From Marinomonas lutimaris (GTDB taxonomy: Bacteria; Pseudomonadota; Gammaproteobacteria; Pseudomonadales; Marinomonadaceae): a stretch of 64,000 nucleotides of DNA. The notes below the pieces were generated by a model. The model was not told the origin of the DNA and searched no databases. It worked only from the letters and a program-made list of their open reading frames with translations. The position numbers and the translations under genes are program-made. Of this stretch, positions 1-64,000 are shown piece after piece. The first letter of the stretch is position 1, and the number at the start of each line of letters is the position of its first letter. The stretch spans positions 336 through 64,335 of the forward strand of contig NZ_JAHLLW010000016.1 of the NCBI RefSeq assembly GCF_019426345.1, given 5' to 3'.

Positions 1-249
1 TCTATTCTTGTTTAGGAATTCTTTTACAAGTCTCTGAATTTTAATGGTGTAATCATTCTTTTTATCGCATTGAATTTGTGACCGCGCTGTGACGATGGTC
101 TTTTGAAATTATCCATGTGACCTGGCTATGACCGATTTGTGTCATATTTTGCGAATTCCATTTCTCGTAACCTTTTTTCAAAAGCATTTCTCGTGTGATT
201 TTGTAGCTCATACTAACAAGTCACAGACCCCCTAGTTTCTCTTTTAGAA

Positions 250-1166
250 CATCTTGTTTTACTTTATTGGGTCCATATCAGGCCTTTCGGAACCCAAATT
301 GATATTTAAATATTCTAAATTGGTGCTCGGCTGTTGCCATGATACTAGTTTTCAAGTACTCCGTTCGAATAGGTTCTTTGTTAATTCGAGGGTGCTTTTT
401 CCAAACTCGTATCTTGCTCGGTATTTCTGTAACCAACCAACCAACCAACCAACCAACTTAACTTTCTATTCTTCGTTTCTTTGCGATTTTCCACGCCTCG
501 ATAGCTGGAATTTGCCGAGATAAAAGATTTCTCTCCATGCATCAGATTTAGCAGTTGGTGAAGGTCGTGTACATTCGCAGAGGTTGTCGTAAGGCTGTGT
601 ACTAGGCCACGTTTTCTATCGACATCAATATGGGCTTTCAGGCCAAAATACCATTGCTTCCCTTTCTGTGTTTGATGCATTTCTAGATCGCGTGAGCTCA
701 CTTATTTTTAGTAGAGCTTGCCGCCTCAATGATAGTTGCATCAACGATCGTACCTTCTTTGAAACATACGCCAGCATCAGGCAGTCATTTGTGTACTTCT
801 TTAAAAAGCTTATACCCAAGCTTGTGTCTTTTTGGCAAATGTCTGAAGTTCATTATGGTTGTGTGATTAGGTATTGCATCTTCTAATGATAATACTGCAA
901 ACAGTCAAATTGGGGTGATCTCGTAAAGTACATATTCCATAGCAGTATCACTCATGCTGTATAAGTTCTGCATAAAGTGAATACGCAGCATAATGGAAAG
1001 AGGGTCTGGGTGACGACCGTTGCTGGCTTTTGGATAAAATGGCTCTATTTGAGCTTCAAGTTTGTTGCCAAGGAATCAGCTCATCCATTTAGCAAAGGAA
1101 GAGTTCTTTGTGGGTCTTATGGCGTTTGCTGGTAAATTCGGTATCGGCAAAAGGGAGTTGCTTCAT
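250..1166 (-). pseudogene. Decayed IS5-family transposase
   Basis: Translating the minus strand in shifting frames recovers an IS5-family DDE transposase from N to C terminus. The start near 1166 reads MKQLPFADTEFTSKRHKT. It is followed by pieces such as [64 protein letters not shown] and a C-terminal AEHQFRIFKYQFGFRKA near 300. Several stops and frame changes interrupt it, for example TAA after residue 25, so it cannot be functional. A GGTT microsatellite sits inside the remnant. No clear terminal inverted repeats were identified. It marks the left border of the siderophore locus and suggests past mobile-element activity there. The family call is firm; the exact ends are approximate. Confidence 0.85.
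431..454. repeat. AACC tetranucleotide microsatellite (6 copies)
   Basis: Six perfect AACC units (GGTT on the other strand) lie inside the decayed IS5 transposase. On the minus strand they encode WLVGWLVG in what was the catalytic-core reading frame. Such repeats are slippage-prone, but here the host gene is already dead. Confidence 0.9.
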
Positions 1167-1183
1167 GCTGAGGAGGATTGGTT

Positions 1184-1223
1184 GATTAAGTCGGCATGAT
1201 TATCTCATGTTGCCGACTTAATC
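1184..1223. repeat. 13-bp perfect inverted repeat beyond the IS5 remnant
   Basis: GATTAAGTCGGCA at 1184-1196 is matched exactly by TGCCGACTTAATC at 1211-1223, with a 14-nt spacer. It lies just upstream of the transposase start codon. It could be a hairpin of the element or an old terminator; no T-tract follows it. Confidence 0.6.
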
Positions 1224-1689
1224 GCATGTTTCTCAACTTGTTTGCAAGCTTATCTTGGCCTCTGAAAAGCAAATTCTTAATCAGCGCATTCTATCTAACC
1301 TAAAAACATTTCATCATTCCTCGAATACCACTTTGTCAGATCTACATAAGAAAGCGGTAGGGCTCGTCAAATAAGGAAAAAAGCCTTTCCATTGGCCAGC
1401 TAGCAGCCACGCTGAACTTAATAATTACAGCCAGTGTGCCGGCGTCTTATAGGGGGGGACACAGAAGCTGTTTGAAGCTCAACTTAAGCGTGTGCTATTG
1501 AGCAACATACAACCAGAGTAGCCTGAATTGCTGCCTGTTCCTCCTTTGAGGAGCTCAGAAACTATTTCTTCATGCGAAAGAATTGAATTGACTGGAATAA
1601 TTCGACAGCAAAGAAGAAGCCGACAAGCAGGTTGATGGCTCTGTAAATCACTTTTTAGTGAAGCAAGAATTGATTCATTTATCTATTGT
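1224..1689. other. Non-coding or decayed DNA, nothing recognised
   Basis: About 470 bases without a convincing gene. Short open stretches are broken by frequent stops in every frame and I could not assign any of them to a family. It separates the IS5 remnant from the Fur-box promoter of the exporter operon and may be decayed sequence left from an insertion. Confidence 0.5.
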
Positions 1690-1708
1690 ATATATGATAA
1701 TCATTATC
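1690..1708 (+). promoter_or_regulatory. Putative Fur box before the exporter/importer operon
   Basis: TGATAATCATTATC at 1695-1708 matches the last 14 positions of the 19-bp Fur consensus exactly; one of the five preceding positions also matches. It lies about 30 bases before the exporter start codon, where an iron repressor would block transcription. Confidence 0.75.
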
Positions 1709-1736
1709 TCTTTCGTTTCTAGTATTGGTGTATCTC

Positions 1737-3413
1737 ATGTTGCTAGTATGGACACTGTTGCGTGGTAGTTCCTTCAAGTTCTTTGTTGCCGTTATTTTAA
1801 GTGCCTTGAGCGGAGGTTGTGGCGTTGCCGTGATCTCTATGATTGGTCGAGTTACCTCAGCTGATGCGATTACCGGACAGGATGTGGTTCTGTTGTTTGC
1901 CTTCATTTTTATGCTGTTTGGGTTAAGTTTCTTTTCTCAGGCGATGCTAACTTCGCTTGGTCACCATGTGGTGTATCGGTTACGTCTCCATTTATGTCGT
2001 CGTATTCTGAAAACCTCTGTCGAGCGTATTGATCAACTGGGTCAACCTGCGATCTTGGCGAGTCTCACGAAGGATGTGACAGCTATTAGTCAGGCGTTTA
2101 ACAGTTTGCCTTTTGTTGTTTATGGGGTGGCTGTTTTACTCTGCTGTTACGGATATTTAATACAACTATCCGTGCCTTTTTTCCTCAGTACGCTTGTCAT
2201 GACAATATTATCGGTTGTTATCGCCAAGCAGCTCATGTCAGCTTCAAGAAGGCTAAAACGGGAAGTCAGGGAAAATGATGACGCCCTTTATGATCGTTAC
2301 GCAGGATTATTGCTGGGACGAAATGAACTCAAGCTGAGTCGCGCACGGCGCAATCGGTTTTTTGAAGACAGTTTAAAACCTATAGTGGGTAAGGCATTGG
2401 GCCTTGAAGTTCGGGCAGATCGCTACACAGTGCTCAATGGTAGTTGGGTAAATACTTCGATTCTCTTATTAATTGCTGCCATCATTTTGATTCATACCTT
2501 GTTTGGTATTGGTTCGAAAGAACAACTGATGGGCTTTGCTTTGACTATTCTGTACCTGCGTTCTCCACTGGCGGGAATGATTGGGTCTTTGCCAGCTTTG
2601 ATACAAGGCTCTGTTGCCTATAACAAGGTCCAGCAGTTGGAACTAAATGAAGCCGAAGACAAACCTGAGCAGGAGAGAGCGTTAACGCAGAATTGGCAGT
2701 CGTTACAGCTTCGTGAAGTCACTTACCAATACCCTTCAGAGTCAGATGAGTCGGGTTTTTCTGTGGGGCCTATCAATTTTGAATTAAAACAGGGTGAGTT
2801 GGTGTTTTGGGTGGGTGGCAATGGCAGCGGAAAGTCCTCCTGCGCACGCCTTGTAACGGGGCTTTATCACCCTCACGGTGGTGAGGTTCTCTTTGCTGGA
2901 GAAAAAATCGATGAGACGAATCGAGACTGGTTTTTGAGTCACTTCTCTGTGGTGTTCGCCGACTTTTACTTGTTTAAACAACTGATTAATGAAACCGGTG
3001 ACAGGCCTGATGAAGCCTTGGTGGAACATTACCTGAATGCCCTGGCTCTGGAACAAAAAGTCACCGTATCTGAGGGGAAGTTAAGCTCGACCAAATTGTC
3101 TCAAGGGCAACGTAAACGCCTTGCTTTGTTGCTGGCCTATTTGGAAAACCGCAGCATTATCCTATTGGATGAGTGGGCAGCGGATCAGGACCCTTCGTTT
3201 CGAAAAGTGTTTTATACCGAACTCTTACCTGAACTAAAAGCCAGAGGGAAAACGGTGATCGCCATTACCCATGATGACCATTACTTTTATCTGGCTGACA
3301 AAATTTACCGCATCCATCAAGGTGTCATGAGCTTACACGAAGAAGAAAGTTATGATGATCAGGTTACCACGGTAGTGTTCCCGTATAATGATAAGGAAGA
3401 TATGAAATGTTAA
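1737..3413 (+). CDS. Cyclic-peptide/siderophore export ABC transporter (PvdE/SyrD type)
   Basis: A fused membrane-ATPase half-transporter of about 558 aa, the usual size for the PvdE/SyrD family that moves pyoverdine precursors and lipopeptides out of the cytoplasm. Residues 1-300 hold hydrophobic membrane segments. The ATPase domain shows a Walker A GGNGSGKSS near residue 360, a signature LSQGQRKRLA, a Walker B IILLDEW and an H-loop AITHDD. I chose ATG 1737; the frame stays open to TTG 1725 and GTG 1728, and no start has a strong ribosome site. It is the first gene of a tightly coupled five-gene transport operon plus a nitroreductase, behind a Fur box. Likely cargo is the NRPS product made downstream. 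Family confidence is high; the cargo is inferred from context. Confidence 0.88.
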   Translation: MLLVWTLLRGSSFKFFVAVILSALSGGCGVAVISMIGRVTSADAITGQDVVLLFAFIFMLFGLSFFSQAMLTSLGHHVVYRLRLHLCRRILKTSVERIDQLGQPAILASLTKDVTAISQAFNSLPFVVYGVAVLLCCYGYLIQLSVPFFLSTLVMTILSVVIAKQLMSASRRLKREVRENDDALYDRYAGLLLGRNELKLSRARRNRFFEDSLKPIVGKALGLEVRADRYTVLNGSWVNTSILLLIAAIILIHTLFGIGSKEQLMGFALTILYLRSPLAGMIGSLPALIQGSVAYNKVQQLELNEAEDKPEQERALTQNWQSLQLREVTYQYPSESDESGFSVGPINFELKQGELVFWVGGNGSGKSSCARLVTGLYHPHGGEVLFAGEKIDETNRDWFLSHFSVVFADFYLFKQLINETGDRPDEALVEHYLNALALEQKVTVSEGKLSSTKLSQGQRKRLALLLAYLENRSIILLDEWAADQDPSFRKVFYTELLPELKARGKTVIAITHDDHYFYLADKIYRIHQGVMSLHEEESYDDQVTTVVFPYNDKEDMKC

Positions 3414-5203
3414 GAAAGACCGGAGGTATATTGGTTCTGATTCTTTCCTGCTGTGTGCATTCTGTTCTGGCAGACGAAGTTACCCATGCGGTTGCACTTT
3501 ATGGCGCCCCGAAATACCCAGCGAATTTTGATCACTTTGAATACGCCAACCCCAATGCTCCTAAGCAAGGAGAGCTTGTGATGGCGGAAATTGGTAGCTT
3601 TGACTCACTTCATCAGTTTATTAACCTGGGGTCCAAACCAAGAGGTTTGTTTTGGCTCTATGATAGCCTGACAGATCGTGGCCATGATAAAGATGAAATT
3701 AAAACCCGTTACGGTGTACTGGCCGAAACCATTGTCATTGCCGACGATAACTCTTGGGTCAAATACAAAATTAGAAAAGACGCTCGATTCAGCAATGGCA
3801 CACCAGTCACGGCAGAGGATGTGGCATTCTCCGTCAAGACCTATCAGACACAGGGGCTTAGCAATATTAAATCTCGCTTTCAGGGAGTGAAAAGCGTGGA
3901 TGTACTAAGTCCAAAAGAAGTGCGGTTTAACTTTGGCAATGAGGGCAGCCGCTTACAGGTATTAAACTCAGGCAATCTGCCGGTATTATCAAAACACTTC
4001 TGGCAAGGTAAAGACTTTACCAAGTCTTCTTTGGAGGTGCCGTTGGGTAGTGGCCCTTATAAGATTACCTCTGTTGTGCCTGGGCGCAGTATCACTTACA
4101 CCTTGCGTGATGATTACTGGGCAAAAGATTTGCCAGCCAACCGAGGCAAGTACAACTTTAAAACCATTCGTGTTGAGTATTTTAGAGACCGAAATGCCGC
4201 TGTACAGGCGTTAGAAGCTGGAGAAGTGAATTACATTGCTGAATCCAATCTGGCGCGTTGGCAAAAGCTGTATCAAGGGAAGGCCTTTACCGACGGGGAA
4301 GTTGTTAAAGAGAAAATTGATTACGATGCTCCTTCTTTTGTGACTGCGTTCTTGTTTAACTTAAGAGAAGCGAAGTTTGCCAACCCTAAAACCCGCGAAG
4401 CGCTGGTGCATGCCTTCGACTTTACATGGCTGAATAAGCGTGCGTTTGGTGGACAATACAAGAGAGCCGAGAGTCTTTTTAATAACAGCTTTCTGGCCTC
4501 TAGTGGTGGCGTCTCCCCACAAGAAAAAGCGATCTTAACGCCTTTTCGTCAGAACTTACCGGATGAGTTGTTTAATGAGACCTTTTCCTGGCCAACCACA
4601 GACGGATCGGGTGACAACCGACAAAATCTGATAAAAGCCAAGGCATTACTTGACGAGGCGGGTTGGAAATTGGAAGGGGGGAAACTGGTGGATGCTCAGC
4701 GTAAGCCGTTTGTCATTCATTTTCTAGTGCCTTCCCCTGATATGAAACCGGCTTTGGGGGCCTATTTACAGAATTTGAAGCGTCTTGGTATTGACGGGCA
4801 GATATCCGTTAGAACCGGAACCGAATTTTATAAACAGCTAATGCAGCGTCAATTTGATATGACGCCTATTCAGTATAAGGTGCGTATTCCACCCAATACT
4901 GAGGTGCAATCCGCCTTACTGTCTTCGTTTGCCAATGTGGCCACCAGTAGCAATATCGCAGGTTTTAATGACCCTGTGATTGATGCACTGGTAGAGGAGT
5001 TGGTTCATGCGAAGGACTATCAGCAGGCAGAAAACTACGGCAGAGCATTAGATCGGGTATTAAAGTGGAAGTATTACTTCTTACCTCTTTGGGCGCGTAA
5101 TTTCCAATTGGTCGCCCATGCGGATAATATCAAGCGTCCCAAAGTGAATCCGGCTTATGGTTATGAAGTGGAGTTCTGGTGGGACGAGAACGCGAGTCAT
5201 TAA
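3407..5203 (+). CDS. Family 5 peptide-binding protein, YejA-like
   Basis: A periplasmic solute-binding protein of 598 aa with a signal peptide (hydrophobic residues 8-20, cleavage probably after ...SVLA). The body matches the SBP_bac_5 family and resembles YejA, the binding component of the microcin C/peptide importer: an early ALYGAPKYPANFDHF segment, then GSFDSLHQFI and a mid-protein GSGPYKI motif. The ATG overlaps the exporter's stop (ATGTTAA), so translation is coupled. It is followed directly by two permeases and a double ATPase, giving a complete importer. In this locus it may bind the ferric or apo peptide siderophore in the periplasm, which would be an unusual role for a peptide-class binder. 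That substrate is inference only. Confidence 0.88.
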   Translation: MLRKTGGILVLILSCCVHSVLADEVTHAVALYGAPKYPANFDHFEYANPNAPKQGELVMAEIGSFDSLHQFINLGSKPRGLFWLYDSLTDRGHDKDEIKTRYGVLAETIVIADDNSWVKYKIRKDARFSNGTPVTAEDVAFSVKTYQTQGLSNIKSRFQGVKSVDVLSPKEVRFNFGNEGSRLQVLNSGNLPVLSKHFWQGKDFTKSSLEVPLGSGPYKITSVVPGRSITYTLRDDYWAKDLPANRGKYNFKTIRVEYFRDRNAAVQALEAGEVNYIAESNLARWQKLYQGKAFTDGEVVKEKIDYDAPSFVTAFLFNLREAKFANPKTREALVHAFDFTWLNKRAFGGQYKRAESLFNNSFLASSGGVSPQEKAILTPFRQNLPDELFNETFSWPTTDGSGDNRQNLIKAKALLDEAGWKLEGGKLVDAQRKPFVIHFLVPSPDMKPALGAYLQNLKRLGIDGQISVRTGTEFYKQLMQRQFDMTPIQYKVRIPPNTEVQSALLSSFANVATSSNIAGFNDPVIDALVEELVHAKDYQQAENYGRALDRVLKWKYYFLPLWARNFQLVAHADNIKRPKVNPAYGYEVEFWWDENASH

Positions 5204-5208
5204 GTGGG

Positions 5209-6264
5209 ATGATGCGACATTACTTGATAAAACGGTTGCTGCTGATCATACCTACTTTGGTGGCGATTGTGACACTGAATTTTTTTCTGTTGCAGTGGTT
5301 ACCTGGGGGGCCTGTTGATGCTGTTTTAGCAAAAATGAGTGGCGTTGAAACAGGTACGACCGCACTTTTCGAGAGCGACAGTACAAACCTTGATACAAAC
5401 CATATTGATGAGCAACTACGTCAAAAGATTGCCCATCAATATGGTTTTGACCAACCGCTCTGGCAGCGCTATTTTGATACTCTTTGGCATTATCTGAGTT
5501 TGGATCTAGGGCAGAGTTACTTTAGCGGGCAGTCTGTCTCTTCCCTAATTTTGAGTAAACTGCCAGCTTCATTTTCCATCGGATTTTGGAGTTTGCTGAT
5601 TATCTATCTTATTGCTGTGCCATTAGGGGTCTGGAAGGCTTTGAGTCGAGGTGGTTGGCTAGATGCTCTAAGTAGCCTTGCCCTGTTTACCTCCTTCGCA
5701 CTTCCTACTTTTATTGTTGCTATTCTTTTTATGATCATATTCGCCGGTGGCGGAGTGTTTAGCTGGTTTCCCCTAAGAGGGCTTGTATCGGCGGATTTTG
5801 CGCAGCTTTCTTTTGGGGCACAGGTGAAAGATTACCTATGGCATCTGGTGTTGCCGGTGATGACTTGTGTGGCAGGTGGCTTGGCCCCTATTACACTGTT
5901 GGTTAAAAACGCCGTGATAGACCAACTTCATCAAAATTACGTGGATACGGCGCTCAGTATGGGGGAGAGTCGTCAAAGTGTTATTTTTCGCCATGTGCTG
6001 CCAAATAGTTTGTTGGTACTGGTTGCGCGTATTCCCAATGATCTTCTAGCCTTGTTCATTGGTGGTGCTTTGCTTGTGGAAATTATCTTCTCACTTGATG
6101 GTATTGCCTTGCTGGCTTTTGAGTCGGTACTGCAACGGGATTATCCTGTGGTGTTGGGTGTTATCTATATTTACTCCCTGTTAGGGCTGTGTATGACACT
6201 TTTGGGGGACATGCTTTATCGGCTGGTGGACCCAAGACTAAGCTTTGAGGCGGTGAGAATATGA
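5209..6264 (+). CDS. Peptide ABC transporter permease, YejB-like
   Basis: Inner-membrane permease of the binding-protein-dependent class (about 351 aa from ATG 5209). The N terminus RHYLIKRLLLIIPTL is typical of DppB/YejB proteins. Several hydrophobic spans follow, and the cytoplasmic EAA-type loop is visible as DTALSMGESRQSV followed by FRHVLPNSL. The frame extends upstream to 5179, but that would run into the binding-protein gene; ATG 5209, or 5212 right behind it, fits the family N terminus. It forms the membrane channel with the next gene, whose start it overlaps (ATGA at 6261). Confidence 0.85.
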   Translation: MMRHYLIKRLLLIIPTLVAIVTLNFFLLQWLPGGPVDAVLAKMSGVETGTTALFESDSTNLDTNHIDEQLRQKIAHQYGFDQPLWQRYFDTLWHYLSLDLGQSYFSGQSVSSLILSKLPASFSIGFWSLLIIYLIAVPLGVWKALSRGGWLDALSSLALFTSFALPTFIVAILFMIIFAGGGVFSWFPLRGLVSADFAQLSFGAQVKDYLWHLVLPVMTCVAGGLAPITLLVKNAVIDQLHQNYVDTALSMGESRQSVIFRHVLPNSLLVLVARIPNDLLALFIGGALLVEIIFSLDGIALLAFESVLQRDYPVVLGVIYIYSLLGLCMTLLGDMLYRLVDPRLSFEAVRI

Positions 6265-7289
6265 AGTTTCAGGGAAAGTATGCCGCTATTATGCGCCGTG
6301 GGAAAATGGCGGCTTTTTTCTTGGCGCTTGTCTTTTTATTAAGCTGTATCTCCCCGATTATCGCCAACGATAAGCCGTTGATGGTCCACTACAAACAGCA
6401 CTGGTTTTTTCCTATCGTGAAGGCGTATCCTGAAACAGCATTTGGCGGTTTTTTTGACACCGAGGCCGATTATAAAGACGACTTTATCGCTCAGGAAATC
6501 ACCCAGCAGGGGTGGTGGTTGTGGCCTCCTGTCCGCTTTTCTTATGACACCGTTAATTACAATGTGAGCTTCCCTTCGCCACCTTCTGGTGTGAATTGGC
6601 TTGGTGTGGATGATCAGGGGCGCGATGTGCTGGCCCGTATTCTGTATGGTACGCAGATCAGTCTGCTCTTTGCTTTAGGCTTGAGTGTCAGTGTTGCTTT
6701 TCTTGCGCTGTGTTTTGGCTCCTGGCAGGGATATTATGGTGGCAAAGTCGATTTGATCGGGCAACGCATAACGGAAATATGGGGAGCCATTCCGGCCATT
6801 TTTATTGTCATGATTCTCTCCAGTCTGGTTCGCCCAGGTCCTTGGATGTTGTTGATGATTCTCTCCCTTCTTGGGTGGCATCATCTGGCACAGCAGGTTC
6901 GAGCTGAGGTGTTACGTATTCGTCAGTTGGATTATGTACAGGCCGCGATTATTGCGGGTATATCTGATCAACGTATTATTTTTACTCACGTACTGCCTAA
7001 TGCTCTGGTGTCATTGTTGAGTAACTTACCCTTTATTTTCGCCGGAGCCTTGGGAGCACTAATTACGTTAGATTTTCTCGGTTTTGGCTTGCCTTCTGGT
7101 TATCCTTCTTTAGGCGAGTTGTTGGCACAGGGGAAAAACAATTTACAAGCTCCATGGCTTGGCGTGACTGGTTGTGTGTATATTCTGATGTTAGTGACTT
7201 CTGTTGTCTTAATGGGCGAAATGGCTCAAGAGCGATCCGCAAAACGTTCTTCCAATATAGAGCAAAGAGGGGAGGGGCAATATGCTTAG
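6261..7289 (+). CDS. Peptide ABC transporter permease, YejE-like
   Basis: Second permease of the importer, 342 aa. It has one N-terminal membrane span, then a long extracytoplasmic loop (about residues 35-115, including PPSGVNWLGVDDQGRDVLAR, a hallmark of DppC/YejE proteins). The remaining spans and an EAA-type loop AAIIAGISDQRIIF near residues 230-245 follow. It overlaps both neighbours by a few bases (ATGA at its start, ATGCTTAG at its end), so the operon is translationally coupled. It pairs with the YejB-like protein to make the transmembrane pore. Confidence 0.86.
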   Translation: MKFQGKYAAIMRRGKMAAFFLALVFLLSCISPIIANDKPLMVHYKQHWFFPIVKAYPETAFGGFFDTEADYKDDFIAQEITQQGWWLWPPVRFSYDTVNYNVSFPSPPSGVNWLGVDDQGRDVLARILYGTQISLLFALGLSVSVAFLALCFGSWQGYYGGKVDLIGQRITEIWGAIPAIFIVMILSSLVRPGPWMLLMILSLLGWHHLAQQVRAEVLRIRQLDYVQAAIIAGISDQRIIFTHVLPNALVSLLSNLPFIFAGALGALITLDFLGFGLPSGYPSLGELLAQGKNNLQAPWLGVTGCVYILMLVTSVVLMGEMAQERSAKRSSNIEQRGEGQYA

Positions 7290-8790
7290 TTGTGAAGGTA
7301 TTTCTTTTTCCATTGCTAATCAGACGTTACTGGAAAATATTCACTTCCACTTGCCAGAAGGAAAAACCTTGGCGATTGTGGGAGAGAGCGGTGCTGGAAA
7401 GACCTTGCTTTCCAGGTTAATACTGGGATTGCAACCGGAAAATGGTCGCTTACAAGGAAGCATGTTACTTGCGGGTCAATCTCTTGCTCAGTGCAATGAC
7501 AAGGATTGGCAAGCAATACGGGGGCGGTTAATTGGGCGAGTGGCACAAGAGCCTTTATCCGCATTAAATCCGGTGAAGCGAATAGAGTGGATATTGACCA
7601 GAGTACTTCGCTTGCATGCTGGAAGTAAACTGTCGCAAGACGAATGTACAGAAAAAATACATGCGCTTTTAGAGCAGGTAGGATTGGAAGAAAATCATAA
7701 AAGACGTTTTCCCCATCAGCTTTCTGGAGGACAACGGCAACGAGTATTGATCGCCTTGGCGATTGCCAATCAACCAAAACTGATTATTGCAGATGAGCCT
7801 TCAACAGCATTGGATAGCCGAACTCAACAGCAAATTATGGCGTTGCTGAAGCAACTTCAAACCAGCTGGAATATGACCATGGTCTTTATTTCTCACGACT
7901 TGTCAATGGTGCGGGAAATAGCAGATCAGGTCATGGTGCTAAAACGAGGTAAGATCGTTGAGCAAGGAAGTGTTGAAAGCGTTTTTTCTGCGCCTGAACA
8001 CGAATATACTAAAAGGCTGCTGGCGCCGGAAATCATACAGGGTGTGACGGCTAACCCAATATCTCCATTGTTAAGCGTGATGGATCTTACAGTGAAGGGC
8101 ATTCTTCATGGCGTGAGTTTTGACCTATCTCTTGGCGAGAATCTGGGTGTTATCGGAGAGAGCGGGGCAGGAAAATCCACCTTGGCAAAAGCCTTGCTCA
8201 GGCTGATACCCGCATCAGGTCATATTTGGTTTAATCGACAGGACTGGTTGTCTTTAACTCCCAATGTTCTACGGCAGCAGCGTGCCAGTATGCAGTTTGT
8301 GTTTCAGGATACGGCAGCCAGTTTTAACCCTCGCCTTACTATTCGTCGCTCCTTAAAGGAGGTTTACCGAGTCAGCTGTGCGACAGAAAGCGTGCCATCG
8401 CTTGCGGTAAAATTAGCCAGTGCCATGGAAGAGGTGGGGTTAGACTCTGCTTTACTGGATCGCTACCCTCATGAATTATCCGGAGGACAACGACAGAGAA
8501 TCATGATTGCCCGTGCACTGCTTCTCTCGCCCAGATTGCTGATTCTGGACGAGCCAACAACGGCGCTGGATAAGCTAAGTCGCCAAAGCATTATGGATTT
8601 GATCCAGAGATTACAAGCACAGCGCCATTTCAGTTTGATTGTGATTAGCCACGATCAAGGTCTTTTAGAGTGCCTGTGTCATAGGTATCTGGTGTTGTCT
8701 CACGGTAGACAGCTGGCATTTGGCGAATGGGAAGATCGGGGCATGCATCAAGTCCAAAACATCACATCATTACAGGTTGAGTCATTATGA
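7282..8790 (+). CDS. Double-ATPase ABC importer subunit, YejF-like
   Basis: A 502-aa protein with two complete ABC ATPase domains in tandem, as in YejF. Domain 1 has Walker A GESGAGKT, signature LSGGQRQR and Walker B LIIADEPS. Domain 2 has GESGAGKS, LSGGQRQR and LLILDEPT. It energises the YejB/YejE-like channel from the cytoplasm, so one gene supplies both nucleotide-binding sites. It overlaps the permease before it and the nitroreductase after it (ATGA). All catalytic motifs look intact. Confidence 0.9.
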   Translation: MLSCEGISFSIANQTLLENIHFHLPEGKTLAIVGESGAGKTLLSRLILGLQPENGRLQGSMLLAGQSLAQCNDKDWQAIRGRLIGRVAQEPLSALNPVKRIEWILTRVLRLHAGSKLSQDECTEKIHALLEQVGLEENHKRRFPHQLSGGQRQRVLIALAIANQPKLIIADEPSTALDSRTQQQIMALLKQLQTSWNMTMVFISHDLSMVREIADQVMVLKRGKIVEQGSVESVFSAPEHEYTKRLLAPEIIQGVTANPISPLLSVMDLTVKGILHGVSFDLSLGENLGVIGESGAGKSTLAKALLRLIPASGHIWFNRQDWLSLTPNVLRQQRASMQFVFQDTAASFNPRLTIRRSLKEVYRVSCATESVPSLAVKLASAMEEVGLDSALLDRYPHELSGGQRQRIMIARALLLSPRLLILDEPTTALDKLSRQSIMDLIQRLQAQRHFSLIVISHDQGLLECLCHRYLVLSHGRQLAFGEWEDRGMHQVQNITSLQVESL

Positions 8791-9398
8791 ACCCCTTGGA
8801 GCCACTATTAAACCGACGTTCATATTGTCGGAAAAAACTCACTTCCCCCGCCCCAAACGATCAAGAAATGAGGTCGCTTTTTAATCTGGTGATGACCACC
8901 CCCGATCATGGCAACTTAAAACCCTGGCGTTTTCTGGTGGTAAAAGAAGAGAACATGCCCAAGTTGGCCGAGGCAACGCTGGAAATGTATCGACAACAAT
9001 CCCCAGATGGAAAGGTGACGGAGAAGGCACGTCGTTCAGCAAAAGAGATTGCCGAGTCTCCCATGATGATCATAGCAATCAGCAATGTGAAACCAGAGCA
9101 TCATGTCTCACTCTGGGATCAGCAGCTATGTGGTGGTGCGGCGGTGCAGAATATCATGAATGGTCTACACCTGATGGGGTATGGCGCTTTCTGGTATACC
9201 TTTCTTGCGGGCAATGCGCTAAAGCCTATTCTTGGCATGAAGCCAGAAGATCAGGTTTTAGGGGCAATTGCGGTGGGGACGCCAATAGAACGTTTTAAAC
9301 GTCCGCTGAAACGTAAGGCTCCTGATGATTATTGTTTTGAATGGCAAGGTTTGGGAGAAGTTGCCACGTCTCTTTTCTCCGATAAAAAATCAGACTAA
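8787..9398 (+). CDS. Nitroreductase-family flavoprotein (YdjA-like)
   Basis: A 203-aa FMN-dependent nitroreductase-fold protein. An N-terminal RRSYCRKKL, a TPDHGNLKPWRF segment that lines the flavin pocket and a C-terminal MKPEDQVLGAIAVGTP are typical of the YdjA subgroup. It is the last gene of the exporter/importer operon, coupled by an ATGA overlap. In a siderophore locus a flavin reductase could release iron by reducing the imported ferric complex, or could modify the peptide. Neither role is shown by the sequence. The fold assignment is strong. Confidence 0.85.
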   Translation: MNPLEPLLNRRSYCRKKLTSPAPNDQEMRSLFNLVMTTPDHGNLKPWRFLVVKEENMPKLAEATLEMYRQQSPDGKVTEKARRSAKEIAESPMMIIAISNVKPEHHVSLWDQQLCGGAAVQNIMNGLHLMGYGAFWYTFLAGNALKPILGMKPEDQVLGAIAVGTPIERFKRPLKRKAPDDYCFEWQGLGEVATSLFSDKKSD

Positions 9399-10108
9399 TC
9401 CCGTTTATAGACAGCTTCAAGCGATGTGGCTAACGCCGTGAGAAATCTTTCTAGGTCTGGCTGAAAATAGAAATGATCGCCGGGCCAATTTATATGTTGA
9501 TAATCCTCACTATAGTGTTTCCATTCCTTTATATACTCAAGTTTGACTACAGGATCATCCGTGCCATGAATCGTGGTAATAGGGCAGGATAACGGCACTT
9601 TTTTTGAGATCTGATAATGCTCATTTAAGGCAAGATCTGCGCGAATAATGGGAAGAACCAGTTCCATTAATTCTGGATGATTCAGCACTTCCTGTTTTAG
9701 TCCGCCTATTTGCTTGAGTGCGACAATCAATTCTGAATCGCTTAAATGACTTTTCAATGAGGTTTCTTCCCGTTTATGGGGCGCATGGCTTGATGAGATA
9801 AAAATACTTTTAGGTGCCTTATAGGGACTTTGTTGAATTTTTAGCGCTAATTCGTAGGCAACAATACCGCCAAGGCTGTGACCAAAAAGATGGTAATCTT
9901 CGTTGTTTTTTAGTTCATCTTGCAGCTGGTGCATCATATCTTGTGCTAGTGCATCTATGCTTTTGGTTGGCGGGTCGTTAAAGCGTCGCCCTCGGGCAGG
10001 GTATTCTGGGCAGATAAGTGCGATGTTTTTTTGTTCAAAAAAGAGTTTCCATGGCGCGAAAAGGCTGGAGGAACTACCTGAAGAAGGAAAGCAAATAAGT
10101 GTTTTCAT
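9395..10108 (-). CDS. Type II thioesterase
   Basis: A 237-aa alpha/beta hydrolase of the stand-alone thioesterase class that frees mis-primed or stalled carrier domains of NRPS lines. The catalytic serine lies in GHSLGG, the aspartate in HGTDDPV and the histidine in GDHFYF. The N terminus MKTLICFPSSGSSSS is typical of the family, so I start at ATG 10108 rather than the TTG at 10138. It ends 4 bases into the stop region of the convergent nitroreductase. A strong hairpin separates it from the receptor gene upstream, so it may rely on read-through or a weak own promoter. It probably edits the three NRPSs. Confidence 0.9.
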   Translation of the reverse strand: MKTLICFPSSGSSSSLFAPWKLFFEQKNIALICPEYPARGRRFNDPPTKSIDALAQDMMHQLQDELKNNEDYHLFGHSLGGIVAYELALKIQQSPYKAPKSIFISSSHAPHKREETSLKSHLSDSELIVALKQIGGLKQEVLNHPELMELVLPIIRADLALNEHYQISKKVPLSCPITTIHGTDDPVVKLEYIKEWKHYSEDYQHINWPGDHFYFQPDLERFLTALATSLEAVYKRD

Positions 10109-10141
10109 AAGCAAAGATTTTTTGAAAGGAAGGTTCAATGA

Positions 10142-10180
10142 AATAAAGGAAAGGCTTTTTTACAGAGCCTTTCCTTTATT
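10142..10180. terminator. 15-bp perfect hairpin between receptor and thioesterase genes
   Basis: AATAAAGGAAAGGCT at 10142-10156 pairs perfectly with 10166-10180 around a 9-nt loop. It lies 3' of the TonB receptor and just 5' of the thioesterase. It would stop or attenuate minus-strand transcription from the receptor. Confidence 0.75.
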
Positions 10181-10196
10181 GGTTTTTAAAGCAAGG

Positions 10197-12503
10197 TTAA
10201 AAACTGTATTTTGCTTTTAAAGAGACAGTGCGAGGTTCACCTAAATAAACTGCATTTTGTGTGGAATCTGAACCAGCACTGTAATAATCCTCATCAAATA
10301 TATTTGCAACGGTTAACTGCATGCGTAGCTGGTCGTTTGCGAAACTAGGTTGGTACCAAAGGGTTACATCGGTTGTCGTATAAGCGTCGAGTTTGTAGTC
10401 GTAGTCTTTTCTACGATTTCCTGCACGCTCTCCTACATAAAGGATACCTGTGCCGACTCCCCACTCTTCTGTGACATCATAAAATAACCAAGCACTTGCG
10501 TTGTGCATCGGCACATTGACTGGTTTATTCGCACTATCCGGAGAATCTACAAAATCAACGTCTGTATAGCCATATGAAAATAAGGTGGTTAGTTGATCGT
10601 TGATGGCGTAATCACCATCAATTTCAAAACCTTGGCTGCGTTGTTTGTAGACATCATAACTAATTGGATTGCCATCGTTTCTATAAGCAACATTATCTAA
10701 GTTGATATGGAATGCGGATGTTGTCAAATTAAGTTTATGATTTAAGAGCGAAAACCTGATGCCTGCTTCGTATTGTGTACCTTCCTGTGGGTCTACCCAT
10801 TCTTGCTTCACTGTATCGAAATTGTTGTTTGGTAGATAAGAAGTCGCAATATTTGAGAAGAAAGAAACAGAATCCGACAGCTTATATAGGGCGCCTATTT
10901 GTCCGCTTAGGTTAGAGTTATTCGGACTTTTCGCGTCTGAGTTGCTAAAGTTGGCTCTCCCTGCAGAGTCAGCTAAAATGGCGCTGTCATAGGTGTCTTT
11001 GAATTCTCTTGAATAAGTATCATGTCGAAGCCCTACAGCAAAGTTCCAGTCTCCATACTTTATTAAATCATTGATAAAAATGCCGTATTCTTTTATTTCT
11101 TCTTTTGTTGTATTTAAGTGGTAGTAATCATTTGGGTCGTTGGCTGCTGAGCTATCTGTGTAATAATTATACAGTCCGGAATTTGGTGATGTTTCACCAA
11201 ATATTCGAGCAGAGAGTGCTGCCATTGTGGTATTTGACCAGCTTTTAGAGGCATTGTTAATTATTGTCTCTTTGTAACGTGTTGCGTCAGCACCAGTAAT
11301 AATTGTGTGAGAGCTTTTTCCCCAGTCAAAGTTAAGTTGGTTTTCCCAAGAGAATATGTCTGTGTTGCTGCTTGCTTGGCTATCGTTAACATAGCGGTTG
11401 ATATTACCGTCAAATGCTACTTTGTATTGATCTTGGTTTCGGACACTTGTGCCAAGAACTGTTGATACTGAAGCGTCTGAAGCAGCATAGAAATGCACTC
11501 TGCGACCGTCTGTATCACGCTTTTGATGTTGATATTTGAAGCGAGTCGTCCAGTAATCATTGACGTCATGAGCCACTTCAAAACCAAATTTTTCAGTTTC
11601 ACGCTCCTGTCTAGAAAAGCTAGTGCCTATTCGGCTAGAGTCAATATCTAGAAAATCCCACCCTGTGTTTGAGGCGTTACGTACCGCCAATGTGCCACGA
11701 TCGAAAGGAAGCTCCTCTTTATTGTATTTATAAAACAGTGTGACTTCGGTGTCCTCACTGGCAAACCACGTAATGGTCGGAGCAATGAAGGTTTGGGTGC
11801 TGTCTGAGTCATCTCGCCATCCATCAGAATCATCCGTTACTCCGACAATACGATAAAGAACCGTTTTGTCTTTATTAAGCGCTCCAGTGCTGTCGATGCT
11901 TAGACGTTGTTGTCCATGTTCATCTAGATTCAACTCAATATCTGTTGCTTGGTTAGGTGATGGCTTTTTGCTAATGACGTTGATTAGTCCACCAGGATTC
12001 ATGTTGCCATACAAAACTGATTCTGGCCCTTTAACTACTTCGACATACTGAATGTCTTCCATGACCGCTTTATCTTGTGCGACGCCATATACTCTAGCCC
12101 CATCTTCATAGACGTTGGCATTAAAACCACGAATAGAAAATTGATCTCTTGTTCCGCCATAGTTATTGTCTTCTGATACGTTGCTGATGTTATGTACTAC
12201 ATCGCTTAAAGAGCTCGCATTTTGCTCGCTTGCAATCTCGTCGTTTATAACCACTACAGATCTAGGGATTTCAGCTAGGTTCGCCTCAGTTCGCATGGAG
12301 GATTGTGAGACATTCGTTGTGAGCGACTGTTTAACTCCAGAGATAACAAGTGTGTCTAGCGTATTGTTCTCTGTATTTGTGTTTTGATCTGTAGGTTCAT
12401 CTGCTGCTAGAGCAATCGGACTGATTATAGCGAGAGCCAGAATAAATGAATGTCTTGGTTTGATCCTAGATGAGACATATTTGGCTATGAGTGTCTTATT
12501 CAT
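10197..12503 (-). CDS. TonB-dependent ferric-siderophore receptor
   Basis: Outer-membrane receptor of about 768 aa. It has a signal peptide (ILALAIISPIALAADE), a TonB-box-like DTLVISG shortly after it, a plug domain with FSIRGFN, VEVVKGPESVLYGNMNPGGLINVISKKP, and a 22-strand-type barrel ending in KAKYSF with the C-terminal phenylalanine typical of outer-membrane proteins. ATG 12503 is preferred over TTG 12515. It diverges from the hydroxylase gene, with a Fur-like site in the shared promoter region. It most likely recaptures the ferric form of the NRPS product. Ligand identity is inferred from linkage. Confidence 0.93.
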   Translation of the reverse strand: MNKTLIAKYVSSRIKPRHSFILALAIISPIALAADEPTDQNTNTENNTLDTLVISGVKQSLTTNVSQSSMRTEANLAEIPRSVVVINDEIASEQNASSLSDVVHNISNVSEDNNYGGTRDQFSIRGFNANVYEDGARVYGVAQDKAVMEDIQYVEVVKGPESVLYGNMNPGGLINVISKKPSPNQATDIELNLDEHGQQRLSIDSTGALNKDKTVLYRIVGVTDDSDGWRDDSDSTQTFIAPTITWFASEDTEVTLFYKYNKEELPFDRGTLAVRNASNTGWDFLDIDSSRIGTSFSRQERETEKFGFEVAHDVNDYWTTRFKYQHQKRDTDGRRVHFYAASDASVSTVLGTSVRNQDQYKVAFDGNINRYVNDSQASSNTDIFSWENQLNFDWGKSSHTIITGADATRYKETIINNASKSWSNTTMAALSARIFGETSPNSGLYNYYTDSSAANDPNDYYHLNTTKEEIKEYGIFINDLIKYGDWNFAVGLRHDTYSREFKDTYDSAILADSAGRANFSNSDAKSPNNSNLSGQIGALYKLSDSVSFFSNIATSYLPNNNFDTVKQEWVDPQEGTQYEAGIRFSLLNHKLNLTTSAFHINLDNVAYRNDGNPISYDVYKQRSQGFEIDGDYAINDQLTTLFSYGYTDVDFVDSPDSANKPVNVPMHNASAWLFYDVTEEWGVGTGILYVGERAGNRRKDYDYKLDAYTTTDVTLWYQPSFANDQLRMQLTVANIFDEDYYSAGSDSTQNAVYLGEPRTVSLKAKYSF

Positions 12504-12628
12504 GTTGTTGCTCAATCCTATTTTTAATTGATAGCGTTTGTTTGAATGTTTTGTTAATGCAATTAAGGCATTGACATTAATTTACAATTAATAGCAAAAA
12601 AAAATATTTATGTAAATACTATTGCAAT

Positions 12629-12643
12629 TAATAATCGTTTTCA
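12629..12643. promoter_or_regulatory. Putative Fur box in the divergent receptor/hydroxylase promoter
   Basis: TAATAATCGTTTTCA matches the 7-1-7 Fur motif TGATAAT-C-ATTATCA at 12 of 15 positions. It lies 126 bases before the receptor start and 48 bases before the hydroxylase start, in a very AT-rich divergent intergenic region, so it could repress both directions when iron is plentiful. Confidence 0.65.
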
Positions 12644-12690
12644 TTTAATGTTTCGACAAATTTTGTCGCATTAGCTAAAGGGGATTAGGG

Positions 12691-13662
12691 ATGTCAATTA
12701 TCGTTCAAAACAAAATATTGACTGCTAGCGAAGGGGCTTGTGCAGTATTGCCGCACATTATTTCTCTAGGTGAAGGGAGGGGTTGGCGAGACTCAATCAC
12801 TATTATTCACCGCGAAGTTGAGAATCATTTATTAAAATCTGGTGGGTTGTTGTTTAGGGGGGGAGATCTTTTAGGGGAAGCTGAATTCCAGGAATTTGCC
12901 AAAACTTTTGGTTTTCCTCTTCTTGATTATGAATTTGGTTCTACTCCGCGTACTGATTTGGGAGAAGGGGTCTACACAACAACGGAATACCCAGCGCATC
13001 AGGTGATTCCGCTTCATAATGAACAAGCTTACACTCTCAACTGGCCAATGAAAATTTGGTTTCACTGCATTGAACCTGCGCACACAGAGGGGGAAACTCC
13101 TATTGCGGATAGCCGTAAAGTGTACCAGCGGATTCCAGTACGCATACGTGAACGCTTCGCAGAGAAAAAGCTGATGTATGTGCGCAATTACGGTAATGGT
13201 TTGGACTTGCCTTGGGAGAAAGTCTTTTCCACCGAAGACCCAAAACAGGTAGAAGTATTTTGTCGTCAGAATCAGATCGATTTTGAATGGAAAGGCGATG
13301 GTGAGTTAAGAACCCGCCAGATATGTCAATCTGTAGCACAGCACCCTATCACCCAAGAGTGGGTTTGGTTTAACCAAGCACACCTATTTCATGTTTCCAA
13401 TCTGGATGCTCATATCCGTGAAACTCTGTTATCCATCGTGGAGGAAGAAGACCTGCCACGTAATGTTTACTACGGCGATGGCACTCCCATTGAAGACAGT
13501 GTTTTGGATGAAATTCGCGGTGTGCTGGATTCGTGTATGGTCAAGTTCCCATGGCAAAAAGGGGACGTGCTGATGCTTGATAACATGTTGGTTGCCCATG
13601 CTCGTTCTCGATTTAGCGGCCCTAGAAAAGTAGTCGTTGCAATGGCTGAACCCAATAAATAG
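12691..13662 (+). CDS. SyrP/TauD-type Fe(II)/2-oxoglutarate dioxygenase, probable Asp beta-hydroxylase
   Basis: A 323-aa non-heme iron dioxygenase of the TauD/clavaminate-synthase-like superfamily. The iron triad is visible as H109-x-E111 (PLHNEQAY) and H303 (LVAHARSRF), with R312 placed to bind 2-oxoglutarate. An HxE instead of HxD pair is seen in clavaminate synthase and SyrP-like enzymes. SyrP-type proteins hydroxylate carrier-bound aspartate at the beta carbon, producing an iron-binding alpha-hydroxycarboxylate. The next gene starts with an Asp-activating module, and NRPS3 has a second one, so this enzyme is the natural candidate for making beta-hydroxyaspartate. Start ATG 12691 has AAAGGGG seven bases upstream. 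Substrate is inferred from the NRPS code. Confidence 0.85.
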   Translation: MSIIVQNKILTASEGACAVLPHIISLGEGRGWRDSITIIHREVENHLLKSGGLLFRGGDLLGEAEFQEFAKTFGFPLLDYEFGSTPRTDLGEGVYTTTEYPAHQVIPLHNEQAYTLNWPMKIWFHCIEPAHTEGETPIADSRKVYQRIPVRIRERFAEKKLMYVRNYGNGLDLPWEKVFSTEDPKQVEVFCRQNQIDFEWKGDGELRTRQICQSVAQHPITQEWVWFNQAHLFHVSNLDAHIRETLLSIVEEEDLPRNVYYGDGTPIEDSVLDEIRGVLDSCMVKFPWQKGDVLMLDNMLVAHARSRFSGPRKVVVAMAEPNK

Positions 13663-13802
13663 ATACATTTTAGATCTTCAATCTCCTCTTTTGTATGAAA
13701 ATGTGGAGGAGGTAAGAGAGCTGCATACCTCTTCATCTTTGTTAAAAAGTGTGTGGCAGGGATCAGTCTTGATAATACCTTGCGTGACTTAGGAATTTCT
13801 TT

Positions 13803-16800
13803 ATGGATATCACCTCTCCAAATCGGGGACATATTCTCGTTTCATCTAATCAATCTGCTCTTTGGTTCTTGTATAAACTGTCTTCTGAATCTTGTGCTTA
13901 TAATATGCATTTTGCCTGTGTGCTGGGGCGGGATAAAGGTCAATTGCTAGCGCTTGATCAGCTTGAAGAGAGTTTTTATCAAGCGGTTCATCTTCAGCAT
14001 ACGATGCGTACCGGTTATTTCCAGGAGGGGAGCGAAGTAAAAGCCAAGCTCTTTGAGGCAAGTTGTGCTGAGTTTATCTGTGAACGAAAAAAACTGACGG
14101 AGCAGGAGCATAAAAGCTGGGTGAACGGGTCGGCAGATCAGCCTTTTTGTCTGGAAAAGGGTTATGTCATCAGAGCCAATGTATGTATTGATCAAGACGT
14201 TTCCTATTTGGTGGTGACCGCACATCACATAGCAGGTGATTTCTATGCTATGGAGCGATTTATGCAGACCTGGGCTGAGTGTTATCAGCACTTGATGGGA
14301 GAAGGGGAGGCTCCACAGGTAAAGGAACAGTTTGCTGACTGGCTAGGACGTCAGGAGGACTGGCTGTCAAGCGAACAGGCGAGTAATACCATGCAGTTTT
14401 GGAAAGAAACCATTGGCTCTCTGCCAGAGAGTCTGCATGTTCCTGCGGACTTTGATCGCCCCAATGTCATTGGTTTTAACGGGGATCAGTATGTTTGCCA
14501 TGCCGATGCAGAACTCTCCGATGCTCTGTTGTATGCTGCGAAAGCCTTAAAAACAACTCCTTATGTTTTATTATTAAGTGCATTTCAATATTTCCTATAT
14601 CGCCTAAGTGATCAAAAACGCTTTCTGATTGGTTCGCCGACTTCTGGTAGACGTGGTCGACGGGACCGAGAGGTGGTGGGTTATTGTGCCAACCCAATTC
14701 CTGTTTTAGCGGATTTTAACGAAGACACCAGTTTTGCCGAGCTTATCCAAAAAAATGCGAATTTTTTCGCTCAGGCAAGACCTCATCAAAGGTTGCCTTT
14801 TGCCAAACTAAGTCAGGCATTGCTCAAAGATCGCAGCGCAGAGAAAAGCGGCCTGACCAGCCATATGATGACCTATACCCAAATGCATGACACGCATTTC
14901 GCTTCGCCAATTATTGGGGAAATGTTGCAGCTGGGACAGCGGGGAGCAGCTCATGAGTTACATCTTGGTGTGTTTAAAACCCAAGTAGGGAAACTGGATT
15001 TTATCTGGCGCTTTAATACCAGTTTGTATCGTGCGGACACCGTAGCGGCGATGGCGCAGGATTTTTTTGCCCTGCTGCATTGTTTATTAGCTGCTCCAAA
15101 TGAGAGGTTATCGATCCAAACCGCGTTACTCTGGCTCGATCGGGCATCAGTAGATACGCAAGCTAGTGAGATGTCTGACGCACCTTGCTCAGCACTTGCC
15201 CTCTGGCAAAAACGCTCAAATGACGAAATCGCACTCTTGCATGGTGATAAACGCATTCTTGTTGGAGAGGTTAATCAGACGGCAGAGTGTTTAATAGCGA
15301 GCCTTAAATCGCAGAAAGAGCGAATAGACAGCCCGATTGCCATCTTGTTACCCAGAGGGGAACGGCAAGTGGCTGCCATGCTAGCCGCTTGGAGACTGGG
15401 TGTACCCTATGTACCGCTGGATGATAAACAGCCTAGTACTCGTTTACAGCTTATGCTTCAGGAAGTGCTAGTCAGTGCGTGTATTGGTTTGGGTGAACGC
15501 CCGGATTTTTTGCCTGAAAACAGTCTTTGGCTGGATATGGGACAAGACATGTCTTCTGCAAGCCGCGTCTTGCCTTCTGTTTCTGGCGAACAGGAATCTG
15601 TAGATAAAAATGATACGGCATATCTGATTTTTACTTCTGGCTCAACCGGTACGCCCAAGGCCGTTTCCGTTTCCCAAGGGGCATTGGCCTCCTACGTGGA
15701 TGTGGTGAACGAGCGGCTTAATTTACCCGCAGGCAGTGTCTATGCGAGTCTTGCCAGCATTGCGACCGACCTCAGTTACACGGCATTATGGGGTGGATTA
15801 TTGGGTGGGTATCCAGTACGCATTCTGGATGAAGAATGGATGCTGGACGCAGAAGGTTTGGCGGATCACCTACAGACTCATTCTGTGGATATGTTGAAGG
15901 TTGTACCATCTCATCTACAGGGGTTACTAGCCTCGGAACGTCTGGAAATACTTCCCAAAAAAGCTCTGGTGTTGGGGGGAGAAGGAGTAACTCCTGAGCT
16001 GGTTAAAAAACTGCAACAACAGGCCCCAGAACTGGCTCTCTTTAACCACTACGGGCCAACTGAGACCACCGTGGGGGTAATAGCAGGCAAACTGGAAGCC
16101 GGGTCTCCCATTTCTTTGGGGACAGCGTTAGCGGGCAATCGACTCTATGTCTTGAGCAATGACATGCTGCCAACACCAGTGGGTGGCATCGGGCAGCTTT
16201 ATGTTGCGGGGCGTCAACTGGCTCAAGGGTATTGGCAGGACGAAGAGAAGACTGCGCATAGCTTCATTGATAACCCCTTTGCGTCAGGTGAAAAACTCTA
16301 TCGCACGGGAGACAGGGTAAGGCGTTTGCCAAACCAGCATCTGGCCTTTGTTGGTCGGGGTGATGGTCAGGTGAAAATCCGGGGTTACCGTGTGGAGCTG
16401 GCCGAGATCGAGCACAAACTTGCGCAATTGTCTGGTGTGATGGAATGTGCTGTGCATTTTGACAAAATCGAGCAGCGAGAATGCCTCGTGGCTTTTGTGG
16501 TTTCAACACAGCCAGTTAAGGACATTGAACAGGCTCTCGCACAAGTGCTACCTGCCTACATGATGCCACACTTCTGGCAGAATCTGGACGTTCTCCCACG
16601 TAACAGCAATGGCAAAATTGATCGTAAAACGCTGCGTGAACGCGCGAACCAGTACCTGTCTGAGCAAGAGAGAAAAGAAACAGAAAACCACGTCGGTTCA
16701 GAAACTCAAGACAATACTTTGGTTCAAGCACTACAGGCACTTTTTGCCAAGGTGCTACAGCTGGAGGAAAGTCGTGTGGATAAGGAAGCGGGCTTCTTTG

Positions 16801-19800
16801 CCCTTGGCGGCGATTCCATCCTTGCTTTGCAATTGGTGGCTGCGGCCAGAAAAGATGGCCTGTCGTTAACCCCACAGTTAATCTTTCAACATCAGACACC
16901 AGCGGCACTCGGTGCGTTTTTACAGACGCAAGCTCCTGCTAAAAAAGTCGCGCACTCTGGGACGGTTAGTGCTAAGGAAGATGCTCCAGCCAGCACGCCA
17001 AATGCGATGCGTCGCGCCAGTATGTTCTTGCCAGACAACCTAACATGCGGTGAGGTCCATGCCCCAGTAAGCCAGCAGGATCTGGAGCAGGTGTGTCGTT
17101 TGATTGCCCCAGACACCATTGAAGACATTCTGCCTCTCTCTCCCGGTCAACAAGGTATTTTTTACCATTGTCAACTGGATAACAATCCTAGGCTTTACAC
17201 CAATGTGACCACCTTGTCGCTCGAGGGCGAGTTAGAGGTATCTGCTTTCTTGCAAGCCTGGAAACAAGCGGGTTTGCGTCATGACATTTTGCGTAGTCAG
17301 TTTGTTTGGGAATCATTGGAGCAGCCTGTCATGGTGGTGTGTCGTGACCTTGCCATGCAAACCGATTTTCAGGACTGGCAAGCGTTCTCAGCGCAGATGC
17401 AAGAGGCCAGGTTGGCAGACTTTCTGGCAGAAGAAGAACGCAACGGCTTTGTAATCAGCCAAGCGCCTTTAATGCGCATTACTCTGATTCGTTTCTCTCA
17501 TGATGCGTGGCGCTTGATCTGGGTACGTCATCACCTGGTGGTGGATGGTTGGACATCATCACTGGTGGCGGGTGAAGCCATTGCGCTGTATCAGCAAAAG
17601 TCGTTGGCTCCTGCTCCCACACTGGCAGCCTACAGCACATGGTTACTCTCACAGGATGAAGACACCGCGCTGCGCTACTGGCAAGAGGCTCTAATGGGTG
17701 TTGAGGAAGCCACAATACTGAGTGACCACCAGATCAAATCGACTGGTGAAAATCAGCAAAACTACCATCAGGCACAACTGCCTATGGCGTTGAGCGAGCA
17801 GGTGCAGCACAGCGCACGCCAACATGATTTAACCGTCAACACGCTGGTGCAACTGGCGTGGGCTTTGACCTTGAATCGCTTTACTGGCCGCACCGATGTG
17901 GTTTTCGGCACAACCAGCTCCGGGCGCTCGGAGCTGGTGGATGCTATTCAGCAAACCGCTGGTATGTTTATGAATACCCTGCCGCAACGGGTCATACTCA
18001 AAGGGGAGCAAACCTTGGCAGAGCAGGCCAGAGCCTTGCAACTGAGTGCGGCAGAAGCACGACAGGCAGAGCATCTTTCTCTGGCGCAAATACAATCCTC
18101 CCTGTCTTTACCACCGGGCGAAGCCCTGTTTGATACAGTACTGGTGTACCAGAATTACCCCATTTCTTCGGCGCTGACACAGCTTGAAACACCGAAAATT
18201 CAGCTGCTTCATGTGGCGGAACACAGCAACCTGCCGCTCATGCTGCAAGTGGAACCGGGTGAGTCATTATGCCTGCATTGCCGTTACGACCGTCAGCGTA
18301 TTGCGGACAATACTGTCACAGCACTGCTTGTCACCTTTGAGCGGGCGCTGGAGGGTTTAACCCAGGGGCTTGATCAAACTGTTCACACTTTGCTTGGCAA
18401 ACTGGTTGAGCAGGAAAAAGCTTTGTCTATGGTGTCTGGTAAGTCACTGGATAGTTCGCAATATCAGGACCTGCTTACCCAAATCCAATATTGGGGACGC
18501 ACCACTCCGGATAAAAAAGCGCTGATAGTTGAGGATCGAAACTTCACTTACAAAGCATTGTGTGAGGCTATTAGTCAGCGTGCGCTCTATTTTACGGACA
18601 GATTAGGCAATGTGCCCGAGGCGGACAAAGTGGTTGCTGTGGCGCTGGCGCGGGATGCTCAACTGGTGATCAATCTTCTGGCTCTATACCAGGCTGGTAT
18701 TTCCTACATCCCGTTAGATCCAAGCCATCCCAAAGAACGGTTGGAAAGTATTCTGGAGCAAGCGAAGGTGGCCTTTATGTTGGTCACCGAGTCACTTTCT
18801 TTAGATGTCGAGGTGGAACAGGTCTCTCTTGCTCAACTGGAACAGGAAAACAGTGCTATTCAGAACGTTGGCGACCTCTTGCCAATCCTATCCGATTCGG
18901 CCATTGCCTATCGTATTTTTACTTCTGGCTCGACCGGGAAACCCAAAGGGGTAGAAGTATCCAGAGGTGCATTGAAACACTTTATGCACGTTATTGCGGA
19001 TGAAGTGCCTGTTTCTATAAACAGTCGCCTGTTGGCTGTGACCACTGTTGGCTTTGATATTGCCGCATTGGAGCTGATATTACCGCTGTTACAAGGTGGA
19101 ACACTGGTGCTGGCCAATGACGAAAACAGCAAGGATGGACAAGCTCTGGCGCAGTTAATAGACCAGCACCAGATCAATGTGATGCAAGCTACACCGGCAA
19201 CCTGGCATGGTCTGGTGGAATACGACGGCCCCTGGTGGCAGACACTGGATGTGCTGGTGGGAGGGGAAGCCTTACCTGTCACTTTGGCACGAACCTTACT
19301 TAACAAAGCCAACAGCCTCACTAATCTATACGGCCCGACCGAGGCCACTATCTGGGTGAGTTGTGAAAAGGTTACGCTTGCCTCGCTGGATAATCTGGAT
19401 GGCAACCATGTTGCATTGGGTCATCCGTTTGCCAACACCGCATTGTCTGTGCTCGATAACCTGGGCTATCCGGTGCGTCCTGGTGTAGAAGGGGAGCTGT
19501 ATATCGGCGGGTATGGGCTGGCGCAGGGCTATCTGAATCAGCCGGAACTGACAGCCGAGAAATTTGTCCCCGTGCCTTTTGCCAAAGAGGTTTTTTCTGC
19601 TCAATCCACAGATTTTGAATCCACAGGTCTTAAATCAATAGCACCTGATTTCCCAATTGGCGAAAAACTCTATCGCACCGGAGACCGTGTGCGGATGGAT
19701 CAGAATAAGGTAATCCATTACCTGGGGCGCATGGATTTTCAAGTCAAACTGCGCGGTTTTCGCATTGAACTGGGGGAAATTGACGCCCTGTTGCAACAAC

Positions 19801-20345
19801 ACCCAAGCGTTAGGGAAGCCGTTACCCTCATGTGGGATGAACAGCCAGACAAGGCCTTTATCGCAGCGTATGTGTCACTCATGTTTCCTCAAAAAGGGCA
19901 GGCAGAGGCAGATCTTATGGCCTATATGGGTGAACATTTGCCAGCTTACATGGTTCCGGCACACATTCAGATACTCGATAATCTACCACTGAATACCAAT
20001 GGCAAGATCAACCGCCGTGCATTGTCATGCCCGACACTTCTGGAAAGTACCCATTATGAGTGTCCTCAAACCGAGGTGGAACATACCTTGGCGGAGATCT
20101 GGCAGCAGATTCTGTCCGTCAAAGATCCCGGTGTGAGGGACAACTTTTTCCATTTGGGAGGCAATTCCCTGTCGGCTACGCGCCTTCAGGCCAGAATCCA
20201 GCGGGCGTTTCATATCAGCCTTTCGTTGGCAGACATCTTCCAGAACCCAACCATAAAAGCCTTGGCCGAGAAACTCGACGTGAACACTTCCCAAGAGGAT
20301 GATCTGGCGGCGATGGCAGCATTATTAGATGAGTTTGAACTATGA
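13803..20345 (+). CDS. NRPS1: C-A(Asp)-T-C-A(Gly)-T
   Basis: A 2180-aa two-module synthetase. C1 is at about residues 15-440 with HHIAGDF at 141-147. A1 spans about 445-965 with core TSGSTGTPK near 610. T1 has GGDS near 1001, C2 has HHLVVDGW near 1243, A2 has TSGSTGKPK near 1707 and T2 has GGNS near 2119. Aligning the pocket residues by eye to GrsA, A1 reads D-L-T-K-V-G-H-V-G, the aspartate pattern. A2 reads D-I-L-Q-L-G-L-I-W, a glycine pattern. The gene starts with a C domain although it looks like the first synthetase, so the Asp may receive an acyl cap or a residue supplied in trans. C2 resembles the D-accepting subtype at its start (PLSPGQQGIFYH), yet no epimerase precedes it. Its ATGA overlap with NRPS2 couples translation. 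No loading ligase was seen nearby. Confidence 0.93.
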   Translation: MDITSPNRGHILVSSNQSALWFLYKLSSESCAYNMHFACVLGRDKGQLLALDQLEESFYQAVHLQHTMRTGYFQEGSEVKAKLFEASCAEFICERKKLTEQEHKSWVNGSADQPFCLEKGYVIRANVCIDQDVSYLVVTAHHIAGDFYAMERFMQTWAECYQHLMGEGEAPQVKEQFADWLGRQEDWLSSEQASNTMQFWKETIGSLPESLHVPADFDRPNVIGFNGDQYVCHADAELSDALLYAAKALKTTPYVLLLSAFQYFLYRLSDQKRFLIGSPTSGRRGRRDREVVGYCANPIPVLADFNEDTSFAELIQKNANFFAQARPHQRLPFAKLSQALLKDRSAEKSGLTSHMMTYTQMHDTHFASPIIGEMLQLGQRGAAHELHLGVFKTQVGKLDFIWRFNTSLYRADTVAAMAQDFFALLHCLLAAPNERLSIQTALLWLDRASVDTQASEMSDAPCSALALWQKRSNDEIALLHGDKRILVGEVNQTAECLIASLKSQKERIDSPIAILLPRGERQVAAMLAAWRLGVPYVPLDDKQPSTRLQLMLQEVLVSACIGLGERPDFLPENSLWLDMGQDMSSASRVLPSVSGEQESVDKNDTAYLIFTSGSTGTPKAVSVSQGALASYVDVVNERLNLPAGSVYASLASIATDLSYTALWGGLLGGYPVRILDEEWMLDAEGLADHLQTHSVDMLKVVPSHLQGLLASERLEILPKKALVLGGEGVTPELVKKLQQQAPELALFNHYGPTETTVGVIAGKLEAGSPISLGTALAGNRLYVLSNDMLPTPVGGIGQLYVAGRQLAQGYWQDEEKTAHSFIDNPFASGEKLYRTGDRVRRLPNQHLAFVGRGDGQVKIRGYRVELAEIEHKLAQLSGVMECAVHFDKIEQRECLVAFVVSTQPVKDIEQALAQVLPAYMMPHFWQNLDVLPRNSNGKIDRKTLRERANQYLSEQERKETENHVGSETQDNTLVQALQALFAKVLQLEESRVDKEAGFFALGGDSILALQLVAAARKDGLSLTPQLIFQHQTPAALGAFLQTQAPAKKVAHSGTVSAKEDAPASTPNAMRRASMFLPDNLTCGEVHAPVSQQDLEQVCRLIAPDTIEDILPLSPGQQGIFYHCQLDNNPRLYTNVTTLSLEGELEVSAFLQAWKQAGLRHDILRSQFVWESLEQPVMVVCRDLAMQTDFQDWQAFSAQMQEARLADFLAEEERNGFVISQAPLMRITLIRFSHDAWRLIWVRHHLVVDGWTSSLVAGEAIALYQQKSLAPAPTLAAYSTWLLSQDEDTALRYWQEALMGVEEATILSDHQIKSTGENQQNYHQAQLPMALSEQVQHSARQHDLTVNTLVQLAWALTLNRFTGRTDVVFGTTSSGRSELVDAIQQTAGMFMNTLPQRVILKGEQTLAEQARALQLSAAEARQAEHLSLAQIQSSLSLPPGEALFDTVLVYQNYPISSALTQLETPKIQLLHVAEHSNLPLMLQVEPGESLCLHCRYDRQRIADNTVTALLVTFERALEGLTQGLDQTVHTLLGKLVEQEKALSMVSGKSLDSSQYQDLLTQIQYWGRTTPDKKALIVEDRNFTYKALCEAISQRALYFTDRLGNVPEADKVVAVALARDAQLVINLLALYQAGISYIPLDPSHPKERLESILEQAKVAFMLVTESLSLDVEVEQVSLAQLEQENSAIQNVGDLLPILSDSAIAYRIFTSGSTGKPKGVEVSRGALKHFMHVIADEVPVSINSRLLAVTTVGFDIAALELILPLLQGGTLVLANDENSKDGQALAQLIDQHQINVMQATPATWHGLVEYDGPWWQTLDVLVGGEALPVTLARTLLNKANSLTNLYGPTEATIWVSCEKVTLASLDNLDGNHVALGHPFANTALSVLDNLGYPVRPGVEGELYIGGYGLAQGYLNQPELTAEKFVPVPFAKEVFSAQSTDFESTGLKSIAPDFPIGEKLYRTGDRVRMDQNKVIHYLGRMDFQVKLRGFRIELGEIDALLQQHPSVREAVTLMWDEQPDKAFIAAYVSLMFPQKGQAEADLMAYMGEHLPAYMVPAHIQILDNLPLNTNGKINRRALSCPTLLESTHYECPQTEVEHTLAEIWQQILSVKDPGVRDNFFHLGGNSLSATRLQARIQRAFHISLSLADIFQNPTIKALAEKLDVNTSQEDDLAAMAALLDEFEL

Positions 20346-23300
20346 GTAAGTCTGACGTGAAACAACAAAATAGCCAGGATGCCAAGCGTATTGCTGAGCG
20401 ATTGGCCGCATTACCAGCAGAGAAAAAAGCTCAATTTCGCGCGCTATTGGCGTCTAAAAATATCGATAGCTGGCAATTACCCATCGTTCCATTGCCACAA
20501 AAAGAGGGCGACAGAAAAGCGGTGCTTTCCAGCGCTCAACAACGGCTCTGGTTTATTGATCAATACGAAGAAAACAGCGCTTTATATAACCTAAGTGGCC
20601 GTCTGCAACTGACGGGGCGTTTTCACCTTGACGCCATGAAACAGGCCTTTGCTACTTTGCTAGAACGCCATGCTGTTTTACGCAGTACCTATCAGGTAGA
20701 TGAGCAGGGAGAAGCCTGGCAGCGACAAGAGCGGGATTATACTCTGCCTATGCAAATTGAGCTGAATGTGGTGGATATGGAACAAGCCTGTGGCCGGCTG
20801 ATTCGCCAGCCCTTTAAGCTGGATCAAGATTTACCGGTACGTATTGCCTTGTTAAGTGAAGGTGGAGAAGACTGCCGGGTCTGGCAATTGCTCTTTGTGA
20901 TCCACCATATTGCCTTTGATGCCTGGTCCGAAGCTCTGCTGATTCAGGAACTAACAGCGCTGTACGATCAGTTCGTGAAAGGTCAGATTGCTCTTGATAC
21001 GGAAAAACTGAAACAAGAAAAACAGTTGTCAGCAGCAACACTGCAATACGCGGATTACGCCGTTTGGCAACGGGAATGGTTGAGCAGTGTCCACGCCAGC
21101 TCACAACGGGCCTATTGGTGCTCGGTACTACAAGATGCATCGAAAAATACCGCCTTGCCGTTTGATTTTCCCTACCCGGATATGGCGGCAAGAACCTACG
21201 AGGGAGCGGAAGAAAGCCTGAGCCTAAGCCAAGATACGGTGCAGCGAGCGAAAGCCTTAGCCAATCGGGAAGGCACCACCTTGTACAATGTAATGCAGGC
21301 TGCGTTTGTGCTTTTGCTGAATCAACAAGGCTGCGGTCGGGATCTGTGCCTTGGTACTTCTGTTGCCAATCGTCAGCGCCCGGAGCTGGAAAACCTGCTG
21401 GGTTTTTTGGTAAATACTCTTGTATTACGCCATCAATTAGCGGACAAAATGGCGTTTCGTCAACTGCTCTCTAACGTGTCGTCGACCACTCGCTCGGCCT
21501 TTGAACATCAGGATTTCCCCTTCGATTTACTGTTGGATGAGCTGAACATTGAACGTGGGCAGGCCTGGAGCCCATTGTTTCAGGTGCTGTTTGTCTATCG
21601 CAATGTGCCACGCCAATCCTTGCAACTGACCGACTTAACCGTCGAGGTGGTGGATAAGGAACTGACTCAGGCCCGTTTTGATATGACAGTTCGTTTGAAT
21701 GAAACCGAACAAGACGATGGTCTACGGGTGGACCTGGAATACAGCACGGAACTCTTTCGCCGGGAAACCATTGTAACGCTACTGAATCAATATCATGACC
21801 TTCTAATTAAGGTTCTGGAAGCACCAGACCATGTGTGGCAATTGACAGAACGACAATTGACAGAATTGCCGTTGAGGGAGCAAGAACAACAAGAATCGAA
21901 CCAGGGGGCAACCCATTCAGATGAGAATCCTCAACAGGAAAGTACCGCTTTATACAGTGACGAGGTTATAGCTCTGGCGCAAAACATTGCCGCAGGTTAT
22001 CGGGAGTTATTGCGTAAAGACGTAAACCTGGAAGACAGCTTTTTCCAGCAAGGGGGTGATTCCATCCTTTGTTTGCAATTGGTTGCCCGTCTGAAAAAAG
22101 ACGGAATCAAGCTGACGCCTAAGCTGGTCTTTGCGAAACAAACACCCCTGAGCATTGCCCAGGAAATCATTGACAAGAAAGCGCCAGACACCGCTACTGT
22201 GAGCACTCAAGCGGCCGTTGCAGACAGGCAAACCGTGCCTCTTGCGCCAATACAACACTGGTTCTTCGAGCAGAAGCTGACACAGGTAGACCATTGGAAT
22301 CAGTCGGTGTTACTAAGCTACGAAGGCGAAATGGACAGTATTTACTTTGCCCAGGCGGTAAAACAGGTTTTTGCCTTGCACCCGCAATTGAATACCCGTT
22401 TTCAACACAAAACGTCGGATCAGGTAGTGCAAACGCTCACCACAGGGGAATGGGAGATAGCAACACATGCCATTGCCTACGCCGATTTACCTGCTTTGCT
22501 GGCACAGCAGCAGTCTTTATTTTCCCTAGTGGACAAAGCGCCTATTCGTGTGGATCTTATCGACTTTACTGACCAAAGCGACGGGCGCATTTTATTGAGT
22601 GCCCACCATCTGGTGGTCGATGGTGTTTCCTGGCGCGTGCTCATAGGTCAGCTTTGTCAGGCGTATTTTTCCCAGCTAGCCGGACAATCGACTGAGCTGT
22701 TGGCTCCATCGGCGTCTTACGGTCAATGGGTCGCGGAGTTAGGAGCCTGGTCTGAGGCAAAAAAACAGGCAGCTAAAACCTACTGGCAAGCACTAGCCGA
22801 CACAGACAAAAGCGAACAACAAGCGTGGGTGAGTCTACCCCTAGACCTCTCCAATGCTGACCTTTACCAGACGGCGAATCTTGACCAGCCCAATACACTG
22901 GCCGAAAGCGATTCCCTGGAGGTGCACCTGCCCCATGAGCTGACACAAACACTGACTACTCGTGCTTTAACAGCTTATAGCCTGAGGATTGACGATTTAC
23001 TGCTCGCCGCGTTAAATCATACCTTGTCTCGCTGGCGTGGGCACTCTGACATACTGGTGGAGATGGAAGGTCATGGCCGTCAGCATGACGTACTGGATTT
23101 ATCTCAGACTGTGGGCTGGTTTACCAGTCGTTACCCCGTGTTGCTGCATTGCCATTCATTGGCACAAACAGAAGATAGCCTGCGCTGCCTGATTCTGGAT
23201 ACTCAAGCCCAACTGAGACGAGTGCCGGATCAGGGGCAAGGCTATGGTGTAATGCGTTACCTGTTTGATGCTTTCCCGTCTCTGGCGACCCCTTCTATTG

Positions 23301-26300
23301 TATTTAACTACTTGGGACAACTGGATCGTGGATTAAGCTTACAAGACGTGAACGGTACGCGACTGTCTCTGGCAGATGAATCTGTCCCTCACCAACGCCA
23401 CGGCGATAACCGCCGCAAACAGTGGCTGGACATCAACGGGATGATCAAAAACGGCGAGCTGGTGCTGCGTTGGCAGTTTAATCGCAAGGTGCATTCTTCC
23501 AGGACAATACAGACACTGGCAGACCAGTTTATCGACATCTTAAGCATCCTGATCCATCATTGTGAGAAGGCTGAAAAATCAGTTTCTTTGGCGGACTACC
23601 CCTTAATTGCACAAAGTATTGTAAGCCAGCAAGCGCTGGAGAGAGTGCTCGACACGCTGCCAGTCTCCCTGGACGAGCTGGTGAACCTGTATCCGCTGAC
23701 GCCCACTCAACAGGGAATGCTGTACCACACACTGGCCGAGCCAGAAAAAGGTCTGTATTTGAACCAGAGCTTGATTGACTTTCATGGCACTCTGGATGAA
23801 AAAGCCCTGCAACAAGCCTGGCAAACATTGATGGATCGCCATGATGTGTTGCGTACTGGTTTTGTCTGGCAAGGGCTGGACTTGCCACTGCAATACGTTA
23901 GCAAGCAGGTCGCGCTGGATTGGCAGACGCTAACCTTACCCCATAATGCGTTACATGAAGAAAGCATCCAGACCCTGGCCGAAACGGAACGACAAACCGG
24001 GTTTGATGTACAAAAACCGGGATTAATGCGCTTTAAGCTGATTCGTATCCGCCCTGATTATCATTGCTTGATCTGGACGCGACACCACTTGATTGTGGAC
24101 GGCTGGTGTACCGGGCAAATGGTGAGGGCAGTGCGTATCGCCTATCAGGCTTTGGTACAAGGCAAAACCGAGCCGAATATCATACAGCCGTTGGCTGTAG
24201 GGGAGTTTTCCGACTTTGTTGCTTGGTTAAAGCAACAGGATCAGGCAGCGAACCTGAACTACTGGCAAGGAGTCTTTGCCAATGTTGACAAGGCAGAAAA
24301 AGGCCGCCTGCCCAAACCCATCAAAAGCGCCAGCGGGCATGTATCGGCAACAGGTGGTATCCGTCAATTCACTCAGACTTTGAACCCATTGGCAAGCGAT
24401 GCGTTGAAGCGTCTGGCAGCAGAGCACTCTTTAACCCTGAATGCCTTATGTCAGGCGGCCTGGGCACTGATTGTCAGTCGTTACACCAATAGTGATCAGG
24501 TCGTGCTGGGTATTACCAGCTCGGGCCGACCAGATACCTTGGATCATGCCGAGCGCATCATGGGCGTGATGATCACTACTTTTCCTCTGGTGGTAAACCT
24601 CGGTGACCGACAGCAATCCCTGTTGGTTCTGGCTCAGACATTGCAGACTCAACTGGCCGAGAGTCGCGAGCATGAACATGTGCCACTGGTAGAGATACAA
24701 AAAGTCGTTGGTGACAGCGAGGCCCTGTTTGACAACCTGCTGGTGTTTGAAAACTACCCAGGTGAGCAGCATGAAATGGGCGGTGATCTCCACTTTCGTC
24801 TTAAAGAAACACGTGAAACCAACAACTACCCACTGACGCTGGTGTTAGTGCCTCATACTAAGTTGAAGAATAGCCATTTAGACATTCGTCTTGCAGTGGA
24901 CACTCAGAAAATGGATCTGTCCGTGGCCTGCGATATGCAAAGGGCATTTGTGACCCTGCTGGAGCAGATTGCTCAAAATTCTCACCCGGAAAACAACCTA
25001 AGCTGTGCTCACCTGATACGCCATCTTGCAAGCGGTCAGGCACTTGATCAGGATAGTAAGAGCCCCTGGCATTGGAACCAAACCCAAAAAGACTACACAG
25101 TACCTGCCACGCTGGATACCTATCTGGCTCAGCAAGCGGAGAAAACACCGAATAACACAGCGCTTGTGTGTCCGGCTGCCACCGTTGAATCCTATTGGCA
25201 GACGGACGGGGATTTGCAGCTGTCTTATCAGGCATTACATGAGCGTGTCTCGCAATTGGCTGCGTACCTGCAAAGCGCCCACGATGTCCAAAAAGGCGAG
25301 CGTATTGCCTTGTGTTTGCACCGCTCCCCGGAGATGGTTATTGCCATGCTGGCCTGTGTGAAACTGGCCTGTGCTTATGTGCCGCTGGACCCGGATATGC
25401 CCGCCAAACGTCTGACGATGATTCTGAATAATGCTCAGCCCTGCCTGATTCTGGCCCAACAACATACCCGGACTTCGTTGCCAGAGAAGAACCACAGTAC
25501 TGTATTGTGTATGGAAGAGGTGATGGTAGCTTCTCAGTCCATGTCAGCAAAAGAAGCAGAAGGGCAGTTAACAGCCCTTAATGCGTCCCCTCAGGCGGAT
25601 GACATACTCTATGTACTCTATACCTCAGGCTCGACCGGACAACCCAAAGGTGTGGCGGTGCCCCACGCAGGTATTGTTAACCGCATTGCCTGGATGCAGG
25701 AGGCCTTTGGCCTGCAAGCGGAGGATGCGGTGCTACAAAAAACGCCTTATGGGTTTGATGTTTCCGTGTGGGAGTTTTTTTGGCCGCTGGTGACCGGAGC
25801 TTGTTTGGTGATGGCTGAGCCAAACGTCCATAAAGACAATCACCGATTGGTCGCGCTGGTACGGGAGTATGGCATCACCACCATGCATTTTGTTCCCGCT
25901 ATGTTGCATGGTTTTCTGGAACAGCCGCTTGCTGAATCTGGATTAATCAGGCCTGAATCAAAACCACTGGCGCTAAAACGTTTGGTTTGTAGTGGTGAAG
26001 CCCTGCCTTACCACGTACAACAGACCTGCTTTGAAAAACTGCCGAATGTGGCACTGCATAACCTATACGGCCCAACGGAGGCCTCCATCGATGTGACCTG
26101 GTGGGATTGTCAGGCCCAGAACATTGAGAACGAAGTGCCGATTGGTTACCCCATTGCCAACATGCAGACCTGGATTCTGGATAAGGATCTAAACCCGGTT
26201 CCTGTGGGTGTTGAAGGAGAACTTTATTTGGCTGGTGTGGGGTTGGCAGCAGGCTATCTGGGGCAGGAAGAACAGACACAGGAGGCCTTTATCCCCAATC

Positions 26301-27016
26301 CCTGGGCGCCCGCTAATGCTCGGATGGATGCGCAGTATGCCCGCTTATACCGGACACGAGATCTGGCGCGCTACCGTCCTGATGGGGCCATTGAATACCT
26401 GGGCCGGGCCGATTTTCAGGTCAAACTGCGCGGTTTGCGTATTGAACTTGGCGAGATCGAAGCGGTGATTGCCCAATACCCACCGGTAAAAGAAGTGATT
26501 GTACAACTGCGTCAGCGTGGTCAACAGCAGGCGTTGGTGGGTTACATCGTGGCAGATGCGGCCATTGAAATGGACACCTTAAGTGACTTTATGAAACACA
26601 GGCTACCGGCTTATATGGTGCCAGAGCACGTGGAAACACTCGCAGCCCTGCCTTTAACACCAAACGGCAAAGTGGATCGCAAGGCTCTGCCCGAACCCAT
26701 TTGGGATCAGGTGCCGTTTGAGGCTCCTGCCACCCCGACCGAAGAGGCGTTAGCCGAACTATGGCAAGCCCTGCTGGGAATCGATGCGGCTGGGCGCCGG
26801 GATAATTTCTTTGCCCTAGGCGGACATTCTCTGCTCCTGACCCGTTTGGTTAACCGGATTAATCAGCATTTTAACCTGAACCTTCGACTGGCTGAACTGA
26901 TGGCATTGTCAGACCTACAGGCATTGGCCGCCTATATCGATATGTGTTGCCAATCTTTCACCTCTGCGATCAACACCACAGACAGCGAAGAAGAAAGGGA
27001 GAGTTTTGAACTATGA
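20342..27016 (+). CDS. NRPS2: C-T-E-C-A(Ser)-T with an A-less first module
   Basis: A 2224-aa synthetase. C1 occupies about residues 58-515 with HHIAFDAWS near 188. It is followed directly by T1 (about 540-612, GGDS near 571) and an epimerase (PIQHWFFEQ near 640, HHLVVDGVSW near 755), with no adenylation domain between C1 and T1. Module 2 is C (YPLTPTQQGM; HHLIVDGW near 1248), A (TSGSTGQPK near 1761) and T (GGHS near 2160). The A pocket reads D-V-W-H-V-S-L-I-D, the serine pattern. The A7 core motif reads YRTRDL near 2003 instead of the usual YRTGDL. Either module 1 is loaded by an A domain acting in trans, or it is skipped. The frame is uninterrupted, so the missing domain is not a simple frameshift. 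Confidence 0.93.
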   Translation: MSKSDVKQQNSQDAKRIAERLAALPAEKKAQFRALLASKNIDSWQLPIVPLPQKEGDRKAVLSSAQQRLWFIDQYEENSALYNLSGRLQLTGRFHLDAMKQAFATLLERHAVLRSTYQVDEQGEAWQRQERDYTLPMQIELNVVDMEQACGRLIRQPFKLDQDLPVRIALLSEGGEDCRVWQLLFVIHHIAFDAWSEALLIQELTALYDQFVKGQIALDTEKLKQEKQLSAATLQYADYAVWQREWLSSVHASSQRAYWCSVLQDASKNTALPFDFPYPDMAARTYEGAEESLSLSQDTVQRAKALANREGTTLYNVMQAAFVLLLNQQGCGRDLCLGTSVANRQRPELENLLGFLVNTLVLRHQLADKMAFRQLLSNVSSTTRSAFEHQDFPFDLLLDELNIERGQAWSPLFQVLFVYRNVPRQSLQLTDLTVEVVDKELTQARFDMTVRLNETEQDDGLRVDLEYSTELFRRETIVTLLNQYHDLLIKVLEAPDHVWQLTERQLTELPLREQEQQESNQGATHSDENPQQESTALYSDEVIALAQNIAAGYRELLRKDVNLEDSFFQQGGDSILCLQLVARLKKDGIKLTPKLVFAKQTPLSIAQEIIDKKAPDTATVSTQAAVADRQTVPLAPIQHWFFEQKLTQVDHWNQSVLLSYEGEMDSIYFAQAVKQVFALHPQLNTRFQHKTSDQVVQTLTTGEWEIATHAIAYADLPALLAQQQSLFSLVDKAPIRVDLIDFTDQSDGRILLSAHHLVVDGVSWRVLIGQLCQAYFSQLAGQSTELLAPSASYGQWVAELGAWSEAKKQAAKTYWQALADTDKSEQQAWVSLPLDLSNADLYQTANLDQPNTLAESDSLEVHLPHELTQTLTTRALTAYSLRIDDLLLAALNHTLSRWRGHSDILVEMEGHGRQHDVLDLSQTVGWFTSRYPVLLHCHSLAQTEDSLRCLILDTQAQLRRVPDQGQGYGVMRYLFDAFPSLATPSIVFNYLGQLDRGLSLQDVNGTRLSLADESVPHQRHGDNRRKQWLDINGMIKNGELVLRWQFNRKVHSSRTIQTLADQFIDILSILIHHCEKAEKSVSLADYPLIAQSIVSQQALERVLDTLPVSLDELVNLYPLTPTQQGMLYHTLAEPEKGLYLNQSLIDFHGTLDEKALQQAWQTLMDRHDVLRTGFVWQGLDLPLQYVSKQVALDWQTLTLPHNALHEESIQTLAETERQTGFDVQKPGLMRFKLIRIRPDYHCLIWTRHHLIVDGWCTGQMVRAVRIAYQALVQGKTEPNIIQPLAVGEFSDFVAWLKQQDQAANLNYWQGVFANVDKAEKGRLPKPIKSASGHVSATGGIRQFTQTLNPLASDALKRLAAEHSLTLNALCQAAWALIVSRYTNSDQVVLGITSSGRPDTLDHAERIMGVMITTFPLVVNLGDRQQSLLVLAQTLQTQLAESREHEHVPLVEIQKVVGDSEALFDNLLVFENYPGEQHEMGGDLHFRLKETRETNNYPLTLVLVPHTKLKNSHLDIRLAVDTQKMDLSVACDMQRAFVTLLEQIAQNSHPENNLSCAHLIRHLASGQALDQDSKSPWHWNQTQKDYTVPATLDTYLAQQAEKTPNNTALVCPAATVESYWQTDGDLQLSYQALHERVSQLAAYLQSAHDVQKGERIALCLHRSPEMVIAMLACVKLACAYVPLDPDMPAKRLTMILNNAQPCLILAQQHTRTSLPEKNHSTVLCMEEVMVASQSMSAKEAEGQLTALNASPQADDILYVLYTSGSTGQPKGVAVPHAGIVNRIAWMQEAFGLQAEDAVLQKTPYGFDVSVWEFFWPLVTGACLVMAEPNVHKDNHRLVALVREYGITTMHFVPAMLHGFLEQPLAESGLIRPESKPLALKRLVCSGEALPYHVQQTCFEKLPNVALHNLYGPTEASIDVTWWDCQAQNIENEVPIGYPIANMQTWILDKDLNPVPVGVEGELYLAGVGLAAGYLGQEEQTQEAFIPNPWAPANARMDAQYARLYRTRDLARYRPDGAIEYLGRADFQVKLRGLRIELGEIEAVIAQYPPVKEVIVQLRQRGQQQALVGYIVADAAIEMDTLSDFMKHRLPAYMVPEHVETLAALPLTPNGKVDRKALPEPIWDQVPFEAPATPTEEALAELWQALLGIDAAGRRDNFFALGGHSLLLTRLVNRINQHFNLNLRLAELMALSDLQALAAYIDMCCQSFTSAINTTDSEEERESFEL

Positions 27017-30000
27017 ACATGACCGTCTTTTTAACGGAATTATTTCAACAGGGCATTCGAGTACGTCTAGAAGATGACAAACTGAAAGTGGATGCACCAA
27101 AGGGCGCGTTAACTCAGGACATCAAGGCGACCTTAAGCGCAAATAAATCGGCATTGATCGACTATCTGCGTTACCAGAATCGTCAGACGTCTCTGCCAGT
27201 ACTGGCGCGTGTCGACAGAGCACAAGCGCACTTTTCCTTATCCTCAGCCCAGGATCGCATGTGGTTTTTGCAGCGGTTTGAACAGGACAGCGGCGAATAC
27301 AATGTGAATGCATTGTTGGCTTTGACGCCTTTGACAGAGTCGAATAACTGCAACCATACCGTGCTTTTTAAACGCGTGTTTACAGCACTGATTGCCAAAC
27401 AGGAAGTTTTTCGCACGGCCTTTGTGGTCGGGGGCGATGGCCGACCACAAGCCAATTTATTACCCTCCGAACTGCTTCTCTCCCATTGGGATATTGCGGT
27501 AGAGGATTTTCGTGCCGACCCGAATGGGCAAAGACATTATGAGCAAGCGTTAAAGCGGGTCATGCAAACCCCCTTTAATTTGGCTGAGCCGCCCCTGTTT
27601 CGTCTAACCCACTTTCTCTTGCCAACGGGGGAGTCGCACCTTTTATTGACTTTCCATCACATTATTGTGGACCACTGGTCATTACAAAATTTGACACGGT
27701 TAATGGTAAAACAGGCCAATGATTTTCTGACGCAAACTACCTCAGACACCGGGTCAGAGAAGGAAACTTGCCAATACCTTGATTATGCCCACTGGCAGAA
27801 ACAACTTTTGGAAAGCGATATCTACGATACCTTGTTGACCTATTGGCGTAATACCTTGGAGGATGGCGAATACCGTCTGGAACTACCGCTTCGTACCTTG
27901 AAAAGTGCCAAAGTGCAGAGCAAGACAGCACCAGAACAAGAAGGCGATCGCTACCATTTTGCGCTGCATCAAGCCGACTATCAGCGCCTGAAACAGGTGT
28001 GTGAACAGCAGCGGGTGACACCCTACGTGGTATTGCTGGCAGCGTATCAATGGATGTTGCACCAGCGTACCGGACAACGGGACATTCGCGTTGTCACTCC
28101 GGTAACAGAGCGCCCCTTACCAGAGTTGGAAGGCATGTTGGGCTTATTCGTCAATACGCTGATTATCCGTGCCCAATGTGACCGTGATACAAGCGCGGCC
28201 TCGTGGCTGGACCGTGTTCATCAAGCCGTAATGGGAGCCCAGAGCCACAGTGCTATGCCATTTGAGAAACTGGTGGAAGAGCTTGTAACAACGCGGGATC
28301 AGGAGCACGAACCGCTGGCGCAAACCCTATTTAATTATCTGGAAGCGTCGGACGTGAAAGACATGAGGTTAGGGGATCTGAACGTCACCTCCCTGCCAGT
28401 GCCCGAGTTGGGAGCCAAGTTTGATTTGTCCTTGTTTGCGCTTAAGGAAAAAGACGGTATCTCTCTGTCGTTTCAGTACCGCACGGCCTGTTATCAAGCC
28501 GAAGACGTGGCACAACTGGTGGCATATTACCAAACGGCACTGTCTCAGTTACTCGGTGCACTGCAAGGGGAACCGGAGCGTTTGTTGCGCACCTTCCCGA
28601 TATTAAGCGAAGACGAATGGCAGCAATTGAGAGCCTGGAATCGTACAGAAAAAGTGGCCTTCCTGCCGCCGCAATTATCCCACGCCACATTGGGGGACGC
28701 CCTGTTGGCACAGGCACAAAAAACACCACAACAAAAGGCATTGGTGTTTACAACCCGCGAAGAGGGTAAAGTGGTTACTCATCACTGGGATTACCAAACC
28801 CTGGATCATCAGGTGAATAAACTGGCTCACTGGCTGTTAGAGCAGCCAGGGGTTGGCCCGGAAAGCCGCATTGCAATTTGTATGGAACGCAGCGTTCAAA
28901 TGGTAGTCAGCCTTTTGGCGACGGTCAAAGCTGGTTGTGCCTATGTACCGGTGGACCCGGAGCACCCAGAACAACGTTTGCAGTCTATTTTGGGACAGGC
29001 GAGCCCGGCCCTGATGCTCAGCCAACCCGAGTGGATGGACAAAGCGAGTGGGCTATGTGCGGACCTGCCCTGTTACGTGGTCGATAGCGCGTTCTCTTTA
29101 TGCGCCTCATTTAGTGATGAGGTGGTTTTGCCGGCAGTGGACCCTGAGCATTTGGCGTATATCCTGTTCACCTCAGGTTCAACTGGAAAACCCAAAGGGG
29201 TTGCCGTGCCTCATGTGGGGGTCATGAACCGCTTGCTCTGGATGCAAGATACTTATCCGCTGGATGCCAGCGATGTAGTGCTACAGAAAACCCCATACAG
29301 TTTTGATGTGTCCGTGTGGGAGTTTTTCTGGCCTTTAATGGTGGGAGCCACGTTAGTGGTGGCGGAACCTTCGGATCATAAAGATGCGGAAAAGCTGGCT
29401 CACCTGATTGAAGCGCATGGCGTGACTACGCTGCATTTTGTCCCCACCATGCTTCAAGCTTTTCTCGATGGGCGGGCTATTCAGAAGGAGCTGGCGATTT
29501 TAGAGAACAAGAGCACAGGGAATTGTTCTTCCATTCGGCGTGTCTTCACCAGCGGTGAGGCGTTACCCTTTGCCTTGAAAGAACGCTTCTTATCACATTT
29601 TACCTGCGAACTGCATAACCTCTACGGCCCGACAGAAGCCTCCATTGATGTGACCTACTGGGATTGTTCTACGCCTCTGGAAGGCTGTGTGCCCATTGGC
29701 TACCCCATTGCCAATATGCAGACCTGGATTCTCGATGATGACCTGAACCCGTTGCCTGTTGGTGTCGCAGGCGAGCTGTACCTGACAGGGCCGGGGCTGG
29801 CCAGAGGCTACTTTGGTCGGGACGACCTGACCGAGCAGGCCTTTATTGCCAACCCTTATGTGGCACAAATCAGCCCGACCCAAAACCCGCGTTGGTATGC
29901 GCGTTTATATCGCACAGGGGATCTGGCGCGCTATCGTTCAGATGGCAGCATCGAATATCTGGGACGTACCGATTTTCAAGTCAAACTGCGTGGCTTGCGC

Positions 30001-33000
30001 ATCGAACTGGGCGAAATTGAAGCGGCGATTCTTAGCTTGCCGTTTGTTAAGGAAACCATTGTGGTGGTAGAAGACCAGACTCTGGCCGCCTATGTAGTGC
30101 TGATAGGAGAAGAGCCTTCCTGGCAGAGCTGGCAGGCACAATTGGCGCAGCACCTACCCGCATATATGATTCCGGCGGTGTTTATGGCGTTGCCTGCCAT
30201 GCCAGTCAATGTCAACGGTAAGGCTGACCGTAAAGCTCTGCCCAAATTGGATTTGGCCACACACAATGCTGGGGCGTATGTGGCACCGCAAAATGAAAAA
30301 GAGCAACACCTGGCCGAGGTGTTTGCCGAGGTACTCAAACTGGATAAGGTCAGTGTGGGAGACAATTTCTTCGCTCTGGGGGGCGATTCCATTTTGAGCC
30401 TGCAAGTAGTCTCCAAGGCCCGTGAACGTGGCTTGCAGATACAGCCGAAGGATGTCTTTAAGCAAGCCAGTGTGAGAGCTCTGGCGTGGGTGGCAAGCAC
30501 GGCTCAGGAAACCCGCTTTAGTGCCGAGCAAAGCCATGGTGACACGGAACTGAGTGCTATTCAGCATTGGTTTTTGACACAAAACCTGTCTAACCTAAAC
30601 CAATTTAACCAGGCTGTTTTACTGGCTTCACAACAAGATATAGATGCCTCTGTGCTGGAAAAAGCCCTTTGGTACCTTTTGCAATCCCATCCACTGCTGT
30701 GCGCTCGTTTTAACCGCCGGGACAAAGAGAGCTGGAATGAAAGCGTCAAAGCGTCAGGCTGGACACAATCTATCCCGAACCCCGCTGAAATAGATCGAAA
30801 AGCCGTCGTTCTGAACCAGCATAAATGGAAGATAGGTGAGCAAGACGCTTTAGAAAAAACGTCACAGAAAGAAGAGCCTTTACAAGAAAAAATCGACATT
30901 CTGTGCCAGCAAGAACAGGTCTGTTTATCCCTGCAAGAGGGCAGACTATTTCGTGCTAGCCTAGTGTCAGTTAGTTCACCAAAAACCGTTTCTTCAGCAA
31001 AAGCCAGCTCTTCACAAAGAGTAGAGACTCAGGCAACGACTTCCTATCGTTTATTGCTGGTGGTGCATCATTTGGTGATCGATGCAGTTTCCTGGCATAT
31101 ATTGCTGGCGGATCTGGGGCAATATTATCGCCACATTCTCGCGGGTAACACGCCAGAAACACAACAACCTCGTACCTTACCTTACAAAGGTTGGCTGGAG
31201 CAGGTGGCACGGCATCATGCCAAGGCAGAACAACAGGAAAAAGGCATTGCCGCTTGGCGTACTTGGGAGCAACAAAGCGCCGTACAAAAGGCGCTGCAAA
31301 ATCGTTACCCCTTTTCGAATACCTCTCTGTTTCCAGAGCAGGCGATTGGCTTAGCTGATACAGTACGTTTTAGCCTGAGTCGGGGCGAGACCGAAAAGCT
31401 GCTCTTGCAGGTGGGCCTTGGAGTCAATGCCACTACAGAAGAAGTGTGTCTGGCCGCGCTGTCCCGCGCTTTGTATCAATGGACGGGGGAAAAAACACAC
31501 CTGATTCAACTGGAAGGGCATGGCCGTGACCAACTGGATCTGGATGTCAGCCAGACGGTGGGCTGGTTTACTCGCTTGTATCCGGCCTTGCTTACTTTTG
31601 ACAATGAGGGTCTTGGAAATGAGAGCATGGATAACCTCTCGCTCTCCTCTAATCAATGGCGTAAAAGCCTATTAGCGACACGACAAGCTCTAAGCCATCT
31701 GCCCGAGCTAAACCATCTTCTTGGGAAAGACGCCGCGTTTCTGTCGGTGCAATCCTCTCTGGTACATCTGCGCTCGGATGAATGGCAAGCCCCTCTGGTC
31801 TTTAACTATCTGGGGCAGTTGTCAGTGTCTTCCGATACCTTACAAGCTGGTGATACAGCAGAGATGCTTTTTTATAAAGCTCCAGAAGCTCTCTCTGCCT
31901 TTCGGGATGAACAAAATCCTCGTTACTGGCCTATAGAAATGAATGTGTTTGTTCAACAGGACAAATTGAGTGTGAATATCCAATACGCCGCTCAATGTCT
32001 TAGCCGGGAACAGGCGCAAACGTTGGCGTCTTTGATGCAGCACAGTCTTTCGTCTCTGGCACAGGTAGACGAGCTTGTGAAAGGTGCCATTGCCGCGGAT
32101 TATCCACTGGCTAATGTGACTGATCAGCAGGCACTGACACTGGTTGAAAAAATGGATCGTGAAGGCAAGGTGTTAGAGGATCTTTATACCCTTTCACCGG
32201 CCCAACAGGGCATGTATTTTTACTGTTTGGATCATCCTCAGGCCTACATCAGCCAAAGCCTCGTGGCATGTCGGGGGGCGTTCCACATTAGTCATTTCAA
32301 ACGGGCCTGGGAGAGGGCCGTTGCACGCCATACGGCGTTACGTACTTGCTTTATTTGTGATGATGTGAATGAACCTCATCAGGCTGTGCTGGCACAGACA
32401 CCTTTGATCTTTACTCAGCAAGATTACTCGGCTTTGTCCGTCGTGGCTTACAAGAAACAGCAGCAAAGTCTGTTACAGCAGGAACGCCAATCCATCGATT
32501 TGGAGCAGGCGCCTTTAATGCGTCTTTCCCTATTGCAGCAAACAGACGAGGCCGGCGAGGCGTGTTATCAGCTTGTCTGGACCATACATCACCTCATTAT
32601 GGATGGCTGGTGTCTGCAACGTCTGGTCAGTGAAATCATGGCCGACTACCGCACGCTCTGTCTCAATGAAAGAAAAAAATCGGTGGCTCCGGTGCTAGTA
32701 CGGAACACCGAATATCGTGATTTCATTGAATGGTTAAAAGATAATCAACAAAGTGCCAAGGCAGAGTCCTACTGGCGCTCTGTGTTGCAGGGGTTCGCCC
32801 AGGCCAATGCTCTGCCGCGCTACGAAACACTCAGCCAGCATCATGAACAAGCGACCTGTCAGGATGATTTTGTCAGTATGACGCTGGGCGAACAAAACAG
32901 CGAACGTCTTGGACAGTGGGCCAGACAACAGGGCGTCACATTGAATACGGTGATTCAGGGCATTTGGGGACTAGTGTTGTCCCGCTATATGGCGAGCGAT

Positions 33001-36000
33001 GACATCGTCTTTGGGGTGACCACCTCTGGTCGCCCGGCAGACCTTGCTAACGCTGATGGCATTATGGGCGTTTTCATAAACACCTTGCCTCTGCGTCTTC
33101 GTATCAATGGACAGGCCGGGTTAACGGACTGGCTACAGGCGCTACAGGCGCAGAACCTGAAAATGCGTGATTATGAGCAAACCCCTTTGGCGAAGATTCT
33201 GGGGTGGTCTGAGGTGCCCAGCAACGATGCCCTGTTCCACAGTGTCTTGGTGTTTGAAAACCTGCCTGTTTCGGATTCGTCTCCCATTGAAGGGCTGTCT
33301 CTGACGCTGGAAGCTCACCATGTAAAAAACAATTTCCCTCTAACGCTGAGAGTGGTGCCAAAGGCCAACCTGCAATTTGACTTGCTGCTAGACCCAGAAA
33401 AGGTCGATAGCCATCTAGCAAAAGACATGGTGCAGGGGATGATGCAGTGTCTTGACCTGATTACGCAAGAGCAGAAAACGCAAAGCAGCCAGAACCCTGA
33501 GCATACCCTTGGACAGGTTATACGGCATTGGTTAATGACATCAGTGTACAAAGTGCATAAAGCACAGGATGCTGAAAATGCCTTACAGCAAATCTATAAG
33601 CAAGCACGCCACGCCAAGGCACTAGAATGGGAAAGCCATCAGTCAGATGTGTTGAACACTGACAACTATGAGGCCTTATTGCAACAGGCGGCAGCCTTTG
33701 CGCGCGCTTTGCCTGAGATAAGAGAGTCTGAGATAAGCGCTTCAAACTCAGCCGGCCATGAGCCAGTGGTTGCCATTTGCCTGCCAAGACAGAAAGAGCA
33801 GGTGCTTGCCATGCTGGCTGTCTGGTGGAAAGGGGCCGCCTGGGTGTGTATTGATCCCGAGTTCCCACCATCGCGCATTCAGGACATTATCGCCGATGCC
33901 AAACCTGTTTACGTGATTGCCAATGATGCGCCTGCTTGGGACACAACATGTACTTGGTTGCCATTAGCACAGATCACAGCCAACACTGCTACTTTGATCA
34001 ATACTCCGTTGCCAGCATTGCCAGCATTGCCAGCATTGCCGGCGCTTAAAGCTGAGGATACGGCTTATCTGGTGTATACCTCAGGTTCAACTGGTAAGCC
34101 CAAAGGAGTACAGGTGAGCCATGGCAACCTGATCAGTTACGTCTCTGCCCTGTTTGATAGAATCGAGCTGCCGCAGGACGCTTCTATGACCACCTTTGCC
34201 ACCGTAGCAGCCGACCTAGGTTTTACCTGTGTATTGGGGGCATTATGTAGTGGTCGGACGTTACGATTGCTGCCTCCTGAGGCTTACTTTGATCCAGAAA
34301 CCCTAGCCCTGCGGCTCGGCAAAACCCCCGTATCGATACTGAAAATCGCACCAGCGCACTTAACGGCGCTGATGTCGGTAGAAGAACCAGAGCGGCTTTT
34401 GCCCAAGACCTGCCTGATTGTCGGGGGCGAGGTGCTGGACCAAACCCTGTTCGCACGGCTGAAATCCCTGGCACCTGGCATGAAAATCATCAACCACTAC
34501 GGCCCGACCGAGGCCACCATTGGCTGTGCCGCCGGAGAAATGCACAGCGTAGAAGACCGTGTTTGTATTGGCACCGTTCTGAACAACAATCAGGCCTATG
34601 TGGTGGACAACGCCGGGCTTATGGTGCCCCCTTGCATTGGCGGAGAGCTTTGGATTGCCGGTCACGGTGTCGCCAAAGGCTATTTGAATAAGCCGGAGGA
34701 AAGTGCCAGACAATTCAGCCGGACAGATATATGTGGTTTAACTGACAGTGATTTAACCAATCACACAGTCTCTCTGACACTCTATAAAACCGGAGATCGA
34801 GTGGTTCAAAAGAAAGACGGCTCGCTTATTTATCTAGGACGCAGGGACGATCAGGTGAAAATACGCGGTTTCAGAGTGGAGCCTGATGAAGTCGCCGTCA
34901 CGCTGAAAAAACTGCCCGAGGTGGTAGACGCTGTGGTCATGGCAATAGACGGAGTGTCGGGTAAGCGTTTGGCTGCTGCGGTGAGGGTGCAAAATGGAGC
35001 GATTCTGAACGATAAAAACACAGGAGAGGCTCGTTTTCTGAAACAGTTGGAAATGTCTATGGAACAGGCGTTGCCAGATTACATGGTGCCAAGGCGCTGG
35101 CTTGCTCTGACACACTGGCCATTACAACGCAATGGCAAGCTGGATCGTCAGGCGCTGAAAAAACGTTTTATGGAAGAGAAGCAGGCAGTGGAATCCGAAG
35201 ATACTCAACACCTAGAGGCAGCGTCAAAGCCAAAGTCAGCGATGGCATTGCCTGAGGAAAAGGGTACCTCTGTACAAGTGACTTTGCAGTCTATCTGGCA
35301 GACGTTGTTAAAACAGGATGTGGGCATTCACGATAACTTCTTTAGCTTGGGAGGCGATTCTATTATCGCCTTGCAAATGGTGGCCAAAGCCAGACAGTAC
35401 GGCTTTAAACTGACACCGAAGCAACTCTACGCCGCTCCATCAGTGGCGGAGCTGGCGCGTTGTTTAGGCGAGAAAAGTCCGAGAGAAGAAAACCCAAAAG
35501 AAGAAAGCTTAAGTAACACGGCTCTGAGAGTAGAAAACTCAAAGAGCAACAGAGACATTCAGGAGACCTTGATCCAGCTCTGGCAGGATTTACTCAAACA
35601 AAACGTCGTGCCTGATGATAACTTTTTTAGTCTGGGGGGCGATTCCATTATCGCTTTGCAAATGGTGGCCAAAGCCAGACAACACGGCTTTAAACTGACG
35701 CCGAAACAACTCTACGCAGCGCCAACTGTAGCGGAGTTGGCGTCTTATTTGGAAAGCCAGCAGAAAAGCCAACTGGAGAGGAAAACGCAATCAGTGGTTG
35801 TGGAGAAATCAAGTTCCAATGAACCGCCTCGTTCTGTCTCTGCAACAGTGTCTAACCAGACAGAGCAAATACCACTCTTGCCGATTCAGCATTGGTTCTT
35901 TGAACAAGCTCAACCCCATCCCGATTATTGGAATCAGGCAGTGATGCTGCAATTGCCCCATCGGGTAGAGCATGAGGCGATGAGCAGGGCTCTGGAGGCA

Positions 36001-39000
36001 CTACTGGAAAAACACCCTATCCTGACGGCGCGTTTTGCGACTTCTTCTCTTCAGAAGGGCATTACCTATCAGCCTAGCCATGAAACGGCTGCGGTCTATA
36101 GCGCCTTTGAAGCTCAGGACGAAGAGTCGCTGCCAGCATTGGTGGCGGCCATACAAAAAAGTATCAACCTGACTTTGGGGCCGATCTTCAAACTGGCGGC
36201 GTTTAACATGGAAAATGGCACAGCTAGGTTGCTGCTGGTGGCCCACCATCTGGTAGTCGATGGCGTTTCATGGCGGATTCTCGGTCAGGATCTGCATCAA
36301 GCGTACCACGCACTGTGCCGTGGAGATAAGATGAATATAGGCAGTGAAAGCACCACGGCGGCCCAATGGCAACAGGCCTTGCAACGCTTCCCGGAAGAGA
36401 AACGTACATCGGCTCGTCGCTACTGGCAGCCGATGGTCAACCACTATGAGGATGGCATCCTGATTCCTGGTGCTAAACCCGGTCGGGTGAGTGAGGTGCA
36501 TTCTCGCCAGTGCGTGTTTTCCCAAGTATTAACTGATTATCTACTCAGTTTGGGGCAGATCACGGGGCAGATTACAGAGCATATCTCGAGGGAGAGCCAA
36601 TCCCATTCGGCCTGTGAAACGGCCATGTTGTCTGCTCTGGTGCAGGCAGTAAATCGTGTCTTTCCTCGCGAGACGATTCTGCTGGAAATGGAGAGCCATG
36701 GTCGTCGGCCTCTCCATGATGGGCAGGATTTGAGTGAAACCGTGGGGTGGCTGACCAGCCGTTTCCCTGTGCGTTTTGCAACACAGGCATACACACTGGA
36801 AGCCATTGCCGGGCAGTTGAGTTCGGTGCCAGACTTGGGTATCGGCTACGGAGTGCTGCGTTATCTTGAGCAGAGTCTGGCGTTCCCAACGCCGCAACTC
36901 CTGTTTAATTACCTTGGACAAACAGGCACTTTGTCTGCGGATTGGCAACCCATCAAAGGGGCTGGGCAAGCGCGCCATCCACGGTCTGTACGCCGTCAAT
37001 TGATTGATGTGACGGCTCAGGTACGTGATGGGCAATTAGAAGTAAACTGGCAATACCCTGCGTCCTTGCATTCTGCTCTGGAGCCGGTGATAGAAGCCTT
37101 TGAAAGCTATTTAAATCAAACTCATCAGCCGGATGGGGGCGGCTCAGGTTCAGGCGTAAAGAGTCAAAACACGCAATCTGATAATCAAGAAGTGCGGGAT
37201 TACCCCTTAACGCCAGTGCAACAGGGTATGTATCTGCACAGCCTTGCATCGGGTTCGGTATATTTTAACCAAACTGCCGTTGCCATTAACGGTGAGCTTA
37301 AGCCAGAGCCGTTTTTGCAAGCCTGGCAGGATACCGTCAACGCGGAGCAAGCACTAAAAGCCTGTTTCTGGGAGACGGAGCAGGGTGAACCAAGGCAAAG
37401 CTTTATGCAACGTGTGCATTTACCAGTGCAGATACTGAACTGGTCTGCCTTAAGCAATATTGAGCAACATCAGGCGCTGGAAACATTGTGTCAGCAGGAC
37501 CGTGCCAAAGGCTTTGAACTGGCAACGCCACCCTTGATGCGTATATTCCTGATTCGTATCTCCGCGCGGGAACATTGGTTAATCTGGAGCCGACATCACC
37601 TGATTGTCGATGCTTGGTGTTCGGCTCTGGTGATTCAGGATGTGATGGTGCGTTATCGCAAAGCATTGGGAGATCCGACGGTCTCTTTGCGGCCACGTCC
37701 TGATTTTTCCACCTATCTGGACTTTTTAAACCAGCAAGACAGACAGGCCAGCTTGGGATTCTGGAAAGACTATTTACAGGGCTACGAGACATCAGTGGCA
37801 CTGCCACGTGGCGAAAGCGGAGTGTCGTTTGAGCTTATTGACCATAGCTTGGATTTCGCAACCACCATTTCCTTAAAAGCTTTGTGCCGAACTCATGGAA
37901 TTACGCTGAATGCCTTGTTCCAGGCAGCCTGGGCCATGGTGCTGTCTCACCACAGTGGGCAGCAAGACATAGTGTTTGGTATGACGACCTCTGGGCGTCC
38001 GCCAGAACTGGATCAGGCTCAGCGCATCGTGGGGATTTTTATTAATACCCTAGCCGTGCGCTTAACTCTGAAAGCGGATGCTACCCTGCAAGACCTGCTG
38101 GCTCAGGCTCATCAACAAGGGGTGTCATTGCGTGAGCACGAAAGTGTGCCCTTAGTGGAAATTGCCTCGCAAAGTGCCCTGCAACCAGGGCAGTCGCTTT
38201 TTGAGACACTTCTAGTGTTTGAAAATGAAGCCTTGGGAGAAGCATCCAGTGAAGGCGTTTCCGATAATCCCAATAAAAGAAACCAAGGCTTATCCGTCTC
38301 GCCGCTAAAAGCCTATGAGCGCAACAATTACCCACTGACATTAACTATTATGCCCCATGATGAGGTTCTGCTGCGCATGGCTTGCGATGGCGAGAGAGTG
38401 TCGCTAAAGGCGGCCAAAGCCATGTTGACCTCCCTTGAGGCGCTGCTACGGGTATTCACTCAGGCAGAACAAGGTACATCCTTGACGCACATTGCCCATC
38501 GGGCGTTTTCTCGTAACGCCCATTTTCAGGGGCCAGAGAGGGACCTTAAAGGCTGGTCTCTTGGTAAAGGCCTATTGGCAGATTGGGAGGCGAAAAAAGA
38601 TCTTGTGGCGGTGGTCGATGGCAACGGACAGCTTACTTACGAACAATTGCTGGATCGAGTATTGCTTCTTGCTCAGGGGTTGAGAGAAAAAGGGATAACC
38701 GAGCACAGCCGAGTTGCTGTGTGTCATCCTCGCCGAGTTGATATGTTGGTGGCCTTGCTCGGTGTATACGTCAGTGGTGCCAGTTATGTGCCTTTGGACC
38801 CACAACAACCGATAGAACGGCTCAATCTGATTCTGGAAGGCGCACAGCCGCACTGCATTTTGACGGATGGTCGTATTGAAATAGGCTCGACATCATTGTG
38901 TCATAGTGTGCCTGAGCTGGTAGCTCAGACAACGTTGAGTGAATATGACCGAGCGGAAGCATTAGCCCGTATGACGGCACAGGACAGCGGCCTGGCGTAT

Positions 39001-41217
39001 ACCATTTTTACCTCGGGTTCGACCGGGCGACCCAAAGGCGTTCAGGTCTCCCGTTTTGCCTTGAATAACTTTCTGCACAGCATGGTGGCGCTGATTCAGA
39101 TACCGCCACAGGAGGCGTTATTGGCGGTGACCACAGTCGGTTTTGACATTGCTGCCCTGGAGCTTTACCTGCCGTTGTTAACGGGAGGTAAAGTGGTGAT
39201 CGCCGACGAAGAGCAAGTGCGTGACGGGGAGGCGCTAAACCGCTGTCTTAAGGATAAAAATATCCGCTTTATGCAGGCAACGCCTATTACCTGGCAAATG
39301 CTAGCCGAACAGGAAACACAGGATTGGTCTGGGCTGACCTCGCTAGTAGGAGGCGAAGCGCTACCTGCCTCTCTGGCGCAGGACATACTTGCCAGAGGGG
39401 CCACATTGCTGAACATGTATGGTCCAACGGAAACCACCATCTGGTCTTCTTTCAGCCATATCACCCAGGAGAATGTCCACCAGCCCTCATTGGGTAAGCC
39501 TATCACCAATACCCAATTTTATGTGCTGGATGACTGGCTGAATCCGGTGGCGCCTGGCGCGACAGGAGAGTTGTACATCGCCGGAGATGGGTTGGCAGAA
39601 GGCTATCTAAATCAGCCTGAGTTAACACAAAGCGTGTTTCTGGATTACCCGCTGACAACAGATGTGTTGGGTGAGACACAATCGATCCGGTTGTATAAAA
39701 CGGGCGACAAGGTGTTTCTGTCTCCAGAAGGGGCGTTGTACTTTGTTGGGCGCACAGATTTTCAGATAAAACTGCGTGGTTATCGCCTTGAAACCGGAGA
39801 AATTGAAGCAAGACTGACGGCCCTTGCCAATATCAAAGAGGCCGTTGTAACACTATGGTACGCCAACACACCCAAAGCCTGTCTGGTGGCGTATGTGACG
39901 GGCAATAACGTTGATATCACCAAGATACGGAAGTATCTCAAAGAGGTGCTGCCTTCTTATATGGTGCCGCAGTATATCGTTCCGCTTGATACGATGCCGC
40001 TTAATGCCAACAATAAAATAGATCGCAAGGCCTTGTCTGTGTCTATTGAGCAGGTAGTGAGCGAAGATGTCAGCAAAACAGCACCAGCTACGCAAACGGA
40101 AAAAGCCATTGCCCGTGTTTGGGAATCTCTGTTGGGTGTGAGTGACCTTGCTTTGGAAGATGACTTCTTTGCCTTTGGGGGCAACTCGTTACTGGCGGGC
40201 AGAATGATTGCCATGCTGCGCCGCCAGTTAGCCATCGAACTGCCTCTGGCTCAGGTGTTTCGCTATCCAGTGTTAGGCGATCTCGTGGAGCAGGTACAGG
40301 CTTTGTTTCTCTCAACAGAGACTGATGATCAGACGGAGAGGTTGTTAGTGCCAATGAATGATCAGGCAAAAGCAAACCTGAAAACGCACAACACACAGGT
40401 TGCCAGTGTGTTTGTTCTGCCCCCGGCGGGAGGCATCGTACGGGCTTATCAGGATATGGTACAGGCGTTTGATAACCGTTTTCCGGTGTATGGCATTGAG
40501 TCTTTGGCTCTGTATGCAGAGACAAAGACTGAAGAAACGATAGCAGACCTGACCAAGCGCTATGTCCGCTGTATTCGCTCGATACAACCGAAAGGGCCGT
40601 ATCGGTTTGTCGGCTGGTCTTTTGGTGCCTGGCTTGCCATGTCGCTAACCCGTTACCTGGAAGAACAAGGCGAGTGTGTGGAGTGGGTTACCCTTATTGA
40701 TGCCAGAGCAGATGTGTCCAATGTATCTCTTCAGGTCACTGGCCTTGATCGGGTAAAACGCTATCTGGCTTGTCTGGATCATCATCGCCGGGAATGGCTG
40801 TTGGATTATAAACAGGATGCATTACAACGTCTGGAAACCTCGTTGCAGAATGTACAGACCATAAACCGCTCTCAGGATAAATACGCCTTTGAGACACTGG
40901 TCAAACTGCTGGATGAAAGGCAAGACACCTTCTCAGGCGAGGGCGAACAGGACTTACGTTTTATGCAGATGCAGCTCTATATGAATAGTCATAAGCAAAT
41001 GAGAAAGCATGTATTACAACCAGTACAAGCTTCGCTGCATGTTTTTTGGTCCAGCCAAACTTTGAATGGCTCTATGTATCAAAAAGGAGCTATGAAAGGT
41101 GAATGGGATAAATATGGTGATACGAACAAAATAATATTAGAAGGAGATCATGACAGTATTGTAAGAGATAATCGTGTATCAAGTTATTTAATACAGCTTG
41201 TAGATATAGCTGTATGA
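27013..41217 (+). CDS. NRPS3: dock-C-A(Ser)-T-E-C-A(Asp)-T-T-E-C-A(Gly)-T-TE
   Basis: A 4734-aa terminal synthetase. Residues 1-52 look like a TubC-type N-terminal docking domain. Module 1: C (HHIIVDHWS near 215), A (near 720; pocket D-V-W-H-F-S-L-I-D, serine), T (GGDS near 1124), E (HHLVIDAVSW near 1352). Module 2: C (HHLIMDGW near 1859), A (near 2357; D-L-T-K-I-G-H-I-G, aspartate), two T domains in tandem (GGDS near 2781 and 2876), E (HHLVVDGVSW near 3078). Module 3: C (HHLIVDAWC near 3528), A (near 4000; D-I-L-Q-L-G-M-I-W, glycine), T (GGNS near 4390), then a thioesterase with GWSFGAW near 4534 that releases or cyclises the product. The codes were read by eye. It overlaps NRPS2 by ATGA, and the TE places it last. 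Confidence 0.93.
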   Translation: MNMTVFLTELFQQGIRVRLEDDKLKVDAPKGALTQDIKATLSANKSALIDYLRYQNRQTSLPVLARVDRAQAHFSLSSAQDRMWFLQRFEQDSGEYNVNALLALTPLTESNNCNHTVLFKRVFTALIAKQEVFRTAFVVGGDGRPQANLLPSELLLSHWDIAVEDFRADPNGQRHYEQALKRVMQTPFNLAEPPLFRLTHFLLPTGESHLLLTFHHIIVDHWSLQNLTRLMVKQANDFLTQTTSDTGSEKETCQYLDYAHWQKQLLESDIYDTLLTYWRNTLEDGEYRLELPLRTLKSAKVQSKTAPEQEGDRYHFALHQADYQRLKQVCEQQRVTPYVVLLAAYQWMLHQRTGQRDIRVVTPVTERPLPELEGMLGLFVNTLIIRAQCDRDTSAASWLDRVHQAVMGAQSHSAMPFEKLVEELVTTRDQEHEPLAQTLFNYLEASDVKDMRLGDLNVTSLPVPELGAKFDLSLFALKEKDGISLSFQYRTACYQAEDVAQLVAYYQTALSQLLGALQGEPERLLRTFPILSEDEWQQLRAWNRTEKVAFLPPQLSHATLGDALLAQAQKTPQQKALVFTTREEGKVVTHHWDYQTLDHQVNKLAHWLLEQPGVGPESRIAICMERSVQMVVSLLATVKAGCAYVPVDPEHPEQRLQSILGQASPALMLSQPEWMDKASGLCADLPCYVVDSAFSLCASFSDEVVLPAVDPEHLAYILFTSGSTGKPKGVAVPHVGVMNRLLWMQDTYPLDASDVVLQKTPYSFDVSVWEFFWPLMVGATLVVAEPSDHKDAEKLAHLIEAHGVTTLHFVPTMLQAFLDGRAIQKELAILENKSTGNCSSIRRVFTSGEALPFALKERFLSHFTCELHNLYGPTEASIDVTYWDCSTPLEGCVPIGYPIANMQTWILDDDLNPLPVGVAGELYLTGPGLARGYFGRDDLTEQAFIANPYVAQISPTQNPRWYARLYRTGDLARYRSDGSIEYLGRTDFQVKLRGLRIELGEIEAAILSLPFVKETIVVVEDQTLAAYVVLIGEEPSWQSWQAQLAQHLPAYMIPAVFMALPAMPVNVNGKADRKALPKLDLATHNAGAYVAPQNEKEQHLAEVFAEVLKLDKVSVGDNFFALGGDSILSLQVVSKARERGLQIQPKDVFKQASVRALAWVASTAQETRFSAEQSHGDTELSAIQHWFLTQNLSNLNQFNQAVLLASQQDIDASVLEKALWYLLQSHPLLCARFNRRDKESWNESVKASGWTQSIPNPAEIDRKAVVLNQHKWKIGEQDALEKTSQKEEPLQEKIDILCQQEQVCLSLQEGRLFRASLVSVSSPKTVSSAKASSSQRVETQATTSYRLLLVVHHLVIDAVSWHILLADLGQYYRHILAGNTPETQQPRTLPYKGWLEQVARHHAKAEQQEKGIAAWRTWEQQSAVQKALQNRYPFSNTSLFPEQAIGLADTVRFSLSRGETEKLLLQVGLGVNATTEEVCLAALSRALYQWTGEKTHLIQLEGHGRDQLDLDVSQTVGWFTRLYPALLTFDNEGLGNESMDNLSLSSNQWRKSLLATRQALSHLPELNHLLGKDAAFLSVQSSLVHLRSDEWQAPLVFNYLGQLSVSSDTLQAGDTAEMLFYKAPEALSAFRDEQNPRYWPIEMNVFVQQDKLSVNIQYAAQCLSREQAQTLASLMQHSLSSLAQVDELVKGAIAADYPLANVTDQQALTLVEKMDREGKVLEDLYTLSPAQQGMYFYCLDHPQAYISQSLVACRGAFHISHFKRAWERAVARHTALRTCFICDDVNEPHQAVLAQTPLIFTQQDYSALSVVAYKKQQQSLLQQERQSIDLEQAPLMRLSLLQQTDEAGEACYQLVWTIHHLIMDGWCLQRLVSEIMADYRTLCLNERKKSVAPVLVRNTEYRDFIEWLKDNQQSAKAESYWRSVLQGFAQANALPRYETLSQHHEQATCQDDFVSMTLGEQNSERLGQWARQQGVTLNTVIQGIWGLVLSRYMASDDIVFGVTTSGRPADLANADGIMGVFINTLPLRLRINGQAGLTDWLQALQAQNLKMRDYEQTPLAKILGWSEVPSNDALFHSVLVFENLPVSDSSPIEGLSLTLEAHHVKNNFPLTLRVVPKANLQFDLLLDPEKVDSHLAKDMVQGMMQCLDLITQEQKTQSSQNPEHTLGQVIRHWLMTSVYKVHKAQDAENALQQIYKQARHAKALEWESHQSDVLNTDNYEALLQQAAAFARALPEIRESEISASNSAGHEPVVAICLPRQKEQVLAMLAVWWKGAAWVCIDPEFPPSRIQDIIADAKPVYVIANDAPAWDTTCTWLPLAQITANTATLINTPLPALPALPALPALKAEDTAYLVYTSGSTGKPKGVQVSHGNLISYVSALFDRIELPQDASMTTFATVAADLGFTCVLGALCSGRTLRLLPPEAYFDPETLALRLGKTPVSILKIAPAHLTALMSVEEPERLLPKTCLIVGGEVLDQTLFARLKSLAPGMKIINHYGPTEATIGCAAGEMHSVEDRVCIGTVLNNNQAYVVDNAGLMVPPCIGGELWIAGHGVAKGYLNKPEESARQFSRTDICGLTDSDLTNHTVSLTLYKTGDRVVQKKDGSLIYLGRRDDQVKIRGFRVEPDEVAVTLKKLPEVVDAVVMAIDGVSGKRLAAAVRVQNGAILNDKNTGEARFLKQLEMSMEQALPDYMVPRRWLALTHWPLQRNGKLDRQALKKRFMEEKQAVESEDTQHLEAASKPKSAMALPEEKGTSVQVTLQSIWQTLLKQDVGIHDNFFSLGGDSIIALQMVAKARQYGFKLTPKQLYAAPSVAELARCLGEKSPREENPKEESLSNTALRVENSKSNRDIQETLIQLWQDLLKQNVVPDDNFFSLGGDSIIALQMVAKARQHGFKLTPKQLYAAPTVAELASYLESQQKSQLERKTQSVVVEKSSSNEPPRSVSATVSNQTEQIPLLPIQHWFFEQAQPHPDYWNQAVMLQLPHRVEHEAMSRALEALLEKHPILTARFATSSLQKGITYQPSHETAAVYSAFEAQDEESLPALVAAIQKSINLTLGPIFKLAAFNMENGTARLLLVAHHLVVDGVSWRILGQDLHQAYHALCRGDKMNIGSESTTAAQWQQALQRFPEEKRTSARRYWQPMVNHYEDGILIPGAKPGRVSEVHSRQCVFSQVLTDYLLSLGQITGQITEHISRESQSHSACETAMLSALVQAVNRVFPRETILLEMESHGRRPLHDGQDLSETVGWLTSRFPVRFATQAYTLEAIAGQLSSVPDLGIGYGVLRYLEQSLAFPTPQLLFNYLGQTGTLSADWQPIKGAGQARHPRSVRRQLIDVTAQVRDGQLEVNWQYPASLHSALEPVIEAFESYLNQTHQPDGGGSGSGVKSQNTQSDNQEVRDYPLTPVQQGMYLHSLASGSVYFNQTAVAINGELKPEPFLQAWQDTVNAEQALKACFWETEQGEPRQSFMQRVHLPVQILNWSALSNIEQHQALETLCQQDRAKGFELATPPLMRIFLIRISAREHWLIWSRHHLIVDAWCSALVIQDVMVRYRKALGDPTVSLRPRPDFSTYLDFLNQQDRQASLGFWKDYLQGYETSVALPRGESGVSFELIDHSLDFATTISLKALCRTHGITLNALFQAAWAMVLSHHSGQQDIVFGMTTSGRPPELDQAQRIVGIFINTLAVRLTLKADATLQDLLAQAHQQGVSLREHESVPLVEIASQSALQPGQSLFETLLVFENEALGEASSEGVSDNPNKRNQGLSVSPLKAYERNNYPLTLTIMPHDEVLLRMACDGERVSLKAAKAMLTSLEALLRVFTQAEQGTSLTHIAHRAFSRNAHFQGPERDLKGWSLGKGLLADWEAKKDLVAVVDGNGQLTYEQLLDRVLLLAQGLREKGITEHSRVAVCHPRRVDMLVALLGVYVSGASYVPLDPQQPIERLNLILEGAQPHCILTDGRIEIGSTSLCHSVPELVAQTTLSEYDRAEALARMTAQDSGLAYTIFTSGSTGRPKGVQVSRFALNNFLHSMVALIQIPPQEALLAVTTVGFDIAALELYLPLLTGGKVVIADEEQVRDGEALNRCLKDKNIRFMQATPITWQMLAEQETQDWSGLTSLVGGEALPASLAQDILARGATLLNMYGPTETTIWSSFSHITQENVHQPSLGKPITNTQFYVLDDWLNPVAPGATGELYIAGDGLAEGYLNQPELTQSVFLDYPLTTDVLGETQSIRLYKTGDKVFLSPEGALYFVGRTDFQIKLRGYRLETGEIEARLTALANIKEAVVTLWYANTPKACLVAYVTGNNVDITKIRKYLKEVLPSYMVPQYIVPLDTMPLNANNKIDRKALSVSIEQVVSEDVSKTAPATQTEKAIARVWESLLGVSDLALEDDFFAFGGNSLLAGRMIAMLRRQLAIELPLAQVFRYPVLGDLVEQVQALFLSTETDDQTERLLVPMNDQAKANLKTHNTQVASVFVLPPAGGIVRAYQDMVQAFDNRFPVYGIESLALYAETKTEETIADLTKRYVRCIRSIQPKGPYRFVGWSFGAWLAMSLTRYLEEQGECVEWVTLIDARADVSNVSLQVTGLDRVKRYLACLDHHRREWLLDYKQDALQRLETSLQNVQTINRSQDKYAFETLVKLLDERQDTFSGEGEQDLRFMQMQLYMNSHKQMRKHVLQPVQASLHVFWSSQTLNGSMYQKGAMKGEWDKYGDTNKIILEGDHDSIVRDNRVSSYLIQLVDIAV
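34009..34044 (+). repeat. In-frame 9-bp tandem repeat (Leu-Pro-Ala)4 in NRPS3
   Basis: TTGCCAGCA is repeated three times, with a fourth variant copy TTGCCGGCG. It encodes LPALPALPALPAL just before the A3 core motif of the Asp-activating domain. The unit length keeps the frame when copy number changes. Confidence 0.9.
35275..35755 (+). repeat. Tandem duplicated carrier (T) domains in NRPS3
   Basis: Two carrier domains follow each other between the Asp A domain and the epimerase. From GGDS onward, 36 residues align with only two differences (Y/H and S/T). The DNA copies differ mainly at silent positions, so the duplication is not brand new and both copies appear maintained. Both keep the serine that takes the phosphopantetheine arm. 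Confidence 0.92.
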
Positions 41218-41270
41218 AGTAACGTAATTTCAAAATATTAATAGTTCATAAGCTTGGTGCTTAATCGGTA

Positions 41271-42165
41271 TGGACCCACTTTTGTAGACATCTCATAGCT
41301 ATATAATAATAGGTAAAAATGAGGTTAATTATGAGTGGAAAACGTTATACCGATGAGTCCAAAATTGAAGCTGTTAAACAAGTCACTGAGCGGGGCTATA
41401 AAATTGTAGAAGTGGCTGAGCGACTTGGCGTTAGTTACAAAAGTATGCATGATTGGATTGCCCGATACAGCAAATCTGAAACGAGTCGAAAAGCGGAAGA
41501 TTCGGCTTTGTCAGAGATCTAACGGCTCAAAGCTGAACTTAAACGGGTGACCGAACAGAAGGTATATTTTAAAGGACGCCGTGTACTTTCCCGGTGAGTC
41601 AAAGAAAAGTACACGTCCATAAAATTACGGCTCAATGATTATTCTATTGTTGTCTTGTGTCGAGCGCTGCAAGTCTATAGGAGCGTTTTTTTATGCTTGA
41701 CTAAGTTGTCCAAAAAGTCGACGAGAACAAGAGGATGACTAGCTTGCTATTGCCATTAAACCGCATTGGCTTGAAAGAGGTTGTGTTTATGGCTATCGCA
41801 AAATCACCACAGACCTAAAGGGAGAAGGTCAGTCTTGTGGGAAGAATTTTGTGCTAAGGGTGATGCGCCGCGAGGGTCTAAAAGCGCTAATAGGCTACAA
41901 ACGCCACCCTGTTTTTTATCGTGGATCTGAACGTAATACAGCCCCCAATACACTCGATAGAGCGTTTGTTGTCTCAGAACTAGATCAAGTATGGGTGACC
42001 GATTTTACGTACATCCGGACAAAAGAAGGCTGGCTTTACGTGACCGTCGTTGTTGATCTATTTTCTAGATTGGTCGTAGGGTGGTCAATGAGATCAAGGG
42101 CTACAGCGGAGTCCGTTATTGATGCTTTACTCATACCATTTCCTGAGTTCACTCATTCCAAATAA
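41271..42165 (+). pseudogene. Decayed IS3-family element (orfA and orfB remnants)
   Basis: OrfA starts at ATG 41331 with MSGKRYTDESKIEAVKQVTE, an IS3-family helix-turn-helix protein, but stops early at 41520-41522 where the family continues RLKAELKRVTEQ. OrfB pieces follow in different frames. A clear integrase-core stretch at 41851-42165 includes VWVTDFTYIRTKEGWLYV and DLFSRLVVGWSM before breaking off. Multiple stops make it non-functional. It starts within about 110 bases of the end of NRPS3 and forms the right border of the siderophore locus. The left edge is approximate; no complete terminal repeats were found. Confidence 0.85.
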
Positions 42166-42353
42166 ATTTACAATGTAAGTATGTCTGCGACCCATCACTA
42201 TTTTTCCTTTTTAGACTAATATTGTGTAAATAATCTATTGCGCAAGAAATACTTGCTGGTAATATCACCCTATGTGCTTCTATACTTGAAGCGTATAAGT
42301 GGTTTAATGATAGAAAATAAAATTTCCAATAAAAATAACAATGGAGCTTATTT

Positions 42354-43676
42354 ATGACTACCTCCTCAAAATTCTTGTTTAAAGCAAGTCTTGTTGCCGC
42401 CTCTGTAGCAGCAGCGTCATCAGCTTATTCAGCTGGTTTTGCTTTAAATGATCACAGCGCCACAGCTTCAGGTAAAGCCTTAGCCGGTGTAGCAGCTTCT
42501 AATGAAGATATTTCTGCCAGCTTCTGGAACCCTGCGCTCTTTGTAAATGCTAAAGATACAACTGTCTATGTGTCAGGAGCTTATGTCATGCCGAGTATGG
42601 ATGTGACGGTAAACTCGGCAACTGATGTTACACCAAGTGGAGGTGGTTTTCCTGGGCCTCAAGATTTAACTGCTGATGGTGCTACGCAAGATTCCGTTGA
42701 TAATACCTTGGTACCTTCTGTTTATTTTGCTAAGCCGCTTTCTGATAAAACGGTAGCAGGTATTTCATTAAATGTACCTTTTGGTTTGTCAGGGGATTAT
42801 GGTCAAGACTGGGCGGGGCGTTTTCACGCTACTGAAACAGCCATTCAGGATATTGCTCTGAGTTTTTCTCTAGCGCATCGTGTTAATGACTGGGCATCAG
42901 TTGGCGCCAGTGTTCAAATTCATAAAGCTGAAGTGGTTTTGGAGTCGGCTGTTGGTATAAGTGTAGGGTCAGATCGTGAAGGGATTGGTCGCATTGAGGC
43001 CGACGATATTGGTTACGGTTATGCTTTAGGCGTAATGGTAGAGCCTCAAAAAGGCACTCGTCTCGGTTTGGGTTACCGCAGTGAAGTGGATTTTGATTTT
43101 GAAGGGGATGTTAAATATACAGGTAATTCAGCTACATTAGCTTTTTTACAATCACGTAATTTAGTTAATACTAATGTTAGTGATTCTGTGACATTGCCGT
43201 CTGTACTAACATTTAGTGTTGAGCAGGATTTAACGCCTGAATGGTCTTTAGGGCTATCAGCGATCAGAACTGGCTGGAGCTCCTTAGAAGGTTTAAATAT
43301 CGATTTTGACAGCTCTCAGGCAAATTCAGTACTTACTTTTGGTTTTGAAGATCAATGGATGTATTCTGCTGGTTTGACTTATACCTATTCAGATAAATTG
43401 ACTTTACGTACTGGTGTGGCCATGGATAATTCGCCTGTGACGGACAAATATCGTTCAGCACGGACACCAGATGGTGATCGTAAATGGATTTCTATCGGTG
43501 GCACATATGACTTCAATGACATGACATCTGCTACGTTCGCATTTACGCATGTGATGATAGATGATGTATCTGTGAATCGTACTAATTTGCCTGAAGATAG
43601 TGCTCGTGGAACGTTAAATGCAGATTATGAGTCATCTGCTAATGTTATCTCTGTTGCAATGAACATGGCGTTCTAA
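42354..43676 (+). CDS. FadL-family outer-membrane transport protein
   Basis: A 440-aa beta-barrel protein with a cleavable signal (SLVAASVAAASSAYSAGF) and the FadL/TodX N-terminal pattern: GFALNDHSATASGKALAG, then ASFWNPALF. It also has the conserved NVPFGLSGDY segment. It ends in a phenylalanine (NVISVAMNMAF). FadL-type channels pass long-chain fatty acids or other hydrophobic compounds across the outer membrane. A GGAG ribosome site precedes ATG 42354, and a strong terminator follows the gene. It stands alone and is not obviously part of the siderophore locus, although fatty-acid uptake could matter if the siderophore is acylated (speculation). Confidence 0.9.
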   Translation: MTTSSKFLFKASLVAASVAAASSAYSAGFALNDHSATASGKALAGVAASNEDISASFWNPALFVNAKDTTVYVSGAYVMPSMDVTVNSATDVTPSGGGFPGPQDLTADGATQDSVDNTLVPSVYFAKPLSDKTVAGISLNVPFGLSGDYGQDWAGRFHATETAIQDIALSFSLAHRVNDWASVGASVQIHKAEVVLESAVGISVGSDREGIGRIEADDIGYGYALGVMVEPQKGTRLGLGYRSEVDFDFEGDVKYTGNSATLAFLQSRNLVNTNVSDSVTLPSVLTFSVEQDLTPEWSLGLSAIRTGWSSLEGLNIDFDSSQANSVLTFGFEDQWMYSAGLTYTYSDKLTLRTGVAMDNSPVTDKYRSARTPDGDRKWISIGGTYDFNDMTSATFAFTHVMIDDVSVNRTNLPEDSARGTLNADYESSANVISVAMNMAF

Positions 43677-43703
43677 CTTATCCCTTTTGAGTGGCAACGC
43701 TTT

Positions 43704-43743
43704 AAAAAACCAGAGTTCAATTCAATTTGATCTCTGGTTTTTT
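43704..43743 (+). terminator. Rho-independent terminator after the FadL gene
   Basis: AAAAAACCAGAG (43704-43715) pairs perfectly with CTCTGGTTTTTT (43732-43743), giving a 12-bp stem ending in a T run. The A/T symmetry lets it act in both directions, also for the GGDEF/EAL gene that converges on it. Confidence 0.92.
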
Positions 43744-43796
43744 GTATCCTGGGGTAGGTAATTCTTTGAAACTGCTGATGTCTTACTCTATTTGAC

Positions 43797-46049
43797 TTAA
43801 TACACCATTCGTAGCTCTTTCGCTTTGGCGTTGTCTTTTGCTGTCCAGTCGCTGAGAGGTGATGGCTTAGCGAAATAATAACCTTGCAGTGTTTGGCAGC
43901 CTAAGGCGGCTAGTAAATTAGCTTGCTCTTTCGTTTCGATTCCTTCCGCGATTACTCTCATGCCAAGTGATTCAGCAAGCTGTATAGTTGATTTGACAAT
44001 GTCTACATGGCGTTGGTCATCTGGTAAGGGTGAAACAAAACGACGGTCTATTTTTAGTATGTTAGCAGGGATGTCGACAAGCTGCCCCAGCGAGGCTTGG
44101 CCCGTACCGAAGTCATCAATGGCGATTGAGTAGCCATATTGCGATAAACTTCTTAAACGCTTGTGTATGAGTGGGTGTGTCATTACTGGGCTGGTTTCTG
44201 TTATTTCTAGTTCCAGCATACTACCTAGCCATGGATTATCAGCAATTAATGTCATCAACAAAGCAAAAAATGCATCATTCATCAGTTCTTGTCCAGCCAA
44301 GTTAAAGGCTATTGGTGTATGAATGTGTTCTTTATGCCATTCCGATAGGGTCTCTACGAGTTCGCGTACTAGGTTTTCAGCTAGTAGCGGAAGTAGGCCT
44401 AGTTTTTCTGCTATTTTGATGAAGGTTGTAGGAGGAATGAATTTTCCATCGCATTGCCATCTGGCAAGTGCTTCGAAGGAGCGTATTTGTCCATTGGGTG
44501 ATACTTGTGGTTGTAGCCAGAGTGCGATTTTTTTATTTTTAATGGCGGCGCTGAGTTTCAAGCCAAGCTTGTGTTCTTCAATGAGCTTATGTTCAAGACT
44601 ATTATTGTAGTACGAGAAGCGATCTGTACTGGTCGAGTACTCCAATGCCATTTCACAGTGTTCTAATAGTTCTTCTGCTGTTTTGCCATCAGTATGGTAG
44701 TAAGCGATGCCTACCTGATAGTCCATATTCAATCTACTGCCATCGACAGTTATTTGGCTAGGTAGTACAGAGTGAATGAGAGCTGATAGGTTTTTTTGAA
44801 TTAAATAGGCTTGCCCTAACGGTACAAAGCAAGAAAATTTTACGCCCCGTAAGCGGCCAATGATAGCGTGTTCAGACAGTTTATTTTGTAATGTTTTTGA
44901 GAAATTGAGAATGACTTTATTGGCACTATCTTTTCCGTATTGTTTGTTGAGTAGTTTAAATTGGCTAATACGAATAATGAACATAGCGCCAGTCAAATGA
45001 CTATCTTGATCGTCAATGCGTTGGTTTACTTGACGACAGAAGTGTCGATGGTTAGGCAAAAGTGTGAGCAAATCAAAATGGGCTAAGCGGCTATTAGTTT
45101 GTTGTGTATTTTCAAGCTCTTGCTGTATTGCTTTTAGTTGAGTTGTGTTTTGTAAATGAAGAACATAATAACCATGCTGGGTTAGTGATGCTCTGCGTAT
45201 TTCAATGTGTACGTTTGTTTTTTTCTTTAAAGTGCATTCCGCTATGTTCGATTGCCAAAAAAAGCGACCTGTCTGACCAAGCGGTGACAACCAGTCAGTA
45301 ATTGTGGAATCAGATATGTGCTTGTTGGGAGAGTTGGTAAGTAACTCGCGAACCAATTGATTGGCTTTAAGGATTTTACCTCGTTGATCACAAAGTAGGG
45401 TTGGCGTCCCTGTGTTCTCAAAGAATTCTTCATACATCGCGTAATTATCGTTTAGCTTGCGATAAAGCAATCTCATATGTGAGGCGTTGTTTTCAAGCGT
45501 TTGAATGATTCTTGAGACCGCTAGAGGTAAGCCGATGTTGAGCGTGACGAAAGTCAGCAATTGAAAATAAAAAGACGACGCAATATCTATTTGGCCGTTA
45601 TTCAGTCCGTCGTTAGTCATCAGATAAAAAGGATAAAGGTTAACAATCATTGCTACTAGAGAGGCTTTGAAGCTGAAGAGTAGGCGAGTAATGAGTGGTA
45701 ACGAGTATAACGATACTAATGCATATTTTTCTGCATGAAATTCATCGCTGAGTGTGAGTAATAGAAAGCTTGTGGTTATTAGAGTTATAAGAAAAAAAAC
45801 GGCTGTAGTTTTTGTGTACTTGTCACTGAAGTAAAGTAGGGCACCAAGAAAGCATAGGTACGTGCTGTTTATGCCTAAGAAAGAAATCTCGCTGGATATA
45901 AATAGAGTGTGGATTTCTGAGACAGCAAAAATACAAATTGTCAGCGCGAGTAAAATTCGTAAGGCGCTTTGCTGGAAGGCTTTTTCGTCTCCCCCTGTTG
46001 AGGGATCTGAATCTACTAGAAAGTAATTTTTAAGAAAATCAATAAACAT
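43797..46049 (-). CDS. Membrane GGDEF/EAL protein, probable c-di-GMP phosphodiesterase
   Basis: A 750-aa protein with about six hydrophobic spans (residues 28-200), a PAS-like segment (about 210-320), a GGDEF domain (about 330-480) and an EAL domain (about 495-740). The GGDEF active-site motif is degraded to RGVKF, so cyclase activity is unlikely. The EAL domain keeps FEALARW, ELEITE, DDFGTG, LKIDRRFV, AEGIET and QGYYFAKP, so hydrolysis of cyclic di-GMP is likely. The N-terminal membrane part probably senses a signal. It lies downstream of the iron cluster on the same strand but beyond a terminator, so it is probably a separate unit. Confidence 0.9.
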   Translation of the reverse strand: MFIDFLKNYFLVDSDPSTGGDEKAFQQSALRILLALTICIFAVSEIHTLFISSEISFLGINSTYLCFLGALLYFSDKYTKTTAVFFLITLITTSFLLLTLSDEFHAEKYALVSLYSLPLITRLLFSFKASLVAMIVNLYPFYLMTNDGLNNGQIDIASSFYFQLLTFVTLNIGLPLAVSRIIQTLENNASHMRLLYRKLNDNYAMYEEFFENTGTPTLLCDQRGKILKANQLVRELLTNSPNKHISDSTITDWLSPLGQTGRFFWQSNIAECTLKKKTNVHIEIRRASLTQHGYYVLHLQNTTQLKAIQQELENTQQTNSRLAHFDLLTLLPNHRHFCRQVNQRIDDQDSHLTGAMFIIRISQFKLLNKQYGKDSANKVILNFSKTLQNKLSEHAIIGRLRGVKFSCFVPLGQAYLIQKNLSALIHSVLPSQITVDGSRLNMDYQVGIAYYHTDGKTAEELLEHCEMALEYSTSTDRFSYYNNSLEHKLIEEHKLGLKLSAAIKNKKIALWLQPQVSPNGQIRSFEALARWQCDGKFIPPTTFIKIAEKLGLLPLLAENLVRELVETLSEWHKEHIHTPIAFNLAGQELMNDAFFALLMTLIADNPWLGSMLELEITETSPVMTHPLIHKRLRSLSQYGYSIAIDDFGTGQASLGQLVDIPANILKIDRRFVSPLPDDQRHVDIVKSTIQLAESLGMRVIAEGIETKEQANLLAALGCQTLQGYYFAKPSPLSDWTAKDNAKAKELRMVY

Positions 46050-46069
46050 TAATAAACTTCATAATGCGA

Positions 46070-46098
46070 AAAAAATAAGCCGCAGTTATTTGCGGCTT
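46070..46098 (-). terminator. Terminator after the DUF1513 gene
   Basis: On the minus strand an AAGCCGCA/TGCGGCTT 8-bp stem with a 6-nt loop (46077-46098) is followed by TATTTTTTT. It closes the imelysin cluster transcript and lies only about 20 bases before the GGDEF/EAL start. Confidence 0.88.
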
Positions 46099-46161
46099 TC
46101 AATAGACAGTACCTAAAAATCAAGAATTTGACTACGTTAGTTTATAGTTTTAATTAAAAAA

Positions 46162-47280
46162 TCATGTATTGATTTGTCGCAAATGATTATCCCAATGTAA
46201 GTCTGGGTGTTTTTTAATCACTTTGCTGACTTTTTGTACAGGATTGCTTGTTAGCTGAGAGCCAATGCCGCTGGTTAATAAAAATTCGTGGGCATTGTCT
46301 GTAGCAACAAGGCCACAAACATCACGACAATTTTCTACTCCTAAGAAGGTTTTTGACCCCACGTGCCAATAGGCGACCAGCCCGCCTCTAGGTGTACTTA
46401 TTGCAAGTATTTCACCTGAGTTATCGAAGCAAACGCTGCCGCAGTATTGTTTAAAACGAACTCTCACCTCTTCCGGAATCGGTAAATATTCTAATTCTTC
46501 TTGATCAATGCGCGATAAGGCAACCAGTGGAACTTGATCCCACATTGCCCCTTGATATTGAAAACCTAAAGCAACGGTTCCATGCTGGTTTACGTCAAGA
46601 TGCCGAATGCTTAATTGGTGCAGCTCATCGTTATTGCCAGACTGATTTAAGACACTGCCATCTTTTAGATTCAAGTAAGTAACGTTTGGTTTCATGGTAT
46701 CCAGATTTAAGATTTTTCGGTCTTCGTCTGGATGAGTCATCAATCCACCATTGGTAATCACTAATACTTGGTCGTTTAAAAGTACGGACTCATGAGGTCC
46801 AATACCATTACTGCTAAAAGATTGAACCACCTGACCACTTGGCCATTCGCGCACAAATATTTTACCTTGTCCTGAAGGATAGTGATTTTCTTGAGTAATC
46901 AAGCGCTTTCCATCAGTAGTGAAGAGAGCGTGCCCATAAAAATGATGGTCTTGAGTTGGCTCTATGCGCATTATATTTTGATGTGTTGATACATCAAAAA
47001 AATCCATAAAAAAACCAGGTCTTCGGGCGACAATACCTACAATACTTTGGTTAGGATGAACAACCGGAGCGTGTGCTCTATCTAAGAGCTTTGTGTCCCA
47101 TATCATCTCTCCCTTCTCATCAAACAGGCCAAAAAAGTGCTCTTGTTTATTGAGAGAATAGGCCGAAGCATAAAGTTTCTTACCTGCATTCTGTTGGGCT
47201 AATGTTGCCCAAGATGGTGCAGTAATGATCGCGCCACTCAAAGCGCTACTCATCGTAAGGAAAGACCGTCTTGAAAGCAT
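46162..47280 (-). CDS. DUF1513-family periplasmic protein with Tat signal
   Basis: A 372-aa protein with a twin-arginine signal (SRRSFLTMSSALSGAI, cleavage near TAPSWA). The body belongs to the DUF1513 family, a beta-propeller-like periplasmic protein regularly found at the end of imelysin/di-heme oxidoreductase clusters. HFYGHALFTTDG and GIGPHESVLL are recognisable. Its biochemical role is unknown; linkage suggests periplasmic iron acquisition or sensing. It follows the second imelysin by six bases, so it is in the same operon. Export through Tat suggests that it folds or takes a cofactor in the cytoplasm. Confidence 0.85.
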   Translation of the reverse strand: MLSRRSFLTMSSALSGAIITAPSWATLAQQNAGKKLYASAYSLNKQEHFFGLFDEKGEMIWDTKLLDRAHAPVVHPNQSIVGIVARRPGFFMDFFDVSTHQNIMRIEPTQDHHFYGHALFTTDGKRLITQENHYPSGQGKIFVREWPSGQVVQSFSSNGIGPHESVLLNDQVLVITNGGLMTHPDEDRKILNLDTMKPNVTYLNLKDGSVLNQSGNNDELHQLSIRHLDVNQHGTVALGFQYQGAMWDQVPLVALSRIDQEELEYLPIPEEVRVRFKQYCGSVCFDNSGEILAISTPRGGLVAYWHVGSKTFLGVENCRDVCGLVATDNAHEFLLTSGIGSQLTSNPVQKVSKVIKKHPDLHWDNHLRQINT

Positions 47281-47286
47281 CTGTAG

Positions 47287-48345
47287 TTAGTCTCCGTCTC
47301 TACTATTAAAGCCAATTTGGAAGCCTAGTTGAGTCACCATGCTGGCGAGATAAGATTGGCTATTAGATATGGACTTCACCAACGGCTTTGCTAGAGCAAC
47401 ACGAGCTTCTTGCGTGTAGTCGGCATGGAAGAAATCACTTGGTAATTGAAGGGCTAATTTAATATTCTGCGTGAGTTGCTCTTCAAACTGTTCAGCTAGT
47501 GCAGGATTGGTTTGTTTGGCAATTTCGTATAAAGATGGTGAACCTGCATGATAAATTTCACGATAAGACTGCAGATTCTTTTGTATGGCTCTTAAGGAAA
47601 GATCGCTTCGGTAAAATTCGGCAAGTTTTAGGTTTTCACGGCTGTTATAGCCTATCGGGGTTTCGAGCTTGGCGTCTTTAACCGCCGACATGTGTTCGAT
47701 CCATTGTTGTAAAAATAATTCTAGCGCGACTTTTTCTGGATCAAAGCCAGTACCTTCTTCGTCAAATACCCAATCTTGTGCTTTTCCATCTTGCCATTGT
47801 TTGGCTACAGCGTTGGCACTTTCTAGATGATGAGCGGTGACTTTCCCTAGTAATCGGCAGTGCTCAACGGATTGTGTTGGCTCGAAATCAGGATGGTAAA
47901 GCAAACTTTCAATTGCTGTTAGTCCACGCACAGCAATACTTGCCGAGGTCCAAAATTTCGGTGCATCCATGACCGCAGGATCGCCTTGTGCTAGCGCTCT
48001 TAGCTGACGTTGAGTAACGCCTTTCTTATCTGGCCAATATTCAAAAGCGTAATAACGCATAAAGTAAGTGACAGGGCCAAAGTTCAGCCATTGAACCTGT
48101 TGCCAATCTAACGCATTGGTTTGAAAGGCCTCTTGCGCGTCATGAAGAGTTGTTTTAGATGGTGAAGCACAGAGTGCATCTGTGCGTTGTTGTAATGTCT
48201 TTGATGATTCAGAATAGGATTCATAGCCTTGTTTGACCACGTTGGCTACGATGCCGTTGAGTGGACCTTCCCACTGACCAGCTGAGGCAAGCAGAGGTGT
48301 GGAAGCGCTAATGGCTAGGGCGATTAGCTTTGGAAGATATTTCAT
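47287..48345 (-). CDS. Imelysin-family periplasmic protein (second copy, variant motif)
   Basis: A 352-aa secreted protein (signal LIALAISASTPLLASAG) of the imelysin/insulin-cleaving-protease-like family linked to iron uptake. Where classical imelysins carry GxHxxE, this copy reads GLTAIESLLYH, with the histidine replaced by threonine while the glutamate stays. It resembles the second imelysin found in conserved four-gene clusters. Its ATG overlaps the stop of the di-heme gene (TAATG), so it is translationally coupled. It likely works with the upstream imelysin and the di-heme oxidoreductase in the periplasm. Exact function is unknown. Confidence 0.85.
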   Translation of the reverse strand: MKYLPKLIALAISASTPLLASAGQWEGPLNGIVANVVKQGYESYSESSKTLQQRTDALCASPSKTTLHDAQEAFQTNALDWQQVQWLNFGPVTYFMRYYAFEYWPDKKGVTQRQLRALAQGDPAVMDAPKFWTSASIAVRGLTAIESLLYHPDFEPTQSVEHCRLLGKVTAHHLESANAVAKQWQDGKAQDWVFDEEGTGFDPEKVALELFLQQWIEHMSAVKDAKLETPIGYNSRENLKLAEFYRSDLSLRAIQKNLQSYREIYHAGSPSLYEIAKQTNPALAEQFEEQLTQNIKLALQLPSDFFHADYTQEARVALAKPLVKSISNSQSYLASMVTQLGFQIGFNSRDGD

Positions 48346-49724
48346 TAAAGCGACTCCAAAAAGTAGATGAGTTTTTGACGTTGTTCTTTGTTTAGATTCT
48401 TATAATATTGTTGACTGCGTTTAGCTTCTCCGCCATGCCAAAGAATGGCTTCTTCGATGGTTTGAGCTCGGCCATCGTGCAAAAAACTCACACGGCCTGA
48501 CACTTTTTTCGATAGCCCAATTCCCCATAAGGGCGCTGTTCGCCACTCGCTAGGACTTGCGGAAAAGCTTGGAAATCCACTGGCCAGCTCAGGCCCCATA
48601 TCGTGTAATAGCATGTCTGTAAAAGGGTAAAAAGTACGATTATTTAATACTGCAAAATCTGAATTATTGCCTGTTTTCATTTTGGGAGTGTGGCAGCTAG
48701 CGCAGCCTCCATCCTCAAAAAAACGTTTACCGTCTAAAAAAGTGTTGCTGGTTAGATTACGCATAGCGGGAGGTGAAGATAATGATACAAAAAGATCGAC
48801 CAATCTCGCTTGCTGTTTATCTACTTCTAAATTATCTAAATGTGGACTGTTACCATTTGGGCTTTCCATGCAATCGCGTTGAAACGCAGTGCAGTCGCCT
48901 GACGGTGACGGGTTAAGCTGCGTCGATAGACCTAAATCGCTATTAAATGCAGACTGATTTTGCGCGCTAACACTAGCCACAGAAGCTTTATAGCCAAAAC
49001 GGCCAATGACTTTTTCTTTGTCACTGAAAACCCAACTGACGCGACCGCTAATACCATCATTATTTTTATCGTCAGGATCAGCGCCAGACATAATTATTTC
49101 GTCCGGAATGTTATCTAATAGTCCCATTCCCACTAATGCTGGTGAAACCAACATGGTAAAACCAGTGCCGTCTTCGAAGTTGCCATAATTAAGCGTTTTC
49201 CAATGAAGGTTTGGCTTTCGTAGCTCTACTTGAGTTCCATCCTTTAGTGTTTCAATCTGAGTGCTGTAGGTAAGGTAATAATCGCCTTCAGGCAAAATTC
49301 CAGGAGAGCTTTGACCTTGAAACTGATGCCCGTAGCGTTTATCGCCAATGTGAGGGTAGATTTTATTACTCTTGTTGTTGACGATAGGATAAGACTTTCC
49401 AAGCCTAATTAAAAAAGACGGAACGGATGTACCACTTATATTTGCTTCTGGTGCATGGCCGCGTCCATTGTTGACATGACAATTGTTGCACGAGCGAGTA
49501 TTAAATAACGGGCCTAAGCCGTCGCTGGCAGTCGTTGAAGAGGGTGCTGGTACCCAGAATTTTTGAAAAACACCTTCACCGATATGAAAGTCGAGTTTGT
49601 CTTCAACCTTAATACCTGCAAGCGGAGTTGAATAATCACTGGCAATAGCTTTGTTCTGAAAACAAAAAAAGCTGGCGTAAACGCCAGCTACTAGAAAAAT
49701 ACCATTTCTTAAATTTGCTGTCAT
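48345..49724 (-). CDS. Di-heme oxidoreductase (DUF1111 / thiol oxidoreductase-like)
   Basis: A 459-aa periplasmic c-type cytochrome. After a signal sequence it has two heme-binding motifs, CNNCH near residue 80 and CASCH near residue 345, within the di-heme peroxidase-like DUF1111 family. RVSFLHDGRAQTIEEAILWHGGEA near the C terminus is a strong family hallmark. These proteins occur between two imelysin genes and may handle electrons for periplasmic iron reduction or oxidation; the reaction is unproven. It sits 92 bases after the first imelysin and overlaps the second one. Confidence 0.88.
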   Translation of the reverse strand: MTANLRNGIFLVAGVYASFFCFQNKAIASDYSTPLAGIKVEDKLDFHIGEGVFQKFWVPAPSSTTASDGLGPLFNTRSCNNCHVNNGRGHAPEANISGTSVPSFLIRLGKSYPIVNNKSNKIYPHIGDKRYGHQFQGQSSPGILPEGDYYLTYSTQIETLKDGTQVELRKPNLHWKTLNYGNFEDGTGFTMLVSPALVGMGLLDNIPDEIIMSGADPDDKNNDGISGRVSWVFSDKEKVIGRFGYKASVASVSAQNQSAFNSDLGLSTQLNPSPSGDCTAFQRDCMESPNGNSPHLDNLEVDKQQARLVDLFVSLSSPPAMRNLTSNTFLDGKRFFEDGGCASCHTPKMKTGNNSDFAVLNNRTFYPFTDMLLHDMGPELASGFPSFSASPSEWRTAPLWGIGLSKKVSGRVSFLHDGRAQTIEEAILWHGGEAKRSQQYYKNLNKEQRQKLIYFLESL

Positions 49725-49816
49725 AAATAGACAAATACCATTAACTGACTAAATGACACATCTTCCTTGGCATCCCATTTGTTAATCTTATAGGTAGCAG
49801 ATTATTATTCTACTTT

Positions 49817-51112
49817 CTATTGAAATACCGCACTTGGATTATCTAGACTATCAGATCCTTCAAGAGCAATGCCTTCAAGATTTAACTCATGAATGACTTC
49901 TTCAGTGGTGCGTGTTTCGTTTACCAATGAATCAACAAAGGTTTGTACTAGTTGATTACCTTTTGTGTTATTCATTGCAATGAGAACATCAAAGGTTTGA
50001 CCTTTTTTCGCAGCATCTACCATTGCTTGAGCAGCGGCTTCTGTTTCATTCAGCTTTTGCTTCATTTCTGTGTCTAATTGTGGATTTTGCTTAGCAACAA
50101 GATTAGATAGAGACGCACCTTTTACCCAGCTACCATCAACACGTTTGTATTCACCTAAATACGCATTCTTGATGCCTTTAGCATCATAATAATGTGACCA
50201 ATGGGTATTGTCAGAGAAACAGTCATGCTCTTCTTCTGGGTCGTGTAGCATCAAACCAAGCTTAGTTCTTTCGCCACCCAGCTCTCCATATGCCAAACTG
50301 CCCATACCGGTAAGAATAGTAGAAAGGCCTTGTTCTGGTGATTGTTCTAATAACGCAACGCGTGCAGCGCCGCCTTCTTTCCAATTATTCGCCATTTCTT
50401 CTAAATCAGAAATTAACAAATCGGTAGCTGCTACTAAATAATCACGACGGCGATCGCAGTTTCCATTGGTGCAATTGTTTAGGTCAAAATCTGTGGCAGG
50501 GCGTTCGCCAGCACCAGGATTAGTGCCATTTAGATCTTGGCCCCACAATAAAAATTCAATCGCGTGATAACCGCTAGCAACGTTTGCTTCTACACCATCG
50601 GCTTCTTGAAGGTTGTCGGAAATTAGTTCAGGAGTAATGCTGGTTGTATCTACTTTTACGCCGCCGATCATCAAGCTTGTTGACGCAATAACATTCGCAG
50701 CATAGAGAGGATTAAGATCGGATTCTGTACCGTAGCTGTCTACCGCAACGTAATCGATCAGGCCTTCGTCCAATGGCCAAGCGTTAACTTTGCCTTCCCA
50801 TTCATCCACAATTGGATTGCCAAAGCGATAGACTTCGCTTTGCTGATAAGGAACGCGAGCTGCAATCCAAGCAGTCCGAGCGGCTTTCAAGTTTGCTTCT
50901 GTAGGATTAGCTAAGAATGTATTAATAGAGGAACGAAGTGTTTTTGCAGTTGTTAAAGAGTCACCGTATACAGCTTCGGCAATGTCAGCATAATGAACGA
51001 CGACGGAATCTGCAGTGATAGCGTTAGATTCTTGTTTTACGGTAGCAGGTCCGCATGCAGTAAGCATCGCACCTGTAACGCAAATTGCGATGGGGGTTAA
51101 CAATCGTTTCAT
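49817..51112 (-). CDS. Imelysin-family iron-regulated lipoprotein
   Basis: About 431 aa from ATG 51112. I prefer this start over the upstream 51187 because GGAGC lies nine bases before it and because it yields a clean lipoprotein signal: MKRLLTPIAICVTGAMLTAC. The classical imelysin motif GYHAIEFLLWGQD (GxHxxE) is intact, together with DEWEGKVNAWPLDEGLIDYV. Imelysin proteins such as IrpA and EfeO relatives are periplasmic and associated with iron uptake. A Fur-like box lies about 45 bases upstream. It is the first gene of a four-gene cluster with the di-heme protein, the second imelysin and DUF1513. Confidence 0.9.
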   Translation of the reverse strand: MKRLLTPIAICVTGAMLTACGPATVKQESNAITADSVVVHYADIAEAVYGDSLTTAKTLRSSINTFLANPTEANLKAARTAWIAARVPYQQSEVYRFGNPIVDEWEGKVNAWPLDEGLIDYVAVDSYGTESDLNPLYAANVIASTSLMIGGVKVDTTSITPELISDNLQEADGVEANVASGYHAIEFLLWGQDLNGTNPGAGERPATDFDLNNCTNGNCDRRRDYLVAATDLLISDLEEMANNWKEGGAARVALLEQSPEQGLSTILTGMGSLAYGELGGERTKLGLMLHDPEEEHDCFSDNTHWSHYYDAKGIKNAYLGEYKRVDGSWVKGASLSNLVAKQNPQLDTEMKQKLNETEAAAQAMVDAAKKGQTFDVLIAMNNTKGNQLVQTFVDSLVNETRTTEEVIHELNLEGIALEGSDSLDNPSAVFQ

Positions 51113-51156
51113 GTCTGAAGCTCCAATATTATTTTGTGCAAGCATAATATTAGAAA

Positions 51157-51171
51157 TGAAAACGATTATCA
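51157..51171 (-). promoter_or_regulatory. Putative Fur box before the imelysin cluster
   Basis: Read on the minus strand, TGATAATCGTTTTCA matches the 7-1-7 Fur motif at 13 of 15 positions. It differs from the site in the receptor/hydroxylase promoter at only one base. It lies about 45 bases upstream of the imelysin start. Confidence 0.78.
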
Positions 51172-51214
51172 ATGAATGTCTTTGCACATTTTTTACATTA
51201 ATAGTGGGGAACTA

Positions 51215-51799
51215 TTAATTCCCGCACTGATATTGAAAAGAATTGCCTGCCGTATTGTGAAGATCATATTCACATGCTTTATCTCTTAAAAGATTCTGCC
51301 CTTCCCAAGAAACACTCATACTGATAGGTGATTTGTTCTTATAGCTAGGAATAAATCGATATGCCGCAACGACATCAATACTGCTGTTGGCCCCTAACTG
51401 AATTGACTGCCCAATAAGTCGCTGACGAGTTTCGGTGTTGTATAAGGTGTAATCCGTAGTGTATTCCTGATCACCGTTTGCGTGAGAGAAATTTAACCAA
51501 ATCTTACGGTAGGTTTGTGGCTCAGACGTCGGATTAGTAAAGCGTAATTTTGTATAGATAATTTGAGAACTGGATAAGCTTGTTTGTGCATTTTGGCTGA
51601 CTTTTACATAAGAAGAGCTTGCTTCCTGCCAAGGCATATTAGTACCAAATGATGCATCAACAATTTGAATGCTTTCTTTTGCAAAATATGCTTCTGCAAA
51701 TTGAGCAAGGTCTTTTGCTGGTGCGTACAAAGCTAAAGCCATAATGGCTAAAAGTGCAACTTTATGAATAGTATGAGTAGGGCTTAATAGCTTGATCAT
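51215..51799 (-). CDS. Unrecognised exported protein under LexA-type control
   Basis: A 194-aa protein that I could not assign to a family. An N-terminal hydrophobic stretch (VALLAIMALALYAPA) looks like a signal peptide or anchor. The rest is polar and beta-rich in appearance (YTKLRFTNPTSEPQTYRKIWL, ISMSVSWEGQNLL) with two C-terminal cysteines about 14 residues apart that could form a disulfide. ATG 51799 is preferred: AAGGA lies eight bases upstream, while the GTG at 51805 would clash with it. Two perfect LexA-type boxes lie 25-58 bases upstream, so it is probably DNA-damage-inducible. It has its own unit; the imelysin gene downstream has a separate Fur-type promoter. Confidence 0.75.
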   Translation of the reverse strand: MIKLLSPTHTIHKVALLAIMALALYAPAKDLAQFAEAYFAKESIQIVDASFGTNMPWQEASSSYVKVSQNAQTSLSSSQIIYTKLRFTNPTSEPQTYRKIWLNFSHANGDQEYTTDYTLYNTETRQRLIGQSIQLGANSSIDVVAAYRFIPSYKNKSPISMSVSWEGQNLLRDKACEYDLHNTAGNSFQYQCGN

Positions 51800-51821
51800 A
51801 TCCACTTCCTTAAAATATCTT

Positions 51822-51860
51822 TACTGTTTATTTATACAGTACTGTATATCCAGACAGTTA
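51822..51860 (-). promoter_or_regulatory. Two abutting LexA (SOS) boxes
   Basis: Box 1 reads TACTGT-N8-ACAGTA at 51822-51841, with CTGT at 51824-51827 and ACAG at 51836-51839. Box 2 reads CTGT at 51842-51845 and ACAG at 51854-51857, also with an 8-base spacer. Both match the CTGT-N8-ACAG core used by gammaproteobacterial LexA, 18 bases apart centre to centre. They overlap the probable promoter of the orphan exported protein. Confidence 0.85.
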
Positions 51861-51996
51861 TTTTGTACAGAGTCTTTTTTAAAAATAGTTTGCATTTCTC
51901 AAAAAAATTCTGGGTATTGACGTATATAGGATTTTTTTAAAATATAAAAAATAATGTTTGATTTTATTTAGTGTATTGAATTTTAAGGGGATTTTA

Positions 51997-52152
51997 ATGA
52001 TTCCCACAGCCTTCTTAACGGTTTCTGTGGACAAGATTTGGCAATTCTATTTTTGCTTTTATTTGATACAAAACGCAGCCTATTCGATGGCAATAAATGT
52101 CCCAGACACTATAATGCAGCCACAAATAAGTGATGAGGTAGGTTGTGGATAA
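51997..52152 (+). CDS. Possible 51-aa small protein ahead of the flavoprotein gene
   Basis: ATG 51997 is preceded by AAGGGGA at a good distance and opens a 51-codon frame, MIPTAFLTVSVDKIWQFYF and onward, which ends eight bases into the flavoprotein gene. It could be a leader that couples translation, or a chance frame. Composition is moderately hydrophobic in the first half. No family is recognised. It lies on the other side of the LexA boxes, about 140 bases from them. Confidence 0.3.
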   Translation: MIPTAFLTVSVDKIWQFYFCFYLIQNAAYSMAINVPDTIMQPQISDEVGCG

Positions 52153-53323
52153 AGTTGATGTGATCGTAATTGGTGCCGGAGCGTCTGGTTTAATGTGTGC
52201 GGCAACTGCGGGCTACCGAGGTAAAAAGGTGGTGGTGTTGGATCACGCGAATAAAGCAGGCAAAAAGATTCTTATGTCTGGCGGAGGACGTTGTAACTTT
52301 ACTAACATAGATGCTGCACCAAAGCATTTTTTATCTGACAATCCACATTTTTGCATTTCTGCGCTACGCCGTTTTTCGTCGCAAGACTTTGTTGATCTAG
52401 TTGATCGACATGGTCTGGATTATGTAGAGAAGACGCCAGGGCAATTGTTTTGTGAGCACTCTGCAAAGGACCTGCTTGATATATTGCTGACAGAGCTTGA
52501 ATGGTCTGGCGCAGAGCTAAAGTTAAACACAAAAATTCATAATATCGATTTTCAAGACGGGCAGACCCTTGTTAAAACTAATCAAGGGGACTTTGTTTGT
52601 GAATCCCTTGTGGTAGCCACGGGTGGTTTGTCAATTCCAACCATGGGTGCAACAGGCTTTGGTTACGACATCGCTAAACAAGTAGGACACAATATTCTAC
52701 CAACTCGTGCTAGCTTGGTACCTATTACGGTACAGCCAGATAGAAAAGCACAGCTTGCTGAATTGTCTGGTATTGCTTGCGAGATCTCTGCAACAGCAAG
52801 TGGTGTAACTTTCCAAGAGCCAATGTTGTTTACCCATCGCGGTGTCAGTGGCCCATCTATTTTGCAAATAACCAATTTTTGGCAACCAGGCGAAGCGCTT
52901 AACATTAATATCGCACCGACCTTATCTTTAGACGACTTACTCGACGTTCGCCAAAGCACTCCGAAAAAAAGCTACGAAGGCTTCTTATCAAACTTATTAC
53001 CAAAGCGATTAGTAGAGCTGGTCAAAATAGAATTCCCTTGGTTAACCGAGCGAAGCGCACAAATGTCTAACGAACAGATCGACAATCTGTTTCATTATCT
53101 TGCCAACTTTGACATCGCTCCTAATGGAACCGAAGGCTATCGCACCGCAGAGGTAACCTTAGGCGGCGTAAATACCAACGAAGTATCCTCGAAAACCTTC
53201 GAATCACAAAAACAAAAAGGGCTCTACTTTATAGGTGAAGTGCTAGATGTGACGGGTTGGCTTGGAGGTTATAACTTCCAGTGGGCATGGGCGAGTGGGT
53301 TTTGTGCAGGGCAGTATGTTTAA
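52145..53323 (+). CDS. HI0933/YhiN-family FAD-dependent flavoprotein
   Basis: A 392-aa flavoprotein. It has an N-terminal dinucleotide-binding fold (DVIVIGAGASGLMCAATAG), the family motif KAGKKILMSGGGRCNFTN, a mid-protein ATGGLSIPTMGATGFGY, and a C-terminal GLYFIGEVLDVTGWLGGYN that closes the FAD site. These are hallmarks of the HI0933/YhiN group (NAD(P)/FAD-dependent oxidoreductases), whose physiological reaction is not settled. The start is GTG 52145 with GAGG upstream. It converges with the dehydrogenase gene across a strong hairpin. Confidence 0.92.
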   Translation: MDKVDVIVIGAGASGLMCAATAGYRGKKVVVLDHANKAGKKILMSGGGRCNFTNIDAAPKHFLSDNPHFCISALRRFSSQDFVDLVDRHGLDYVEKTPGQLFCEHSAKDLLDILLTELEWSGAELKLNTKIHNIDFQDGQTLVKTNQGDFVCESLVVATGGLSIPTMGATGFGYDIAKQVGHNILPTRASLVPITVQPDRKAQLAELSGIACEISATASGVTFQEPMLFTHRGVSGPSILQITNFWQPGEALNINIAPTLSLDDLLDVRQSTPKKSYEGFLSNLLPKRLVELVKIEFPWLTERSAQMSNEQIDNLFHYLANFDIAPNGTEGYRTAEVTLGGVNTNEVSSKTFESQKQKGLYFIGEVLDVTGWLGGYNFQWAWASGFCAGQYV

Positions 53324-53360
53324 GCTTGAATAACATACTGAGCACAGGTAGTGAATAAGA

Positions 53361-53393
53361 GAGAAGGTAGTTGAATGATTCAATTACCTTCTC
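53361..53393. terminator. Bidirectional hairpin between convergent genes
   Basis: GAGAAGGTAGTTGAA (53361-53375) pairs with TTCAATTACCTTCTC (53379-53393) with one G-T pair and a 3-nt loop. It lies between the flavoprotein and dehydrogenase stops and could end transcription from both sides. Confidence 0.78.
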
Positions 53394-53408
53394 ATCTTTG
53401 AACGCTCA

Positions 53409-54269
53409 TTACTTTATCACTTTATAAACCGCGGCAATGTCTTCATTCGCAAAGCCTGCTTTTATCGCTTGTTTGAACGCTTCATTGGCAATCGCGGCGC
53501 TTGGCAAAGGTTGTTCAAGTTGATCACCCAGTGCGACGGCCAAGCGCATATCTTTTTGCATATGTTTAAGCGGAAAGCTGGTGGTGTAGTTCTCATTCAG
53601 CAGCATGGCGCCTTTGCCTTTAAACATCGGATTCGACATGGCGCCAGCATCGACTATGTCTAAAATCTGCTGACCATCTAAACCAGCTTTTTGTCCCAAA
53701 GACATGCCTTCACTGAAAATGCTCAGCATGCCGCCCATCATCATATTAACGACTAGCTTCATATTTGCGCCTTGGCCGACGTTGCCAAGGTAGGGCGACA
53801 TTTTACCCATCACCTCAAACGCGGGCTTAACATCGTCATAAAGGGATTGATCACCCGCGGCGAGAATGATCAAAGTACCGTCTTCAGCGGGCTTTTTCGT
53901 ACCAGAAACCGGCGCTTCCAAAAAGCGTCCGCCCGCTTGGCTTATCAAAGCAGCGATTGTTTTTGATGTGCCGTCGTCAACCGTCGACATATCAACATAA
54001 CCTCGACCAGCGCCAATTCCTGCTGCAACACCATCCGGGCCTTGGCAAAGTGCTAACGCCGCTTCAGGGTCCGACACCATGGCAAAGGTGATATCACAGT
54101 TAGCAGTCACGTCTTTTGGCGTCGCGCCTTGGCGAGCTCCTAATGCCACTAACTCAGCGCATTTTGCAGAATTGCGATTCCACACCGTCACATCAAATCC
54201 AGCCTTAACCAAATTTGATGCCATCGCCTTACCCATGATGCCTAAACCCAAAAAACCAATACGTTTCAT
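53409..54269 (-). CDS. NAD(P)-dependent beta-hydroxyacid dehydrogenase (GLYR/HIBADH family)
   Basis: A 286-aa protein with the N-terminal Rossmann motif GFLGLGIMGKAMASNL, the substrate-site motif EAPVSGTKKPAEDGTL and the catalytic lysine in GQGANMKLVVNMMMGG. Sequence style fits the glyoxylate/succinic-semialdehyde reductase branch (GLYR1-like), which reduces small aldehyde acids with NADPH. 3-Hydroxyisobutyrate or tartronate semialdehyde activity cannot be excluded from sequence. It is a single gene, convergent with the flavoprotein, with a short 105-base gap to the DUF3307 gene. Confidence 0.9.
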   Translation of the reverse strand: MKRIGFLGLGIMGKAMASNLVKAGFDVTVWNRNSAKCAELVALGARQGATPKDVTANCDITFAMVSDPEAALALCQGPDGVAAGIGAGRGYVDMSTVDDGTSKTIAALISQAGGRFLEAPVSGTKKPAEDGTLIILAAGDQSLYDDVKPAFEVMGKMSPYLGNVGQGANMKLVVNMMMGGMLSIFSEGMSLGQKAGLDGQQILDIVDAGAMSNPMFKGKGAMLLNENYTTSFPLKHMQKDMRLAVALGDQLEQPLPSAAIANEAFKQAIKAGFANEDIAAVYKVIK

Positions 54270-54374
54270 AAATTACTCTCTTAATCGGTGTTATTTTCTA
54301 AACATGAATATATGTCAGCCGTTTTAGCAGATGAAAATGGCAATATCGTAGAACCTGTTTTAACCACAGGGTGG

Positions 54375-55148
54375 CTAAGGCAACAGCTTCGCCACCACAA
54401 AGCCGGTAAATAAGGCAATGCTCACTGAAAACAGTGAGCCAAGCATGACGTATTCGGTGAACTTCCTATCGTGAGCTTCACGTAAATCCCCCATGCGAAA
54501 GATGGATTTCGCGGCGAGTACAAAACCAACTGCGGTGTATTGGCCGTTTAGTATAAAGGTCAGCACTAAGACGCGTTCAAGGTAGCCCAAATACTGGCCT
54601 GCATTCGGTAAGGATTGTACTTTCTTGTTTTGCGAATCACACACATCGGCTTCCAAGTCCGCCGACCATTTAGACAGAATCTCTCCGATGATGATAGACG
54701 CCGGTTTGAGCATCATTAAATAAGCGAGAGCGATGAGCAAAGCTGCGTTGTAATCTATGTCATTGATGAGTGTTTTGAGTTGCTCTATCGCGCTATCAAA
54801 GAGATAAAACCATAAAAATAGGATGCTTAGGGCATGAAGTAATTGGTCGATGATAAACCACAAAAAGCCTTGTCCAACTTTCACTTTTGTATAATCGATT
54901 AGGCTATGAATAACGGCGAATAATAAGCCGATGAAAAGCGAGCCTAACAAGCTGGTGGCGGTTGCGAAACTAACAATCGCTAAGACAATAGCACCATGAA
55001 CCAGACCATGATAATACAAAGAGCGCGAACGTCCTTGATGGGTATTTTTGTCTTTCACCCAAGTGTTGGGTTGTAAAAAGAAATCACCAATCACATGCCC
55101 CAGTAACAACAAGAGCAACACGGCCAAACCGTCGAACTGAAACATCAC
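54375..55148 (-). CDS. DUF3307-family membrane protein
   Basis: A 257-aa integral membrane protein. The N terminus LLLLLLGHVIGDFFLQPNTWV followed by a histidine-containing YYHGLVHGAIV segment is the DUF3307 signature. Five or more hydrophobic spans follow (e.g. ALSILFLWFYLF, YVMLGSLFSVSIALFTGFV). Function is unknown. It overlaps the upstream regulator-like gene by four bases (ATGA), and this pairing with a SatD-like protein recurs in many genomes, which suggests a joint function. The conserved histidines and aspartate near the membrane could bind a metal, but this is a guess. Confidence 0.85.
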   Translation of the reverse strand: MMFQFDGLAVLLLLLLGHVIGDFFLQPNTWVKDKNTHQGRSRSLYYHGLVHGAIVLAIVSFATATSLLGSLFIGLLFAVIHSLIDYTKVKVGQGFLWFIIDQLLHALSILFLWFYLFDSAIEQLKTLINDIDYNAALLIALAYLMMLKPASIIIGEILSKWSADLEADVCDSQNKKVQSLPNAGQYLGYLERVLVLTFILNGQYTAVGFVLAAKSIFRMGDLREAHDRKFTEYVMLGSLFSVSIALFTGFVVAKLLP

Positions 55149-55798
55149 GACTTACTCCCTATTAACGTGGCTTCTATGACATCCAAAGTATCTAGTATCA
55201 AACTCGCGTTGGCGCGTTGCAACCGTGAGGCTAATGAACGGCGGTGGATTCCCGTTTTCGCGGAAAGAGCCTCTTGAGTGAATTCTGGATAAAGAAGGCG
55301 AGGGAACAAGACTTCGGCCTGTTTTTCACTGAGCCCCGTCATCATAAAATCTAAGTGGCGAATCAATAAATCACGGCTGGGGTTGGCTTCAACTGTGTCT
55401 GGCAAAGACAGTTTGAGGCGTTCTTCATCCATGTCTTTTAAAGCTCGGCCTGATAGTTGAAAAGCTTCGCCTTTGGCGGTTTTTCTCAGCTCCGTTTCGA
55501 TCTGTTGATACCGGCCAATACCGATAGACACCCGAGCATCCGCGCCTTTTACACACTTCATCAGCGTGAGTCTTAACAATATAGCGCAGCGCAGCGCGTG
55601 TTTTGGCTCAGGGGCAAATACCTGAAACTCATCACCGCGAAACACATCGCCCTGAGCATGGAATTCATCTTGAAAAATGACAATGGTTTGTTCTATCTGC
55701 TGCAAACATGCTTGGTGTGCTTCATCAGACAAAGCACTAGAATTCACCATATCACCGGTAATCACACCGCCAAGCGCCGCTTTGCTATTCAAACTCAT
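55145..55798 (-). CDS. SatD-like protein with C-terminal helix-turn-helix
   Basis: About 217 aa from ATG 55798, chosen because GGGAGG lies at a good distance; the frame remains open to TTG 55822. The N-terminal half shows GGVITGDMVNSSAL and DVFRGDEFQVF, resembling SatD family proteins, which share a nucleotidyl-cyclase-like fold with GGDEF enzymes. The C-terminal part (TQEALSAKTGIHRRSLASRLQRA) looks like a DNA-binding helix-turn-helix. It may be a regulator that senses a ligand and controls the DUF3307 partner. Activity as a cyclase is not established. Confidence 0.7.
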   Translation of the reverse strand: MSLNSKAALGGVITGDMVNSSALSDEAHQACLQQIEQTIVIFQDEFHAQGDVFRGDEFQVFAPEPKHALRCAILLRLTLMKCVKGADARVSIGIGRYQQIETELRKTAKGEAFQLSGRALKDMDEERLKLSLPDTVEANPSRDLLIRHLDFMMTGLSEKQAEVLFPRLLYPEFTQEALSAKTGIHRRSLASRLQRANASLILDTLDVIEATLIGSKS

Positions 55799-55886
55799 GC
55801 ATCCATCCTCCCAGCTCGCCAAGATTAATCGCTAAGTGCAGCCGTAATAAAAGCACAAATTATTGACTAAAGCCAGTTTGGCCACT

Positions 55887-55919
55887 AAATACTGACCAAA
55901 TTTGGTTTGGTCAGTATTT
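55887..55919. promoter_or_regulatory. 14-bp perfect palindrome upstream of hsdR
   Basis: AAATACTGACCAAA (55887-55900) is matched exactly by TTTGGTCAGTATTT (55906-55919) around TTTGG. It lies in the divergent region between the SatD-like gene and hsdR. It may be an operator for a regulator or a hairpin in the hsdR leader. Confidence 0.6.
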
Positions 55920-56003
55920 AAGTGTTTATTGGTGATCCGTTTGCAGGTTAGTTTTCTAATACGCTCGGCTTTACACAAAACTTTCGTTATATTAGGAAGT
56001 TAA

Positions 56004-58502
56004 ATGGAGTTGCAGCGGATAAATGGCATGGCCTCAGGCATTAACAAAGCAAAATTAACAGAAACCGACATCATCACTAAGTTTATTCTGCCCGCTGTAA
56101 AAAGCGTTGGTTGGGATGATATGACGCAGATACGTCAAGAGGTAAAGCTCAAAGACGGCATGGTCATTGTTCGCGGCCAGATGGCGGCGCGTAAGAAAGT
56201 GAAGTCGGCAGACATTGTTTTGTATCATAAGCCAAGTATGCCGCTCGCGGTCATTGAAGCGAAAGCCAACAAGCACGAAGTTGGCAAAGGCATGCAGCAA
56301 GCCTTAGGTTACGCCAGTTTGCTTGAAGTACCTTTTGTATTTGCTTCCAATGGTGATGGTTTTATTTTTCACGATAAGACCAACCTAGCTCAATTAGAAA
56401 CCGAAATTCGCCTTGAAGATTTCCCTACACCAAAGCAACTCTGGGAAAAATACTGCCAATGGAAAGGTTATAAAACCGAAAATCTTCCGGTTATCGCACA
56501 AGATTATCATGATGATGGCACAGGCAAAGCGCCGCGTTATTATCAGCTGCAAGCCATTAACAAAACAGTCGAAGCCATTGCTGAAGGCCAAAATCGATTG
56601 TTGTTAGTGATGGCAACCGGAACAGGTAAAACCTACACGGCGTTCCAGATTATTTGGCGTTTATGGAAAGCAAGAGCTAAGAAGCGCATTCTTTTTTTAG
56701 CCGACCGCAATATATTAGTAGACCAAACCCGAATTAATGATTTTCAGCCTTTTGGCACGGCCATGACGAAAATCACGGGCCGCAAAGTTGATCCTGCTTA
56801 CGAAATTCACCTTGCTTTATATCAAGCCTTAACTGGACCAGAAGAAGACCAAAAAGCCTACAAGCAAGTCGATCCCGATTTCTTTGATCTAATTATTATC
56901 GACGAGTGCCATCGTGGCAGCGCATCGGAAGAGAGTGCTTGGCGAGAGATCCTTGAATACTTTAGCTCTGCGACTCAAGTAGGTTTGACCGCCACACCAA
57001 AAGAAACCGATGAAGTCTCTAACATCGAATATTTTGGCGATCCTATTTATACCTATTCGTTAAAGCAAGGCATTGAGGATGGTTTCTTAGCGCCTTACAA
57101 AGTAGTGCGTGTCGACATTGATATTGATGTACAAGGTTGGCGACCTTACAAAGAGCAAATAGATAAAAAAGGCAATGTGATAGAGGATCGAATCTATAAC
57201 CAAAAAGACATGGATCGAACTTTAGTCATCGATGAGCGTACTCAGTTGGTGGCGCAAACCGTGACCAATTATTTAACACGTATTGGTTCAATGTCGAAGA
57301 CCATTATATTTTGTAACGATATTGATCACGCCGAGCGTATGCGTCGAGCTTTTGCCAATCTTAATCCAGAGCAGATGGCGAAAAATGATAAGTACGTAAT
57401 GCGAATTACGGGCGATGAGGATTTGGGTAAAGGTCAGCTGGATAATTTTATTAACTCGAAAAAAGCCTACCCAGTAATTGCCGTAACCTCGGAGTTAATG
57501 ACCACAGGGGTGGATGCCAAAACCTGTAAACTGGTGGTGTTGGATCAAGGCATTCAATCCATGACTAAGTTTAAGCAAATCATTGGTCGTGGCACTCGTA
57601 TCGATGAAAAATACGGTAAACTCTGGTTTACCATCATGGACTTTAAAAAGGCTACCGAGCTGTTTGCTGACGAACGATTCGATGGTGAGCCTGTGCAAAT
57701 CAAACAAACACATACCAGTGATTATGAGACAGAAGAGGCGCTAGACGATATCGTCGATGGCATGGATGATATTGAAAATCCTTTTGGCGACGAAGAGATA
57801 GATCCTGATTCCATCCAAGAGCCAGAAGCGCCATACGATGCGTCTAACTCAACCATGAGTGATGACTTTGGTTCCTTTGATAACAGTGATGACAGTACAG
57901 ATTGGAACGACGAAGACAAAGTTCGCAAGTTCTATGTGAATGGCGTCAAGGTGAAAGCCATTGCTGAGCGTATTCAATACTACGATACAGACGGCAAGCT
58001 GGTGACCGAGTCATTCAAAGATTACACGCGCAAAACCATGGCGAAACAATTTGCCTCCCTCGATGAATTTACCAAAAAATGGCAAGACTCAGAACGTAAG
58101 CAAGTCATCATCGATGAATTGGCAGAGCAGGGCATTATTTGGGAAGCGTTAGAAGAGGAAGTCGGAAAAGGGCTAGATCCATTCGATCTGATCTGTCATG
58201 TGGTTTATGATATGCCACCGCTGACGCGACGCGAACGTGCCGACAAGGTGAAAAAGCGCAATTACTTTGTTAAATACGGCGAAACGGCTCAGCAAGTGCT
58301 GAGTCAGTTGTTAGACAAATACGCCGACATTGGCGTACAAGAGATAGAAAACATTCAAGTGCTCAAAGTGACGCCATTTGACCAAATTGGTCGCCCGAAT
58401 GAAATTGTAAAAAAAGGCTTTGGTGGCAAACCACAATATGACGAAGCGATCAGAGAACTTGAAAGTGAGATTTACCAATCAGACGAACCAAAATCGGCTT
58501 AG
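56004..58502 (+). CDS. hsdR: Type I restriction enzyme R subunit
   Basis: An 832-aa HsdR of the shorter EcoAI/EcoEI-like (type IB) size. The N-terminal nuclease domain shows [22 protein letters not shown] with the E-x-K of the PD-(D/E)xK site. The translocase follows with [12 protein letters not shown] (Walker A), [10 protein letters not shown] (DEAH-like), GLTATP and a helicase C-half ending in [10 protein letters not shown]. The C-terminal region matches the EcoEI R C-terminal type. It cuts unmodified foreign DNA in complex with HsdM and HsdS. ATG 56004 has AGGAAG upstream. Gene order R-M-S fits the type IB group. All key motifs look intact. Confidence 0.95.
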
Positions 58503-58563
58503 ACGTTCATTCCTATCTAACGTGGCTCGATTTGCATTACATAATTAACAACATCCTATTCCT

Positions 58564-58592
58564 CGGGCGCTAACCATTCAGCGCCCGTACTT
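58564..58592 (+). terminator. Hairpin with T-run between hsdR and hsdM
   Basis: CGGGCGCT (58564-58571) and AGCGCCCG (58580-58587) form a perfect GC-rich 8-bp stem followed by TACTTTTT. It resembles a terminator or attenuator inside the operon, so hsdM/hsdS may have their own promoter or a reduced level of read-through. Confidence 0.7.
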
Positions 58593-58622
58593 TTTACGAA
58601 AAGTTTTATTAAGAGAAAGCCC

Positions 58623-60128
58623 ATGTCTATCAGTTCTGCAATAAAATCCATTCAAGACATAATGCGCAAAGACGCTGGTGTCGATGGCGATGCTCAGCGC
58701 CTTGGTCAAATGTCTTGGTTGCTGTTTCTTAAAGTATTCGATGCTCAAGAAGAAGAGCTCGCCTTTGAACTGGAAGGCGCTTACAAAGCACCGATTCCTG
58801 AAGAGTATTTATGGCACAACTGGGCGGCAGATCCCGAAGGCATAACGGGCGAAGAGTTACTCGATTTTGTTAACGACGATTTATTTTACGATCTGAAAAA
58901 CCTCACCGCGCCAATCGATCTAAACCCACGCGGTTTTGTGGTGAAAGAAGCCTTTAGTGATGCCTTCAACTACATGAAGAACGGCACGCTGCTGCGCCAA
59001 GTGATAAACAAGTTAAACGAAATCGACTTTACCGATTCCAATGAACGTCATCTATTTGGCGATATTTACGAGCAAATTTTGCGGGATTTACAAAGTGCTG
59101 GTAACGCAGGGGAATTCTATACGCCTCGTGCCGTTACACGGTTTATTGTTGATCGTCTTGATCCAAAGCTGGGCGAAACCATCATGGACCCAGCTACGGG
59201 AACCGGTGGCTTTTTGGCCTGCTCTTTCGATCATGTGAAAGAGCGTTACGTGCAAACCACGGACGATCATCAAACCCTACAAAAGCAAATTCACGGTGTT
59301 GAGAAAAAACAGCTGCCGCATTTATTGTGCATCACCAATATGATGTTGCATGGCATCGAGGTGCCCGTGCAAATTCGCCACGGCAATACCTTGAACAAAC
59401 CGCTGTCGAGCTGGGACAGCAACATCGATGTGATTGCAACCAATCCTCCATTCGGTGGCACAGAAGAAGACGGCATAGAAAAGAACTTTCCGGCAGACAT
59501 GCAAACCCGTGAGACAGCGGATTTATTTCTACAACTGATTATCGAGGTGCTTTCTAAGCCAACCGATAGCAAAAACGGCGGTAGAGCAGGCGTGGTCTTG
59601 CCTGATGGCACTTTATTTGGCGAAGGCGTGAAAACTAAAATCAAAAAAATGCTCACCGAAGAATGTAACCTGCACACTATCGTGCGTTTACCCAATGGCG
59701 TGTTTAACCCTTACACTGGCATTAAAACTAATATCCTGTTTTTCACCAAAGGCCAACCGACGAAAGACGTGTGGTTTTATGAGCATCCGTATCCAGACGG
59801 TGTGAAAAACTACAATAAAACCAAGCCGATGAAGTTTGAAGAATTTCAAGCCGAAATCGATTGGTGGGGCGACGAAGCAGATGGCTTTGCCAGCCGAGTC
59901 GAAACTAACAACGCTTGGAAAGTTTCTATCGACGAGATCATCGCGCGGAACTTTAACTTAGACATTAAAAACCCGTATCAAGAAACGGTAGAAAGCCACG
60001 ATCCAGAAGAATTACTGGCCACTTACCAAGCGCAACAAGACGACATCGCGGCGTTACGCAACCAGCTAAAAGACATACTCGGCGCGGCGTTAAGCTCGTC
60101 TGGCTCAACTACGGGTGGAGAGAAGTAA
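58623..60128 (+). CDS. hsdM: Type I DNA methyltransferase M subunit
   Basis: A 501-aa N6-adenine methyltransferase. The N-terminal helical domain is followed by the SAM-binding motif DPATGTGGFLACSF and the catalytic NPPFGG (motif IV). FYTPRAVTRFIVDRL is a further HsdM hallmark. Two M subunits and one S subunit form the modification enzyme, which protects host DNA and also licenses HsdR. It starts at ATG 58623 with AGAGAAAG before it and overlaps hsdS at the junction, consistent with coupling of M and S. Confidence 0.95.
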   Translation: MSISSAIKSIQDIMRKDAGVDGDAQRLGQMSWLLFLKVFDAQEEELAFELEGAYKAPIPEEYLWHNWAADPEGITGEELLDFVNDDLFYDLKNLTAPIDLNPRGFVVKEAFSDAFNYMKNGTLLRQVINKLNEIDFTDSNERHLFGDIYEQILRDLQSAGNAGEFYTPRAVTRFIVDRLDPKLGETIMDPATGTGGFLACSFDHVKERYVQTTDDHQTLQKQIHGVEKKQLPHLLCITNMMLHGIEVPVQIRHGNTLNKPLSSWDSNIDVIATNPPFGGTEEDGIEKNFPADMQTRETADLFLQLIIEVLSKPTDSKNGGRAGVVLPDGTLFGEGVKTKIKKMLTEECNLHTIVRLPNGVFNPYTGIKTNILFFTKGQPTKDVWFYEHPYPDGVKNYNKTKPMKFEEFQAEIDWWGDEADGFASRVETNNAWKVSIDEIIARNFNLDIKNPYQETVESHDPEELLATYQAQQDDIAALRNQLKDILGAALSSSGSTTGGEK

Positions 60129-61933
60129 TGTCGGTGGAATCTCAAACAACACATTCTAGCCCGATAGAAAACCTGATCACCGAGCACATCGACATCTGGA
60201 GCAGCGCTATCAAACGCAAATCCAGCTCTGGTCGTGGCTCAAGCAAAAAAATAGAACTCTACGGCATCAAAAAACTGCGTGAGCTGATTCTAGAACTAGC
60301 TGTTCGTGGCAAGCTTGTCGCTCAAGACCCGAATGACGAACCTGCGTCTGTTCTGCTCGAACGCATTGCCAAAGAAAAAGCCCAGCTAGTCAAAGAAGGC
60401 AAAATCAAAAAGCCGAAAAAGCTGCCAGAGATTACCGAAGACGAAAAACCATTTGAACTGCCAAGTGGGTGGGAGTGGTGTCGGATTCAAGAAATTGGCC
60501 ATGATCTAGGTCAGAAGCAACCAGAAGGAACGTTTTCATACATTGATGTTGGTTCTATAGATAAAGTATATGGATTAGTTGAGTCACCAACCATTCTGGA
60601 AGGCAAAGACGCTCCTTCACGAGCACGAAAAATTGTTACTGAAGGGACAGTCATTTATTCCACAATACGACCTTATTTATTAAATATCGCGATCATAGAT
60701 AAGAAGTTTTCCTATGAGCCTATTGCCAGTACAGCGTTTGCAATTATTCATCCACTAAATGGTATTGTCGGTAACTATGTTTATCGTTATTTGAGAAGTA
60801 CGCCTTTTGTTAGATATGTAGAATCCGTTCAGACTGGAGTGGCTTACCCTGCAATCAATGATAAGCAGTTTCAAATGGGTATAATTTCAGTTCCGCCAAC
60901 AACCGAACAACACCGTATCGTCGCTAAAGTCGATGAGTTGATGGCGCTTTGCGATAAGCTCGAAGCGCAAACCGAATCCAGCCTTGATGCTCACCAAACC
61001 TTAGTGACTGTATTGCTAGACACCTTAGTGGATAGCCAGAATGCCGAAGAATTAGCACAAAGCTGGATGCGCATCAGTGGTCATTTCGACACCTTATTTA
61101 CCACAGAACAAAGCATTGACCAGCTAAAGCAAACCATCCTACAACTGGCGGTCACGGGTAAATTGGTTGAACAGGCCAGCCGCGAGGCGAGAAATAGTCC
61201 AAATTACGAGCCAGCGTCCGTTCTACTTGAGCGTATCGCCGCCGAAAAAGAAGAACTTGTTAAGCAAAAGAAAATTAAAAAACAAAAGCCACTGCCACCT
61301 ATTTCAGATGATGAAAAACCGTTCGGGCTGCCTGAGGGATGGGAGTGGGTTAGGTTCGAAAATATAGTTGAGATTCAAGGAGGTATTACAAAGGGAAGAA
61401 AGCTGGCTGGTAGGGAAGTTGTAAAGGTTCCATATTTAAGTGTTGCAAATGTCCAGCGGAACTATCTCGATTTAAATTTTTTAAAAGAAATTGAAATTCC
61501 GATTAGTGAAAAAGAGAAATATAGAGTTAAAAAAAGGGATTTATTAATAACTGAGGGTGGCGATTGGGATAAAGTAGGGCGAACCGCAATTTGGTCAGAT
61601 GAGCTTGACTACGTAGGTCATCAAAATCATGTATTTAAAGCCCGAATATTTATTGAAGAGCAAAGTGAAATTTGGTTAGAAAAATATCTTAATGGACCTT
61701 ATGCTCGTAATTATTTCGCAGGCTCCAGTAAGCAAACGACTAATTTGGCTTCTATAAATAAAACACAATTACGTGGTTGTCTAATAGCAATAGCACCACT
61801 CGAAGAGCAGCACCGCATCGTCGCTAAAGTCGATGAATTAATGGCTATCTGCGATCAGCTGAAAGCCCGACTCAGCGAAGCGCAAACCACGCAACTGAAC
61901 CTTGCTGATGCCCTAGTTGAGCAAGCTTTGTAA
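60128..61933 (+). CDS. hsdS: Type I specificity S subunit
   Basis: A 601-aa HsdS with two target-recognition domains, each preceded by a conserved helix-rich block. The first block includes ELAVRGKLVAQDPNDEPASV near residue 65 and the second QLAVTGKLVEQ near residue 345. Each continues to PSGWEWCRI or PEGWEWVRF, where the recognition domain begins. Each half ends with a spacer helix, EEQHRIVAKVDELMA or its close variant. The half-repeat gives a bipartite DNA target. The recognition domains are visibly more AT-rich than the conserved blocks, as expected for exchangeable modules. Target sequence cannot be predicted by eye. Confidence 0.94.
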   Translation: MSVESQTTHSSPIENLITEHIDIWSSAIKRKSSSGRGSSKKIELYGIKKLRELILELAVRGKLVAQDPNDEPASVLLERIAKEKAQLVKEGKIKKPKKLPEITEDEKPFELPSGWEWCRIQEIGHDLGQKQPEGTFSYIDVGSIDKVYGLVESPTILEGKDAPSRARKIVTEGTVIYSTIRPYLLNIAIIDKKFSYEPIASTAFAIIHPLNGIVGNYVYRYLRSTPFVRYVESVQTGVAYPAINDKQFQMGIISVPPTTEQHRIVAKVDELMALCDKLEAQTESSLDAHQTLVTVLLDTLVDSQNAEELAQSWMRISGHFDTLFTTEQSIDQLKQTILQLAVTGKLVEQASREARNSPNYEPASVLLERIAAEKEELVKQKKIKKQKPLPPISDDEKPFGLPEGWEWVRFENIVEIQGGITKGRKLAGREVVKVPYLSVANVQRNYLDLNFLKEIEIPISEKEKYRVKKRDLLITEGGDWDKVGRTAIWSDELDYVGHQNHVFKARIFIEEQSEIWLEKYLNGPYARNYFAGSSKQTTNLASINKTQLRGCLIAIAPLEEQHRIVAKVDELMAICDQLKARLSEAQTTQLNLADALVEQAL

Positions 61934-61948
61934 CCAAGGAGAGGTTCT

Positions 61949-62656
61949 ATGAGCGAACTTTATAATGTGTATTGTGATGAATCTTGCCACTTAGAAAACG
62001 ATGGCATTAACGTGATGACGTTGGGGGCGCTTTGGTGTCCTGTGGCTAAGCGGGCTGAAATTTCCAAACGGATTCGAGAAATCAAGGTAAAACATGGACT
62101 GTCAGCAGATTTTGAAATCAAATGGACTAAGGTAAGTAAAGGGCGGTTGGACTTTTATCTCGATGTCATTGATTACTTTTTTGATGACGATGATTGTCAT
62201 TTTAGAGGTTTAGTCGTACCTGATAAAACAGTTCTTAATCATCATGACTTTGGTCAAACTCATGATGATTGGTACTACAAAATGTACTTTGTTATGTTGA
62301 AAAGTATCTTTGATCCAGAATCAAAATATCGTGTCTACATTGATATTAAAGACACATTGGGTCATGAAAAAATTACCAAGTTGCACGATGTCGTTTGCAA
62401 TAGTCATTATGATTTTTCGCAACATATGATAGAAAAAATGCAGCGCATTCATTCTCATGAAGCGGAACAGCTTCAAGTGGCAGATCTGTTGATAGGTGCA
62501 TTAGCCTATTTACATCGAGGTCTAACAACGAATCAAGCAAAGCTTGATTTAATATCAAGGATTAAAGAGCGCAGTGGTTATCAATTAACGCGCAATACTT
62601 TGATTAGAGAAAGTAAGTTTAATCTTTTAATTTGGAATGGACAGGGAGATTCCTAA
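61949..62656 (+). CDS. DUF3800 protein
   Basis: A 235-aa protein of the DUF3800 family, which is thought to have an RNase H-like fold. The opening YNVYCDESCHLENDG carries the conserved D-E-S, and AEQLQVADLLIGALAYLHRG near residue 170 holds the second conserved aspartate. DUF3800 genes are often found in defence islands or with restriction systems. It starts 15 bases after hsdS with AGGAGAGG upstream, so it is co-transcribed with the restriction operon. It may be an additional nuclease-like defence component; that is inference. Confidence 0.85.
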   Translation: MSELYNVYCDESCHLENDGINVMTLGALWCPVAKRAEISKRIREIKVKHGLSADFEIKWTKVSKGRLDFYLDVIDYFFDDDDCHFRGLVVPDKTVLNHHDFGQTHDDWYYKMYFVMLKSIFDPESKYRVYIDIKDTLGHEKITKLHDVVCNSHYDFSQHMIEKMQRIHSHEAEQLQVADLLIGALAYLHRGLTTNQAKLDLISRIKERSGYQLTRNTLIRESKFNLLIWNGQGDS

Positions 62657-63138
62657 TGACATCGGCATGGCTGCCAAGTTTGGTGTTATTTAATGATTAC
62701 GACGGAAATTGGAATCGTTATTTAAATGCTATCTATGCTTATTTTGAAGCAGATTTTGTCTTATCAAAGCCGACCTTTCGTGGCGTTAGGCTAGGGTTAA
62801 AGCGATATCCTGAATACGATGGAAAGTCTGCTACTTTTTGGCATATGACCAGTACAGGGGATGATGAAAACGAGCGAACACCGGATTTTCGTCGTTGTGA
62901 GCGTATTCGTTGGCCAAAGCCAATTATTGAAAACGATCAACATTTATCTTTAAAAATGTGGGCAGAACCTAAAGGTAAAAATAAGCGCATTCATATTTGG
63001 TATGAGCAAGAAGGATATTTAGTTGTGCTAGATGATAGAGGCGACTATATCTTGCCTTGGACTGCATTTTACGTTGAGCGTGAACATGAAAGAAGAAAAT
63101 ACAATAAACGTTGGGAACGAAATAAAGATAATGTATAG
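62656..63138 (+). CDS. Unrecognised 160-aa protein coupled to DUF3800
   Basis: The ATG shares a base with the stop of the DUF3800 gene (TAATG), so the two are translationally coupled. The 160-aa product is rich in aromatic and charged residues (FNDYDGNWNRYLNAIYAYF, FWHMTSTGDDENERTPDFRRCERIRW) and has a basic C-terminal tail (EREHERRKYNKRWERNKDN). No signal peptide or membrane span is visible and I do not recognise a family. An aspartate/histidine-bearing N-terminal half and a beta-rich middle (IHIWYEQEGYLVVLDDRGDY) could form a small nucleic-acid-related domain, but this is only impressionistic. It is the last gene of the restriction locus. Confidence 0.8.
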   Translation: MTSAWLPSLVLFNDYDGNWNRYLNAIYAYFEADFVLSKPTFRGVRLGLKRYPEYDGKSATFWHMTSTGDDENERTPDFRRCERIRWPKPIIENDQHLSLKMWAEPKGKNKRIHIWYEQEGYLVVLDDRGDYILPWTAFYVEREHERRKYNKRWERNKDNV

Positions 63139-63159
63139 GAAATAACTAAGAAAAGCTGA

Positions 63160-63177
63160 CCTCGCCCTCTTGCGAGG
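63160..63177 (+). terminator. Small GC-rich hairpin after the restriction locus
   Basis: CCTCGC (63160-63165) and GCGAGG (63172-63177) form a 6-bp stem. No T-run follows, so it is only a possible factor-dependent end of the operon. The rest of the interval up to 63388 holds no gene that I can see. Confidence 0.35.
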
Positions 63178-63388
63178 ACGGTGTCGTAACTCCTTCTACA
63201 CATGGTAGATGAGATGCGTGAATCTTAGCTACATGAGTCAATATTTGCAAGTAATTCGTTTTAAGCAGAAGGGGAGCTGTATTTCTTCATGACTAATTTT
63301 ATGCTTTATTAGCGAGATTCTGCGCAAAAAGTACAATCGTGAGCAATTAGAGACTATTGTAGGTTTACGGTAGTTAAGGAGATACGAA

Positions 63389-63550
63389 ATGCTAATTCCT
63401 AAAAAAGAAAAAGTGAAATCGACGCCTTTTTCTGTTTTTTTTCGACATGCTAAATCTGCAGAAAAACGCCAGTTTTTTGATCGGATCGCAAAGAAAGCGC
63501 TTAAAGAGCAGCAACAAATGCTTGAAAAAGCTAAGAACATGCCACAATAA
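63389..63550 (+). CDS. Small 53-aa basic protein
   Basis: ATG 63389 follows a good ribosome site (AAGGAG, spacing about 8) and opens 53 codons. The product is strongly basic and rich in Lys and Gln (MLIPKKEKVKSTPFSVFF at the start; AKKALKEQQQMLEKAK near the end), probably helical. A clear rho-independent terminator follows within 25 bases, which supports a real monocistronic gene. No family recognised. It converges with a Fic-domain gene; small basic proteins beside Fic genes are sometimes regulators or antitoxins, but no Fic-inhibitory motif is visible here. Confidence 0.7.
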   Translation: MLIPKKEKVKSTPFSVFFRHAKSAEKRQFFDRIAKKALKEQQQMLEKAKNMPQ

Positions 63551-63572
63551 ATGACTTTATTGTCTACACCAG

Positions 63573-63595
63573 AGCCGCTTAATAGCGGCTTTTTA
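63573..63595 (+). terminator. Terminator after the 53-aa gene
   Basis: AGCCGCT (63573-63579) and AGCGGCT (63584-63590) form a perfect 7-bp stem with a 4-nt loop, followed by a T-run. A textbook rho-independent terminator for the small gene. Confidence 0.9.
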
Positions 63596-63673
63596 GTTTG
63601 TAAAACCTACAATGTAAAAGTTGTTTGTTTTGGCAAGATGAGGTGTTGGGAAAGAATTTCGTTACTAGGCAAG

Positions 63674-64000
63674 CTAAAGCTCTTCGGTCTTAAACTCACT
63701 GTAGCCTTCGTAGTAGTAACTCACGTCAATGCCTTTCATAAATACTGCGCGGTCATGGATTTTATCGGTTAAGGCTTGTTTGAGTAACACTTTAATTTCA
63801 ACGTCTTTGACGACGCTGCGCTTTATAGCTGAGAAGTATTCGTCTTTATCGACGGCATTCCAGTCTATTACCTGTTTGATTTCTTTTTTGAATATAAGAT
63901 CATGCCAGATACGAGTAGCGCGACCGTTGCCTTCGCGAAATGGGTGGGCGATGTTCATCTCTACGTATTTTTCGACGATCTCATCGAAATTGCTCTGAGG
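63674..64000 (-). CDS. Fic-domain protein, 5' part outside the window
   Basis: The C-terminal part of a Fic-domain protein. The catalytic motif HPFREGNGRATR is complete, preceded by EKYVEMNIA, and followed by the conserved tail DVEIKVLLKQAL, DRAVFMKGIDVSYYYEGY. Fic enzymes usually attach AMP or another phosphate-containing group to protein targets. The frame is open to the window edge, so its start and any inhibitory helix lie beyond 64000. It converges with the 53-aa gene. The active-site histidine and GNGR are intact. Confidence 0.93.
   Translation of the reverse strand, partial: PQSNFDEIVEKYVEMNIAHPFREGNGRATRIWHDLIFKKEIKQVIDWNAVDKDEYFSAIKRSVVKDVEIKVLLKQALTDKIHDRAVFMKGIDVSYYYEGYSEFKTEEL

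Follow-up and report, generated by a model that had tools for sequence, protein, structure and literature searches.

NRPS2, the second of three adjoining NRPS genes (NRPS1-NRPS2-NRPS3) in the window, as we call the whole 64,000-nucleotide stretch of Marinomonas lutimaris DNA analysed here, opens with a condensation (C), a carrier (T) and an epimerase (E) domain, with no adenylation (A) domain among them. This A-less C-T-E unit is real. The trees and profile scores of its domains indicate that it very likely descends from an Asp module, and we estimate a somewhat better than even chance (roughly 55%) that its carrier is charged with Asp today, in trans, by either of the two Asp A domains in the cluster, in which case the product would be a heptapeptide.

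NRPS2 (20342..27016, forward strand) encodes 2224 residues in one stop-free open frame with the order C-T-E-C-A(Ser)-T. Its first C domain (20516..21832, forward; Pfam PF00668, motif HHIAFDAWS at residue 188) ends at residue 497–499 and the carrier (21965..22180, forward; PF00550) begins at about residue 542–545, with FQQGGDSI at residue 568 and the serine codon of GGDSI at 22061–22063. The linker between them (21833..21964, forward) lies where relatives have an A domain and one carrier. The E domain follows (22226..23593, forward) with the motifs HHLVVDGVS, EGHGR, TVGWFT and NYLG all there (HHLVVDGVSW at residue 755), then a second C domain (23687..24985, forward), which clusters with other post-E C domains, and an A domain (25127..26260, forward) with the Ser code DVWHVSLID. 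Pfam finds three Condensation stretches, one AMP-binding stretch (residues 1596–1973) and two carriers in the protein; the sole domain in 21845–22231 is PP-binding, at 36.4 bits against a cut-off of 20.8, and 22232–23701 holds a Condensation-family domain. Domains of this family were assigned to E by motif (HH...D.VSW) and by profiles made from the window's own domains, and these profiles likewise read NRPS2 as C-T-E-C-A-T, although for the window itself they are not independent of the Pfam placing. Neither Pfam nor the window-derived profiles give an A-domain match between the first C domain and the carrier, and the gap of about 42–47 residues is too short for one, given the 378-residue AMP-binding core matched in the same protein. 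The carrier is thus preceded by a C domain with no intervening A domain, and its serine is intact. The initial annotation had read a C domain running straight into a carrier and an E domain, an intact frame, a retained carrier serine and HHLVVDGVSW motif, and six A domains in the cluster (two, one and three in NRPS1, NRPS2 and NRPS3), and the domain annotation it called for, with nothing resembling an A domain between the end of C (about residue 499) and the carrier, bears out each of these points; the interval it gave, 21850–22215, takes in the C-T linker and the carrier but misses the E domain, which runs to about 23593.

Could a sequencing or assembly artefact conceal an A domain at this junction? 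The genome is a draft of 66 contigs, which leaves some room for it, but the frame is intact, and 21700–22300 has no exact repeat of at least 14 nt elsewhere in the window or in seven further loci of this genome, so that repeat-driven collapse of the assembly is unlikely there. The same comparison returned four 13-mers and a few imperfect matches of 15–36 nt, mostly in conserved carrier and E motifs. We consider an artefact very improbable.

NRPS1 (13803..20345, forward) has the order C-A(Asp)-T[GGDSI]-C-A(Gly)-T and NRPS3 (27013..41217, forward) the order TubC_N-C-A(Ser)-T-E-C-A(Asp)-T-T-E-C-A(Gly)-T-TE; Pfam on frame-correct pieces and the window-derived profiles agree on the architectures of all three proteins. 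The nine-letter codes of the A domains were read by alignment to a Ser A domain of the window, and we take DLTK.GH.G to mean Asp, DVWH.SL.D Ser, DILQLG..W Gly, DIWEL Dab and DGE OH-Orn. The two candidates for charging in trans are therefore the Asp A domains of NRPS1 (15207..16235, forward; code DLTKVGHVG) and NRPS3 (33667..34686, forward; code DLTKIGHIG). The tistrellabactin table lists DLTKVGHVGK for beta-OH-Asp (PMC10391617). Just upstream of the NRPS genes, and thus beside their Asp modules, lies a stand-alone TauD-family dioxygenase (12691..13662, forward), a putative aspartyl beta-hydroxylase; no second PF02668 match turned up in the genome. Further upstream are a TonB-dependent siderophore receptor (10197..12515, reverse; TIGR01783, over the cut-off), an alpha/beta hydrolase that is probably a type II thioesterase (9395..10138, reverse; weak family matches, with a 37% relative adjoining the G010 cluster, described below) and a cyclic-peptide export ABC transporter (1725..3413, forward; TIGR01194). 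The motif GGDSI is found in the Asp carriers of NRPS1 and NRPS3 and in the A-less carrier, and by the rule that we used, taken from the tistrellabactin report, a GGDSI carrier adjoins hydroxylated Asp (PMC10391617); since the NRPS3 Ser carrier before E also has GGDSI, the motif is not specific to Asp. The Asp modules with the TauD enzyme, the receptor, the thioesterase-like gene and the exporter identify a putative beta-OH-Asp siderophore cluster, and the line probably builds an iron-scavenging peptide.

Several other features of the window may be described here. The tandem carriers of the NRPS3 Asp module (35266..35754, forward, at 35266–35466 and 35554–35754, both GGDSI) are 77% identical in protein (67% over a longer stretch) and 86% identical over 134 aligned bases. 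The NRPS1 Asp carrier (16725–16922) has GGDSI and no E domain behind it, and the next C domain, the second of NRPS1, falls beside the post-E C group; it could possibly be a dual C/E domain, or there may be another route to D-Asp. Between 3407 and 8790 lie a substrate-binding protein, two permeases and a double ATPase, resembling microcin C/oligopeptide importers, with best matches to YejB/YejF-type models below their cut-offs; being inside the cluster, they possibly serve uptake of the ferric peptide. At 46162–51805 an Imelysin-like gene (49817–51187) stands beside genes with no NCBIfam match, and 56004–58502 encodes a type I restriction subunit R of the EcoAI type, followed by more genes in the same direction.

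Searches with the C-T-E stretch and with the TauD enzyme as an anchor led to the relatives used for comparison. Among 56 relatives, five genomes (our own included) match the C-T-E stretch at E <= 1e-60, with 33–38% identity outside our own, and one of them is G010, later a key relative. Across 390 genomes of the order, where few candidates were scored per genome, no match at E <= 1e-90 appeared beyond our own genome; across the genome contigs, the search gave 77 loci at 27–39% identity. None of these direct searches brought up a close relative of the unit. The TauD enzyme matched at E <= 1e-50 in 24 of the 390 genomes of the order and in 4 of 48 of the genus, with our own genome in both sets. 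The NRPS neighbourhood was read for 20 of the 26 other TauD-positive genomes, that is, all except G067, G137, G158, G181, G315 and G331; 17 of the 20 neighbourhoods contain NRPS domains, with none within the fetched part of G399, G219 and G355, and the stretches of G370 and G177 are cut by contig ends. When the home-built profiles were run over 101 loci, they flagged a C-T pair lacking A in 16 ORFs in 16 loci, the window's own copy (L001) left out, all in unrelated NRPSs: eight in L004, L012, L023, L026, L043, L048, L053 and L091, and eight in Bacillus or Paenibacillus loci (L054, L056, L060, L061, L063, L066, L071, L084). These ORFs, two of which have T at the frame end, may be profile misses or split modules.

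Five clusters share one plan, three from the same genus (G010, G412, G416) and two from other families (G220, G345). Their first protein is C-A(Asp)-T-T-E, the second C-A(Dab)-T-C-A-T-C-A-T and the third C-A(Asp)-T-T-C-A(Gly)-T-C-TauD; the plan ends with a last Asp module, where a C domain was recognised in three of the five. The last A domain of the second protein bears a Gly code in two of them (G412, G416), whereas in G010, G220 and G345 its code is Gly-like (DMLQVGAVW or DMPQLGAVW). Every one of the five has three Asp modules, and in every one the module at the protein boundary of the NRPS2 type is Asp by code and stands behind a Gly or Gly-like code. The N-terminus and first C domain of NRPS2 align with the start of the G010 third protein (query 5–495, 35% identity), and the stretch before the C domain recurs by eye: SWQLPIVP in NRPS2 is SWQLPIVP in three relatives, SWQLPIVS in one and SWRLPIVP in one. 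The motif HHIAFDAWS of the A-less C domain corresponds to HHVAFDAWS in four and HHVAYDAWS in one, at an identity of at most 39% over the C domains. Compared with the third-protein Asp module of the relatives, NRPS2 is missing the Asp A domain and the first carrier. An extra adenylating gene precedes the first NRPS in G010, G412, G416 and G345 and is absent from the window and from G220. The third NRPS of all five carries a C-like domain fused to a second TauD domain, and these C-like domains form one starred nine-row clade with those of G240, G105, G166 and G408. In all, 12 modules bear tandem GGDSI carriers, and each of them has an Asp code (one in NRPS3 of the window, two each in G010, G412, G416, G220 and G345 and one in G350); the relatives concerned lie in loci L102–L110, L111–L114 and L123–L124.

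The trees place the A-less C domain with these boundary modules. Among 118 C domains of the clusters (those of more than 330 residues) its sister group consists of the five C domains standing first in the relatives' third proteins (SH-aLRT 99), and the grouping returns at 100/99 in a 55-row subset with bootstraps, from which the rows of G199, G153, G408, G177, G370 and G238, two long-branch rows, the post-E type group and the rows labelled TC_hOrn or TC_Thr were left out. It is also the only C domain among the 118 that is followed directly by a carrier. In the same subset the first C domain of NRPS1 pairs with the C domain opening the relatives' first protein (100/99). All 18 post-E C domains fall on one side of the 118-row tree; at its smallest this side comprises 35 rows, to which protein-opening C domains contribute another 10 and C domains behind a carrier another 7.

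The A-less carrier scores best with the profile of the second carrier of the relatives' third-protein Asp module (67.5 bits), ahead of the two carriers of their other tandem Asp module, in the first protein (59.5 and 59.1 bits), and of the first carrier of the third-protein module (42.3 bits). Gly carriers follow at 42.2, OH-Orn at 33.0, those of the last Asp module at 28.6 and Dab at 20.3 bits; these were the groups scored, without a Ser-carrier group, and we chose to count DMLQ and DMPQ codes as Gly here and in the trees. Since the Asp carrier of NRPS1 also fits the relatives' second carrier best (74.9 bits), this preference marks a carrier of the Asp type and not the A-less module alone. 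In the carrier tree, which was built from 78 columns and resolves the finer forks poorly, the A-less carrier falls inside a 17-row set (97) that otherwise consists of 16 Asp carriers, and it belongs to a seven-row group (SH-aLRT 89) in which the Asp carrier of NRPS1 also sits. The E domain of the A-less unit takes no resolved place in a tree of 31 rows, which speaks neither for Asp nor against it. A move of the missing A domain to NRPS1 was considered too, but the A tree does not show one: among 35 A domains (the Asp-code ones except those of G199, G153, G408 and G370, together with the remaining amino-acid A domains from the window and from G010) the NRPS1 Asp A domain lies outside both Asp groups of the relatives, in a 98/97 set.

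The C and carrier trees, the profile scores and the Asp module found at this boundary in all five relatives point to an ancestral Asp module. We infer that the A-less module probably derives from a beta-hydroxyaspartate module by loss of the A domain and the first carrier: the ancestor would have been C-A(Asp)-T-T, of which the C domain and the second carrier were kept. No intermediate between C-A(Asp)-T-T and the A-less unit was seen. An E domain now stands behind the A-less carrier, at a place where the relatives have none.

What does this carrier receive then? In the scheme that we favour, acyl-Asp-Gly from NRPS1 would be delivered to the first C domain of NRPS2, the Asp A domain of either NRPS1 or NRPS3 would load Asp onto the A-less carrier in trans and the C domain would join this Asp to the chain. 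The stand-alone TauD enzyme may hydroxylate Asp on this carrier, and the post-E type C domain would hand the chain onward; that the C domain behind E belongs with the post-E C domains fits passage of the chain through the A-less unit. The predicted backbone would be (acyl?)-Asp-Gly-Asp-Ser-Ser-Asp-Gly, a heptapeptide in which as many as three residues could be beta-OH-Asp; these would provide three bidentate ligands for Fe(III). A hexadentate ferric siderophore requires three bidentate ligands, and together with the three Asp modules of the relatives and the lack of a clear hydroxamate enzyme this requirement would make loading of Asp chemically sensible. Against the scheme it counts that the trees tell what the A-less module was and not what it is loaded with at present, and that the next-best carrier groups score just 8 bits lower, as do several points given above: the like preference of the NRPS1 Asp carrier, GGDSI on a Ser carrier, the E tree, the place of the NRPS1 Asp A domain and the C-domain identity of at most 39%.

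Of the 15 AMP-binding matches in the genome, this cluster accounts for six and the NRPSs of contig C66 for three, which leaves six others. Five of the six others score 53–164 bits with TIGR01733, against a cut-off of 317.4, and for the sixth, which is FadD-like, TIGR01733 is not among the best 25 families, the 25th scoring 229 bits. All six resemble acyl-CoA or aryl ligases, though the 517- and 566-residue ones fit no named family well; the test was the best family match, and the DHB ligase entered the scan as a fragment truncated at the end of its locus. Among the 15 matches genome-wide we thus recognised no stand-alone amino-acid A domain or A-T protein, which makes the A domain of a module the most likely source of charging in trans and, together with the domain trees, points to one of the cluster's own A domains, probably an Asp one. 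The initial annotation had posed charging in trans or skipping without naming an amino acid; the alternatives were well chosen, and what is added here is Asp and the lack of a recognised free-standing A domain. As for hydroxamates, apart from one partial flavoprotein match no clear enzyme was found in the genome: the Lys/Orn-oxygenase family matches a 717-residue ORF at 29.8 bits (cut-off 21.3) over profile positions 132–244 of 339, and the same family matches 12 of 14 control genomes. Contig C66 (L093, L094) encodes a 2,3-DHB-AMP ligase, an EntF-like protein with a Gly code and a 2463-residue NRPS with one Ser code, probably a catecholate siderophore locus. Given this locus and the partial oxygenase match, a catechol cap or another third ligand is possible.

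Module skipping is known in other NRPSs, and here the A-less module, having no A domain of its own, might be bypassed, with the chain going from the Gly carrier of NRPS1 past it to give a hexapeptide with at most two beta-OH-Asp. The protein termini could allow this: given the tails of NRPS1 (-LLDEFEL) and NRPS2 (-ERESFEL) and the TubC_N docking domain of NRPS3, NRPS1 might dock NRPS3. However, in the relatives the second proteins have similar C-terminal tails (LLSEFED twice, LLNEIEG, LLNELEG, LLAEMED), and the protein that comes next starts with an N-terminus of the NRPS2 type, which favours docking of NRPS1 to NRPS2, and the C, T and E motifs are intact in an open frame of 2224 codons, with a next C domain of the post-E type. 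Skipping is on balance unlikely. Slightly less likely again is charging in trans with another cargo, either Ser supplied by the Ser A domain of NRPS2 or of NRPS3, or Gly supplied by the preceding A domain. In its favour, NRPS2 itself contains a Ser A domain, and in tistrellabactin the extra residue is Gln, as in the module before it (PMC10391617); but by profile the A-less carrier goes with Asp carriers and scores much lower with the relatives' Gly carriers (67.5 against 42.2 bits), its C domain appears to descend from an Asp module, and with Gly the E domain would be pointless.

The E domain itself had been taken to imply that an amino acid arrives on the carrier. Its motifs are indeed intact, but the argument is weaker than it was made: in the bokeelamide cluster, an Asp module has an E domain and yet its beta-OH-Asp is L-erythro, TauD with E being usually expected to give D-threo, with exceptions according to the authors (PMC11574851). 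The E domain in the A-less unit is thus no proof of a D residue. The same precedent, in which E of a TauD-linked Asp module may be present with no D residue, would suit a unit that receives the chain and adds nothing, serving as a platform for the E domain or a hydroxylase, as would the proposal of the tistrellabactin authors that MobG epimerises residues together with the neighbouring module (PMC10391617). But judged by its code the residue before this unit is Gly, which is not open to epimerisation, and the unit owns a C domain with an intact motif, so that such a platform seems quite improbable. Loading with Asp in trans is the reading that we favour.

Prediction of structure from the NRPS genes by counting A domains alone would yield six residues; the A-less unit instead leads to a concrete prediction of Asp, a third beta-OH-Asp and seven residues. 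Its apparent complete form survives in five related lines, where a lost A domain can be studied beside its probable state before the loss. Many Asp modules in these TauD-linked lines bear two carriers, and we would advance, as a rather doubtful idea, that the second carrier of an Asp module can be charged without its own A domain and that here a lone second carrier, served in trans, supplies the third beta-hydroxyaspartate of a hexadentate siderophore. If true, denticity, and hence iron affinity, would depend on A domains being shared among proteins, and the relatives' tandem carriers would represent a stepping stone on the way to a dispensable A domain.

A-less NRPS modules are already known as a kind, with module 9 of SyrE, module 2 of RthA, CmnI and MobG as examples. 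In capreomycin biosynthesis CmnI, like the unit described here, has no A domain of its own, and the A domain of another module loads a second carrier, CmnA-A1 serving the CmnI carrier in trans as seen by intact-protein mass spectrometry (PMC12400406). CmnI is, however, a separate T-C protein for which loading was measured, whereas here C-T-E opens a larger protein of a putative siderophore line and loading is inferred. Module 9 of SyrE in syringomycin is also C-T without A and is charged in trans, in that case by the stand-alone A-T protein SyrB1 and a shuttle enzyme, and no such A-T protein was recognised here (PMC8949500). Likewise, module 2 of RthA in rotihibin is an A-less C-T inside an NRPS, for which the proposed server is the A-T protein RthB with a shuttle resembling type II thioesterases (PMC8552735); our cluster has a thioesterase-like gene and no recognised A-T protein. 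The clusters for bokeelamides (PMC11574851) and potashchelins (PMC7100376) share with ours the TauD enzyme and Asp A domains, and in bokeelamides an E domain in an Asp module, while the accessible sections of both papers do not mention an A-less unit. Closest in setting is tistrellabactin MobG, with a beta-OH-Asp siderophore, an A-less unit and an extra residue: the line of MobF and MobG likewise makes a siderophore and includes an aspartyl beta-hydroxylase of the TauD type, a C domain closes MobF and MobG has neither C nor A, and the product is an octapeptide although the prediction was seven residues, by a mechanism that the authors call unknown (PMC10391617). There the extra residue is Gln and a sequencing error at the gap is conceded to be possible, whereas our unit follows a Gly module and probably has an Asp module as its parent. 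What sets our unit apart is the reconstructed parentage, since a fairly clear origin makes the identity of the residue testable.
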